Shown here: one piece after another, positions 1 through 42,638 of the stretch
Layout: each line of letters starts with the position of its first letter
Position numbering within the stretch: position 1 is the stretch's first letter
Source of the DNA: a virus
Virus record (IMG/VR): IMGVR_UViG_3300018055_000007
Span: 1 to 42,638 of that record
Strand: one strand, 5' to 3'
DNA: 42,638 bases
Position numbers and translations under genes: made by a program
The notes under the pieces: model-generated
Database searches by the model: none
Told to the model about the DNA's origin: nothing
The model's input: the letters and a program-made list of their open reading frames with translations, nothing else

Positions 1-317
1 CGCAACGCGACGAGACGATCCTCGAGTGTCTTCGTCACGTTCGAGCAATCCGGTCGGGACGTGTGCGGTATGCGACCTTGGGCCTTCACCTTCTTGGCGT
101 GGCCTTTCAGCCAGGGCCATGTGAATTCCAACGTCATCGCCACGGCGCCCACGATCGGCGTCACGGGCTGGTGAGGAAGCAGGATCGAGTCGAGCATGGC
201 CTTTGCCGCCACGAGTTCGGGTTTGTCGGCCAACCGTGAGAACTTCCCAATCCGCACGATCCGCTTGCGTTGGTGGTTCGCGGTTGGCGGGACACAGGAG
301 ACGAAGAACTGGATCAC
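1..317 (-). CDS. RusA-like Holliday junction resolvase (3' part cut off)
   Basis: This is the N-terminal 105 residues of a RusA-type endonuclease, which cuts Holliday junctions during phage recombination and replication; the C-terminus lies beyond the left edge. It opens with a beta strand (IQFFVSCVPPTANHQRKR), as the family does. It carries the signature RPDCSNVTKTLEDRL near residues 88-102, equivalent to the metal-binding P-D-x-D-N-x-x-K-x-x-x-D of RusA. The second Asp is Ser here, a variant I recall from other phage homologues. The GTG start at 317 overlaps the preceding TGA (GTGA), and GGAGGA lies just upstream. It is the last gene visible in the early operon. Confidence 0.8.
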   Translation of the reverse strand, partial: MIQFFVSCVPPTANHQRKRIVRIGKFSRLADKPELVAAKAMLDSILLPHQPVTPIVGAVAMTLEFTWPWLKGHAKKVKAQGRIPHTSRPDCSNVTKTLEDRLVAL

Positions 318-616
318 CGTCGGATCCTCCCGGCCTGTCGCAGGCTGTTGAACCGCGCTGATCGCGATACCTGTGCCGGGGTCACGAAGTCCGGTTGACG
401 CAGCACATCCAACGGCAACCCTGGCGCCGGAACGACCAGGTGTTCTTCTGGGAACGTCTCCGGCGGATCCTCTTCGAAGATCCTCTTGGTGCACGGGGCG
501 CACCTGTCGAGGCGTGTCGCGTGAATTGTGATCTCAAGCGCCGGCGCACCCTCAGGGATCTGTTTCCCGCAACTCCCACACGACCGGCCTTTCGGCGAAC
601 GGACCCACGTCCTCAT
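314..616 (-). CDS. small zinc-ribbon protein
   Basis: A 100-residue protein with a four-cysteine zinc ribbon: CGSC near residue 13 and CAPC near residue 43, with the usual G-x-x-I-P-x-G-x-x-x-L-E-I between them. Such ribbons are common in small phage early proteins and usually bind nucleic acid or protein; no specific function can be given. The ATG at 616 overlaps the stop of the replication gene (ATGA), which rules out the longer upstream reading. The C-terminal half is basic and probably disordered. Confidence 0.7.
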   Translation of the reverse strand: MRTWVRSPKGRSCGSCGKQIPEGAPALEITIHATRLDRCAPCTKRIFEEDPPETFPEEHLVVPAPGLPLDVLRQPDFVTPAQVSRSARFNSLRQAGRIRR

Positions 617-1392
617 GACGAGGCCGCCGACACCGTCTTCCGAGGTTTGTTCGCAGCGGTCGCATTCCGGCAAATCCACGCGCTCGAACACTCGACCACG
701 TGGGGACAGACCCACATGGGTTCGTCACTGACGAAGTCCGGCACCTGGCGACCGGGCGCGGTCTCGTCGTTCCAGCGCTTCTGGTTGAGCCACGTTCGCG
801 CGTGCGGGATGAACTGGGGATCGTCCCAGCTCTTCGCCTGCACCTGGACGGCCGCCAGGATCGCCGCGATGGTCTGGGAGTTGGGCTTCAGGCGCAGCCA
901 TACCGCCAACGCCGCGTCCTTCGCGGTTTTCCGTGGATAGACCGCCCAGAACCGATCGAACGACGCGCGGAGCGCGGTACGTGATCCATTCCCTTCCTGG
1001 ATCTGCTCCCTGATCCGGATCAGGGGTTCTTGAACCGGGCTTGCACCGGGCTTTTGATCACCGTCGGTAAGTGGTGGTGGATATTCACTTTGCTGCTCTT
1101 TGACGTGCGGTTGCTGATGCTTCGCCCATGTCCGTATGGAGATGAGCCGCAGACCATTCCCTTCGTACCTGGTGATCAGATTGGCGTTTGCCAGACAGCC
1201 CAACCCGTCGCTGACGTCCAAGTCGTCATAGGGGAAGATCATTGCTTTCAGCCTTACCGGTCGGTCCTCGAGTCGCCCTTCGCGATCGGCCTGTGTCCAC
1301 AAGCCAATGAATAAGAGTCGCCACTGAAACGGAAGCGCCGCCACCTCCTCATTCAGAAAAAACTGCGGTTTGATACTGCGAATACGTGCCAC
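613..1392 (-). CDS. phage replication-initiation (replisome organizer-like) protein
   Basis: A 259-residue protein with the two-part layout of phage replication-initiation proteins. Residues 1-100 begin ARIRSIKPQFFLNEEVA, then RLLFIGLWTQADREGRL and KAMIFPYDD, a winged-helix module typical of phage replisome organizers. Around residues 142-215 there is FDRFWAVYPRKTAKDAA, then FIPHARTWLNQKRWNDE, a DnaD/replication-protein C-terminal motif that I recognise from many phages. By family it should bind the origin and recruit host helicase (inference). I chose the GTG at 1392 because the domain starts there; an open extension to 1464 is not conserved-looking. AGGTGGG lies about 11 nt upstream. Confidence 0.78.
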   Translation of the reverse strand: MARIRSIKPQFFLNEEVAALPFQWRLLFIGLWTQADREGRLEDRPVRLKAMIFPYDDLDVSDGLGCLANANLITRYEGNGLRLISIRTWAKHQQPHVKEQQSEYPPPLTDGDQKPGASPVQEPLIRIREQIQEGNGSRTALRASFDRFWAVYPRKTAKDAALAVWLRLKPNSQTIAAILAAVQVQAKSWDDPQFIPHARTWLNQKRWNDETAPGRQVPDFVSDEPMWVCPHVVECSSAWICRNATAANKPRKTVSAASS

Positions 1393-1442
1393 GTCAGACG
1401 ACACCCACCTGTGTTCGTTGCGTTTCGGTCCGTTATTTGAGG

Positions 1443-2099
1443 CTATTCCTCGTTGCGGCCCCACTCAAACACGGCTTGCTTTCCGTGAATCGTTGGCGTG
1501 GGTAGTACAAGCGTGCCGTCAGTTCGCATCCGCGCCATTTGCTCGTTCAGGGCTACCTGAAGACGTGGCCATGAGACGCTACAATTTCGCGTGATGTATC
1601 CATGATTTGGAGCGTCGAGCGGGTAACACCTACGTCCCTTCTCATCCTTCAACGTCTTCCACTTCGCGAGGTTCTCGCGTGACGCCAACCGCAGAAGTTC
1701 AAATGGCAGGAGGTAGCACTTTCCGATCGCTGGAATGGCGTACGCGACGTAGTCGCAATGCTTTTTCGGATCAAGCGTCCACCCAATTTTGTTCTGGACG
1801 TGCCGATCGCCTTTGAAGACGCTGAACTCCTCGATCAGAATATCCGTGTACGGATCACCGTCCCGGTCTTTAGCCCTCTCCGGATCGCGCACCTTCTCAT
1901 CGATCGCGATCATCTTGCCGTGAGGGAGATAAATATGCCGATCGATGCCCCACTCCTGATACTTGGAATTGGCGTCAATGCGAACCAAGAGCGTGGCGTT
2001 CGGCCAGACGTCTTGATAGAACGCTATCCACGCGGGCTCTCCACGCATCTGCTTGGAAAAGTCGTCGCGTTCGTTGAAGTCGTGAATGAGGCCATTCAC
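1443..2099 (-). CDS. PD-(D/E)XK nuclease-like phage protein
   Basis: A 218-residue protein. It has the pattern GIDRHIYLPHGK, then AIDEKVR, then DILIEEFS, then GWTLDPKKHCDYVAYAIP, followed by a Leu-rich segment. An acidic residue, a beta turn and an E-x-K two strands later is the PD-(D/E)XK nuclease core, as in resolvases and recombination nucleases, so a Mg-dependent DNase acting in replication or recombination is likely (inference). It lies between the MT-A70 methyltransferase and the replication gene. The GTG start at 2099 overlaps the methyltransferase stop (GTGA). Confidence 0.55.
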   Translation of the reverse strand: MNGLIHDFNERDDFSKQMRGEPAWIAFYQDVWPNATLLVRIDANSKYQEWGIDRHIYLPHGKMIAIDEKVRDPERAKDRDGDPYTDILIEEFSVFKGDRHVQNKIGWTLDPKKHCDYVAYAIPAIGKCYLLPFELLRLASRENLAKWKTLKDEKGRRCYPLDAPNHGYITRNCSVSWPRLQVALNEQMARMRTDGTLVLPTPTIHGKQAVFEWGRNEE

Positions 2100-3178
2100 G
2101 CCGGCACCGCCTCCGGCTCGTTGCCCCACCCAGCCCACCCTGCGCGAAGTTCGCGCGTGAAGAGTTCCACGCGATCTTTCTTTCCGAAGTCCGGATACAT
2201 GGATTCCAATAACTCGATCACTTGCACCGGTTTTCGACTGTGAAACCCGTCTCGCTTCATTCGGATCACTGAGGACACACGGTCTGACGGCTCAGGCACT
2301 GGGAGCGTGCCCCTGGCTGCCACCAGGAGCAGCTCGTGCTGTTGGCGAAAGTAGTAACCCATCCCGATCTTTTCCTTGTCCCAGACAGCGCACGTGCGGT
2401 AGGTAAACCCCCACGACTCGATCACGCGCATCGCCTCAGCGAGTTTCGGACTCGTGGCCCACAGATAGAGCACCGCGTCGTCAGCGATGATTTCCCTTAC
2501 CGATCTACCGTCGCTATCTGGGCACTCACAGATCCAGTCAAGGCTCTTGGTCGGATATTGGTTTTCGATCGCGCGGGATTCCGTCTTGACGTGCTCGTAC
2601 GTCCAGGGCGGATCGGCATAGAACAACCGGAACAACCCTTTCGGAAATGGACGAGACGGTCGTGCGTTTCGGTTGTCCTCGCGTTCAGTTTCCCGCTCGG
2701 CGTTCCGCGCGTTGCGCTTGGCGTCCTTCGACGGATCGGCCTTGGTGTTGAACCAGGCTGGATCGTTTTCTGGTTGATCGGCCTGTGGCGCATTTGCGCC
2801 AGTCGCCTGCGGGATCTCTGGAGTTTCTATCTCCCCCACAGTTACAGGCGGCGCATTTGCGCCACGCTCACCGAGATCGCGCGCAACGGTGTCCTTGCCA
2901 ACCCCTAGAACTTTGGCTGTCGCCCTCTGGCTTGCCTCTATCGCTTGAAGGCGCTTCGCTAATTTCTTCCGCTGGTCGATCGCTATTCTGAATTCAGAGA
3001 AGTCGATCGTTCCCAGGAATGAGTTGATGTCATCGAAGCCGCCACCGACGTATTTCCAGCGATCCTCATCGAGTAGCCATTCCAACTCACCACACGCCCG
3101 TTCGAACGTGTAGCCGCTGATGTGAACGGCTTCAAGGAGGCGGCCGTGTACTGTGTTCGGAGTTTCTACGATCGACAA
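2096..3178 (-). CDS. MT-A70 family adenine DNA methyltransferase with N-terminal HTH
   Basis: About 360 residues. The C-terminal half is an MT-A70 N6-adenine methyltransferase: catalytic DPPW near residue 190, later LYLWATSPKL, AMRVIESWGF, and a Ser/Arg-rich FHSRKP segment near the end. The N-terminal ~105 residues contain an HTH-like stretch (QRATAKVLGVGKDTVARDLG), then an Ala/Pro/Asp/Arg-rich linker, a ParB-like arrangement seen in phage MT-A70 enzymes. It probably methylates phage DNA against host restriction (inference). The start is uncertain: TTG at 3178 has GTGGGG 8 nt upstream and is preferred; GTG at 3187 or 3229 would add 3 or 17 residues but lack a clear ribosome site. Confidence 0.85.
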   Translation of the reverse strand: MSIVETPNTVHGRLLEAVHISGYTFERACGELEWLLDEDRWKYVGGGFDDINSFLGTIDFSEFRIAIDQRKKLAKRLQAIEASQRATAKVLGVGKDTVARDLGERGANAPPVTVGEIETPEIPQATGANAPQADQPENDPAWFNTKADPSKDAKRNARNAERETEREDNRNARPSRPFPKGLFRLFYADPPWTYEHVKTESRAIENQYPTKSLDWICECPDSDGRSVREIIADDAVLYLWATSPKLAEAMRVIESWGFTYRTCAVWDKEKIGMGYYFRQQHELLLVAARGTLPVPEPSDRVSSVIRMKRDGFHSRKPVQVIELLESMYPDFGKKDRVELFTRELRAGWAGWGNEPEAVPA

Positions 3179-3279
3179 GACAAGCACCCCACATTCGGAT
3201 TGGTGGCGTAGACGGTTCGACGGCAGCACAGCCAGGACACGAGCACGGCTTCGATCTGCTTGTCGTCGTAGGTTCTCAT
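3166..3279 (-). CDS. 37-residue Cys-rich micro-protein
   Basis: A short reading frame starting at an ATG that overlaps the C5 methyltransferase stop (ATGA) and ending with TAG just inside the next methyltransferase gene. The product has four cysteines, as a CC pair and a C-x-x-C (residues 18-19, 32 and 35), and could bind one metal ion. The same coupling pattern is used by almost every verified gene here, which is the main evidence that it is translated. It may also serve mainly to couple translation of the two methyltransferases. I recognise no family. Confidence 0.5.
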   Translation of the reverse strand: MRTYDDKQIEAVLVSWLCCRRTVYATNPNVGCLSCRS

Positions 3280-4898
3280 TGGACAGTCACCCTGCTCGCG
3301 AGATTGCACGACACGATGGCAGCGGCCAGGTGCGGCGGGACTGAATTGCCGACCAGGCGTGTCTGGGTGGACTTCGTGAACGGCTTCGAGCGCCCAGCTC
3401 CAAGGTCGATAACGTAGGACTGAGGGAACCCCTGGAGCGCGAATAACTCGCGCGGGGTCAGCATTCGCATTCCGATGTCGACGAGCACGTACTCCTCACC
3501 GGCGACGGTGACGAACACGAGACCCATACGTGGCTTTGTGGTGAGCGTGCCGGCCGGGTCGAAGAGCGAGCGTGCGACGCCAGTCCCGAAGAACTTCACC
3601 AGGAAGGCTCGGACCTCGGCGACGTGCGTCCCCCCGGCGGTCAGCGTCGGCGCTGGCACGCGGAGGTCCTGGGACGTATTGACGTGGTCCAGGAGTCCGC
3701 CGCGCAGCTTCACGAGATGGGACGTCACGAGCGCCTTGGTATCGCGAGCGGTGATGGTGTCGACGGGTATCGTGAACCTTTGCCCAGTCGCCTCGTGTCC
3801 ACCGTTGTGCTTCGCGAGGAACGCCGCGACGAGCGCGCCCTGACTGCCTACGGCCGTGATGGTGTTGAACGGCTCCTGAATGTCGAACACGCGCGGGGCT
3901 TGCCCGAGTCGTTCCCCGTTCCGCGTGTTGATGAGCGTCGGCGCGACCAGGGCGAACTCGCCACGGTGGGAACACGTCAGGGTCCGGATGGGCTCATGGA
4001 CCGAATGCACGCGGTCGTCGCCCTGGTGGAGTACCGGCACGATGAACGGGTCCGCCGTGTCGAGCACATACCGGCCCACGCCGCGCGCGATGCGTCTGAG
4101 CGTGGCCGTGGCGAGTGGGCGACGTGGCGACGGAACGCCGTACGCCTGCCCCCACGCCTTGGCCTGCGCGGGTGTCAGGAAGATGGACGGCACAGGGAGG
4201 CCGAAATCGATGCACTCGGCCGCCGTGCGGAACGGCTGTGCACTCCGCGGGCCATGCGTCTGTTCCGGCCACACGATCGGCCGCCCATCGCAGCGGGCGA
4301 CCATGATGAGACGTTGCCGAGACGTCGGCGATCCGTAGTGTGACGCGCGGAGTTTCCGCCATTCAATCTTGGTGTAGCCGGCCGCGCGCAGCCGCGCGAC
4401 CATGCGACGCCAGTGACTCCCGCGCTTCGAGGGGTCCGGCCGGAACTCCCCCGGCGCGACCTCGACGAGCGGGCCCCAGTCCTCGATCTCCTCGACGTTC
4501 TCCATGAACAGGATGCGAGGCTTGGCGACTAGGCTCTCGGCCCACCGCACCATGACCCAGGCGAGACCCCGGATGCGCCGGGCCTTGCGCTTGTCGCGGA
4601 ACGGCATCCCTCCCTTGGCCTTCGAGTGATACGTGCAGTCTGGGGAGAACCACGCGAACGCGAACCGTCGGCCGTTGGCGACCGTGTCGGGGTCGTAGTG
4701 GTAGACGTCGCCCTTCAGATGTCGCGTGGTCGGATGGTTGACCTCGTGCATCGCCAGCGCGTCGGCGTCGTGGTTGATGGCGATGTCGGGTGAGCGGCCA
4801 AGCGCCATCTCGATACCAGTGGATGTGCCCCCACCGCCAGCGAAGAGGTCGGCGCACGCTTCATCCGCGTAGAGCCGTATCAGTGGTGCGCGTGCCAT
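3276..4898 (-). CDS. C5 cytosine DNA methyltransferase
   Basis: A 540-residue C5-methylcytosine methyltransferase with ordered motifs: I, DLFAGGGGTSTG (residues 17-28, SAM binding); IV, FSPDCTYHS with catalytic Cys88; VI, MENVEE (133-137); VIII, SRQRL (about 194-198); X, GNSVPPHLA near the C-terminus. Motif IV is SPDC rather than the common PPCQ, a variant typical of phage enzymes of this group. The long middle region is the target-recognition part. It probably protects phage DNA from restriction. The ATG at 4898 overlaps the previous stop (TGATG), so the 15-residue upstream extension is not used. No cognate restriction enzyme is adjacent. Confidence 0.92.
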   Translation of the reverse strand: MARAPLIRLYADEACADLFAGGGGTSTGIEMALGRSPDIAINHDADALAMHEVNHPTTRHLKGDVYHYDPDTVANGRRFAFAWFSPDCTYHSKAKGGMPFRDKRKARRIRGLAWVMVRWAESLVAKPRILFMENVEEIEDWGPLVEVAPGEFRPDPSKRGSHWRRMVARLRAAGYTKIEWRKLRASHYGSPTSRQRLIMVARCDGRPIVWPEQTHGPRSAQPFRTAAECIDFGLPVPSIFLTPAQAKAWGQAYGVPSPRRPLATATLRRIARGVGRYVLDTADPFIVPVLHQGDDRVHSVHEPIRTLTCSHRGEFALVAPTLINTRNGERLGQAPRVFDIQEPFNTITAVGSQGALVAAFLAKHNGGHEATGQRFTIPVDTITARDTKALVTSHLVKLRGGLLDHVNTSQDLRVPAPTLTAGGTHVAEVRAFLVKFFGTGVARSLFDPAGTLTTKPRMGLVFVTVAGEEYVLVDIGMRMLTPRELFALQGFPQSYVIDLGAGRSKPFTKSTQTRLVGNSVPPHLAAAIVSCNLASRVTVQ

Positions 4899-5104
4899 CA
4901 GCGGGCTACCTCTTTCGCCGCGTCTTCTTCGGCCGACAAGCACCCTTCACAGATGAACGAGGGATTGGTCGTCCCGTTCGGTAAGTGGAACTCTGGACAG
5001 ATCACGTCAGGGGTTCCGTCGTAGTTCTCTTCCCAGGTGCCAGAGCACTCGGTTTTCGTCCCGCAGACGGAGCAGGGATGATGGTGAGGTTTCACGCGCG
5101 GCAT
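4898..5104 (-). CDS. small zinc-binding protein
   Basis: A 68-residue protein with cysteines in C-x-x-C pairs: CSVC at residue 11, CSG, C at about 36, and CEGC near 52, plus His residues close to the N-terminus. This suggests one or two zinc ribbons. The end is acidic. Overlaps on both sides (TGATG) place it firmly in the operon between an HNH protein and the C5 methyltransferase. Function unknown. Confidence 0.65.
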   Translation of the reverse strand: MPRVKPHHHPCSVCGTKTECSGTWEENYDGTPDVICPEFHLPNGTTNPSFICEGCLSAEEDAAKEVAR

Positions 5105-5535
5105 CAGTCTCTTTCCCAGACGCCAACCGACGACTCACGTCCCACGAGGAACTCTCGGCCCTGTTCGTCCTTGCCCCACACTTCGATCGGACCGTTCGCC
5201 TGTTCAGGCGTCAGGAACTCCACGCTGAGATCGTTGGAGTGCAGCGACCACACGCCTTGGTGGTGGAAGAAGCAGGCCCGCACCATGAGCGCGGCATCGG
5301 TGCGGTTGCCGTGATCACCGCCCATGCCTTTGTTTTCCAAGTGGGCGGTTTCGTGGAGCGTCTTTTCCTGACAGCGAGGGACGAGTCGGCAGTAGCGCGA
5401 ACCGTCGCGCGCCACTACCTTGGACTTCTCGTTCTTCTCGTGCGTCTTCAGATCGGCCTTGGCTTGCCGGCGGGCGAGTTGGGCAGCCTCACGGCCTTGC
5501 TTGCCGAATGGCAGGGCGGACATGTCCATCGCCAC
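5104..5535 (-). CDS. HNH-type nuclease
   Basis: A 143-residue protein with a basic helical N-terminus and an HNH (beta-beta-alpha metal) core: RDGSRYCRLVPRC, then ETAHLENKGMGGD, then NRTDAALMVRACFFHHQG. The second His of ETAHLENKG and the Asn and His-His residues are the expected metal and catalytic ligands. The C-terminal segment (about residues 105-143) is a beta-rich domain of unknown role. The start is GTG at 5535, directly after the previous TAA; ATG at 5529 is an alternative. The product could be a recombination-associated nuclease or a homing-type enzyme; the compact coupled position favours a stable early gene. Confidence 0.75.
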   Translation of the reverse strand: MAMDMSALPFGKQGREAAQLARRQAKADLKTHEKNEKSKVVARDGSRYCRLVPRCQEKTLHETAHLENKGMGGDHGNRTDAALMVRACFFHHQGVWSLHSNDLSVEFLTPEQANGPIEVWGKDEQGREFLVGRESSVGVWERD

Positions 5536-5754
5536 TTACTCGTCCACGTCCCCGGTGACGCCGAGACGTTCCCGCATGGCCGCACGACTCCAGGCCGGAG
5601 GCTCACGGTCCACGTCCATCGCGTTACGTTCATTCCCATACATGGCGTCTTCTTCGGCCTGACACCGTGGGCAGAGATCGACGTAGGCCTCGGTCGCGGT
5701 GAACAATTGCTGGCAGCGGAGGCAGCGCGATTGCCAGGTCAACAGTTGCGGCAT
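5536..5754 (-). CDS. small zinc-ribbon protein
   Basis: A 72-residue protein whose first 35 residues form a ribbon: CLRC near residue 11 and CPRC near residue 27. The rest is acidic and helical. The ATG at 5754 overlaps the stop of the YqaJ gene (TGATG), so a longer upstream frame is a shadow. Being next to the recombination genes suggests a nucleic-acid related role, but none can be assigned. Confidence 0.65.
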   Translation of the reverse strand: MPQLLTWQSRCLRCQQLFTATEAYVDLCPRCQAEEDAMYGNERNAMDVDREPPAWSRAAMRERLGVTGDVDE

Positions 5755-6431
5755 CACGCAGCCTTGGCGATCGCCGCGTCGATCAGTTTCAGCACGTCTA
5801 GACGTTCCTTCTCGACTTCCTGCAGGAACTCGGAGACACCAGCCACGAACAGATCCATTGACGGACGCTGCACCGTGACGACATGCAACTGGATCGCGGA
5901 CGGCATGTCCGGGCAGTAGCTGACGAAGTCCGTCACCGGCGCACCTGAGACGTCGAAGTGCATGAGCACCTGCGACTCGTACTCTTCGGGGAGCACTTGG
6001 CCAGCCCGGATCCACCGAAGGTGTGTCGCGGGTTTCGGTACCTTGAACTCCAGCACCCGCTCGAAGTTCCCGACGACGCCGTCCAGGCTGCTCCCCACCT
6101 TCAGCGTCCGGTGCGCGAGGAACCCAGGCGTCCAGACCATGCAGGCGAAGCGAGCCTCATACGCGGCCCTGGCCTCCGCTTCGAGCGCCTTGCCGCGTTC
6201 CACCCACGGCCCCTTGTACGCGTCCATGTCCTCGGCTGGACGTCCAGTGATCTGGCCGCACACCAGCTCCAGCCGGTAGTCCCTGCGCTGGACGGACTCC
6301 TCACCCTTTTTCCGCCCCTTCGTGAAGATCGCGTCACACTTCGACGAGGTGACACGGCCCACCCTCGCCGTCCACCATTCCGGTGAACGCTGCGAGACGT
6401 TGAGCACGTCGACGTTAGGATTGAGCGGCAT
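5754..6431 (-). CDS. YqaJ-type (lambda exonuclease-like) viral recombinase nuclease
   Basis: A 225-residue exonuclease of the YqaJ/lambda Exo PD-(D/E)XK group, which degrades one strand from double-strand ends for annealing-type recombination. The N-terminus has RSPEWWTARVGRVTSS, the YqaJ signature. The middle has GPWVERGKALEAEAR, with the conserved G and E. The catalytic core is SSLDGVVG, then RVLEFKVPKP (D and E-x-K). The tail reads Q-V-L-M-H-F and then a helix. It overlaps the previous gene by 17 nt. That neighbour would be the annealing partner of an Exo/Beta-like pair. Confidence 0.9.
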   Translation of the reverse strand: MPLNPNVDVLNVSQRSPEWWTARVGRVTSSKCDAIFTKGRKKGEESVQRRDYRLELVCGQITGRPAEDMDAYKGPWVERGKALEAEARAAYEARFACMVWTPGFLAHRTLKVGSSLDGVVGNFERVLEFKVPKPATHLRWIRAGQVLPEEYESQVLMHFDVSGAPVTDFVSYCPDMPSAIQLHVVTVQRPSMDLFVAGVSEFLQEVEKERLDVLKLIDAAIAKAA

Positions 6432-7410
6432 CGGCGCCCTTCTTCACGGTGTCGGCTTGCATGGCCGCGGCTTTCAGAGACTCCCAGGTGGCGTTCTGGT
6501 GCTTGGTGAGGTATTCCCGTTGCTCAAGCGTTCCGGCAGCCAGCGCCGCTTGCAGTGCCTCTGCCCCTTGCATGGCCGCGACGCGCATCAGATCGGTGAA
6601 GGCCGCGAACCCTTCCGGCTCGGCTGCACCGGTCTTCGGCTGCACTTTCGACGGGAACGCCTCTTCCACCGTCGTGTCACCGTCTCGGAGCGCTGTGGCG
6701 AGGCCGCGCAACGTGGCCAGGTGATCGAGCGTGATGTCCTCCACGCCGCCGATACCGAGCTGCTCGAAGACTTGCTCCCGTCTGACGCCGAGCTGTTGGA
6801 AGTGCGCTAGCATCTTGTCGCGTCGGCTCACGAGCGTCTGGACGTCACCCACCGCCACGCGCTTGCATTCCAGGAACAGCGGACGCCAGAACGCCGACGG
6901 GATCACCTTGAACACCGCGTTGCGAAGTGCGATCGAGCTCGCCGCGTTAGCCGTCACCGTCACCATGTCGTCTGAATACTTGCGGCCGTTCCGTCCCGTG
7001 ATTCGGCGCCGCACTTCGTAACCGATCGCGACGTTTGTCTGCACGTCCCAGGCTTCGCCACGGGCCGTGATGAACCGCTCGTCCTCTGAAATGATCCGGC
7101 TCTGGATCCGCATGTGCCCCCAAGCACTCGCGCAGATCTCCGCCAACCGTGCGCTCGGCCCTTCCACCGTCTTGCCGTCTCGTGGCAGCGCATAGAAGCA
7201 ACTGGCGGCCGTCTCTTCGTCGAGGGTGGCCATTTCCTTGGCCGCATGGAGGAAGGCCTTCACCGAACGCGGCCACCGCCGTGCCGTGGCTACCTGCATG
7301 TCCACTTCGCCACGAACCACCGATCCGACGACGTCGAGCGCCGCTGATACTTCCTTCACTTCTTCCGGGTCGAGCACGGCCGTTCGGTCGTTGGTGTTAG
7401 ACTGAGTCAT
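6415..7410 (-). CDS. conserved phage protein, putative single-strand annealing partner of YqaJ
   Basis: A 331-residue protein of a family I recognise from other phages, though not by an established name. The core reads FLHAAKEMATLDEETA, then GPSARLAEICASAWG, a beta-rich segment (ARGEAWDVQTNVAIGYEVRR) and GRKYSDDMVTVTANAASS. This is the general scheme of RecT/ERF-like annealing proteins (helix, G-x-S-x-R-L-A-E, beta sheet, Ala-rich helix). The C-terminal helical part (LGV...LGI...TLDHLATLRGLATAL) resembles small DNA-binding domains. Position directly before the exonuclease supports an annealing role (inference). ATG at 7410 has AGGAG 11 nt upstream, so it is preferred over ATG 7440. Confidence 0.55.
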   Translation of the reverse strand: MTQSNTNDRTAVLDPEEVKEVSAALDVVGSVVRGEVDMQVATARRWPRSVKAFLHAAKEMATLDEETAASCFYALPRDGKTVEGPSARLAEICASAWGHMRIQSRIISEDERFITARGEAWDVQTNVAIGYEVRRRITGRNGRKYSDDMVTVTANAASSIALRNAVFKVIPSAFWRPLFLECKRVAVGDVQTLVSRRDKMLAHFQQLGVRREQVFEQLGIGGVEDITLDHLATLRGLATALRDGDTTVEEAFPSKVQPKTGAAEPEGFAAFTDLMRVAAMQGAEALQAALAAGTLEQREYLTKHQNATWESLKAAAMQADTVKKGADAAQS

Positions 7411-7440
7411 TGGATGCGCGGCTCCTATCCGCGTGTTCAT

Positions 7441-7460
7441 GGGCCGCCCACCAGCGGCCC
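7441..7460. other. 7-bp GC hairpin between genes
   Basis: gggccgc and gcggccc form a perfect 7-bp stem around a 6-nt loop (ccacca), between the small coiled-coil gene and the annealing-protein gene. No T-run follows it on the minus strand. It could be an RNA processing or stabilising element rather than a terminator. Confidence 0.35.
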
Positions 7461-7469
7461 TTCGTGTTT

Positions 7470-7622
7470 TTAGGCCGTCACCTTCTCAGGCACCGCACGC
7501 GGACGCCTCGCAGCCGGAGCCTTCCGCTTCTGTTCCTTCAGTTCAGCGATCGCCGCGTCCAGCGCGTCGCGCTTGGCTTCGAGCGCCGCGATCGCCTTGT
7601 CGAGTTGGTTCATCTTCGCCAC
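7470..7622 (-). CDS. 50-residue coiled-coil protein
   Basis: A short protein with a strict heptad-like N-terminal helix (LDKAIAALEAKRDALDAAIAELKEQK) followed by a basic Pro/Arg/Ala tail. The helix is a two-stranded coiled-coil candidate and the tail could bind nucleic acid. The start is GTG at 7622 with AGGGG 8 nt upstream; ATG at 7613 is an in-frame alternative. Function unknown. It lies upstream of the putative annealing protein. Confidence 0.55.
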   Translation of the reverse strand: MAKMNQLDKAIAALEAKRDALDAAIAELKEQKRKAPAARRPRAVPEKVTA

Positions 7623-7641
7623 GGCCCTATCCCCTTTACGT

Positions 7642-8061
7642 CTATGCGCGTAGTCGCCGATCCGAGAGCAACATGGCGTTCTGGCAGGCGTCCCAACAGT
7701 CGGCCGGGTATTCCTCCCGGATGCACTGCTCCACGCTCCGGTTGAACTCTTCGAACTCGTCCTTGTTCATGTCCGTCAATGACGTCATACCGTCCGGAAG
7801 GAAGAGCGCCTTCATGTCGGCCTTCAGTTCTGTGACGGTGTAGCCTGTGACGTCGGACGTCGGCTTCAGTAGGTGGCCGTGGAGGTGCTTGTAATGCCCC
7901 CAGGTGGCCGCTTCGTCCTCTGGTTCGACGCGAATGCGCAGCGCCGTGCCGTCGCCCCAGGCCTTCGCCGCTTTCTGCCGGCGCGTCTTGTAGAAGCTGT
8001 CGGTGACGTGGATGTCTCCGTCCCGCACAACCGCCTCCACAAGCAAGGCCGAGCCGCTCAC
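7642..8061 (-). CDS. phage early protein, possibly NinB-like
   Basis: A 139-residue protein. The middle (HYKHLHGHLLKPTSDVTGYT, then ELKADMKALFL, then TDMNKDEFEEFNRSVEQCI) follows a pattern I associate with NinB-like and related phage recombination-accessory proteins: a Tyr/His helix, T-G-Y-T, L-K...F-L, then a Lys-x-E-F helix. The identification is by pattern only. The GTG start at 8061 overlaps the previous stop (GTGA), so the long upstream extension is not part of it. Confidence 0.45.
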   Translation of the reverse strand: MSGSALLVEAVVRDGDIHVTDSFYKTRRQKAAKAWGDGTALRIRVEPEDEAATWGHYKHLHGHLLKPTSDVTGYTVTELKADMKALFLPDGMTSLTDMNKDEFEEFNRSVEQCIREEYPADCWDACQNAMLLSDRRLRA

Positions 8062-8423
8062 CGCTGCCCCTCTACGCGCGCCGTGCCGATGAGTGACGTG
8101 CTCTGTCCGTACTCCGACTGCCGATCGGGGGCCCCCAGGCGCGGCGCCGCCGTTCGGGATCGGTATGGGCCTCGCGCCCCAGACGTCGGTCCTGCCGTCG
8201 CAGTTGGAGATTGCGCAGGAGGCACCCAAGCCGCGAGTCGCTCGACTTCTCGGTCCACTTCGCGATGCATTCGGCCCACGTCGGCATAGAGAAACTCCTG
8301 TGGATATTTCGCGTTGCGCCGCCGCTCGTGGCGTTCGAAGGCCCAGCCCACCACGCGATCGATGATCGCGAACACGATCCAGACGGAGAGCAACACGACC
8401 ACGAGCACGCCCACGAACGTCAT
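8058..8423 (-). CDS. single-pass membrane protein
   Basis: 121 residues. Residues 1-20 (MTFVGVLVVVLLSVWIVFAI) form one strong N-terminal membrane helix. A basic segment (FERHERRRNAKY) follows, which suggests the rest is cytoplasmic, and then a long disordered Arg/Pro/Ser/Gly-rich tail. It starts at an ATG that overlaps the stop of another tiny membrane protein (ATGA). The pair may act together at the host membrane. Function unknown. Confidence 0.6.
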   Translation of the reverse strand: MTFVGVLVVVLLSVWIVFAIIDRVVGWAFERHERRRNAKYPQEFLYADVGRMHREVDREVERLAAWVPPAQSPTATAGPTSGARGPYRSRTAAPRLGAPDRQSEYGQSTSLIGTARVEGQR

Positions 8424-8536
8424 TCGCTGAACCACTGATCCATCGCCTTGAAGGCGAGCGCGAACACCACGACGACCAAGAGTGACCCCGCCCCCACGAC
8501 TCCGATCATCCAGATGGCGTCCCACCACGTACCCAT
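8420..8536 (-). CDS. 38-residue membrane micro-protein
   Basis: Only 38 residues, most of them one hydrophobic helix (AIWMIGVVGAGSLLVVVVFALAF). It starts at ATG 8536, overlapping the previous stop (TGATG), and overlaps the next gene by ATGA. Tiny early membrane proteins of temperate phages often affect host membrane functions or superinfection, but nothing here shows which. Confidence 0.6.
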   Translation of the reverse strand: MGTWWDAIWMIGVVGAGSLLVVVVFALAFKAMDQWFSE

Positions 8537-8898
8537 CAGGCACCCACCTTCCGTTCCAGCTCGATCACCGTTCGAATCGTCGCGCCAGGTGTGACTTCCG
8601 CTTGCGCCGCAATCAACGCCGGGCCAATCAGGGGGTGACGCTGGAACCGCCACACTTGCGGGTTCTCCTGCCCACCGAGCCACCGCGCAAACTGCGCCCG
8701 ATCCACGCCCATCTGTTCCGCCGCTTCCTTCTCAATCAGTCCGGCCAACTCAACCGCCCGCCGCAAAATCTCGCCGAAACCCTTTCGCGCCTGCGACTCC
8801 TCAACTTTGTTGAGAGACGCCTTCGCCATCACCAGGGGCACCTCATCAAACTTGATGAGATGACGCCCAGACGGTTGCGGTGCGAGACTCTCAGCCAT
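8536..8898 (-). CDS. helix-turn-helix DNA-binding early protein
   Basis: 120 residues. From about residue 45 the sequence (ILRRAVELAGLIEKEAAEQMGVDRAQFARWLGGQENPQVWRF) fits an HTH: a helix, an Ala turn (EAAEQMGVDR) and a recognition helix (AQFARWL). This is typical of Cro/CII-like regulators, and being third after Cro fits an early transcription activator (inference). The ATG at 8898 overlaps the previous gene by 8 nt and has GGCGGG upstream; the longer upstream frame is rejected. Confidence 0.6.
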   Translation of the reverse strand: MAESLAPQPSGRHLIKFDEVPLVMAKASLNKVEESQARKGFGEILRRAVELAGLIEKEAAEQMGVDRAQFARWLGGQENPQVWRFQRHPLIGPALIAAQAEVTPGATIRTVIELERKVGA

Positions 8899-9094
8899 GC
8901 CGCGCATCCCGCCGCCCCGTCGGCTTCCCGTAGAGCAGTTCAGCAAGTTCCCCGAGCCCCCACTCCAACGCGATGACTTGAGCGGGACTGACGACAATGG
9001 GCCGCACCTGCCCCGCCAACCTGCCGACGCCTGCCGGGAGCGAGCCATCACGGACTGGCGCTGGTGCCTGCAGCTCGTCACTGGGGGGAACCAT
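8891..9094 (-). CDS. small early protein, unknown
   Basis: 67 residues starting at ATG 9094, 4 nt after the preceding micro-ORF stop. The second half (VSPAQVIALEWGLGELAELLYG) is one amphipathic helix; the rest is Gly/Pro/Arg-rich. No family recognised. It overlaps the HTH gene by 8 nt. Confidence 0.45.
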   Translation of the reverse strand: MVPPSDELQAPAPVRDGSLPAGVGRLAGQVRPIVVSPAQVIALEWGLGELAELLYGKPTGRRDARHG

Positions 9095-9098
9095 GTGA

Positions 9099-9197
9099 CT
9101 ACACCGCTGGGTTGGCGATGCTCTCGCGCAGCCACGCGACAAGGAGATCGTCCAGAGACGCTTCAGCCTTCCAGCAACCACCGACATTGATGTGCAT
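9099..9197 (-). CDS. 32-residue micro-protein
   Basis: A short frame from ATG 9197, with AAAGG about 9 nt upstream, to TAG at 9099. The product has a single Cys and an amphipathic helix (EASLDDLLVAWLRESIA). It fills the gap between the HNH gene and the next early gene exactly, as expected of a real gene in this packed operon. No family recognised. Confidence 0.4.
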   Translation of the reverse strand: MHINVGGCWKAEASLDDLLVAWLRESIANPAV

Positions 9198-9204
9198 GAC
9201 TCGA

Positions 9205-9840
9205 CTACCTTTCATTGACGTGTTGATCCGGAGAGTCCGACGACGCACGCGCAGGGCTATGCGCTGGCGTCGTTGGGCGAGACGACCGTGATTCGTATTG
9301 CCGTCGCTTGCCCTTCACGAGCATGGAGACAAAGCCCTTGGACACGCCGAACCGCGTGGCCGCATACACCTGGGTATGGCCGCTTGCGATCAGGGTGAAA
9401 ATTTGGGAGACTTCCGCGTCGCTGACTTTTTGGCGCTTTGGACGGGGAACGTGGAGCCGACCCTTTCGAGCGGCGTCCTCCATGTTCTGCCGGTGCGTTC
9501 CGAGGAACAGGTGGTCCGGCCGGACGCACAGGGGCACGTCGCAGGCGTGCAGGACGTGTTGACCTACCGGGATCGGGCCATTGGCCATCTCCCAGGAGAC
9601 ACGGTGGGCGTAACGTGGACCCTGGGATCCACGCTTGAGGCCTCGGGCCATGCTGAACGACCCGTACCCGTTCTGCCCGAGCGTGGCTCCGGTCCAGGTC
9701 CAGCAGGTCGATGACTTATCGACTTTCGCCCAGAAACGGGCAACGTCATCCGCCGAATACAGTAAAACTTTCGGATTTGCGTCAGGGAATGGAACGTGTA
9801 TTATACGACGTTGCGAATTCCCCAACGAATTACGCGGCAT
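9205..9840 (-). CDS. HNH homing endonuclease-like protein
   Basis: 211 residues with a classic HNH_3 core: RYAHRVSWEMANGPIP, then GQHVLHACDVPLCVRPDHLFLGT, then RQNMEDAARKGR. This is the group that includes phage intron- and free-standing homing endonucleases. A C-terminal HTH-like segment (SDAEVSQIFTLIASGHTQVYAATRFGVSKGFVSMLVKGKR) gives extra DNA binding, the NUMOD-like arrangement. ATG at 9840 overlaps the end of cro by 11 nt; ATG at 9852 is less likely. The gene sits inside the early regulatory operon and probably spreads by itself. Confidence 0.85.
   Translation of the reverse strand: MPRNSLGNSQRRIIHVPFPDANPKVLLYSADDVARFWAKVDKSSTCWTWTGATLGQNGYGSFSMARGLKRGSQGPRYAHRVSWEMANGPIPVGQHVLHACDVPLCVRPDHLFLGTHRQNMEDAARKGRLHVPRPKRQKVSDAEVSQIFTLIASGHTQVYAATRFGVSKGFVSMLVKGKRRQYESRSSRPTTPAHSPARASSDSPDQHVNER
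9800..9829 (-). promoter_or_regulatory. weak internal promoter candidate
   Basis: A perfect TATAAT lies on the minus strand (9805-9800) inside the start of the HNH gene, with TTCGTT 18 nt upstream, a poor -35 match. It could add transcription of the early operon downstream of cro. Coding constraint or chance is equally possible. Confidence 0.2.
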
Positions 9841-10111
9841 GGCTAGGCCCAACGACCAAAGACTTATCCAATTCGGAAGGTTTCGCCCACCGCATCAGCC
9901 GCCGCACCGGAACACCCGTCACAAGGTGCAGGGCTTCCGCATTCGCTCGTGAGCAACGTCGCGATCCCCGAACAATAAAGCTCATCGCCGTCTCAGAGAT
10001 GTCACGGCCGGTCTGCCGCTTGACCAGCGCAATCAGGCCCCGGCTACTGGTGCCGGTGCGATCCATCCACTCATGGAGACTGCGCGGCGCGCGTAGGTTC
10101 TTGGAAGTCAT
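9830..10111 (-). CDS. Cro-like / antirepressor-side HTH regulator
   Basis: 93 residues. Early helices (SLHEWMDRTGTSSRGLIALVKRQTG) and a later segment (ISETAMSFIVRGSRRCSRANAEALHLVTGVPVRRL) make a lambda-repressor-like HTH fold of the kind used by Cro. It is the first gene leftward of the control region, divergent from the repressor. The ATG at 10111 lies only about 11 nt from the predicted transcript start and has no clear ribosome site, so translation may be near-leaderless. It presumably represses the repressor promoter and tunes early transcription (inference). Confidence 0.7.
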   Translation of the reverse strand: MTSKNLRAPRSLHEWMDRTGTSSRGLIALVKRQTGRDISETAMSFIVRGSRRCSRANAEALHLVTGVPVRRLMRWAKPSELDKSLVVGPSHAA

Positions 10112-10125
10112 GTGACGCAACGAGG

Positions 10126-10136
10126 ACTAGTTTACC
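10126..10136 (-). promoter_or_regulatory. operator-like site (inverted copy)
   Basis: On the minus strand this reads GGTAAACTAGT, matching GGTTTACTAGT at 10195-10205 on the plus strand in 9 of 11 positions and in inverted orientation. It covers the proposed -10 of the cro promoter, where repressor binding would block early transcription. Confidence 0.5.
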
Positions 10137-10156
10137 CATTTTCGATAACTTGTAAA
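10129..10156 (-). promoter_or_regulatory. early leftward promoter (cro)
   Basis: On the minus strand TTTACA (10156-10151) and TAAACT (10134-10129) are separated by 16 nt, close to sigma-70 consensus. The start of transcription would be near 10122, and the operator-like site overlaps the -10. This promoter would drive cro and the early operon. Confidence 0.5.
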
Positions 10157-10158
10157 GT
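10131..10158 (+). promoter_or_regulatory. repressor promoter
   Basis: On the plus strand TTTACC (10131-10136) and TAAAGT (10153-10158) are 16 nt apart. Its -35 lies on the opposing -10, so the two promoters face each other and cannot fire at once. The leader to the repressor ATG would be about 48 nt. Confidence 0.4.
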
Positions 10159-10194
10159 ATTAATTTATCCGCCCGTAAGTCTCGCCGTTTCCGT

Positions 10195-10205
10195 GGTTTA
10201 CTAGT
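10195..10205 (+). promoter_or_regulatory. operator-like site
   Basis: GGTTTACTAGT, the inverted partner of the site at 10126-10136, lies between the repressor promoter and the repressor start codon. It is suited to autoregulation of the repressor or to Cro binding. Confidence 0.4.
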
Positions 10206-10212
10206 GACCGCT

Positions 10213-10662
10213 ATGACGGCGACCGATGCTCGGACGCGCGTACGGCAACGAATTCGACGGCTGTTAGACGACCAGGGCAAGACCAATAGAGCCCTGGCCA
10301 AATGGATCGACCATCGCGAGCAGTGGGTGTCCAACATGCTCGCGGGTCGGTTCCCGCTCTCACTGGACGAAATCGATCGCGTCGCGCTTTTCCTTAATGT
10401 TCCGGCGAGTGAACTGATCCGGCATTCCGAGGATCCGTGGGAGCTGTCGCCGACCGAAATGCGTATGGTACGCGCGTTGCGAATGCTCCCGACGAGCGTG
10501 CGCGATCACCTCGTCATGCTGGCGGACTACCTGATCGGCGTGACGCCTGCCGAAGTGGACCTACTGACGCAAATCAGGCAACTGACCGAGGACGAGAAAG
10601 ACGGTATGCAAAACTACTTACGGGCCATGAAACTCACCGCCGAAGGCCGGAGGCAGAGATAG
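10213..10662 (+). CDS. C1-like phage repressor (HTH, no protease domain)
   Basis: 149 residues. Residues 5-65 (RVRQRIRRLLDDQGKTNRALAKWIDHREQWVSNMLAGR, then LSLDEIDRVALFLNVPASEL) are a clear XRE-type HTH. The rest is helical and acidic, without the S24/LexA Ser-Lys protease core, so prophage release would not go by RecA-stimulated self-cleavage. It is divergent from the Cro-like gene and the first of three plus-strand genes. ATG 10213 is preferred over GTG 10204, which overlaps the operator-like site. It probably maintains lysogeny. Confidence 0.8.
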   Translation: MTATDARTRVRQRIRRLLDDQGKTNRALAKWIDHREQWVSNMLAGRFPLSLDEIDRVALFLNVPASELIRHSEDPWELSPTEMRMVRALRMLPTSVRDHLVMLADYLIGVTPAEVDLLTQIRQLTEDEKDGMQNYLRAMKLTAEGRRQR

Positions 10663-10665
10663 CCC

Positions 10666-10953
10666 ATGCTCGCTTTAGCCTGCCTTGGCTCACTCATTTT
10701 GATTCCCTGGCTGGCCGTGCGCGGCGAAGGGTATCGCGGCGTCTACGTCGGCGGGGCGCTCGTCGCGCTGCTCTTCGGATTCTTTGTGCTCAGCATGCCG
10801 TCCGGCGTCCCGCCTGGAGCGTCACAGGCCGTCGTGAGGGGCGCGGAAGTGATGGATCAATACTCACCAGCCGTCGGCGGATGGCTCGTCGTCACGGCAG
10901 TCGGCTTCCTACTTGGTGCCTGCCTGTTTCGGTCGAAACTCGGCCGGGAGTAG
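10666..10953 (+). CDS. three-helix membrane protein co-expressed with the repressor
   Basis: 95 residues with three hydrophobic segments (LALACLGSLILIPWLAV; VYVGGALVALLFGFFVLS; GGWLVVTAVGFLLGACLF). It starts 3 nt after the repressor stop, so it would be made in the lysogen. That pattern fits a superinfection-exclusion or other lysogen-expressed membrane function (inference). Its last codons lie inside a 14-nt direct repeat that recurs after the next gene. Confidence 0.6.
   Translation: MLALACLGSLILIPWLAVRGEGYRGVYVGGALVALLFGFFVLSMPSGVPPGASQAVVRGAEVMDQYSPAVGGWLVVTAVGFLLGACLFRSKLGRE
10938..10951 (+). repeat. 14-nt direct repeat, copy 1
   Basis: actcggccgggagt, encoding the last residues of the membrane protein just before its TAG stop. 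An identical copy lies at 11263-11276, just after the DUF551-like gene. Confidence 0.7.
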
Positions 10954-10964
10954 AATCTGGCGCT

Positions 10965-11261
10965 ATGATTGATCTTGCCTGCGGTCACGCGATCGACTTG
11001 GCGTGGTGCCCAGACTGCACTTCGCATCGCGACGGGCAGATGAGCTGGCGTGTCATTGACGAAGCCCCGAAGGATGGGACGCCCATTCTGGCGTGGGTTC
11101 CAGCATATGACTTCACACCAGCGAGCGCTCATCGAGTCGTGTTCGCTGCTGACACATGGTGGCTGATTGGCCTCGGCACGATGAAAGAGTTCGGCTCACG
11201 TATTCAGCCGACCCACTGGATGCCGCTGCCAAGTAGCCCCGGCTTGAACCCGCAAGCCTGA
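10965..11261 (+). CDS. DUF551-like protein
   Basis: 98 residues. Residues 28-90 (WRVIDEAPKDGTPILAW, then ADTWWL, then THWMPLPSSP) match the DUF551 pattern W-x-x-I-x-x-x-P-x-D-G-x-x-I-L...T-H-W-M-P-L-P common in phages, of unknown function. The N-terminus adds a Cys/His cluster (CGHAIDLAWCPDC) that could bind metal. It is bracketed by the 14-nt direct repeats, which suggests that it was inserted as a unit behind the membrane-protein gene. ATG 11040 is a possible shorter start. Confidence 0.65.
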   Translation: MIDLACGHAIDLAWCPDCTSHRDGQMSWRVIDEAPKDGTPILAWVPAYDFTPASAHRVVFAADTWWLIGLGTMKEFGSRIQPTHWMPLPSSPGLNPQA

Positions 11262-11262
11262 T

Positions 11263-11276
11263 ACTCGGCCGGGAGT
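11263..11276 (+). repeat. 14-nt direct repeat, copy 2
   Basis: Identical to 10938-10951. The in-frame continuation (GAG TGA) would also end the membrane-protein reading frame, so removing one repeat plus the gene leaves an intact upstream gene. Confidence 0.7.
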
Positions 11277-11341
11277 GAGCCACCAACCTCGCAGACCGGG
11301 GTAGCCTGCGTTCCCAGCGGCCAGGTGCTCACTCGCCGGCC
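11268..11341. terminator. structured region between convergent operons
   Basis: gccgggagtgagc (11268-11280) and gctcactcgccggc (11328-11341) pair over about 13 bp with a one-base bulge and a 47-nt loop that itself contains a small CGCAG/CTGCG stem. It sits between the plus-strand repressor operon and the 3' end of the late minus-strand operon, where a bidirectional terminator is expected. There is no T-run. Confidence 0.4.
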
Positions 11342-11348
11342 TTCTCGA

Positions 11349-13154
11349 TCACGGCGCCGGCGGCGCCGTCACAATCGTTCGAAGCTTTCGAACTGGGGGG
11401 GCGGCAACCCACGTCTCGTACCGCTCCCGCGCAGGCAGGATCCCGAGCTTCGTCGCACCGGTGGGGTCCACCCACGGCCAGGCGTGACTCCCGAAGAATG
11501 AGGGCTTTGCCGAGAGGTAGAGCGAGTTCGGCAGCGCCTGCGCTGGACGGTCCCACTTCACCGTATTGGTCAGGTAGTCCCAGTTGCCGTCGCGCAGCAC
11601 GGTCGACAGCACCTTCGGGTCCTGGGCTTGCTCCCAGTGCGACGGCGCGTAGCCGAGCTTGAAGATGTGGCCGGTGGCCGCGATCCACTCGTCATACAGC
11701 CACCCGGTCATCTTGCCGCTCTCGCCAAGGACGTTCCCGATAAACGAGTGCCACCAGGACCCGAACATGAGCCCCGCTGCGCGGCCGTTGACTTGGCCCG
11801 GGTAGTCGCGCCGGATGCCGACCAGGTGGTTCCGGAAAATCGTCATCCCGAAGGAGCTGCCGTGCGTGTCGTCGCTGTCGTAGTTGTGCGACTGATTGCC
11901 CTCGAACAGCACGTGGTGCGGGCCGATCATGTGGCTCGCGTTGATGCCGACCTCGACCCAGTCCAGGTAATTCCCGATGAGCGAATTATCCATGTAGTTG
12001 TAGCCCACCACGGAACCGGCTCCGCCAGACTTCGCCGCCATGACCTTGTTCACGCCCAGGACAATGTTGTTTTCGATGAGGGCTTCAGACGAGGCCCATG
12101 CGAGACCGATCCCGTAGCAACCGCCACCCGGATACTGATGCACGCAGTCGTGGACGTAGGAGTCGCGCACTTCGACGCGGAACGACCCATTGACGATGAC
12201 GCCTTCGCCGAGCCACGCCGTGCTCTCGACGTTCTTCGCCCACGCATACGCGGCGGCTTCGAACCGCACATTGCTGTCTGATCCGCCGGTGACGGTAAGG
12301 TCTTCCAAGCCGCCGCCCCTCAGGTGCGGCCCACTCCACCGTGTCACCTGTGCCACTTTAGCGGTGGGATACGATGTGTGCAGTGGCGTCGTGAACGTTA
12401 TCGTGTTCCCGCTGACCGATGCGATCTCTTTCACCTCGTTGACCGGTCGGCCGCTGCGACTGAACCAGACGAGCGAATCAGGGAAGGGATCGTCTGCAGG
12501 GTCGGGCGGGTTGTGCTTGGCGAAGACGACGCGATCGGAGGCCCAGATCTTCGCCGTTGTCGGCGCGCCATTGCGATTCGGCAGATCGATCCATGTCGCT
12601 GTGTTGTAGTCATCTGCATCGAGGAACACGAATTGACCGGCGACGTAGCCCGCTGCGCTCGTCACCGTGATCGCGTGGCTGCCCTTCGCGCCATCCGATG
12701 ACAGATTCACCGTCGACGCCGTGTCGAGACTCGACCAACGTGCCGGACCGATGATCACGATCGGCTCGTATTCCTCCGCCATGTAGGAGCCCTGGACCGC
12801 GCCGTTGGTCTTCCGCAGCGTGGTGCTGCCGGCGCCGGCGCCGCGCAGCGTCACCGCCTTGTTGATCAGGATGTAGTTGTTGACGAGGAACGTGCCGACC
12901 GAGAGCTGTACCGTCTGTCCGGTGGGACACGCCGCGAGGGCGGCCTGAATCCCTGCCGAGCTCTCCGACGCGCCGTTGCCATAGGTGGAGGCCTGAATCG
13001 TGGCGCAGACGGTCGCGCGCGCGGGAATGCCAGTCTTCACCCCAGGCGCCCAGGTCGTGCGCCCCTCGGTCGGGACGATACTGGTATCCACCTGGGCGGC
13101 CGCGGGCACGGCGCAGCCCATCACGAGCGCGAGGACGCTGACCCACCTGCTCAC
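11349..13154 (-). CDS. secreted right-handed beta-helix protein (pectate-lyase-like fold)
   Basis: 601 residues. Residues 1-21 (MSRWVSVLALVMGCAVPAAAQ) are a Sec signal peptide. From about residue 50 comes the start of a pectate-lyase-superfamily helix: C-A-T-I-Q, a glycine-rich loop, SSAGIQAALAACPTGQTVQL, FLVNNYILINKAVTLRGAG. Many Asn/Gly/His-rich coil repeats follow (VEVRDSYVHDC, ALIENNIVLG, VLFEGNQSHN, MTIFRNHLVGI). A signal peptide is not expected on a virion tailspike, so this may be a lysogen-expressed secreted protein acting on polysaccharide (inference). The GTG start overlaps the previous stop (GTGA). It is the last gene before the convergent repressor operon. Confidence 0.72.
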   Translation of the reverse strand: MSRWVSVLALVMGCAVPAAAQVDTSIVPTEGRTTWAPGVKTGIPARATVCATIQASTYGNGASESSAGIQAALAACPTGQTVQLSVGTFLVNNYILINKAVTLRGAGAGSTTLRKTNGAVQGSYMAEEYEPIVIIGPARWSSLDTASTVNLSSDGAKGSHAITVTSAAGYVAGQFVFLDADDYNTATWIDLPNRNGAPTTAKIWASDRVVFAKHNPPDPADDPFPDSLVWFSRSGRPVNEVKEIASVSGNTITFTTPLHTSYPTAKVAQVTRWSGPHLRGGGLEDLTVTGGSDSNVRFEAAAYAWAKNVESTAWLGEGVIVNGSFRVEVRDSYVHDCVHQYPGGGCYGIGLAWASSEALIENNIVLGVNKVMAAKSGGAGSVVGYNYMDNSLIGNYLDWVEVGINASHMIGPHHVLFEGNQSHNYDSDDTHGSSFGMTIFRNHLVGIRRDYPGQVNGRAAGLMFGSWWHSFIGNVLGESGKMTGWLYDEWIAATGHIFKLGYAPSHWEQAQDPKVLSTVLRDGNWDYLTNTVKWDRPAQALPNSLYLSAKPSFFGSHAWPWVDPTGATKLGILPARERYETWVAAPPVRKLRTIVTAPPAP

Positions 13155-13582
13155 TTCGTCACCCCGGTGGCCTTGGGCTTCGCCGGCTTCCCCTTCGGGG
13201 CCTTCACCGTAAACGTCAGCACGTCCGAGGGGTCGCTTACCTGTTCAGTGCCTTCATCGCCGATGTTCACCACTTGCACGAACACGGTATGCGAGCCTAC
13301 CGACCGTGTCCCGATCGAGACCTTGAACTGTGCGTAGCCTTCGGCGTTGGGCGGGGCTTGCTCAATCGCGTCCGCCTCGGTGAACGACGTCAGCGGGCCG
13401 TTGTCGACGATCACCTCCGCCCGCACCAGGTCATCGCTGGGCTTCGCGCAGAACAAGAGCCAAAGCGGCGAATTCCCGATGACGGAGACTGCCGTCGGCG
13501 ACGCGTCGCACGGGTGGGATTGGGCCAGCGCCGGCCCTCGCGCCACGACGATCGCCACAATAAACAGAACAATCATCCGCAT
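13151..13582 (-). CDS. secreted beta-sandwich-like protein
   Basis: 143 residues. Residues 1-21 (MRMIVLFIVAIVVARGPALAQ) form a signal peptide. The mature part alternates beta strands in an Ig/fibronectin-like pattern (VRAEVIVDNGPL, GYAQFKVSIGTRSVGSHTVF, VLTFTVKAP) and ends in a Lys/Pro-rich tail. It is coupled to the following beta-helix gene by GTGA, so the two exported proteins may work together. GGAGGGG before the ATG gives strong translation. Family not recognised. Confidence 0.6.
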   Translation of the reverse strand: MRMIVLFIVAIVVARGPALAQSHPCDASPTAVSVIGNSPLWLLFCAKPSDDLVRAEVIVDNGPLTSFTEADAIEQAPPNAEGYAQFKVSIGTRSVGSHTVFVQVVNIGDEGTEQVSDPSDVLTFTVKAPKGKPAKPKATGVTK

Positions 13583-13598
13583 CAGTCCCCTCCAACTC

Positions 13599-13769
13599 TC
13601 AATCCACCTTGATTCGCATCCAGCGTAGGAGTCGTCGATCTGTCTCGCTCAGGTGATAGACGCGCCTCGGCTTCGGACACCGCTCGCACCGCACGACGCG
13701 GCCGTGGTCCACGGTGTGGCGGACGGTGCGGTCGACGTCGCGGCCACAGTTGCTGCATTTGCTTGGCAC
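13599..13769 (-). CDS. 56-residue zinc-ribbon protein
   Basis: A GTG-started frame whose product has CSNC (residues 5-8) and CERC (28-31) flanking a short beta segment, a complete four-Cys ribbon, then a basic helix (DRRLLRWMRIK). This motif makes it the convincing reading frame of the stretch. It starts 6 nt after the previous gene and precedes the signal-peptide protein. Function unknown. Confidence 0.6.
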   Translation of the reverse strand: MPSKCSNCGRDVDRTVRHTVDHGRVVRCERCPKPRRVYHLSETDRRLLRWMRIKVD

Positions 13770-13775
13770 GGGCGA

Positions 13776-14075
13776 TCACTGCGCCGCCGACCGCTGCAGC
13801 GCGTTCGCGTAGGCCACTTGAGCGGCAATGAGCGCGTCTCGGGAGACCGTGAGCTCTGGCGTTTCAATCACCCGTGGTTCGAGTAACTGGATCCGCTCGG
13901 TGGCCGCTGCGTGCTTCTCGGCCCCACGACCACGGCCCGGCATGATCGCCTCAATCGTTTGCAGGATCTCCGGCAGCATCCGTAAGAATTCCAGCGCCGC
14001 ACGTCCCCACATCGCGTTGGCCTCCTGCAGCGGTCGCGCGAGCGGGGCATCCGTATCGCCGTAGCCAGGCGTCAC
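13776..14075 (-). CDS. small helical protein after the coiled-coil protein
   Basis: 99 residues, mainly helical (WGRAALEFLRMLPEILQTIEAI, then RDALIAAQVAYANALQRSAAQ) with a basic middle. The GTG start overlaps the previous stop (GTGA). Position after the tail genes is where phages keep lysis and accessory genes, but no holin- or spanin-like membrane segment is convincing here. Unassigned. Confidence 0.5.
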   Translation of the reverse strand: MTPGYGDTDAPLARPLQEANAMWGRAALEFLRMLPEILQTIEAIMPGRGRGAEKHAAATERIQLLEPRVIETPELTVSRDALIAAQVAYANALQRSAAQ

Positions 14076-14554
14076 TTCTTCTGCTCACCAGAGAACGCCG
14101 CCGCCGAGGCTTGCGCCTTCTCGATCTTCTCCAGCCTGGGAATGATCTGGAGCTGCACGACGCGGTTAAACTCCCCTCGCGTGATCGTTAGGCTCACCTG
14201 TTCGTTCAGGCCCTTCGCGGTCGCGGCCAGCGTCGCGTTTTCCGTCATCAGTTGATCAACGGTGCCTTTGTATTCGGCGGTGATGACTCGATGCTCTTCG
14301 ATTTGCGTCTGCATCGCGATCGCAATGGCTTCGACTTCGGCCTTGGTCGTGGCCAGGGCTTCGACCTGACGCTGCAGATCGCGGAACTCGCCTCCGAATT
14401 GCCAGACCAGGAGCACCGCGAGCATGAGACGTTCTGGCGTCGCGATCTTCGTGAGATAACTCGGCCATGTATCGCCGTTCTTCCGCAGACTGAATTGATG
14501 GTCCAGTCTCTTCGCGAGTTGCTCAACGAGATCATCCTTCGGCGGTGGTGGCAT
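14072..14554 (-). CDS. membrane-linked coiled-coil protein
   Basis: 160 residues. A short hydrophobic stretch (ERLMLAVLLVWQFGGEF, about residues 41-57) is followed by a long coiled coil (residues 58-150: LQRQVEALATTKAEVEAIAIAMQTQI and on). One membrane anchor plus a coiled coil resembles i-spanin-type or holin-associated lysis proteins, but neither can be claimed. It follows the large tail-tip gene. ATG 14554 has GGGAC upstream. Confidence 0.5.
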   Translation of the reverse strand: MPPPPKDDLVEQLAKRLDHQFSLRKNGDTWPSYLTKIATPERLMLAVLLVWQFGGEFRDLQRQVEALATTKAEVEAIAIAMQTQIEEHRVITAEYKGTVDQLMTENATLAATAKGLNEQVSLTITRGEFNRVVQLQIIPRLEKIEKAQASAAAFSGEQKK

Positions 14555-14576
14555 GTCGTCCCTTTGGGTCGTTCAT

Positions 14577-17500
14577 CTACGCGAGCAAGTTATGGACGTC
14601 CCACGTCGTGAACGTCCGCGTCATGTCGTCCAGGTCGTCTTCGATCCTCCGCACCTGTAGCCGTCGTGTCGTGTAGCCGGTCGCCGTCGCTCCGGCAAAG
14701 TGCGTGAGCTTGATGACCTCGCCGAGTTCCACGCCCGCCCCGGCGCCGAGTGGCACCGTGAACGACACCTCTGCGCGGGGTCGCTTCCACCACTCCCGCC
14801 GTTGCCGGGCGACGTCCTCCGCGGTATCGGTATCCCGGATCAGGCCGTACTCTTGGACTCTCGATTGACGCAGGCCGAGCGGCCGTCCACCCATCTCCGT
14901 GATGACCGTCTCATCAGGATCGGTTTGCAGGCCCGAAAACCACTTACCATCATAGGGATCACGGTTTGGCCTTGCGCCTACGTTCGGGACCAGTGCGTGC
15001 AATGCCTCTGCGTAGTTGCGTTTATAGACGAACTGGATCTCGTTCTGCACCCGGTCAGTCATCGGCCGGATGCGCAGCGAGTTTTTCAGCACGTGATTCT
15101 GGTCGGTGAAGATGGTCGCGCTGCTGTAGGCGCTGGTCCGATCCAGCATGGACAGGATGATCTGCCCGTGCCGGTTCTCGCCCCAATCAAAGTCAAAGTT
15201 CCGGCAGAACACTTCTCCGAGTTCCGCCCAGTCCAGTTGTTCCCCGTCCGCGCCGATGATCCCGGCGCACAGATACGAACGGGCTGCGCAGATCGTCGCC
15301 ACCGCCTCGAAGCTCGTCATGTCGAGCAGCGTGTAGGAACCGAGGCTGAGTTGCGACAGCCAATTCGCCGTCGCTTCCTGCGCCAGCCGGTTGTTAAGCA
15401 CGAGCGCGAAACAGCGCGCCGGGTTGGACAGCATCGTGCCGGTCGCGTCGCCGGTGGACTCGAGGCCGCAGACATTCAGGAGCAGCGGAATCCGCCCAGA
15501 CCGTGCGAGTTCCACAGCGAGATGCGCGTCAAGGCCGTAGACGTAGGTATACCGCTCGTCGTTTTGGTCGGTGTACTCGCCCGCGCTGAACCATCCCGGC
15601 TGATGAGGCGACCAGAGAATCGTCCCGTACGCGCTCTCAGGCGCCGCAATACGTGTCGTCGGTTCATCCCCTCCGCTCACGTAGTTGGCGAGATAGATCG
15701 CCTGGATATTCTTCAGCGCGTGCCCGCACACGAGGAATTTGTGCAAGTTGTCGTCATAGTCCTCAGGCGTTTCTGACGCGATATAGAACGCGGGGACGAC
15801 GCCCCTCGGGTCGTCTTCGTTCTCATCCGAGCACGCGCCCAAGATGATCGCGACCGGCATCCCATTGACACGCTCGATGGGGTTGCTGTCGGAGATGGAA
15901 CTCGTGACGACGCGCGCCGGGACTTTCAGGTTGGCGGCCGTGGCCGAGACGGAGAAGCGCCCCTCGGCGTGGAGTTCGAATTCCAACTCGGACACCGCCT
16001 CGAAGGACTGCACGAGCCCAACGAATTCACGCCACGGTGCCCCGGCCGCTTGGATCGTCGTGAGGTCCGACACCCACGCCGAGAAGGCCGCATTGATGAG
16101 AACTTCCGTCTCTATCCACCCACGCAACAGCCGGTCATGGTCAATGAGACGCACCGTCATGGACGGTGACTCGAAGCGCCCGTCCCCATCAGAGAGCCCG
16201 CGCGCACATCTCCCGAACGACTTCACGCGCGGGGCTTTCGGTGTCGCGTCATTGATCGCCGTGCCTGCAAAGCGATGCGTCGTGCCGTCGACCACGACTT
16301 CAATCCACGCGAGCGGCGTGGTGGCCGTGGCGAGGGATGTCCCGGCTGAGGGATTCGTCCCAGAGGCCACCGTGCCGGACCCGGAACAGGCCGTCACCGC
16401 CGGCGGGTCGTCGGCTTCTTCGTCGATGAGCACTTCCAAGACGAGCTGCGTGACTTCCTGTGCGTAGGACGTCCCCGCCCCGGCCAGCGCCACCGCGACA
16501 TCAATGAGGCGATCTCCAGAGGTCGTGTTATTGCTCGCGGCTCGTGCGGCGAGCCTCGTCGAGGTTGGAATATACACCTGGAAGCTATGTGACCGCTCCT
16601 GAAAGAACTCGTCCCCGGAATCGACGCCGACCGCCACATCTGGAAGCAGCACGACCTCTGAGGCCGCCGCCCCGGTCGCAATGTCCACGGACCAGCGCGT
16701 AGAGATGATGCCCGCGGCGTTCGATTGCGACGTCATCTCCACCACGATCTGTTGACCGACTCCCCCGGTGCCGGACGTCAGTTCGGAGTACGCGCCTTTC
16801 GCGAACTGGACGGCGCCGGGGTCGACTTCGGTCCCGCCGCTGTCTGCCGTGTCGGCCCCGTAGGTCAAATAGCTTGCGGGGGTGTTTTCGCTCCCCGCCG
16901 CAATCAGCGTGATGGCAGTCTCCGCTTCGCGTGCCGCCGTGCTGGACTGCTGGCGCATGGCGATCCGGGTGCCGGAGGCAATCGCCAGCGGGAGCGAGAA
17001 TCGGCCACCGTCTTCCTCGCTGCCCGTGCCGAGACTTTCGCTGATCAGGTTCGGCACAATGACGGCTTCGGCCGCTGCCGCGCCGATCGCGACGTCGATC
17101 AATACCCGAGCCTGCCCGCTGCCGACCCGCGTGTGATTGACTTCGGTCCAGTTGCAGGTAAAGGGCGACGAGGCGACTAATTCTTCATAGGCGCCCTTGA
17201 CGTTGTTCCCTGAGCCTTCGGGCAAGAACTCTGTGACCGCCGTGGGCCCGACGGGATACGTGATCGCGGCCAGCCCCGTGGCGCTCTGTGGATAGAACGT
17301 ATCCGCGCTACCGGTGGCGCCGAGTAGACACAATTCGAAGTTGCGATCTTGGACGTCGGCGGTGTTACAACTCGCACGAAAAGACAGGCGCGTGCTGGAG
17401 GCGATATACGTCGGAAAGGTGTTGCACTTGGGGAAAATCGAGCGATGCTGCTCAGAGCGTGTCCGCACGAGGTCAGGAATCAGGACCACCTCGGCCCCGC

Positions 17501-18143
17501 CCGCCCCGGTCGCGATGTCCACGCGCCATGCGGACGGATTACCCGGTGACGAGTTACTGGCGACACTCTGCACCGACAGCAGTTGAATCACGATGCCCGT
17601 GCTGGCCTCGAGTTCGATATACGATCCTTTCGTGTTGGGTGTGCCGCCAGGGTCCACGGCTTCGCCAATGCTGGCCGACGTATCCACGCCATACGCCGTG
17701 TAGCCCGTCGCTCCGACGGTCGTCCCCGCCGCCCAATGATGGATAAAGGCATGGTTGAGGACTTCGCCACCGGCCGTCGCGCTTTGGCACCGGAGCGCGA
17801 TGCGCGTACTCCCCGCGATGTCCACCGGCCACGGCCCATACCGTCCCGCTGGGCACAGCGAGCCGAAGGAGTTACCTTCCGTGGGGAGGTCCGGAATGAG
17901 GACGACTTCAGAGGCCGCGGCGCCCGTCGCGATGTCCACGAGCATCCCCTGGGAACTCGTGATGTTGGTGCTCGTAATGGTGAGAGACAGCCAGTTCGTC
18001 GCCCCGGCCGTACTCGCGACCATCTCCGAGTAACTGCCCTTGGCGTTCGCGCTGGCGCTCGCGGTGACCGACAGCCCGACGATCCCGTTGGACGGATGCT
18101 GATAGTACGCGAGGCCAGAGGCGCTCGAGGGGTAATAGGCCAT
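14577..18143 (-). CDS. tail-tip hub protein with four N-terminal tandem beta domains
   Basis: 1,188 residues. Residues ~30-590 hold four related ~140-residue units, each with K-G-(S/A)-Y-x-E-(L/M), a strand-rich middle, (V/I)D(I/V)A(T/I)GA, E-(V/A)-V-(L/I)-(L/V/I)-P-(D/N)-(L/V), and (S/T)-(T/G)-x-(R)-(I/L). These look like beta-sandwich receptor-binding or decoration modules. Residues ~600-1188 are a tail hub-like region: WIEVVVDGTTHRF, SMTVRLIDHDRLLRGW, NFDFDWGENRHGQI and VSFTVPLGAGAGVELGEVI, as in DUF2163/tail-fibre hub proteins. It would form the tail tip and contact the host (inference). Confidence 0.68.
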   Translation of the reverse strand: MAYYPSSASGLAYYQHPSNGIVGLSVTASASANAKGSYSEMVASTAGATNWLSLTITSTNITSSQGMLVDIATGAAASEVVLIPDLPTEGNSFGSLCPAGRYGPWPVDIAGSTRIALRCQSATAGGEVLNHAFIHHWAAGTTVGATGYTAYGVDTSASIGEAVDPGGTPNTKGSYIELEASTGIVIQLLSVQSVASNSSPGNPSAWRVDIATGAGGAEVVLIPDLVRTRSEQHRSIFPKCNTFPTYIASSTRLSFRASCNTADVQDRNFELCLLGATGSADTFYPQSATGLAAITYPVGPTAVTEFLPEGSGNNVKGAYEELVASSPFTCNWTEVNHTRVGSGQARVLIDVAIGAAAAEAVIVPNLISESLGTGSEEDGGRFSLPLAIASGTRIAMRQQSSTAAREAETAITLIAAGSENTPASYLTYGADTADSGGTEVDPGAVQFAKGAYSELTSGTGGVGQQIVVEMTSQSNAAGIISTRWSVDIATGAAASEVVLLPDVAVGVDSGDEFFQERSHSFQVYIPTSTRLAARAASNNTTSGDRLIDVAVALAGAGTSYAQEVTQLVLEVLIDEEADDPPAVTACSGSGTVASGTNPSAGTSLATATTPLAWIEVVVDGTTHRFAGTAINDATPKAPRVKSFGRCARGLSDGDGRFESPSMTVRLIDHDRLLRGWIETEVLINAAFSAWVSDLTTIQAAGAPWREFVGLVQSFEAVSELEFELHAEGRFSVSATAANLKVPARVVTSSISDSNPIERVNGMPVAIILGACSDENEDDPRGVVPAFYIASETPEDYDDNLHKFLVCGHALKNIQAIYLANYVSGGDEPTTRIAAPESAYGTILWSPHQPGWFSAGEYTDQNDERYTYVYGLDAHLAVELARSGRIPLLLNVCGLESTGDATGTMLSNPARCFALVLNNRLAQEATANWLSQLSLGSYTLLDMTSFEAVATICAARSYLCAGIIGADGEQLDWAELGEVFCRNFDFDWGENRHGQIILSMLDRTSAYSSATIFTDQNHVLKNSLRIRPMTDRVQNEIQFVYKRNYAEALHALVPNVGARPNRDPYDGKWFSGLQTDPDETVITEMGGRPLGLRQSRVQEYGLIRDTDTAEDVARQRREWWKRPRAEVSFTVPLGAGAGVELGEVIKLTHFAGATATGYTTRRLQVRRIEDDLDDMTRTFTTWDVHNLLA

Positions 18144-18152
18144 ACGGAGGGA

Positions 18153-18584
18153 CTACGCGCGAGGCACAAACCGTCGCGCGTTCCGGTCCCACTCCTGCCC
18201 TGTGGTCTCGCCGACCTCGATCAGTTCCACGCCGCTCTCGGCCAGATAACTGTCAGGCGCGATCCCGTGTGCCGTTCCGCAGTGCGGGCAGTGTCCCGCC
18301 TTCCGGCATGTCGCCTTGTGTGCAGGGTCGCCACAGTTGCGGCAGTTCGGAAGACCGTCCGGGCAATCCGTCTCCGCGACGGTGTGGAGTTCTCCGGTGT
18401 CCCGTGGCGGGCTCGTGCGGGCGCGAATCGCCCGATCGATCCGCGTGGTCAGGGCAGCCGTCTCCTGCGGCCCGATGTTGCGCCGAGTCGAGACCTGGTG
18501 CGCGAGATTCGCTTTGACATTGCGATCAATCTCGGCGGCGTGGTGCTTCTCAGGGTCGGCGATCACGATCGCGTAACGTGGCAT
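18153..18584 (-). CDS. small tail-region protein with zinc ribbon
   Basis: 143 residues. The N-terminus (MPRYAIVIADPEKHHAAEIDRNVK) is helical/beta. Residues ~80-105 have CRNC, C and CPHC, two close Cys pairs typical of zinc ribbons. AGAGGA precedes the ATG; the longer 18722 frame is a shadow. It sits between the LamG-like tail protein and the hub, so a role in tail assembly is possible but not shown. Confidence 0.55.
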   Translation of the reverse strand: MPRYAIVIADPEKHHAAEIDRNVKANLAHQVSTRRNIGPQETAALTTRIDRAIRARTSPPRDTGELHTVAETDCPDGLPNCRNCGDPAHKATCRKAGHCPHCGTAHGIAPDSYLAESGVELIEVGETTGQEWDRNARRFVPRA

Positions 18585-18592
18585 AGGTTCCT

Positions 18593-19627
18593 CTACGTTT
18601 GGAGTTGGCCGCCCCATTCCGCGGCGTTGATCCCATCGACGGTCCAGGGCTCTTCGGTCTCGGGATCGACGTCCCAGACCTTCGTCAATACCCGCCAGTC
18701 CTCCGTCACCACCGACTGCCAAGTGTCGACGAAGGAATTTCCACCAGACATGACGACAAGTTCATGACTCGGCGACCCCAGGCCGCTGCTCGGCAGGTTC
18801 CTGGCCATCGCGGAGAGTTGCGCCCCGTAGATCGCCAGCGTCGCCGCGAGTGTTGACATCGACACCGTGTAGCGCGTGCCAACAATCGCCGGGCTCACAA
18901 TGCGCGTCGCGTCGGCATCGGGGTCCGTGTCGTCGATGGCTTGATACGCAGACGCGGCGCCGAGCGGCGGCCAGGCGGTGTGCGTGCCGTTGGCGTCTGG
19001 ACCGAACACCTTGACATAGGCCCCGTGAATCAGGCCAGTCTGTGACCCTGAACCATCCACGATGTAGAAGTGACTCGCGACCCAATCCTCGTGGAATCCG
19101 ACGTACACCCCGCGCCACGTGTTCGAGGTTTCCTGGGCCGTGTCTTCGTTGTTGATCCGGATGAACACTTCGCCATTCACGTAGATCTCAAGGTCGCCGC
19201 CGGAGTGATCGACGGACCCCATGAACCCAACGCGATAATCTGTGCTCGTGTCCAGCGCGTCCTCCGACCGCACGAGTTCGCTGTCCATGGTGCCGCGCCA
19301 GATAGACATCGTGCCGTCGTCGTTGATCGACGCGGAACACTGCATGTTGCCTGCGTCATCGACGGCGGCAAGGACGACTGTATCGACCCCTGGCAGGCTG
19401 TCGAGGTTGACCCGTATCCCGACGGCAAAGCTCCGGTTATCGAGTACGGCCCGCGGGTATTTGATACCGTAGGCAGCGGGGTCAGACGACCGCCATCCGG
19501 CCGTGCCGTCATAGCCGTCCGTCGGCTCCACGGTGACATCGGCGTGGAGCTCGCCCCCGCCGAGGGTCCAGAAGAGCGGCTCGTCGGCCGTGCTAGAGCG
19601 GTCCGGATTCCGCATATAGAGCAGCAT
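18593..19627 (-). CDS. LamG/concanavalin-like tail protein
   Basis: 344 residues. The middle has a LamG/concanavalin-type order of strands: FAVGIRVNLDSLPG, NMQCSASINDDGTMSIWRG, YRVGFMGSVDHSGGDLEIYVNGEVF. These suggest sugar or glycan binding. C-terminally it becomes less clear (VVMSGGNSFVDTWQSVVTEDWRVLTKVWDVDPETEEP). TAATG overlap fixes the start at 19627, so the 27-residue extension is excluded. By position it is a tail-tip or side-fibre component. Confidence 0.55.
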   Translation of the reverse strand: MLLYMRNPDRSSTADEPLFWTLGGGELHADVTVEPTDGYDGTAGWRSSDPAAYGIKYPRAVLDNRSFAVGIRVNLDSLPGVDTVVLAAVDDAGNMQCSASINDDGTMSIWRGTMDSELVRSEDALDTSTDYRVGFMGSVDHSGGDLEIYVNGEVFIRINNEDTAQETSNTWRGVYVGFHEDWVASHFYIVDGSGSQTGLIHGAYVKVFGPDANGTHTAWPPLGAASAYQAIDDTDPDADATRIVSPAIVGTRYTVSMSTLAATLAIYGAQLSAMARNLPSSGLGSPSHELVVMSGGNSFVDTWQSVVTEDWRVLTKVWDVDPETEEPWTVDGINAAEWGGQLQT

Positions 19628-20394
19628 TAGTGCGGCGCTCCGGGGTTGCACTCTTCGATCTGATCTGTGAATGGTGTGTGGAGCGGCGTGTGGCGAAGAT
19701 GCTCCCACTCAGGCTCAGGGAACCAGGCGTACGCGGGGTCGTTCACGGTGTAGTCCGGCACCCACAGGAACGGCTGCGTCGGGCCTTCTGACCCTCGACG
19801 GAGCGTCGTCCAGGCCGCGCGCTGGGATTCGCGCCCGATCTGCACCCGCCACTGCCGGAACCGCACCGCCTTCCGATACCCGAGCGCGACGTCGTAATCC
19901 GTGCGATGGATAATCGTGGGCTTGCGCTCCTTCACCCCCACCGACCAGAGTACCTGGATCTCGTCGAGGTCTCGAATCAGGAGAATCTTCCCGACGGAGA
20001 TGTTGGCGCTGGCCCCGGTGATCGCAAAGTTCCACTGCGTGCCGGCCGTCGTGACCGCGCGCAGATCGAGGAACGCATTGAGTTGCACGCCGTCCGGGTA
20101 CACCGACGGAATCACCAGGTTCTGACTCGGCATGGCGCCGTTATTCGTGACGGCTACCGTGAGGCCCGCGAGACCAGCCCCGCAGTTGATGAATGCGACG
20201 CCCTTGAGCGCCGTCGAGGCAATCGTGCCGCGGTAGGTGGCACTCGTCCCGGTCGTTTTCGAGAGCAAATGGGCGTAGGGGCTGTTGAGGTTTGTCAGCG
20301 GGTGCGCACTGTCTGCCGTGCCACTTGTCAGCGACCACGTCGCGCCAAGATTGAGCAGGCCAGACGGCTTACAGATGAGCGACTGAATCGCCAT
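19627..20394 (-). CDS. tail protein downstream of the tape measure
   Basis: 255 residues, mostly beta strand by eye (LGATWSLTSGTADSAHPLTNLNS, FRQWRVQIGRE, PTQPFLWVPDYT). This order and size match minor tail proteins found between tape measure and tip, with a substantial Trp/Pro-rich C-terminus. TGATG overlap with the tape measure gene. No precise family name. Confidence 0.55.
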   Translation of the reverse strand: MAIQSLICKPSGLLNLGATWSLTSGTADSAHPLTNLNSPYAHLLSKTTGTSATYRGTIASTALKGVAFINCGAGLAGLTVAVTNNGAMPSQNLVIPSVYPDGVQLNAFLDLRAVTTAGTQWNFAITGASANISVGKILLIRDLDEIQVLWSVGVKERKPTIIHRTDYDVALGYRKAVRFRQWRVQIGRESQRAAWTTLRRGSEGPTQPFLWVPDYTVNDPAYAWFPEPEWEHLRHTPLHTPFTDQIEECNPGAPH

Positions 20395-23300
20395 CAGGCC
20401 ACCCCCAACGCGACCCGCATATCCGTGCGCGTGCCCTTGAAGTTCCGGCGGATCTCGTCCACCAACCGGACCGCGACTTGCTGCGCGACGGCTTGGGGAT
20501 CCTGGGCGCCCTGGACGACAATCGCTCCTGGGGCAATCGAAATCGACACCTCACTGTTACCGCCGAATCGCTTGTTCGCCCCACTGAACGCGACGTCTTC
20601 CGATCCAGCTTCCCCGGCCAGGAAGAGCGTCGGCTTCGTGACGCGGCCGTATCCTCCGGACGCCATCGGGATCGGCTCGCCGTACATCTGCGCCGTCTCG
20701 CCACCGCTGCCACGCTCCCCGCCAATAAGTTCTCCCAGTCGCTGTCCCACCGTAGGCGTGTCCTGAAGCGTCGACGTCAGGGAGATCGCCGTGCCGAGAC
20801 GCTCGATAAGCTCGTCCAGTTTGCCGATCAACCGCTCGAAACCAAGCCACATCGTTTCCGTCACAGTGAGTTGCGTACGCCCGAGACGGTACATCGCGTC
20901 ATCGCTATCTGTGAGGCTCAGGGTGAAGTCGTCATTGGCCTCTGCGACGCCGTTGATCGCCGGCGCCAGGGTGTCGATATTCAACTTGGCGTCGCCGAAG
21001 AACTTCCGGATCAGGGGCTGCGCCTCGTCGAAGTCCGCCTTAGTGTCCCCGTCAGTGAAGGCATTAAACAGCCCACGTGCGACACGGGTGAATCCACTCT
21101 CGGTGATGACCGGCTCGATATAGAGTTTGGCGGTCTCCCCGCCACTCGCACGCTCGCCGCCAATGGGACCGGCATCTTGCAGCGTCGAGGCCAGCATCGT
21201 CGCAGCCGTCCCCAGTCGCGCGATCATCGCGTCGAGGGTGGCGATGACACGATCGAAGCCCGCGATCATCGCCTCGGTCACGGTCGCCTGCGTCTGTCCG
21301 AGCTGCTGCAGCGCCGTGTCGCTCGTGGTGACGCTCGCCCGGAAGCCGTCATTGGCCGTCGTGGCTTGACCAAAGGCCACGCCAGACGTCTGCTGGAAGG
21401 ACGTCACTTGTGTTTCGAGCCCCTCGGCGCTGGCGGTCGTCTGCTGAATGGCGGACGAGGCTTGGCGCGCGCCGTTCGTGAGCGACTGCCCCGGCGTATT
21501 CGTGAACGCCTCCGGAATCCGATGGACGTCGCCAGGATTGTTCCTCAGGAACTCGTCGATCTCGGCTTGCGTGGGCGGCGTGAAGCCTTCCTTCTCGGGC
21601 CAATCGATCTTGTCGACTTGGGTGTGCACGTTCTGGATCTGGGTGGCCATGTCACGCATCGCCCCCGTGGAGTCGTAGATCGTGCCCGTGGCGATCTTGG
21701 CCGCATTGGCGTTCGCCATCCACATATCGGCCAGCTCTTGCAACCCCGGAATAACCTGTCCGGTTTCCTCCTGCAGCGAGAGATACCGCTTGACCAACCG
21801 TTCCAGGATGATGTCGTTCGACAACTGCTCAGGCGTCAGGCTCGCAAAGGCTTCCTGGAGATCTTGCATGTCCTCGAAAAACTGCGTGCCGAGCAAGTCA
21901 TCGACGACCCCAGTGATCCGCTGCTGTCGCTCCAGCTCGTCGTTGAAGTCGCCGAGCAGCCGTCGGAAGTGCTCCAGCCCTTCCCGGTTCTGCGACCCCC
22001 ACGCCGCAGCCAGTTCCTGGCCGGCCTCCCCGGCCATGTTCCTGATGTTGTCCAACGAGCCATGCGTCTTCAGGAGTTGGTCCTGCAGAATACGGATCTC
22101 TGCGTTCGCTTCCTCAAGTTGTCGACGGCCCTCAGACTTGCCAAGGCCAAACAGGTTCCCAATCTTCGAAAGTCCCGCCACGATCGCGCCCGCGAACTGG
22201 CTCAGGATGGGCCCCACCATCGGCACGAGCGAGAGCAGGCTGGACGCGAGGTTGGTCGCAAGCGACTTGACGGCGCCACCAATGCCGCCGCCCCCTTCGA
22301 AGGCCGATCGGAAGATGTTATTGAGGTCGCCGAGCGCACTCCGGCCGGCATCTTTCAATCCTTCGAACACCCCGCCCCAGTTCTTCGGGACCAAGTCCTC
22401 GATCGACACGCCGGCGTCCTTGGCCATCTGCTTGAGACCGGCTTGGTTGTTGATGTCGCTCAGAACCTTCTGGTATTCCTTCGCCGCGGCCGTCTGCAGT
22501 TGCCAGAGTTCGACCGCCCCGCTCTGCGACAGCGTCATTTCATACTCTTCGTACGACTGCGACAGCCGCGCCATGTCCTCGTTCTGGCGATCGATCTCCA
22601 GATTCATGTCGAACAACGCTTGCCGATCGCGATCAGCTAACTCGTCGACGCGCTCCAGTTCAGTGAGCCAACCCTTCAGCGATTCCGACTCGGTCAGCTC
22701 GATGAAGCGCTGCTGTTCGTCAGCTAACTCTTTCGTGCTCTTCGCGAGCGCCTTCGCGGCCTTGTCTCCAGAGAGGAATGCTCCAGTCGCCCCAGTGACT
22801 TTAGCCCCCGCCGCCCCAGCGGCCGTACCCACGGCTCCTAAGGCGGTCGATGCCGACGCAGCACCGGTAGCCAATGTGCCCTGCGTGCCACGCGCGGCTT
22901 CCATCGAGGCAACCATCTGATCCAGGGTCTTGATGTAGGTGCCGGAGGTGGTATTGACGTTGGCTTGAGCTTGGTCGGTGTCTTTCAGCGCTTTCCCGCG
23001 CGCCACCATCGTCACCATGAGGCGCTGAATCGCCTCATCATTCTTCCGATAGGCCTCTGTGCCGATGCCGATCGCGTTGGGGAGCGCCAGTTGCGCTTTC
23101 CCGAGATACAACGTGGCGACGGTCACCCCGTCGATGATTTGCCGGACGTTGCCGAAGAGTTTATAAATGGCGTAATACTCCGTGACGAGGAAACCGGCCG
23201 ACGTCACCGCCACCTTGGCAAAGTTTGCCAACGCAATCGCCGCGTCATCGATCAGATCGGCAATCGCCCGAACGAGATTCCCCTTCTCTGCCCCAAACGC

Positions 23301-24380
23301 CTGAGTCAACGCCTCGGAGATACCATCCAACCCGGCCATAATGACGGGCGAGGTCGCTACGAGGCGCCCGAGTTCGTTTTCAAAATTCACCCATTGCGCC
23401 CGGGCTTGTGCGACCTTCTCATCCAGTCCATCGGTCTGAACGCCGAGCCGGGCAATGGCACCGCCGACACTGTCGAGAATTGCCACCCGCGCGGCTTCCA
23501 GCTTGCCTTCTTCGGACAGCTGTTCGCGCGTGGCCCCCAGTGACTTCGCGAAGGCGGTCTCGGCTTTCTCCAGATCGATCTTGCCGGTCAGGAGCGCCAA
23601 CGACCGTGTGCGGCCCGTCAACATCGCGTCGTTCATGGTCTCGAGCGCGGTCGCCACGTCGCCGCCTGTCGCTTGCGCCAACGCGAACGCCCCTTGAGCC
23701 AACGTGCCAAATTGCTGATCGGTCAGGTTGAGGCCCGCCGCGAGATCCTGCGTGGCGGTCTTCATGAGATCGAAATCCGAGATCGTGCCGTGCGTCCCTG
23801 CACGGAGTTCGCCCAGGAGCGTCGATCCGAGCCGTCCTGATTCGTTCGTCAGATGCTCAAAGTTTTCCGCGACATCTGCGACCGTGGCGCCATGGAGGGT
23901 GATCGTTTTGAGTTCACTCACTAACCCAGTGACCGCAAACTTGACGGCACTGAATGCCGCCTGGGCCGTGACGAATCCTGCCGCAGTCGTCAGGATGCTT
24001 TTGCCGACTCCGGCAAGACTCAGTCCTAGGCCGCTGGTCGCCGTCTCGGCCTGCTTAGTGGCGGTCTGGATCGCGACCATATCCTTCGGCGCTTGTTGGC
24101 CGAGCGCCTTGTATTTCGCGATGGCTTCGGTGACGGTGGCGTTGAGGCGCTTCTGTTCCGCCTCGGTGAGCTTGGTGACGCCGCCGAGATCGTTGACAGC
24201 CTTGACGGCGAGCGTCGCTTCAGACAGCACCTTCCGGCCGCTGAAGGAATCCCCTATGCGCGTGAGCGCCTTCTCCACCTGGCCGGCGCCAGATTGGAAC
24301 GACCTTAGTTGTGTCTGGGCTTGATTGACGGCGGCGGAGAACTGCTGGAAATCGGCCCTAAAGGTCGCACTGATAGCCAT
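20394..24380 (-). CDS. tape measure protein
   Basis: 1,328 residues. The N-terminal 200 residues are coiled coil (FRADFQQFSAAVNQAQTQLRSFQSG). There are membrane-like stretches, LTTAAGFVTAQAAFSAVKF and a 40-residue block near SSLLSLVPMVGPILSQFAGAIVAGL. The C-terminus has GGYGRVTKPTLFLAGEAGSEDVAF, the typical end of siphovirus tape measures. At about 1.5 Å per residue, the tail would be near 200 nm (established rule of thumb). The last 400 residues contain a tandem duplication of about 85 residues (LGQTQATVTEAMIAGFDRVI and LGRTQLTVTETMWLGFERLI). The start follows the HNH stop by 2 nt; the upstream 47-residue extension is not used. Confidence 0.93.
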   Translation of the reverse strand: MAISATFRADFQQFSAAVNQAQTQLRSFQSGAGQVEKALTRIGDSFSGRKVLSEATLAVKAVNDLGGVTKLTEAEQKRLNATVTEAIAKYKALGQQAPKDMVAIQTATKQAETATSGLGLSLAGVGKSILTTAAGFVTAQAAFSAVKFAVTGLVSELKTITLHGATVADVAENFEHLTNESGRLGSTLLGELRAGTHGTISDFDLMKTATQDLAAGLNLTDQQFGTLAQGAFALAQATGGDVATALETMNDAMLTGRTRSLALLTGKIDLEKAETAFAKSLGATREQLSEEGKLEAARVAILDSVGGAIARLGVQTDGLDEKVAQARAQWVNFENELGRLVATSPVIMAGLDGISEALTQAFGAEKGNLVRAIADLIDDAAIALANFAKVAVTSAGFLVTEYYAIYKLFGNVRQIIDGVTVATLYLGKAQLALPNAIGIGTEAYRKNDEAIQRLMVTMVARGKALKDTDQAQANVNTTSGTYIKTLDQMVASMEAARGTQGTLATGAASASTALGAVGTAAGAAGAKVTGATGAFLSGDKAAKALAKSTKELADEQQRFIELTESESLKGWLTELERVDELADRDRQALFDMNLEIDRQNEDMARLSQSYEEYEMTLSQSGAVELWQLQTAAAKEYQKVLSDINNQAGLKQMAKDAGVSIEDLVPKNWGGVFEGLKDAGRSALGDLNNIFRSAFEGGGGIGGAVKSLATNLASSLLSLVPMVGPILSQFAGAIVAGLSKIGNLFGLGKSEGRRQLEEANAEIRILQDQLLKTHGSLDNIRNMAGEAGQELAAAWGSQNREGLEHFRRLLGDFNDELERQQRITGVVDDLLGTQFFEDMQDLQEAFASLTPEQLSNDIILERLVKRYLSLQEETGQVIPGLQELADMWMANANAAKIATGTIYDSTGAMRDMATQIQNVHTQVDKIDWPEKEGFTPPTQAEIDEFLRNNPGDVHRIPEAFTNTPGQSLTNGARQASSAIQQTTASAEGLETQVTSFQQTSGVAFGQATTANDGFRASVTTSDTALQQLGQTQATVTEAMIAGFDRVIATLDAMIARLGTAATMLASTLQDAGPIGGERASGGETAKLYIEPVITESGFTRVARGLFNAFTDGDTKADFDEAQPLIRKFFGDAKLNIDTLAPAINGVAEANDDFTLSLTDSDDAMYRLGRTQLTVTETMWLGFERLIGKLDELIERLGTAISLTSTLQDTPTVGQRLGELIGGERGSGGETAQMYGEPIPMASGGYGRVTKPTLFLAGEAGSEDVAFSGANKRFGGNSEVSISIAPGAIVVQGAQDPQAVAQQVAVRLVDEIRRNFKGTRTDMRVALGVA

Positions 24381-24382
24381 GG

Positions 24383-25012
24383 TCAGCCTACCCTCGCACC
24401 CTTCGACAAATTGCAGAACGCGTGTGTCGCTTGGATGTTGTCGGTGGTGTGCGTGCCCCCGCGTGACAGCGGAATCTTGTGATCGAAATGGATGCCGAAT
24501 AGATCGAATGGCTTCGCGCAAATAGCGCAGAGACCATTCGACGTCTTCAATACTTTCTTGTAGTCGATATTTTCTACTTTGGTTTGCTGTTGAAGTGCTC
24601 TCCGTCGCGCCACGTATTCTCTCTTTTTAATGTGGTGGACGGAGTTCCAAGCCTTCTTGTACGCCTTCATGTAGACAGATAGTTCAGCGCGTTTCTCAGT
24701 GGTCTGCCTTGCTCGATAGGCTTTCTTGTACGCACTAATCCGATCTTTATTAGCCGCGTGATAAGCCCTGCCTTGCGCCCTAATTTCAGCGCGATTCGCC
24801 TCTAGATACGCCGCGTTGTACGCTTTTTTCTTGTCTTTGTCGTAACGATCTTTGGCTCGTGCTAACTGCTGTTCCTTGTGCTTCGCATACAACGCCTTAC
24901 GTTTCTCTGGATGAGCAAGCCAGTACGCCTTCTGTTGCGCAAGGATTCGCTCCCTGTTAGCCGCATATCTGATGCGGCTGCGAGCGTTCTTCTTTTCTCT
25001 GTTCACGGCCAT
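24383..25012 (-). CDS. HNH endonuclease with Lys/Tyr-rich repeats
   Basis: 209 residues. The first 140 are a highly basic repetitive helix: the motif Y-x-A-(A/N)-(N/H)...(R/K)-x-x-(A/Y) is repeated about every 12-15 residues (RIRYAANRERILAQQKAYW; KAYNAAYLEANRAEIRAQG). The last 50 are an HNH core: LCAICAKPFDLFGIHFDHKIPLSRGG, then NIQATHAFCNLSKG. Basic repeats plus HNH occur in free-standing homing endonucleases. The DNA is clearly more AT-rich than its neighbours. It separates the G/GT chaperone genes from the tape measure, which are adjacent in most siphoviruses. Confidence 0.85.
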   Translation of the reverse strand: MAVNREKKNARSRIRYAANRERILAQQKAYWLAHPEKRKALYAKHKEQQLARAKDRYDKDKKKAYNAAYLEANRAEIRAQGRAYHAANKDRISAYKKAYRARQTTEKRAELSVYMKAYKKAWNSVHHIKKREYVARRRALQQQTKVENIDYKKVLKTSNGLCAICAKPFDLFGIHFDHKIPLSRGGTHTTDNIQATHAFCNLSKGARVG

Positions 25013-25016
25013 CTGG

Positions 25017-25618
25017 TTACGTGTGGCGCTGCTTCTGTTCGTCCTCGATCATCTCCATGAGGACGTCGTACACGTCGAGCGGGAGTTCAGCGACCCACTC
25101 GTATTTCCATCCGTTCATCCAGCGACAGACTCGGAGATCACTGGCGATGTACTCCCGCTGGTTCGGGCGTTTTTTCGTTCGTCCCGCCTGATCCCGACCT
25201 GCTCGTCGTGCCACTCGATCGCGGCCGAGACTTCGCGAAAGCTGTCCGTCTCCAGGTGGTTCAGCGCAGCTACCGTGAAGGGCTCCGATCGGCCCTCCGC
25301 GTTGACGAACGACCACGCCACGATGTACTGCGCCATCTTGGTCAGGCCGACTTGATTCGGATCGAGGACGGCTTTTTCGCCCTCGTTCAGTTCCTTGACG
25401 ATGTCCGTGAAAATGCGTCGCGTCTCGCCGGCGTTGAGTTCGGCCTTGACGTCGACCCAGTCCCCGTCCGCCGCAGACTGCTCGACCATCGCTTCAGCGT
25501 CCGCGATGGCATCCGGCGGGGCCTTCTCGTCGATCAGTTTCTGGAGGGCTCGTTTGTGGACATCCACGAGATACAACCGGACTTGGTCCGGCTGGACAAA
25601 CCGACACCGCTTTCCCAT
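25017..25618 (-). CDS. tail assembly chaperone GT (made by -1 frameshift)
   Basis: The product would be the first 150 residues of the G-type chaperone joined, at A AAA AAC (25169-25175), to a 50-residue frame ending at 25017 (begins RPNQREYIASDLRVC, then WKYEWVAELPLDVYDVLMEMIEDEQ). About 200 residues in total. Many siphoviruses make such G and GT chaperones by a -1 shift upstream of the tape measure gene; the T tail binds tail-tube protein. This is inferred from frame geometry and sequence, not from expression. Confidence 0.65.
25115..25618 (-). CDS. tail assembly chaperone G-like protein
   Basis: 167 residues. The zero-frame product has an acidic helical core: DAEAMVEQSAADGDWVDVKAELNAGETRRIF, then GLTKMAQYIVAWSFVN, then a short basic end. 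Size and position directly before the tape measure match phage G chaperones, which keep the tape measure soluble. ATG 25618 has AAGGAG 8 nt upstream, better than GTG 25624. Near its end the frame holds the slippery heptamer, and it stops at 25115. Confidence 0.65.
   Translation of the reverse strand: MGKRCRFVQPDQVRLYLVDVHKRALQKLIDEKAPPDAIADAEAMVEQSAADGDWVDVKAELNAGETRRIFTDIVKELNEGEKAVLDPNQVGLTKMAQYIVAWSFVNAEGRSEPFTVAALNHLETDSFREVSAAIEWHDEQVGIRRDERKNARTSGSTSPVISESVAG
25119..25175 (-). promoter_or_regulatory. programmed -1 ribosomal frameshift site
   Basis: The slippery heptamer A AAA AAC (25175-25169 on the minus strand) is in the right phase for the zero frame. Seven nt after it CCAGCG (25161-25156) can pair with CGCTGG (25124-25119), with GGAG/CTCC inside, to give a stem about 6 bp long; AGGCGGGA upstream could act as an internal SD-like stimulator. 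The downstream frame is -1 to the first, as required. Confidence 0.7.
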
Positions 25619-25659
25619 ATACACGTCTCCTTGAAACCCATTGGACTCGTCTCCACGAT

Positions 25660-25677
25660 GCCGGTCAGTAGACCGGC
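25660..25677. other. 7-bp hairpin after the small tail gene
   Basis: gccggtc/gaccggc with a 4-nt loop (agta). It covers the stop codon of the 25665 gene and lies before the chaperone gene. No T-run follows, so it may slow transcription or protect mRNA rather than terminate. Confidence 0.35.
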
Positions 25678-25943
25678 GGTTCTAATGTCGCCTGTATGCG
25701 GGTCGTCCCCACTTGGATCGTCTTCACCGGGAAGGCCCAGAAGCCGTTTCGCCCCGTGCGCGGCGCCGTGAACAACAGCGGCTTCTGTCGAGCCTGGAAA
25801 CTGTCCACCCGATCGACGATGGCGGACAGGATCCAGGCCCCCTTTTCTCGCTTGGCGATCTGCCAGCGACGGAGGACGACCGCTGGGCGATACCCCCAGA
25901 CGATCGTGGCCTCCGTCCCGTGCAGATTGACGTTCTGGAACAT
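25665..25943 (-). CDS. small tail protein next to the tail tube gene
   Basis: 92 residues, beta-rich (ATIVWGYRPAVVLRRWQIAKREKGAWILS, FWAFPVKTIQVGTTRIQATLEPPVY). It starts 9 nt after the tail tube stop. Its position suggests a minor tail or tube-associated protein, but I do not recognise a family. Confidence 0.5.
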   Translation of the reverse strand: MFQNVNLHGTEATIVWGYRPAVVLRRWQIAKREKGAWILSAIVDRVDSFQARQKPLLFTAPRTGRNGFWAFPVKTIQVGTTRIQATLEPPVY

Positions 25944-25952
25944 CGACCCGAC

Positions 25953-26354
25953 CTATGGCGATCCGACCGGGATCGTCCACGGCCCCGCCGCACGGAACTG
26001 CGACGCGACTTTGGGCGCCCCGTTCACCGAGCAGTCGATGTCGACGTCCAGGTAGGCTAGGCCGCTGAACACGAACCCCGGCTCGGTGGTGTTCGGTTCC
26101 AGCTCCAGCGTCCCCGGTGTCGTCTGTTCCGTCGCCTGAATCAGATCCACATCGTCCGAGTTCCAGAACCCGGTGAGCGTCCCGCTGACGTCACGTAGGC
26201 CAGGGATGTAGACCTTGTTCGTGTCCTGGAAGCAGCTGACGTCCTCGTAGTCTGTCTTGAGCGACAGCGTCCAGCCTTTCATGCTGATGAGATTGGTGGG
26301 CGAGCTCCCGGCCGCCGACCACATCACTTGTCCGAATCGACCCGTCTTGATCAT
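25953..26354 (-). CDS. major tail tube protein
   Basis: 133 residues, all-beta, with WTLSLKTDYEDVSCFQDTNK, GLRDVSGTLTGFWNSDD and GLAYLDVDIDCSVNGAPKVASQFRAAG. Such a small beta-barrel with S-G-T-(L/G) and a terminal substitution strand is the profile of siphovirus tail tube proteins. GGAGAAGGAGAACACG before the ATG gives a very strong ribosome site, as expected of a major structural protein. It lies between the tail terminator and the chaperones. Confidence 0.78.
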   Translation of the reverse strand: MIKTGRFGQVMWSAAGSSPTNLISMKGWTLSLKTDYEDVSCFQDTNKVYIPGLRDVSGTLTGFWNSDDVDLIQATEQTTPGTLELEPNTTEPGFVFSGLAYLDVDIDCSVNGAPKVASQFRAAGPWTIPVGSP

Positions 26355-26369
26355 CGTGTTCTCCTTCTC

Positions 26370-26807
26370 CTATCGCAGACTCATCTGCACCCGGTACTCG
26401 CCACCCCGATGTCTCCACCGCAGACTCGGATCACCTTCATCAACTTCGGTGTAGCGCACACGCCGCTCCCGATGGCACGTCATCCACTCGTACCCCTCAA
26501 CCGAGACTGGAGACCCCAGCCCGATCGGTTGGTCCTCCAGCAAGGCGTCGATGCGTGCCGCCGCCTCTTTCAGATTCGCCGCCGTGGTCGAGAGCCCGAC
26601 CGCCTTGACGAGATACAAGTGGTCCTCGATGGCACGCCCACCGAAGACCGCCTCGTCGACTTCGTCGATCAGCGACACGATCACGAACCGCTGCGCTCCC
26701 GGTGGCGCTTCATCGAAGAACACGCCATTCGGCATGTAGCCGAGCAGTGTCGAATCCGACCCCAGCATCGCCACGAGCGCCGCGTCGATATTCGAGCTGT
26801 CCGCCAC
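26370..26807 (-). CDS. tail terminator-like protein (DUF3168 type)
   Basis: 145 residues. It has IDAALVAMLGSD at the N-terminus, then RFVIVSLIDEV, DHLYLVKAVGLSTTAANLKEAAARIDALLED and a late beta strand (VRYTEVDEGDPSLRWRHRGGEYRVQM). This is the alpha/beta fold of tail terminators that cap the tube and join it to the head. The GTG start overlaps the previous stop (TAGTG). The location between the neck protein and the tail tube is right. Confidence 0.68.
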   Translation of the reverse strand: MADSSNIDAALVAMLGSDSTLLGYMPNGVFFDEAPPGAQRFVIVSLIDEVDEAVFGGRAIEDHLYLVKAVGLSTTAANLKEAAARIDALLEDQPIGLGSPVSVEGYEWMTCHRERRVRYTEVDEGDPSLRWRHRGGEYRVQMSLR

Positions 26808-27226
26808 TACGGCTCCCCGCTCACCGTCGCCCCGTGGCGCACGAGCATCGCGCGCAGCCGGTCATACATCCGCCGCCGTGCCCGAATCGACATCGCCCGG
26901 AACGACTGACGACCGCTGGCCGGTGGCATCCGTCCGCGAAACGCCCCAGCGGAGTTGTACCGGGCCTGCGATCCACTCTCGTAGATGTGCGCGTGTTTGG
27001 CGGTGTTCTTGAGGACCACCACGGCCCCGAACTCACCACCGTTTCTCGTCTGGACTTGCAGATGGTCCGCGAGGTTCCCGCTCACCCGCGGATACTCAAT
27101 ACTCGTGCTCGCGTCGTTCGCGGCGTTCAGCACGATCCCGCCTGCCTCATCCGCGAGCTCCCGAGGGAGATCGCGCAAGTCCCGCAGCAGTTCGTCCAAC
27201 CCGTTGAACGTCACGGACGCGCTCAT
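26807..27226 (-). CDS. HK97 gp10-like neck/tail completion protein
   Basis: 139 residues with a helical N-terminus (LDELLRDLRDLPRELADEAG), then GNLADHLQVQTRNG, AVVVLKNTAKHAHIYESGSQARYN and a C-terminal basic segment (RQSFRAMSIRARRRMYDRL). The order helix, beta strand with A-H-(I/V)-Y-E-x-G and C-terminal R-P-like end is the HK97 gp10 family signature. It makes the neck between connector and tail. ATGA overlap with the adaptor. Confidence 0.78.
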   Translation of the reverse strand: MSASVTFNGLDELLRDLRDLPRELADEAGGIVLNAANDASTSIEYPRVSGNLADHLQVQTRNGGEFGAVVVLKNTAKHAHIYESGSQARYNSAGAFRGRMPPASGRQSFRAMSIRARRRMYDRLRAMLVRHGATVSGEP

Positions 27227-27570
27227 GCCACGACCTCCACCGCGACGACCTTCATTTCCCTGGTGCGCCCGTCCACCTGGTGCACCCCTGTGACATTAGC
27301 GCTCCGGACGCGCCCCGCCTGATCCGTCCAGCGCAATCGCGTCTGCATCGTGACGCCAGGATGGAACCGCATCCGCACGATCAAGGCGTCCGTCGCGATG
27401 ACCGACCCTGACCGAATGCGCTCCAAGTCGCTCGGCGCTCCAGACTGAATCTCTGCCTTCATCGTCGGTGGAGACAACGGGGTTTCCGTGTCCTCGTGAC
27501 CCCCATCGTCATCAGGGCTAGTCGTCACATGAAACAGCGACACGCGCTCGCGGAGGCGGCCGATGTTCAT
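27223..27570 (-). CDS. head-tail adaptor (stopper) protein
   Basis: 115 residues beginning with RLRERVSLFHVTTSPDDDGGHEDTE, then beta strands ALIVRMRFHPGVTMQTRLRW and the final segment VTGVHQVDGRTREMKVVAVE. The start M-x-I-G-x-L-R-x-R-V-x-x and the short beta-barrel are typical of SPP1 gp16-like/head-closure proteins. It plugs the connector after packaging. Overlap of 4 nt with both neighbours. Confidence 0.75.
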   Translation of the reverse strand: MNIGRLRERVSLFHVTTSPDDDGGHEDTETPLSPPTMKAEIQSGAPSDLERIRSGSVIATDALIVRMRFHPGVTMQTRLRWTDQAGRVRSANVTGVHQVDGRTREMKVVAVEVVA

Positions 27571-27866
27571 GCGATCACCGGCGCCCGAGTCCGAGCCAAG
27601 ACACGCCCGATCGCCTGCCAGACCTTCTCGTCAGGCTCCATGTCGTCGCCGCGGTGTTCCCAGAGGTGCGTCAACATCAGGAGCACCGCCGATCGCACGC
27701 GCTTCGGGACCGTGTCAGACGTCCAGGTGTCATCGGCCAGCTCTGCGAGGTAGTCCGTGACGATGTCGCTCGCCTCGAGCACCTTGGCGACAATCAACGT
27801 GTCCTCGGCGTCCGTCGTGATCTCCAGATGACGCTTGGCGTGGCTGAGATCGACCAACATCGGCAT
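27567..27866 (-). CDS. head-tail connector (gp6-like)
   Basis: 99 residues, all helical: VDLSHAKRHLEITTDAEDTLIVAKVLEASDIVTDYLAE, then KRVRSAVLLMLTHLWEHRGDD. This matches HK97 gp6/Phage_connect-type adaptors (A-K-x-H-L-x-I, D-x-x-I...A-x-x-x-V). It should form the ring under the portal. The next gene upstream in the operon is unexpectedly a sugar transferase-like gene (TGATG overlap). Confidence 0.78.
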   Translation of the reverse strand: MPMLVDLSHAKRHLEITTDAEDTLIVAKVLEASDIVTDYLAELADDTWTSDTVPKRVRSAVLLMLTHLWEHRGDDMEPDEKVWQAIGRVLARTRAPVIA

Positions 27867-28606
27867 CAGGCCAGTCCTTCCGGTTGCCAGGCGCGTGACG
27901 TGAACTGCGCATCGTTCACGACTGCGCTCGCGGTATAGAGGCCGCTTTCCACCCCGACGTGGCGCACCATGTGGGGCTCACTGACGTATCCGAACCGCGA
28001 CGCCGGCCAGCGGTCGAGCGCCCAGTAGCCAATCAACTTGTCGAACCCCTTATCCGGCTCGTTCTGAAACCGGGCGCTGCGTGGTCTCCAGTGCTTGCCT
28101 TTCACCGCCGCCCAGGCCGCACAGTCTCGGGCGTCCTCAGCGCGCAGGGCGATGGCTTGCGATCCCCGCTGTTCCTGAAGGTCGTAGAGCGCCAGACCAG
28201 GCGCACGGCCTGGGCGCCTTCCGCGACCGAAGGCGCAGAACCGATACACATGCACGTCCTTCCGCTGGTGTCGGTCGAGCCACCGCAGCACCGACCCTGG
28301 GAAGTCATCGCAGACGTCGATGTCATCCTCCAGCATCAACAGCCATTCCGCCGGGGCCGTGTCCAGGACCGCGATCTGCGCCAGCCCGTTCGCGTTCGGG
28401 GTCCGGCGCGCGGTCGGCACATGGCGCACGACGGGATGGCTGCCTATTTCCTTCGACAGCCAGGTGTCATCCGGATCCGTGAGCACGAGATGGACGGACT
28501 CGGCCGCGACGCCATGCGCGAGCAGGCTTCGCACGGTCCGGCCCAGATAGTTCTTTTTCTTCGGGGCTCGGTTCACCGTGCGGATCGTGATGGTGAGCCT
28601 ACGCAT
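27866..28606 (-). CDS. glycosyltransferase-like protein (GT-A fold)
   Basis: 246 residues beginning with RRLTITIRTVNRAPKKKNYL, then LVLTDPDDTW, then WLLMLEDDIDVCDDF, a DxD-type metal-binding strand of GT-A glycosyltransferases, and later VYRFCAFGRGRRPG. The C-terminal half (DARDCAAWAAVKGKH, FDKLIGYWAL) is helix/beta. Donor and acceptor sugars cannot be deduced. It is the last gene of a coupled cassette and overlaps the one before by 8 nt (ATGCGTAG). Confidence 0.6.
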   Translation of the reverse strand: MRRLTITIRTVNRAPKKKNYLGRTVRSLLAHGVAAESVHLVLTDPDDTWLSKEIGSHPVVRHVPTARRTPNANGLAQIAVLDTAPAEWLLMLEDDIDVCDDFPGSVLRWLDRHQRKDVHVYRFCAFGRGRRPGRAPGLALYDLQEQRGSQAIALRAEDARDCAAWAAVKGKHWRPRSARFQNEPDKGFDKLIGYWALDRWPASRFGYVSEPHMVRHVGVESGLYTASAVVNDAQFTSRAWQPEGLA

Positions 28607-29582
28607 GGGCGTACACCTGGTGCGGAGCGTGGAGCGCCCGAATCGACAGCGCCCCATAGCCTTGCTCGCTCAAGAACAATCGCCTCGCCGTCTGGACGTG
28701 CCGCCGCAACTTGTCGATCGCGGGCTGGTCGCCATAGACCGTCTTCGCGCGGACCCCGAGGAACGGCGGCAGGTAGGCATACCCGCCATACGTGCCGACG
28801 AACTTGGACGCACCGGCGATGGCCCGTGTCTGCACGTCCAGGTTCGTCTCCGGTGTCAGGCGATGCGAGATCCGATGCAAGTCCGGCGACTGCACGTCCA
28901 AACAACTGAACTCGTGGTGGTCGTCGCACTGCACACCGGTGTTCAGGAGCACCACGGGGCTCTCTTTGAGCAGCCCTCGGACCGTGGTGGAGACGATACG
29001 CCGCGCGTCCGGGGTGTTCGGACAGATGGCGCTCGTGTAGAACCGGACCGCGACATACCGATCCGGTAACCCGTCCAAGGGCGTCACAGGCTTGAACGGA
29101 CGAGGCCGCAGATACGCCCGGAATTCCGGCGTCCACGGACGGTGTGCCCAGAACGCCTGATACATCAGCGACGGGTGCAAGATCTCCACGTCACCACCGA
29201 GGTCAGACGTGAGCCGATGCAGGATGTCCCGATCCAACTGACTCATCCAGAAGTGCTTCATCGCCCCGGTCGCCGCGATCCGTTCTTGGTTCCCGCGTCG
29301 GAATTCCTCGGGTGTCATCACCGACAAGATGTCGCGATACCGGCTGCACAGGTGCGCGTACCACGTCCGCGCGCCCCCGCGCGACACCACGATCAGACGA
29401 TCCGGGTCGAGGGCATACTCCCGCTGTGCCCACGCCACGAACGGGATCCAGTACAGCAGCTCATACCCGACCTCCGTCAGCCACGGGCCGACGATGATCG
29501 GACCCGTCCCGTCACGCATCCGCTCCAGCGTGGCGCGCAGGTTGTGGATCGCCTCCTGGGCGATGACGGGATCGACCCTCAT
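28599..29582 (-). CDS. putative glycosyltransferase
   Basis: 327 residues. The beginning (GPIIVGPWLTEVGYELLYWIPFVAWAQREY) with a P-W-x-x-E-x-G-Y-E-L motif, then LIVVSRGGARTWYAH and later FVGTYGGYAYLPPFLGVR, resembles family-61-like and related glycosyltransferases found in sugar clusters. The late G-T-Y-G-G is the usual nucleotide-binding spot of the C-terminal domain. ATGA overlap with the FkbM gene fixes the start. The sugar specificity is unknown. Confidence 0.55.
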   Translation of the reverse strand: MRVDPVIAQEAIHNLRATLERMRDGTGPIIVGPWLTEVGYELLYWIPFVAWAQREYALDPDRLIVVSRGGARTWYAHLCSRYRDILSVMTPEEFRRGNQERIAATGAMKHFWMSQLDRDILHRLTSDLGGDVEILHPSLMYQAFWAHRPWTPEFRAYLRPRPFKPVTPLDGLPDRYVAVRFYTSAICPNTPDARRIVSTTVRGLLKESPVVLLNTGVQCDDHHEFSCLDVQSPDLHRISHRLTPETNLDVQTRAIAGASKFVGTYGGYAYLPPFLGVRAKTVYGDQPAIDKLRRHVQTARRLFLSEQGYGALSIRALHAPHQVYAHA

Positions 29583-30193
29583 GCGTAGGCCACCCATCGC
29601 CGAAAGTCGGGATCCCGTCGCTTCTGCTTTTTCGAGCGCGGCACGTCAGCGGGATCGAGCGCGGGCAGGAGTCCGGCCTGGACGAACACCAAATTCGAAC
29701 GGGTCGAGGCGGTGAGGCTGTAGCCCTTCCGCTCCGCGAGCGTGGTCAATGCCAGAACGCTGGCTCCGTAGTAGTTCGTACCGTCCCAGAACCGATCCGG
29801 GTCGTAGGGCACCGCGCGCGCTTTGGTCGGTCCCCACTTGGGGTTGAACTCGATCACGACCACCCGAGGCCGGTGCGCCAATGCCTGCCACACCCACAAG
29901 TCGTTCCCGTCGATGTCGATCGACAGCAAGTCAAACTCGTAGGGCACCCGGTATTGCTCGAAGACGTCATTGATATTCTCGGCGGTGATCTTCACGCCGT
30001 GGACGATCGAGGCGTGTGGCGCCACATCGAACAACACCACATCCCAGCCCGTCAGACGGAAGTGCGCGGTATTCGAACCGTGCAGGCCGTCGATAGCCCC
30101 GAACTCCACCGCGACGCGGTTCGTCGTGCCGATCTGATCGAAGATCCGGATCAGCACCCGATCCTCTTTCCCTTGCGCGAGCATCGTCGTCAT
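29579..30193 (-). CDS. FkbM-like SAM-dependent methyltransferase
   Basis: 204 residues. VAVEFGAIDGLHGSNT is the SAM-binding strand and loop, followed by GWDVVLFDVAP, ITAENINDVF, FDLLSIDIDGNDLWVWQAL and VVIEFNPKWGP. This is the FkbM-type methyltransferase pattern common in glycan clusters, where it methylates sugars. I started at ATG 30193 (ATGA overlap). The extra 78 residues of the open frame are low-complexity Arg/Ala and rejected. Confidence 0.72.
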   Translation of the reverse strand: MTTMLAQGKEDRVLIRIFDQIGTTNRVAVEFGAIDGLHGSNTAHFRLTGWDVVLFDVAPHASIVHGVKITAENINDVFEQYRVPYEFDLLSIDIDGNDLWVWQALAHRPRVVVIEFNPKWGPTKARAVPYDPDRFWDGTNYYGASVLALTTLAERKGYSLTASTRSNLVFVQAGLLPALDPADVPRSKKQKRRDPDFRRWVAYA

Positions 30194-30786
30194 CGCGCCT
30201 TGCTCAATCCGCCGGTCTCGTAGGCGTAGCGCTTCTTCGGTGCGCGATACCAGCTCGGCTTGAGGACCGTCACCCGCACGCCGCGCCCGCGCGCGAAGCC
30301 GATCCAGTAGAGAATCCCCCGGTGATCGAGCATGTGCGCCGGCCGTTGGCTCACGCCGTGCCCGTGCAGCACGATGTGGTCGTAGCCGCGCAGGATCGCG
30401 TAGGGGATCATGTAATCCACCTGGCACGTCCAGTGTTGGCCGTCTTCTGTGGGGTCAGGCGGAAACGCCGCCTCCACGTCCTCGATCGGAAACCGTCGCG
30501 AGGCAGGAATGGACGGGTCGACGGTCAACATCCAGATCGGCCGGCCGTTCTTGGGAAGCGTGCGATACCACGCGAGCGTGTTCGGGCGCTTGATCTTGAC
30601 CCCTTCATAGAAGGGCGTCCGTTCCACCGGGTGCAGTTCGAACCATTCGTCCCAGTCGTCGAGCGTCGCCTTGTGCTTGGCGTACTGCTGCTGCGTGTGG
30701 GTGCAGACCCAGAGATCCGCGTCGGGGAATTGCACCTTCGGCGACACGGGCTCGATCACCTTGCCGTGGATGACGACGGTCTTCAT
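30190..30786 (-). CDS. putative sugar-transferase-related Rossmann protein
   Basis: 198 residues. ADLWVCTHTQQQYAKH, then WFELHPVERTPF, WMLTVDPSIPASRRFPIEDVE, and YMIPYAILRGYDHIVLHGHG. The F-E-L-H-P, pattern P-x-S-x-R-(F/Y)-P-(I/L)-E and Y-M-I-x-x-A-I-x-x-G-Y-x-x-I form a set I have seen in phage proteins related to MptE/DUF115 and sialyltransferase-like groups. A direct function cannot be given. Coupled by ATGA to both neighbours. Confidence 0.5.
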   Translation of the reverse strand: MKTVVIHGKVIEPVSPKVQFPDADLWVCTHTQQQYAKHKATLDDWDEWFELHPVERTPFYEGVKIKRPNTLAWYRTLPKNGRPIWMLTVDPSIPASRRFPIEDVEAAFPPDPTEDGQHWTCQVDYMIPYAILRGYDHIVLHGHGVSQRPAHMLDHRGILYWIGFARGRGVRVTVLKPSWYRAPKKRYAYETGGLSKAR

Positions 30787-31445
30787 GAGGCCACCGCCGT
30801 CTCAGTCTTCACGATGGCTCCAATGAGCAGCCCTGGATACCGATCCGCCAGCACACGGAGCGCTCGCTGGTCGGCGTCCACATGCCCGCGAATCGTCTGC
30901 AACTTCGGCAAGTAGTGATACCCGGCTGACCACGAGAACCCGACGAGGCGGACCCGTGACGCCCCGCTCCACAGCGCCAGCGCCGCGGTGAAGATCCCCG
31001 CTGAACAGGCCGTGTTGACGCCTGGACTGTGGTCCTGACGGTCGCAGATTTCATACTCGAGCCACCGCTTCACTGGCTTGTCGATGACCGACCACGACTC
31101 CAACGACGCGCCACTCTTCCGGAGCCGTGCCAGTGACTCGTCCTCGGTCGGTCGGATCGGGCTGCGCAGGAACGCGACGTGTTTCACCGCGCGGTTGGCA
31201 CCCTGCCGGCACATGGTCAGGTGAAGGCTCGCCGCCGACGGCTTGCTGTTGAGCACCCAGACATCCGGCACGCCCGAAACGCTGCTGATCGCGCCGTTGA
31301 CACAGATCACGACCTCGCTGGGGTCGGTCCTCGCGTGCTTGGTTGGCAGCGGCGCAGACCCGACGACAACACAGCGCCGATTGGCCACAATGGCCCCGAA
31401 CGCCTGCAGTTGCGCCTTGTCCGGCGTGGTGGTCAAGGGCACCAT
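30783..31445 (-). CDS. MptE/DUF115-like or GT42-like Rossmann protein
   Basis: 220 residues. RRCVVVGSAPLPTKH resembles the G-S-G-P-S-L nucleotide loop, followed by VVICVNGAISSVSGVPDVWVLN, another feature of this superfamily (sugar transferases such as GT42 and flagellin-modifying Maf proteins share it). Later GVNTACSAGIFTAALALWSG and VRLVGFSWSAGYHYL are the second half. It shares layout with the next two genes, but is not closely similar. TAATG overlap. Confidence 0.5.
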   Translation of the reverse strand: MVPLTTTPDKAQLQAFGAIVANRRCVVVGSAPLPTKHARTDPSEVVICVNGAISSVSGVPDVWVLNSKPSAASLHLTMCRQGANRAVKHVAFLRSPIRPTEDESLARLRKSGASLESWSVIDKPVKRWLEYEICDRQDHSPGVNTACSAGIFTAALALWSGASRVRLVGFSWSAGYHYLPKLQTIRGHVDADQRALRVLADRYPGLLIGAIVKTETAVAS

Positions 31446-32107
31446 TACGACGCCACCGCCATGCGTTCCGCGAAGACTTCGGCCAGCGGACGCATCGGGA
31501 ACGACACCAAGGCGCTCCCGGATGTGCAGTTCACGATCTCGACGCCAGCCTCGGCCAACGGCTTCACGAGCGTCTTGAACGCCGTCAGGCAGGCCGCAAC
31601 AGGAGGCACGGTGTGATCGGGGTGTTGCCCGAAGAAGTGATCGCGGGACCGCTTCTTCTGGTCTACGCGCATGTCGTAGCCGAGCAGGACAATCCGACTC
31701 GGCCCAAGATGGACTGCGAGGTTGATCGCCTGATACCCGCTGTTGAACCCCGTTCGAACGGCGGACGGGTCCAGCTCCAGCCCGTAGTCACCGGTATAGC
31801 GAAGCAGCCGCACGCCGGGATACGGCTTCAGTGTGTATTTCTGGCCGGTCTGATGCGCCTCACAGCTCGGAAACGTCGGATGGTTGCCTTTGTAGTTCTT
31901 GTCCGCCCAGCCCCACCACTTGTTGTCGCAGGCGTAGAGGACGTCCGCCCACGGCGCCAACTTGTAGGCGTCGTTGACCGCGATCACGACCGCCTTCCCG
32001 CGGCAGGCGTCGACATCCTCCGCACGGAGCGATGGACCGCTGCCCAAGCAGACGACCGTCGACCCTGTGAAGAGACGCGGCACGGTGGAATAGACCCGCT
32101 CCTTCAT
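31445..32107 (-). CDS. GSGPSL-type Rossmann glycosyltransferase-like protein
   Basis: 220 residues beginning (after a short lead) with TVVCLGSGPSLRAEDVDACRG, the clearest of the three nucleotide loops, followed by VVIAVNDAYKLAPWADVLYACDNKWW. G-x-G-P-S-L with V-N-x-A and A-D are typical of GT42/Maf/MptE-like proteins that handle nucleotide sugars. Then HLGPSRIVLLGYDMR and HFFGQHPDH. The acceptor could be a virion protein (inference). ATGA overlap with the collagen-like gene. Confidence 0.55.
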   Translation of the reverse strand: MKERVYSTVPRLFTGSTVVCLGSGPSLRAEDVDACRGKAVVIAVNDAYKLAPWADVLYACDNKWWGWADKNYKGNHPTFPSCEAHQTGQKYTLKPYPGVRLLRYTGDYGLELDPSAVRTGFNSGYQAINLAVHLGPSRIVLLGYDMRVDQKKRSRDHFFGQHPDHTVPPVAACLTAFKTLVKPLAEAGVEIVNCTSGSALVSFPMRPLAEVFAERMAVAS

Positions 32108-33111
32108 GCGTCGGTCCCGTTCCGCCCGTCCTTGCCGTCTTTCCCGTCGCGTCCGTTCCTCACGGCGAGCCGCCAGGACTTCGCCTTCACGTCACCCGGC
32201 CAGGTTGCCGTCTCCGTTTGTGCGATCCAGAACTTGCCTTCATAGGTCACGCCAGCGCCTCGTGGATAGGTGCGGCCGCGCTGCCAGACACCCGCGTCCC
32301 ACGGGATCGGAATGGGCTGTTCCTTGACCTGATCGCCACGGCTGAACTTGGCGACGAGTCCGCGCGCCTCATCGAAGAGGAAGTCCACATCATCGAAGCC
32401 GAGACCGTCGACACCATCTCGCCCAGGTGCGCCGTCCTTGCCGTGCAGGCCGTTTGAGCCGTCCTTCCCGTCGATCCCAGGTGCGCCGTCCTTGCCGTGC
32501 AGGCCGGCCGCTCCGTCGCGCCCATTGAGGCCCGCAGATCCGTCCTTGCCGTCGCGTCCGTCACGACCTTGGAGGCCGTCCTTGCCAGGCGCACCCTCTT
32601 TGCCCTGGAGTCCCGCGGCGCCGTCCTTCCCGTCGAGACCGTGGAGGCCGTCTATCCCGTTCAGCCCGTGCGTGCCATCATCGCCGTCACGTCCCGGCGC
32701 GCCGTCTTTCCCGTCAAGGCCGGCGTGCCCATCCTTGCCGTTGACGCCGCCCGATCCAGGTAGCCCTGGTGCACCGTCCTGACCATTCAGGCCATCCTTG
32801 CCGTTGAGTCCAGCGGCTCCGTCCTTGCCGTCTAATCCGTCTCTGCCGTCCTTGCCTGGCAGGCCTTGAGCTCCGTCCTTCCCGTCGACACCGGGCAGAC
32901 CGATCTCGCCACGAGGTCCAGGAATCACCGGCCTCGACTCGATCGCCAACAGCCGCGCGCGCGTATCAGCGGCGAAGTCCTTCAGTGCGTCCACAGCATC
33001 AGGCGCCACGACAGGACGCGCCTCGAGGAGCGCAATCTTCGCCAGCAGTGGCGCCGTAGCGTCGTGAATGGCGATGGAAATCACGTCCGCGAGTTCCGCC
33101 GTCAACGTCAT
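32104..33111 (-). CDS. collagen-like virion protein with sugar-binding-like end
   Basis: 335 residues. Residues ~68-241 are an uninterrupted run of about 58 G-X-Y triplets, rich in G-K-D, G-A-P, G-L-N and G-R-D, so a trimeric collagen rod about 50 nm long at 0.29 nm per residue is possible. The N-terminus is helical and could trimerise or attach to the virion. The C-terminus (WDAGVWQRGRTYPRGAGVTYEGKFWIAQ, then WRLAVRNGRDGKDG) resembles carbohydrate-binding CBM5/12-type modules. It sits between the portal and the glycan cassette with ATGA overlaps. A surface fibre is likely. Confidence 0.75.
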   Translation of the reverse strand: MTLTAELADVISIAIHDATAPLLAKIALLEARPVVAPDAVDALKDFAADTRARLLAIESRPVIPGPRGEIGLPGVDGKDGAQGLPGKDGRDGLDGKDGAAGLNGKDGLNGQDGAPGLPGSGGVNGKDGHAGLDGKDGAPGRDGDDGTHGLNGIDGLHGLDGKDGAAGLQGKEGAPGKDGLQGRDGRDGKDGSAGLNGRDGAAGLHGKDGAPGIDGKDGSNGLHGKDGAPGRDGVDGLGFDDVDFLFDEARGLVAKFSRGDQVKEQPIPIPWDAGVWQRGRTYPRGAGVTYEGKFWIAQTETATWPGDVKAKSWRLAVRNGRDGKDGKDGRNGTDA

Positions 33112-34469
33112 ACGTGGGCCATCTCGGCCACCTTTCGACGGATGGTCATCAGGAACTCTCCGGCCGGCATGGCTTTCTCTTCCGGCTCTGGATCGGGCTC
33201 AGGTTCGGGTGGCGGCGCAGGCTTCGCGCCGAAGGCCTCATCCGATGCGTCTCGTCGAGCGAGTGCGGCGATGCTGTGGTACTGCTGCTGCGCGAGCGGG
33301 GACGCCCCGCCTTCGACGGGACCGAGATCCCAATACCGTTTCCGCACCTCGTCGTAGGACATCCCGGCGCCGACGGCTTTCGACGCGGCTTCCGATTTGC
33401 CTGCGGTGTCCATCTTGAAGAGGCCATCCAGGTCGAACTCCACGCCGAGCGTCTTGCCAGGCACCGTCGTCAACTCCAGCCCTTCGTCGAGGCAGAGTTC
33501 CAACTTCTCGATGTGCGTCTGGAGACAGTCCGTGTAGTACTGGAGGTTGAAGACTTCCGCGTTGTTGTGCGTCGGATCCGCGCCGATGCCCACCTTGTGC
33601 CGTGGCATATGGAAACACTTCGCGATGTCCTCGTCGGTCATGTGCAGTTGTTCGACGAGCTGCGACTGCTCGGCCGTCATGGCGATCGTCGTGAACTTCA
33701 TCCCGCCGGTGAGGACCGCGATCGACCCAGGTTCACGCTCATTCCACCGGAGCAGGAGTTCGCTGGCCTGCTCTCGGGTGATGTCCATCGGGACTTCAAG
33801 AATCCCGGCCGGTCGCGATCCGCTCGCGAGGAAGGAATGGGCCGTCCGCCGACTCGTGAGGCCATCGATCGCGGGATACCCCGCCGCGTAGATCGGTGAG
33901 ACACCGACCAAGGGATGAAAGAGCGGACAGTGTCGGTCGTGGATGATCTCCCGTGCAGGCACCACGATCGACTGCTTGATCATGGCCAGTTCATCGATCG
34001 CCAACTGGTAAAACACGGATCCATCTGGAGCGACGAGTGGTGTGATGCGATGCGGGTCGAGAATGTGAAGGGCCCGGACGACTTGGCTCTCGCCTCGCTC
34101 CTTGAGCACGTAGGTATTGCCGTGCCCAAGCTTGGACAGCATCCACCACTCGAAGAACTCGATCCGCGTCTGATAGTCGTTCGGCTTCCGCAGAACAGGC
34201 GCACACTTACCGCTGTCGGTCTCCGTCCAGATACCTTCGTCGTCACGCTCGACCAGCTTCGGGCGGAGTTTTGCGATGTCACCCGCGATCAGCGTCAGGC
34301 AGGCGTAGAGCGTGGGATTCTGAAAGGCGGTATCAACGGCGACGTCTTCGTTCCGCTGCCAAGCGCCGGTCGTCAGTTCTTGGATGAGCGGCCACCAGCC
34401 CCTCGATCCGGGCACGGACGTCAGGGCCGCGGCCTTCGTCCGGGTGATCGAGAAGCCGAGAATGTTCAC
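33108..34469 (-). CDS. portal protein (HK97 family)
   Basis: 453 residues. It begins LGFSITRTKAAALTSVPGSRGWWPL, then FQNPTLYACLTLIAGDIAKLRPKL, HGNTYVLKERGESQVVRALHILDPHRI, AREIIHDRHCPLFHPLVGVSPIYAA, then SGSRPAGILEVP and HMPRHKVGIGADPTHNNAEV. These are the family-typical segments of HK97-type portals. It forms the dodecameric ring for DNA passage. The GTG at 34469 overlaps the previous stop; a long upstream extension is Arg-rich noise. Confidence 0.93.
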   Translation of the reverse strand: MNILGFSITRTKAAALTSVPGSRGWWPLIQELTTGAWQRNEDVAVDTAFQNPTLYACLTLIAGDIAKLRPKLVERDDEGIWTETDSGKCAPVLRKPNDYQTRIEFFEWWMLSKLGHGNTYVLKERGESQVVRALHILDPHRITPLVAPDGSVFYQLAIDELAMIKQSIVVPAREIIHDRHCPLFHPLVGVSPIYAAGYPAIDGLTSRRTAHSFLASGSRPAGILEVPMDITREQASELLLRWNEREPGSIAVLTGGMKFTTIAMTAEQSQLVEQLHMTDEDIAKCFHMPRHKVGIGADPTHNNAEVFNLQYYTDCLQTHIEKLELCLDEGLELTTVPGKTLGVEFDLDGLFKMDTAGKSEAASKAVGAGMSYDEVRKRYWDLGPVEGGASPLAQQQYHSIAALARRDASDEAFGAKPAPPPEPEPDPEPEEKAMPAGEFLMTIRRKVAEMAHV

Positions 34470-34723
34470 TCGGGATCCTGGACAGCCACGGTCCGGCGGC
34501 GATAGACGCGCTTCGGGCGGACAGGCTCGACGATACCGGGTTCGTCTAGATGGCCGTCGGGACCTTCGGGACAGGTTGTCCCGTCGCGGTTGCGACGGCG
34601 AGCTTTTCCGAGCAACACCAACACGCGCGCGTGATCCTCGCTGTACGCCGAAAAAGACGCCCCGATGGCGTACCGTTTCCCGTCGTATTCGCACGGTGCC
34701 GTGGCGATGAGGGGTACCAACAA
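34466..34723 (-). CDS. small head protein, unknown
   Basis: 85 residues. The N-terminal third (VPLIATAPCEYDGKRYAIGASFSAYSEDHARVLVLLGKA) is a short alpha/beta pattern of the kind seen in small head proteins with no assigned role, and the rest is Arg/Pro-rich. Two TTG codons (34723, 34720) can start it; GGAG lies 10 nt before the first. The position after the capsid hairpin suggests expression below the capsid level. Confidence 0.5.
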   Translation of the reverse strand: MLVPLIATAPCEYDGKRYAIGASFSAYSEDHARVLVLLGKARRRNRDGTTCPEGPDGHLDEPGIVEPVRPKRVYRRRTVAVQDPE

Positions 34724-34750
34724 ATTGGAGACTCCAGACCGAGAGAGAGG

Positions 34751-34782
34751 CCGGCGCCCACGCCGTTGTTCGTGGGCGCCGG
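34751..34782. terminator. 12-bp perfect hairpin after the capsid gene
   Basis: ccggcgcccacg and cgtgggcgccgg pair perfectly around 8 nt (ccgttgtt). It lies just after the fused protease-capsid stop on the minus strand, with no U-tract. It may partly terminate transcription or block 3' exonucleases, raising capsid mRNA over portal mRNA. Confidence 0.6.
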
Positions 34783-34795
34783 TTCAGAACGACGA

Positions 34796-36688
34796 CTATG
34801 GAGAAGCCAGGCTCGGGCCGTAGGCGGCGGTATCGATCACCGCGACCACGGTCGGCCGACGCTTCTGCCACCGGATCCACCGCTCGGCGCGGATGCCGAT
34901 ACAGTTGCGCTGCCAGAGGTTGAACGTCGGCGCGCCAGGCGACCCGCCCATCATGTCGAGGGTGGCCTGGTTGCTCGCGTCGAGCGTCACGCGACCGTCA
35001 TCCGCCAAGAAAATCTCGGACGGCTTGAAGATCACGAGGTGCCCGGCGTCAACTGAATCGGACACGATCACCTGATACCCGAACAGCGTGCCACCCGTCG
35101 GGGTCATGGCGATCCCGGTGGGCTGCTGGCCGAGGGCGTTGGTGAACATGCTGAGACCCAGCGCGATCGTCGGCGTCGTGACGACTACGAGGCCCATCAG
35201 GGAGATTTCCGCGGCCACCAGCGTGGCCAGGGCGGTCTTGAAGTCGTAGAGGAACGACGCCAGATCCGCGCCCGTCGCATTCGGCGCACTCACGCCGTTG
35301 GTGATCGACGCCGGGTTATTCGCACCGGCCGACACACCGACCTGGATGAACTGTGCATCCAGGAACCGCGCGCACTGCTCGACCATATCCGTTCGAACCG
35401 TGGCCTCGGCGTCAGGGCGCGACAACCGGACCAACTCCTCGGTGAGCACGATGATCCCGGCCGCCTTGCTCTTGCCGAGCGTGTCGCGCTGAAACGAAAG
35501 TTCGCTGACTTGCTTGGTGCCAGCTTCACCGACCCACCCGAAGGTGGATCCACCGGTCTGCGTGATGATCGGGATGTTGAATGGCACCGGACGGAACCCG
35601 GAGACCTTGCCGATGATGGTCTCAGGCCGCAGGAGTTCGACGAACTCGGTCTCGATCGTGTTCGGGTACGCAAGTTCACCACCCCACGACGGGCTGGCGA
35701 CTTCGGTTGTGCCAGGATCCGCCTTGAAGTGCATCGCCTTCGCGTAGGCGGCGACTTCCGGCGTGTCCGTGAACCGTTTCGCATACGCCAGTGTGTCCGA
35801 CAGGCTGCCGCGACCGGCGGCCACGGCCATCGCGTAGCGGGTAAAGAGCTGGCCCTTGATACGCGGTAGCACTTCAACGACTGGCTTTGCGGTTCCAGTC
35901 CGCGTGGCCGCAGGAATCAGGGGACGCGACTGGATAGCCTGTGCATCCTCGACCGTCTGCAGTTGCTTGACGCGCGAGGTGAGCGCCGGCACTTCCTTCA
36001 GGAGTGTGTCGCGTTCGGTGACGTCGTCACCGTCGAGACCGCCGTTGGTTTCGTCTTGTGACATGAGCGCCATCAACCGATCGTTTTTCACTTGTAGATC
36101 GGTCTTGGCCCCCGTCAACTGTTCGGAGACATTCATGGTCTGTGCTTTCGATGAAATCCCCAGAACACCGGGGGAGGAAGACGGTCGCCCAATGCCGGAC
36201 ACGGCGGGAGCGGACGCGTCAAACTGTTTGACGGCGGTGATGTTGGCCTCGACGTTCATCGGGATCGTCACGGCGCTTAGCTCACCCCAGAACCATTTGA
36301 GGTGACGAACGGCCTTGGAACCAGCGACAGGGACGAACTCGATCGGTTTCCAGCCAATGCTGAGACCGCGCACGAGTGGAGGGCTGGCCGTGAAGGCCGC
36401 CCACGCATCGTCGACGAGGCTTTTCAGGCGCCCAGGTGTCGTGACCTTCGAGACGCGCGCCTTGATGTGGATCCCGTCCGGACGGACCTCGGCGGCGAAC
36501 ACTTCACCGATCGGGGCTTGTGCGTTGTGGAACCAGAGGAAGGGCATCGGCAGCTTGAACTGCGCGCCCTTGGACTCCATGATGTCGCCGCCACGATCGA
36601 GGCTCGGGGTCGAGGCGATGCCTTCGACAATGCGCTGCGCCTGGTCGATGGACTTGATTTCGAGAAGGCTGTACGCCTTGTTGAGCAT
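34796..36688 (-). CDS. fused prohead protease and major capsid protein
   Basis: 630 residues. Residues ~15-160 are an HK97-type prohead protease of the S78/U9 group: VEGIASTPSLDRGGDIMES, WFHN with His54, then LVRGLSIGW with Ser110, and ELSAVTIPMNVEAN. Residues ~185-265 are a charged scaffold-like segment (SEQLTGAKTDLQVKNDRLMALM...VPALTSRVKQLQTVEDA). Residues ~280-630 are the HK97-fold capsid: AYPNTIETEFVELLRPETIIG, SFQRDTLGKSKAAGIIVLTEELVR, ARFLDAQFIQVG and NLWQRNCIGIRAERW. Protease, scaffold and capsid are in one chain, so self-cleavage must separate them. The start codon lies inside a hairpin. Confidence 0.92.
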   Translation of the reverse strand: MLNKAYSLLEIKSIDQAQRIVEGIASTPSLDRGGDIMESKGAQFKLPMPFLWFHNAQAPIGEVFAAEVRPDGIHIKARVSKVTTPGRLKSLVDDAWAAFTASPPLVRGLSIGWKPIEFVPVAGSKAVRHLKWFWGELSAVTIPMNVEANITAVKQFDASAPAVSGIGRPSSSPGVLGISSKAQTMNVSEQLTGAKTDLQVKNDRLMALMSQDETNGGLDGDDVTERDTLLKEVPALTSRVKQLQTVEDAQAIQSRPLIPAATRTGTAKPVVEVLPRIKGQLFTRYAMAVAAGRGSLSDTLAYAKRFTDTPEVAAYAKAMHFKADPGTTEVASPSWGGELAYPNTIETEFVELLRPETIIGKVSGFRPVPFNIPIITQTGGSTFGWVGEAGTKQVSELSFQRDTLGKSKAAGIIVLTEELVRLSRPDAEATVRTDMVEQCARFLDAQFIQVGVSAGANNPASITNGVSAPNATGADLASFLYDFKTALATLVAAEISLMGLVVVTTPTIALGLSMFTNALGQQPTGIAMTPTGGTLFGYQVIVSDSVDAGHLVIFKPSEIFLADDGRVTLDASNQATLDMMGGSPGAPTFNLWQRNCIGIRAERWIRWQKRRPTVVAVIDTAAYGPSLASP

Positions 36689-36707
36689 GGGTCGGTTCCC
36701 ATGCTCA
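36682..36707 (-). promoter_or_regulatory. hairpin covering the capsid start codon
   Basis: tgagcatggg (36682-36691) and cccatgctca (36698-36707) form a perfect 10-bp stem with a 6-nt loop (tcggtt). On the minus-strand mRNA the ATG (36688-36686) and the SD-like GGGA lie in the stem. Initiation should be controlled by unfolding of this structure. Confidence 0.6.
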
Positions 36708-36733
36708 GGCCTGGCGTGTGGAGATGTAAGGGA

Positions 36734-36928
36734 CTACCGGGAGGAATGTCCGCTATTGTCCGCAGATGCCCGGAGTTTGACGTGATGAGGGTCCGTGATT
36801 CGGATGGATCCGCCGGGGGTTCGACGAACCTCTACGGCGCCCTTCTCCACCCACCGTCTGACTGTACGCTCGTGCACGCGCTCGCGCGCGGCGAGTTCCT
36901 TCACGGTGAACACTTCGGGCTGTGCCAT
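36734..36928 (-). CDS. small HTH (MerR/excisionase-type) protein
   Basis: 64 residues. FTVKELAARERVHERTVRRWVEKGAVEVRRTPGGSIRI is a winged-helix HTH_17 domain: helix, V-H-E-R-T-V-R-R-W recognition helix and G-G-S-I-R-I wing. Proteins of this sort include excisionases and small regulators. Here it lies between an HNH gene and the capsid. TGATG overlap gives ATG 36928. Confidence 0.75.
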   Translation of the reverse strand: MAQPEVFTVKELAARERVHERTVRRWVEKGAVEVRRTPGGSIRITDPHHVKLRASADNSGHSSR

Positions 36929-37281
36929 CACGAATCCCCTTTGCGACTATTGCAGGCGCGATGGGCAGGCTGCATATTTTCCAACGTGTGTGGACCGCCA
37001 CGCGACACCGGAACAATGTGATCGATGGTGAACGTCTCAAGGCTGACAGGCTCACCGCAGATGCCGCACAGCCCACCATGCTTGGAGTACACCGTGCGTA
37101 AATCGATCAGATCGTAGGGAATGCCAAGACGTCTCGCGCGCACCTCGTGAGCCAACTGCATCCGCTTAATTCTGGGAGGAGGAGGCCCCCCGACGTATCG
37201 GTGCTCCCTGTGGTTAGGGGGTGGATAGTCCTCCAGTTCAGCATGGAACTTGTGACGACGATCCCAGTCGCTTTGCATCAT
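36928..37281 (-). CDS. HNH endonuclease
   Basis: 117 residues. The C-terminal ~60 residues are a McrA-type HNH: SKHGGLCGICGEPVSLETFTIDHIVPVSRGGPHTLENMQPAHRACNSRKG, with four Cys and the IDHI(V)PVSRGG core. The N-terminal part is charged and Pro-rich. It lies between a small unknown gene and the HTH gene in the packaging region. Confidence 0.85.
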   Translation of the reverse strand: MMQSDWDRRHKFHAELEDYPPPNHREHRYVGGPPPPRIKRMQLAHEVRARRLGIPYDLIDLRTVYSKHGGLCGICGEPVSLETFTIDHIVPVSRGGPHTLENMQPAHRACNSRKGDS

Positions 37282-37538
37282 CAGTGGAGCCGCCCCTCGT
37301 CGGCGATGAACGTCAGCGCGATGGTATCGGCCTCGGCGAGTTTCACGATGTGCGCGGCCAGGCGCCGCATCTCGTCCGCAACGGACGCACTGATAGACGG
37401 GTCACGGCGGCAGCGCACGAACGCCTCAAGGAGCGCATTAGCCAGCGCCGAGCATCCGATCTCCGAATCCGCGTGTTCACGTGCCAGCAGCTTCGTCAAC
37501 GCCTTTTCGATCGCTGCGATCCGTTCTTTCCTGCTCAT
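37281..37538 (-). CDS. small helical protein, unknown
   Basis: 85 residues, mostly helical: RKERIAAIEKALTKLLARE, then SALANALLEAFVRCRR, then ADEMRRLAAHIVKLAEADTIALTF. ATG 37538 overlaps the TerL stop (ATGA), which removes a 9-residue extension. No family recognised. Confidence 0.5.
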   Translation of the reverse strand: MSRKERIAAIEKALTKLLAREHADSEIGCSALANALLEAFVRCRRDPSISASVADEMRRLAAHIVKLAEADTIALTFIADEGRLH

Positions 37539-39295
37539 CTCGCCCCCAGAATGATGATCTGACACGTCGCTGCGACCTGTGGCTGCATCGCCCTCGACAG
37601 GCAGGTAAAGAACGCCACGGCCCCGTCAATCTTGTTCGGGCTGTCCTTCCCGCCCGCTTTCCTGGGGTAAATCTGCCCCTTGTGGTCCCGCTCGACGGAG
37701 ACGTTCCCGACCATCCAGGCCATGGGCTCGCTCCCGTCGTGCTGGAGTTTCTTCCCGAGGATCAACGCCTCGGCCGTCTTCATGGCCGGATCCATCGTGT
37801 CGACGTTCTGGGGAATGTCGAGCACCATCCGCTCGACCTTGTCCCGGCCCAGGCTCGGTTCCAGCTTCAGCCGGATCTCCTGCATCATCAGCCTGGCCGA
37901 CCGTCGATCGAAGTCGATCTCTCGGACGTTGCACGTCTTCACCAGGTCCAACAGGTCGTCCTGAATACGCCGATAGTCCGCTTCGTTCCCAGGCGTCACG
38001 ATGATCGCGCCCGTCCTGGCCCACCCGGGCATCTGCGCCGTCGGTGACAACCGAACCACCTCTTCGGGCACGTAGATCTTCGAGATCAGCGCATACCGCT
38101 CGGCGTCCAACTTGAAGAGCAACGACAGCGCCGACGGGTCGCGAGTCTCCCCCAGGTCCACCCCGATGAACAGCGGGAACGTCTTCAGCGACTCCAGCGT
38201 GAGCCCTGGCGCCGCACACGTCTGCCACGTCGAGGCCGGCATCCACGACGCCTCGCTCCGGATCCAGACGTTGAAATGCTTCGTGAGGAGATTGTTCATC
38301 TCCGCTTGGTTCACTTGCGCCGCGGCGATCTTGGCGGTCAGGTCCGCCGGCTGCACACTCACCCCGTAGTTGGGATTCGCCTTCCGCTGGACGGATTCGA
38401 GCCGAATGTCGTCCCCAGGGTCGATCGTGTAGTTCAGGCCGAAGAACGTCTCGTCCTCCACGTCCCCGTTGAGAATCTTCTGCAGGTAGTCGAGTTTCTG
38501 ATGGCAGATGCCCCCGACGTCCACGCCGGCCGTCGTGATCCCTAGGAGCCATGGTTGCAACCGCGCTCCGGTGCCCGTGTCCAGGACTTGCCAGACCGCC
38601 GGGGTCTTGTGCGCGTGCAGCTCGTCGATCACCGCGCAGGACACGTTGAGCCCGTCCAGAGAGTTCGCATCCGCCGACAGCGGCATGAACTTGGACGCCG
38701 ACTCCGGAATCGCCAAACTACGCGTCGTCTCAGACCCGACCCGCACCCCGAACGCCTGACAGAACCCCGGCGAGCGCCTGGCCATCTCCCACGCAATTTC
38801 TGCCACGGCTTTGGCCTGGTCTCGAGTCGTCGCCGCCGAGTAGCACTCCGCGCCGCCTTCCCCGTCGACCGCGAACATATACAGGCCGATGATCGCGCCC
38901 ATCGTGGACTTTGCGTTCTTCCGCGGCACGAGGATCAGGCCCACCTTGAACCGACGGAGACCGGTCTCCGCATGGACCCACCCGAACATCGTGCAGAAGA
39001 TCCAGCACTGCCACGGCTCGAGCCGGATCGGGTTCCAGATGTTCCGGCCCTGCTCGTCCTTCCCGATGATCTTCGCCAACGGCCCCTTGATGTGCGGCAG
39101 GAGCTCGGCCATCTGACAGATTTTCCGGGCAGGTTCCGGCTCGAAGCGATACGGGAATCCCTCGGACTGCTGACGATCGAGATCCCGCCGGTTGCGCTCA
39201 CATGCCAACTTGACCCACCGGCACGCCAACTGGGCCCCCGACAGGACGTCCGCCTGATACTGCGCCGCGAGCGCGATGTAGTCCCGATCGCTCAT
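37535..39295 (-). CDS. terminase large subunit
   Basis: 586 residues of the HK97/Terminase_1 type. WQCWIFCTMFGWV is the usual adenine-side segment. VGLILVPRKNAKSTMGA (118-134) is Walker A. VSCAVIDELHAHKT (218-231) is Walker B with the catalytic Glu225. FIGVDLGETRDPSALSLL, with Asp380, begins the RNase H-like nuclease domain, and late acidic residues complete it. It pumps DNA into the prohead and cuts it. ATGA overlaps with TerS and with the next small gene. Confidence 0.95.
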   Translation of the reverse strand: MSDRDYIALAAQYQADVLSGAQLACRWVKLACERNRRDLDRQQSEGFPYRFEPEPARKICQMAELLPHIKGPLAKIIGKDEQGRNIWNPIRLEPWQCWIFCTMFGWVHAETGLRRFKVGLILVPRKNAKSTMGAIIGLYMFAVDGEGGAECYSAATTRDQAKAVAEIAWEMARRSPGFCQAFGVRVGSETTRSLAIPESASKFMPLSADANSLDGLNVSCAVIDELHAHKTPAVWQVLDTGTGARLQPWLLGITTAGVDVGGICHQKLDYLQKILNGDVEDETFFGLNYTIDPGDDIRLESVQRKANPNYGVSVQPADLTAKIAAAQVNQAEMNNLLTKHFNVWIRSEASWMPASTWQTCAAPGLTLESLKTFPLFIGVDLGETRDPSALSLLFKLDAERYALISKIYVPEEVVRLSPTAQMPGWARTGAIIVTPGNEADYRRIQDDLLDLVKTCNVREIDFDRRSARLMMQEIRLKLEPSLGRDKVERMVLDIPQNVDTMDPAMKTAEALILGKKLQHDGSEPMAWMVGNVSVERDHKGQIYPRKAGGKDSPNKIDGAVAFFTCLSRAMQPQVAATCQIIILGAR

Positions 39296-39765
39296 GCTTT
39301 CCCGCCCAAGGCCGCCCAGGGGTTCGCCGCGGGCTTCGGCTTGTCACTCACCGCCGGCTTCCCGAGTGCCGTCAACTTGAACCGCGCCAGCGACCCATCG
39401 AGCCGCTGTGACAACTGCAGGAACGTCTTCAGGTAGGGTCCAGCCTCTTTCGTGTTGGCACCAAGATGTCCGATCTTCGAGACCACCTGATCGAGATATG
39501 CCCACTGTTGGCAGAACTGCCGGAACCCGGCCGCCGTCGCCGGCGTCAACGTCCGCTCGGCGACCGCGTGCTCGGCCCACCGGTGCCACACCGCGCGTGC
39601 ATCCTCAGGGAGATCCTCCGGAGCCTTCAGCAACCCGGCGCGCTCCACGGGATCAACCGGGGGCAACTCAGGTCGCACCGGGGCCCGATGCCCCACCATC
39701 GGCACCACGACCCGATCGCCTTTCGGCTTCCTCCCGGCTCCGACCCTTGCGCCACCTTTCGGCAT
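39292..39765 (-). CDS. terminase small subunit (P27 family)
   Basis: 157 residues beginning MPKGGARVGAGRKPKGDRVV, the P27-type N-terminal motif, followed by the helical core LPEDARAVWHRWAEHAVAERTLTPATAAGFRQFCQQWAYL and SKIGHLGANTKEAGPYLKTFLQLSQRLDGSLARFKL. It recognises the packaging site and works with TerL, which follows. Confidence 0.9.
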   Translation of the reverse strand: MPKGGARVGAGRKPKGDRVVVPMVGHRAPVRPELPPVDPVERAGLLKAPEDLPEDARAVWHRWAEHAVAERTLTPATAAGFRQFCQQWAYLDQVVSKIGHLGANTKEAGPYLKTFLQLSQRLDGSLARFKLTALGKPAVSDKPKPAANPWAALGGKA

Positions 39766-39792
39766 TGATTTATCTCTCGTGTTCCCTACAAC

Positions 39793-40650
39793 TTACTGAA
39801 TCAAATGTTTAGAAAGATCTGATTTTGTCAATTCGAGACTGGGCTGGTTCGGGAGGCATGAGGCCAAACTTTTTTGAGGCCCCCCCTCTATTCCAAGACG
39901 GAACTGTCCGCCTATCGTCGCGCCCTTTCTCGCGTTACATCGACGACAGAGGCACTGGACGTTGGACCATACATGCCCGGGTGACTCTGGGTGCGCCAAA
40001 GGGATGATGTGGTCTATCTCAGGTGCGCACGGGTCGTATGTTCCACGCAGCCGCCTGGGAGTAGATACTCCGCAGATCTGGCACCGCCACTTGTCTCTGG
40101 TTCCGACGGAGATAGGCCCACATCGTTCGTATGGCAATCCTCTTGCCCTGGCGCGCTCGCACGGCTTGGTTCCGTGGCGTTCGCGCATCCTTCTACGGGC
40201 AGCTTTCATCGCGGTAGCGCGACAATATGCCGAGCACAGGTCGCGGAGTCCTTTACCTAATGGCTTGACGAACCGCCCACCGCACACGCGGCACGACACC
40301 TCTAGTCCCATTCGGGCCATTCTTCGCCGCGATATTTCAGACCGTTTACTCAGAAGGTCTCGTTCCCTCTCTTGTCGCTTGTTCTCACGCTGAGCCTCAA
40401 TGCGAGCACGAGAAAGGGCGGTCCGCTTCGCTCCACTACATTTCTTGTTACAGAACCTAGCCGCGTTCTTGTCGTGATTGTTCCTGGTGAACGTACGCCC
40501 GCACCATTCACATACGCACGAGCGATGTTCCGGTGGACGTCCCTTTAGAGCGCCAACCACGATCCGGGCACGTACGCACTCCTGAGAGCAACACAGGCGG
40601 AACCTAGAATGCTCGAATGACTTACCGCAGTGATTGCATTTTCTTACCAT
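39793..40650 (-). CDS. HNH endonuclease with three zinc-finger-like units
   Basis: 285 residues. There are three Cys-rich units: CNHCGKSFEHSRFRLCCSQEC (3-25), CEWCGRTF...CNKKC (47-70) and CRVCGGRF...CSAYC (about 120-145). The HNH core follows: WRCQICGVSTPRRLRGTYDPCAPEIDHIIPLAHPESPGHVWSNVQCLCRRCNARKG. It starts with ATG directly after the previous TAG. The sequence is more AT-rich than the genes around it. It looks like a homing endonuclease inserted between the 110-residue HNH gene and TerS. Confidence 0.88.
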   Translation of the reverse strand: MVRKCNHCGKSFEHSRFRLCCSQECVRARIVVGALKGRPPEHRSCVCEWCGRTFTRNNHDKNAARFCNKKCSGAKRTALSRARIEAQRENKRQERERDLLSKRSEISRRRMARMGLEVSCRVCGGRFVKPLGKGLRDLCSAYCRATAMKAARRRMRERHGTKPCERARARGLPYERCGPISVGTRDKWRCQICGVSTPRRLRGTYDPCAPEIDHIIPLAHPESPGHVWSNVQCLCRRCNARKGATIGGQFRLGIEGGPQKSLASCLPNQPSLELTKSDLSKHLIQ

Positions 40651-40983
40651 CTATTCACCACGGTTAGTCTTGGCCTGATGGCACGAGCGGCATAGCGGTT
40701 GGAGTCCATGGCGATTAAAGAATTCGGCATCGTTGCGCGGCTTCTTTACGTGGTCGACTTCCAGGCTTGCAAACGTGCCTCCACATTGCGCGCATACATG
40801 AGCCGAATCTGTTAGAACTTGCTCCCTAAGCCTCTGCCATCGGATTGTTCTGTATCGACGCCGATCGATAAAGTTCCTGCGGTTATGTTCCTGATCAACA
40901 GCACCATCGGTGCACCGTCGTTGCCCTGGTGGTAGCAGTGCTTGGCAGCCACAGGCGCACGGGTGAAGGGACGCACTGGGCAT
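40651..40983 (-). CDS. HNH endonuclease of the packaging-site type
   Basis: 110 residues. Cysteines at the N-terminus (CACGCQALLPPGQRRC), then HVCAQCGGTFASLEVDHVKKPRNDAEFFNRHGLQPLCRSCHQAKTNRG, an HNH domain. Small HNH proteins next to TerS/TerL support DNA packaging in HK97-type phages (known for HK97 gp74), so this one may be the functional packaging HNH. ATG 40983 follows the preceding gene by 9 nt. Confidence 0.85.
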   Translation of the reverse strand: MPSASLHPCACGCQALLPPGQRRCTDGAVDQEHNRRNFIDRRRYRTIRWQRLREQVLTDSAHVCAQCGGTFASLEVDHVKKPRNDAEFFNRHGLQPLCRSCHQAKTNRGE

Positions 40984-40992
40984 CCGTCACCC

Positions 40993-41361
40993 CTACACGG
41001 CTGGCAAGAGTGAACGCGAGAACGTGATGAACCCTTGTCCGACCGTAGCCGTGGCCGTATCGGTATCGTCGATCTTGGCTTGCCATTCGTAGGTGCCCAG
41101 GAGGTCGGCGGTGTAGTTCCCTGCCACGGTCGCATCGAAGAGCCCGTAATCCGGATCCGTGAGGTCTGTTTCTATTGACCCACCTGGCGACCCGCCTTCC
41201 GTGGAGAGAATCACTTCGTGGGTCTCGACATCGCAGATCGCCACCCTGATCTCGACACTCGCGATGTCAGCCGGGATCCCTTCTAAGTCCGTCACCGTAA
41301 AGGACAGGCGGATGTCGTCGCCAGCGATGTACTCGAAGCTTCGATTCGCAGTAATAGCCAT
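40993..41361 (-). CDS. small beta-sandwich structural protein
   Basis: 122 residues beginning FEYIAGDDIRLSFTVTDLEGIPADIASVEIRVAI, then FDATVAGNYTADLLGTYEWQAKIDDTDT and GFITFS. This fits the beta-sandwich N-terminal domains of phage baseplate/structural proteins (BppU-like). It follows the repeat protein by 3 nt. Role not certain. Confidence 0.6.
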   Translation of the reverse strand: MAITANRSFEYIAGDDIRLSFTVTDLEGIPADIASVEIRVAICDVETHEVILSTEGGSPGGSIETDLTDPDYGLFDATVAGNYTADLLGTYEWQAKIDDTDTATATVGQGFITFSRSLLPAV

Positions 41362-41364
41362 TCG

Positions 41365-42638
41365 TTATTCCACTGTGCCGGTCAGGCCTACATCACGAAC
41401 GGACCCAGACTTCCCGATGTCCACGATGACAGATGCCCTCCCGTTGTCGTCCACAGTCCCGGTGAGGCCGACGACCGAGATGAACAGACCGGCCAGGAAG
41501 TCCGCAGGCGCACCCGTGACGAGGTAGACGCCTGGGCTCAGACTGAAGATGCGAGCCGCTTGCAGTCCAGCGTCAGCACCCGTGAGGGTATAACCCCCAG
41601 GTGAGGCCATGAGCGCCCTGGTGAGATGGAACGTCGCCGCGGCGCCCGTGAGAGCATACGCGCCGGGATTGGCGACGAGGAACCGTCCCACGGCCAGATT
41701 GGCCGAGGCACCCGTAATGACATAGGTGCCAGAGTTCGCCCGCAGGAGGCGCGCACTCAGGAGCGTGGCAGATGTGCCGGTGAGCGCATAGACGCCAGGT
41801 TCCGCCTCGATGAAAAACTCACCCGCGCCGGGAATGATGTGCTCGAAGGTGACGTCGACGCCGTTGATGACGTAAGCGCCTGGCGAGGCAGCGAGAATTC
41901 TTGCACTCAGGAGCCGCGCATCGGCGCCAGAGAGCAGATAACTACCTGGGGAGGCCGTGAGAATTCTCGCCGACAGAAGCGACGAGCTCGAGCCCGTGAG
42001 GCTGTAGGCCCCAGGACTGGCAAGCATGACACGCCCTTGGGCGAGCAGCGCAGACGACCCGGTAAGGCTGTAGGCGCCAGGGCTCGCCAAGAGCGTCCGA
42101 CCAGACACGAGCAAGGCACTCGAGCCCGTCAGGGCATACGACCCCGAAGACGCCAACAACGTCCGAGCGGAGAGCAGCGTCGCATTCGACCCAGTCAGGG
42201 CATAACTGCCAGGGTCCACTGACAGGAAGAACGACTGCGCCAGGGAGAAGGTGACGTCGACGCCGCTGATCGTGTAACTACCAGGGCTGGCCGAGAGACT
42301 CCGAGCGGACAGGAGATTCGCGGCGGACCCGGTGACGGCATACGCGCCAGGAGCGGCCTGGAGAGACCGTGCCGAGAGCAGCGTCGCGCTCGAACCCGTG
42401 ACCGCGTAACTGCCAGGCGAGGCGGTGATCGTGTGCCCGAGGGCCAGCGTGGCACTGGACCCGGTCAAGGCATACGCACCGCTCGCCGCCAGCAGCATGT
42501 GCGCCGCGACCGCCATCGCCGCCACGCCACTCACGGCATAGCTCCCAGGTGCACAATCCAACTCGTACGAGACGGTCTCGCGCAGAAGGATTTGCTCCCC
42601 ATTTTCCGCGAGGAGATGGTCGCCGTCTTCCTTGAGGA
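41365..42638 (-). CDS. 22-residue-repeat solenoid protein (5' end beyond window)
   Basis: At least 424 residues. The frame is open through the right edge, beginning LKEDGDHLLAENGEQILLRE, so the start is outside. About 16 tandem repeats of roughly 22 residues follow, with consensus S-P-G-(A/S)-Y-x-(L/V)-T-G-x-x-A-x-L-L-S-A-R-x-L-x-A. Units 5 and 11 have a longer hydrophobic insert. This is a beta-solenoid or fibre-like design, and the segment before it is a type I know from phage head/tail proteins. The last ~40 residues (LTGTVDDNGRASVIVDIGKSGS) differ. Confidence 0.72.
   Translation of the reverse strand, partial: LKEDGDHLLAENGEQILLRETVSYELDCAPGSYAVSGVAAMAVAAHMLLAASGAYALTGSSATLALGHTITASPGSYAVTGSSATLLSARSLQAAPGAYAVTGSAANLLSARSLSASPGSYTISGVDVTFSLAQSFFLSVDPGSYALTGSNATLLSARTLLASSGSYALTGSSALLVSGRTLLASPGAYSLTGSSALLAQGRVMLASPGAYSLTGSSSSLLSARILTASPGSYLLSGADARLLSARILAASPGAYVINGVDVTFEHIIPGAGEFFIEAEPGVYALTGTSATLLSARLLRANSGTYVITGASANLAVGRFLVANPGAYALTGAAATFHLTRALMASPGGYTLTGADAGLQAARIFSLSPGVYLVTGAPADFLAGLFISVVGLTGTVDDNGRASVIVDIGKSGSVRDVGLTGTVE

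Follow-up and report, generated by a model that had tools for sequence, protein, structure and literature searches.

What role is played by six genes, several of them resembling glycosyl- and methyltransferases, that lie in the midst of the head operon of a virus? The window, by which we denote the whole analysed stretch of 42,638 bases from an IMG/VR virus record, carries these genes (labelled A-F) on the minus strand as six intact ORFs, preceded by the portal gene with its collagen-like neighbour and followed by the head-tail connector. The head region on this strand comprises the genes for the terminase, a fused protease-capsid protein, the portal and the collagen-like protein, then A-F, followed by the head-tail connector, a head-tail joining gene, a gp10-like gene, a terminator-like gene and a major-tail-type gene (Table 1). 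The reading we favour, with a probability of roughly 0.6, is that the six genes form a swappable, co-translated module which adds sugars and methyl groups to a virion protein as the particle is built; its enzymatic activity, its donor sugars and a virion protein as its acceptor are what we infer from the evidence set out below.

Table 1. Coordinates of the cassette genes and their immediate neighbours in the window
Feature	Position	Strand	Family match
Portal protein core	33108..34493	-	PF04860, E=2.9e-68; listed ORF extends to 34880
Collagen-like portal-neighbour protein	32104..33111	-	PF01391, 3e-29
Gene A, Maf/GT42-like predicted nucleotide-sugar transferase, 220 aa	31445..32107	-	
Gene B, possible distant A-like protein, 220 aa	30783..31445	-	
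Gene C, conserved protein, family-less, 198 aa	30190..30786	-	
Gene D, predicted FkbM-like methyltransferase, 204 aa	29579..30193	-	
Gene E, predicted GT-B fold, GT9 heptosyltransferase-like, 327 aa	28599..29582	-	
Gene F, predicted GT-A-like glycosyltransferase, 246 aa	27866..28606	-	
Head-tail connector (Ad1), after the cassette	27567..27866	-	PF05135, 4.9e-6; phrog_40, 4.4e-11

The starts of D, E and F were reset to suit coupled junctions (30193, 29582 and 28606), and all junctions were re-read. Neighbouring genes overlap by 1, 4 or 8 nt at every junction from the portal through gp10: ATGA (-4) joins the portal to the collagen-like gene, the latter to A, B to C, C to D and D to E; TAATG (-1) joins A to B and TGATG (-1) joins F to the connector, while E and F overlap by 8 nt. 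The preliminary description of the locus, which had every junction coupled and the cassette translated together with the head genes, is borne out by these overlaps. Its expectation that a connector normally lies near the portal/capsid region agrees with the relatives lacking A, in which a tail-terminator or major-tail gene is reached just 1.1-1.9 kb past the portal; the portal-connector gap of the window is therefore a real insertion. In GC and GC3 content A-F equal the structural genes (GC3 0.80-0.86). Compared with the nearest relative, L005, whose terminase is 98.6% identical, each of the six genes displays a dN/dS of 0.08-0.20, which indicates purifying selection and genes that are maintained and working. 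None of the six products contains a membrane segment (maximal 19-residue hydropathy 1.36). The window proteins that were scanned include no enzyme of sugar-nucleotide synthesis, so that the donors would need to be host-derived.

Several features outside the cassette were recorded along the way. The 630-aa major capsid protein (34796-36688) is fused to a protease domain, as annotated in PAJU2 ORF003. Two DNA methyltransferases of the MT-A70 and C5-cytosine types (2096-3229 and 3276-4943) probably serve restriction protection, and a protein of 601 aa (11349-13154), which begins like a signal peptide and contains a pectate-lyase-type domain, is possibly a tailspike or depolymerase. HNH endonuclease-type genes lie beside the structural operon (24383-25012 and 39793-40650), the former displaying, by inspection, a long repetitive basic N-terminus.

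The functional reading is anchored by gene A. Its product exceeds the gathering cut-off of PF01973 (35.5 against 34.6 bits), a domain common to the Maf flagellin glycosyltransferases and MptE, a pterin pyrophosphokinase, and matches phrog_4603, labelled sialyltransferase, at 3.7e-41. A Foldseek search of the PDB with its AlphaFold model (pLDDT 91) returned a sole match below 1e-3, the Maf protein 5mu5 of Magnetospirillum (E=2.3e-4, probability 1.00). A profile built from 40 relatives ranked CstII, a GT42 sialyltransferase, first in the PDB, weakly (E 0.06-0.1), with an alignment that pairs the N-terminal GPS motif and the TSG...LxGxD segment. The family match, the fold and the profile ranking agree with one another, since the central domain of Maf itself resembles CstII (PMC11339370). 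Motifs of the donor-site type (GPS and SG) are also kept, as are D145 and a conserved His. A is thus predicted to be a Maf/GT42-like nucleotide-sugar transferase, and the GSGPSL/Maf type proposed for it earlier fits. Maf enzymes glycosylate flagellin at Ser/Thr with CMP-nonulosonates, and CMP-Kdo is usable as well (PMC11339370). They are three-domain proteins linked to flagellin, whereas A, sharing their PF01973 domain and fold, corresponds to the central domain only, is phage-encoded and lies beside head genes; we class it as Maf-like and not as Maf for lack of the three-domain architecture and the flagellin link. The likeness to GT42 CstI/CstII extends to the two aligned motif regions, at a profile E of only about 0.06.

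Among the remaining genes, F is largely supported as a GT-A-like glycosyltransferase, as had been proposed, by a GT-A-type motif (E93 D94 D95) that is invariant in 10 relatives, some as low as 28% identity; its family matches are weak (an MGAT4 region at 1.3e-3 and the glucosyltransferase phrog_854 at 2e-3). The GT61-like identity suggested for E, on the other hand, had to be given up. E matches nothing in Pfam at E<=0.1, hence neither PF01075 nor a GT61 model, and its AlphaFold2 model (pLDDT 78.7) has a GT-B fold for which Foldseek finds WaaC (1.2e-5) and TibC (5.8e-5), with TM-scores of just 0.34-0.46 among the best matches. We predict E to be a GT-B protein closest to the GT9 heptosyltransferases and, given the lack of a PF01075 match, do not file it in GT9: it shares the GT-B fold of TibC and WaaC, with low TM-scores and no family match at the sequence level. 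TibC is a protein O-heptosyltransferase. D resembles the FkbM methyltransferases, on weaker evidence than the folds or motifs found for A, E and F; the FkbM motifs are present, and D itself scores under the PF05050 cut-off of 22.7 bits (19.6 bits, E=0.0011), whereas its orthologues G025 and G027 exceed it (23.7 bits), in keeping with the FkbM type named in the preliminary description. Neither E nor F found a match in a tblastn search of isolated phages.

Three of the six products had been taken for Rossmann proteins of the GSGPSL/Maf type, a grouping that holds for A, weakly for B and without support for C. B matches no family in Pfam, PHROG or NCBIfam; its alignment with A by hhalign (E=0.0014, probability 17%) and the recovery of the PAJU2 homologue of A by its profile (9e-5) weakly suggest a distant member of the A superfamily. 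C is conserved in orthologues at 44-52% identity and has no Pfam, PHROG family or PDB match; an A-like nature was rejected at an hhalign probability of 0.9%. Together with E, these proteins constitute families not in Pfam, PHROGs or NCBIfam. In L160, L161, L162 and L163 C and B are paired in reversed order, with neither A nor a portal nearby, suggesting that the two work together.

Viral contigs were searched with E, B, C and F as queries. Phages whose portal is only 42-44% identical to that of the window repeat the arrangement of portal, (collagen), A-F in sequence and then connector or head-tail joining gene, and the complete ordered cassette is present in at least 8 further contigs at 40-60% identity, always between portal and connector; this count includes some near-copies of one another, and several further copies end at contig edges. 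Repetition of the same order in divergent phages argues against chance assembly. The L152/L183 copy contains no detectable D, and extra genes inserted in cassette copies are further methyltransferases. Looser sets, in which A is accompanied by swapping glycosyl- and methyltransferases, occupy the portal-connector region of about 30 portal relatives, the partners of A in carriers without B-E being GT2, GT-D, PF13524, GT9, FkbM and other methyltransferases. Of the 48 records with a related portal, 27 have A, and 11 of these also contain GT2 or FkbM genes (including G021, where they lie far from A); none of the 21 without A does. A GT-D family search over the records gave no match and was uninformative, known controls being likewise unmatched.

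About ten switches between presence and absence of A map onto the portal tree, four or more of them on supported branches. L124 and L125 have their capsid and portal in common (the portal at 93% nucleotide identity), but their cassettes are only 72-80% identical and the alignment breaks inside the collagen gene; conversely, L125 and L132 have cassettes 85-88% identical and portals only 77% identical. Replacement of the cassette as one block, joined inside or close to the collagen gene, would be expected to leave such a pattern. Several Kiloniellaceae MAGs (L104, L107 and L109) are syntenic over a head-tail region of phage- or GTA-like type, in which a homologue of A, near 10.0-10.6 kb, follows a tail-terminator-like gene and precedes a GT8-like protein; a conserved prophage or a gene transfer agent could account for this region.

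Isolated phages contain related, shorter sets. In D3 and Psp6 the homologue of A is enclosed by the capsid and connector genes; in PAJU2 it comes just past the adaptor, in CcrColossus next to a tail gene and in P1 within a late operon. In D3, PAJU2 and Psp6 it is accompanied by a 275-aa protein and a methyltransferase (phrog_4603 with phrog_6804 and phrog_6564); the 275-aa protein matched only TibC in a PDB profile search (E=0.3-0.4), and no homology to it was found for E. In P1, pmgO corresponds to A, pmgP is A-like (phrog_4603, 1.8e-5) and pmgQ is a glycosyltransferase. Both sets thus place an A homologue and a second predicted transferase beside structural genes, to which the D3 group adds the methyltransferase; they differ from the window cassette in the absence of B-F orthologues, and their genes are annotated only as sialyltransferase, hypothetical or of putative morphogenetic function. 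Lytic growth of P1 requires none of pmgO, pmgP and pmgQ (PMC10695390), so the effect of such a module may be hard to see. In the Stenotrophomonas phage SOVA965, which has a related portal, the portal and its neighbour are followed directly by the connector and the module is absent. At the DNA level the search of isolated phages returned only a 225-base portal match, and close cultured relatives are therefore lacking. The 'structural protein' label on the A homologue of Eowyn probably came by annotation transfer, and we set it aside.

Which virion protein might be the acceptor? The preliminary description pointed to the collagen-like rod with its Lys-containing triplets. The protein combines about 58 GXY triplets with a C-terminal domain (residues 225-327) common to phrog_1289 (2.4e-17). 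PAJU2 ORF007 belongs to the same family and has no collagen tract; the gene after the portal belongs to a portal-neighbour family whose C-terminal domain is conserved and whose collagen insert varies. In passing, phrog_1289 is labelled portal protein and is really this gene after the portal, and phrog_2271 looks like a portal fused to phrog_1289. The median GXY length is 31 triplets in carriers of A against 8.5 in the others (Mann-Whitney p=4e-6), but only 4 phylogenetically independent supported pairs are available (sign test p about 0.5), which makes the correlation inseparable from shared ancestry. Collagen as a required partner was rejected, since L128, L048, L085 and PAJU2 carry A with few or no triplets. 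The argument from Lys triplets is likewise not supported, GKD (Lys-Asp) triplets being common also in the collagen tracts of phages without A. The window tract contains 4 Ser/Thr in 58 triplets, and the rod is disfavoured as acceptor by this scarcity of the residues on which Maf acts (PMC11339370); it is a possible acceptor. The collagen link is a weak one, a long tract being absent from some cassette carriers as well. Modification of a virion protein remains the best reading of the cassette.

An unlikely alternative, though the most probable of those considered, has the enzymes modify a host glycan such as LPS, capsule or another surface sugar, for instance to block superinfection, with their place in the late operon due to chance. 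Such a role is often assumed for phage glycosyltransferases (PMC10202952), and the GT9 relatives of E act on the LPS core; it fits poorly with a position between portal and tail genes kept across large divergence and with translational coupling to late head genes, a stage at which excluding superinfection brings little benefit. Membrane proteins are usually part of seroconversion modules, whereas none of A-F has a membrane segment. Glycosylation of DNA bases, listed as an option in the preliminary description, is far less probable. The phage does encode two DNA methyltransferases, but no base-hydroxymethylating or thymidylate-synthase-like gene was seen among the window proteins scanned, and the glycosyltransferases are coupled to head genes and not to replication genes.

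Two further alternatives concern A itself. That A, and perhaps B and C, should serve the structure or assembly of the head-tail region while retaining an old transferase fold, with loosely associated partners, appears improbable: the PAJU2 homologue, ORF010, is annotated 'structural protein' and A remains beside head-tail genes, yet A varies together with glycosyl- and methyltransferases, is absent in many portal relatives, retains its donor-site type motifs, D145 and the conserved His, and has a non-essential counterpart in pmgO of P1 (PMC10695390). Slightly less probable again is a cassette that makes or attaches a group other than a sugar, with A working on a small molecule in the manner of the pyrophosphokinase MptE. 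PF01973 takes its name from MptE, and an MptE-type structure appears in the profile search of A at E=0.2; the sole significant fold match of A is nevertheless Maf, and its partners are glycosyltransferases.

Modification of a virion protein is favoured by the ordered cassette always lying between portal and connector, by the fold, family and motif evidence for A, E, F and D, by the glycosyl- and methyltransferases linked to A in relatives, by the isolated phages D3, PAJU2, Psp6, P1 and CcrColossus, which have a functionally similar set next to structural genes, by the absence of membrane segments, and by the precedent of Maf, which glycosylates a protein, flagellin, at Ser/Thr (PMC11339370). 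Counting against it are the weak GT42 match of A (E about 0.06), the presence of a pterin pyrophosphokinase in PF01973, the low TM-scores of E, the two genes B and C to which no function is assigned, and the lack of sugar-nucleotide synthesis genes among the window proteins scanned. Under the favoured reading, A, E and F, expressed late, would draw on host nucleotide-sugar pools, attach sugars to Ser/Thr in a protein of the particle and lengthen the chain; D would methylate a sugar, and B and C would assist, the soluble enzymes acting in the cytoplasm while head and connector assemble. Swapping of enzymes between phages, as in O-antigen loci, would then change the surface chemistry of the particle. 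A broader proposal, which we put forward tentatively and at somewhat below even odds, is that in tailed phages of Gram-negative hosts an exchangeable Maf/GT42-centred island by the portal and connector genes O-glycosylates a virion protein with host CMP-sugars (e.g. Kdo), extends the glycan and methylates it, and that pmgO-pmgP-pmgQ of P1 and orf7/orf12/orf13 of D3 are members.

A further precedent comes from Corndog, a cluster O mycobacteriophage with genes for an O-methyltransferase, two glycosyltransferases and a GlcNAc-transferase between portal and protease, for which capsid modification by the head-operon enzymes was proposed (PMC4351075). Mycobacteriophage capsid and tail-tube subunits carry glycans, according to papers citing Freeman 2023. 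The kind of system is thus already known, from the accounts available, in Corndog-type head-operon modification genes (PMC4351075) and mycobacteriophage virion glycans. Corndog shares with the window the glycosyl- and methyltransferases inside the head operon; its enzyme families differ, its hosts are mycobacteria, and its description mentions neither a Maf/GT42-like A nor a collagen-like neighbour (PMC4351075). To this the window adds a Maf/GT42-like anchor, a gene order that is conserved, three protein families that the databases do not list and a connection with P1 and D3. In the literature we found, virion glycosylation is documented mainly for mycobacteriophages; the proposed role, if true, extends it to many uncultured phages and to classical phages of E. 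coli, Pseudomonas and Caulobacter, and provides a function for P1 genes labelled only 'putative morphogenetic function'. Related blocks beside the structural genes of D3, PAJU2 and P1 make the idea testable in laboratory phages. A swappable coat chemistry would bear on the encounters of phage particles with antibodies, surfaces and defence systems.
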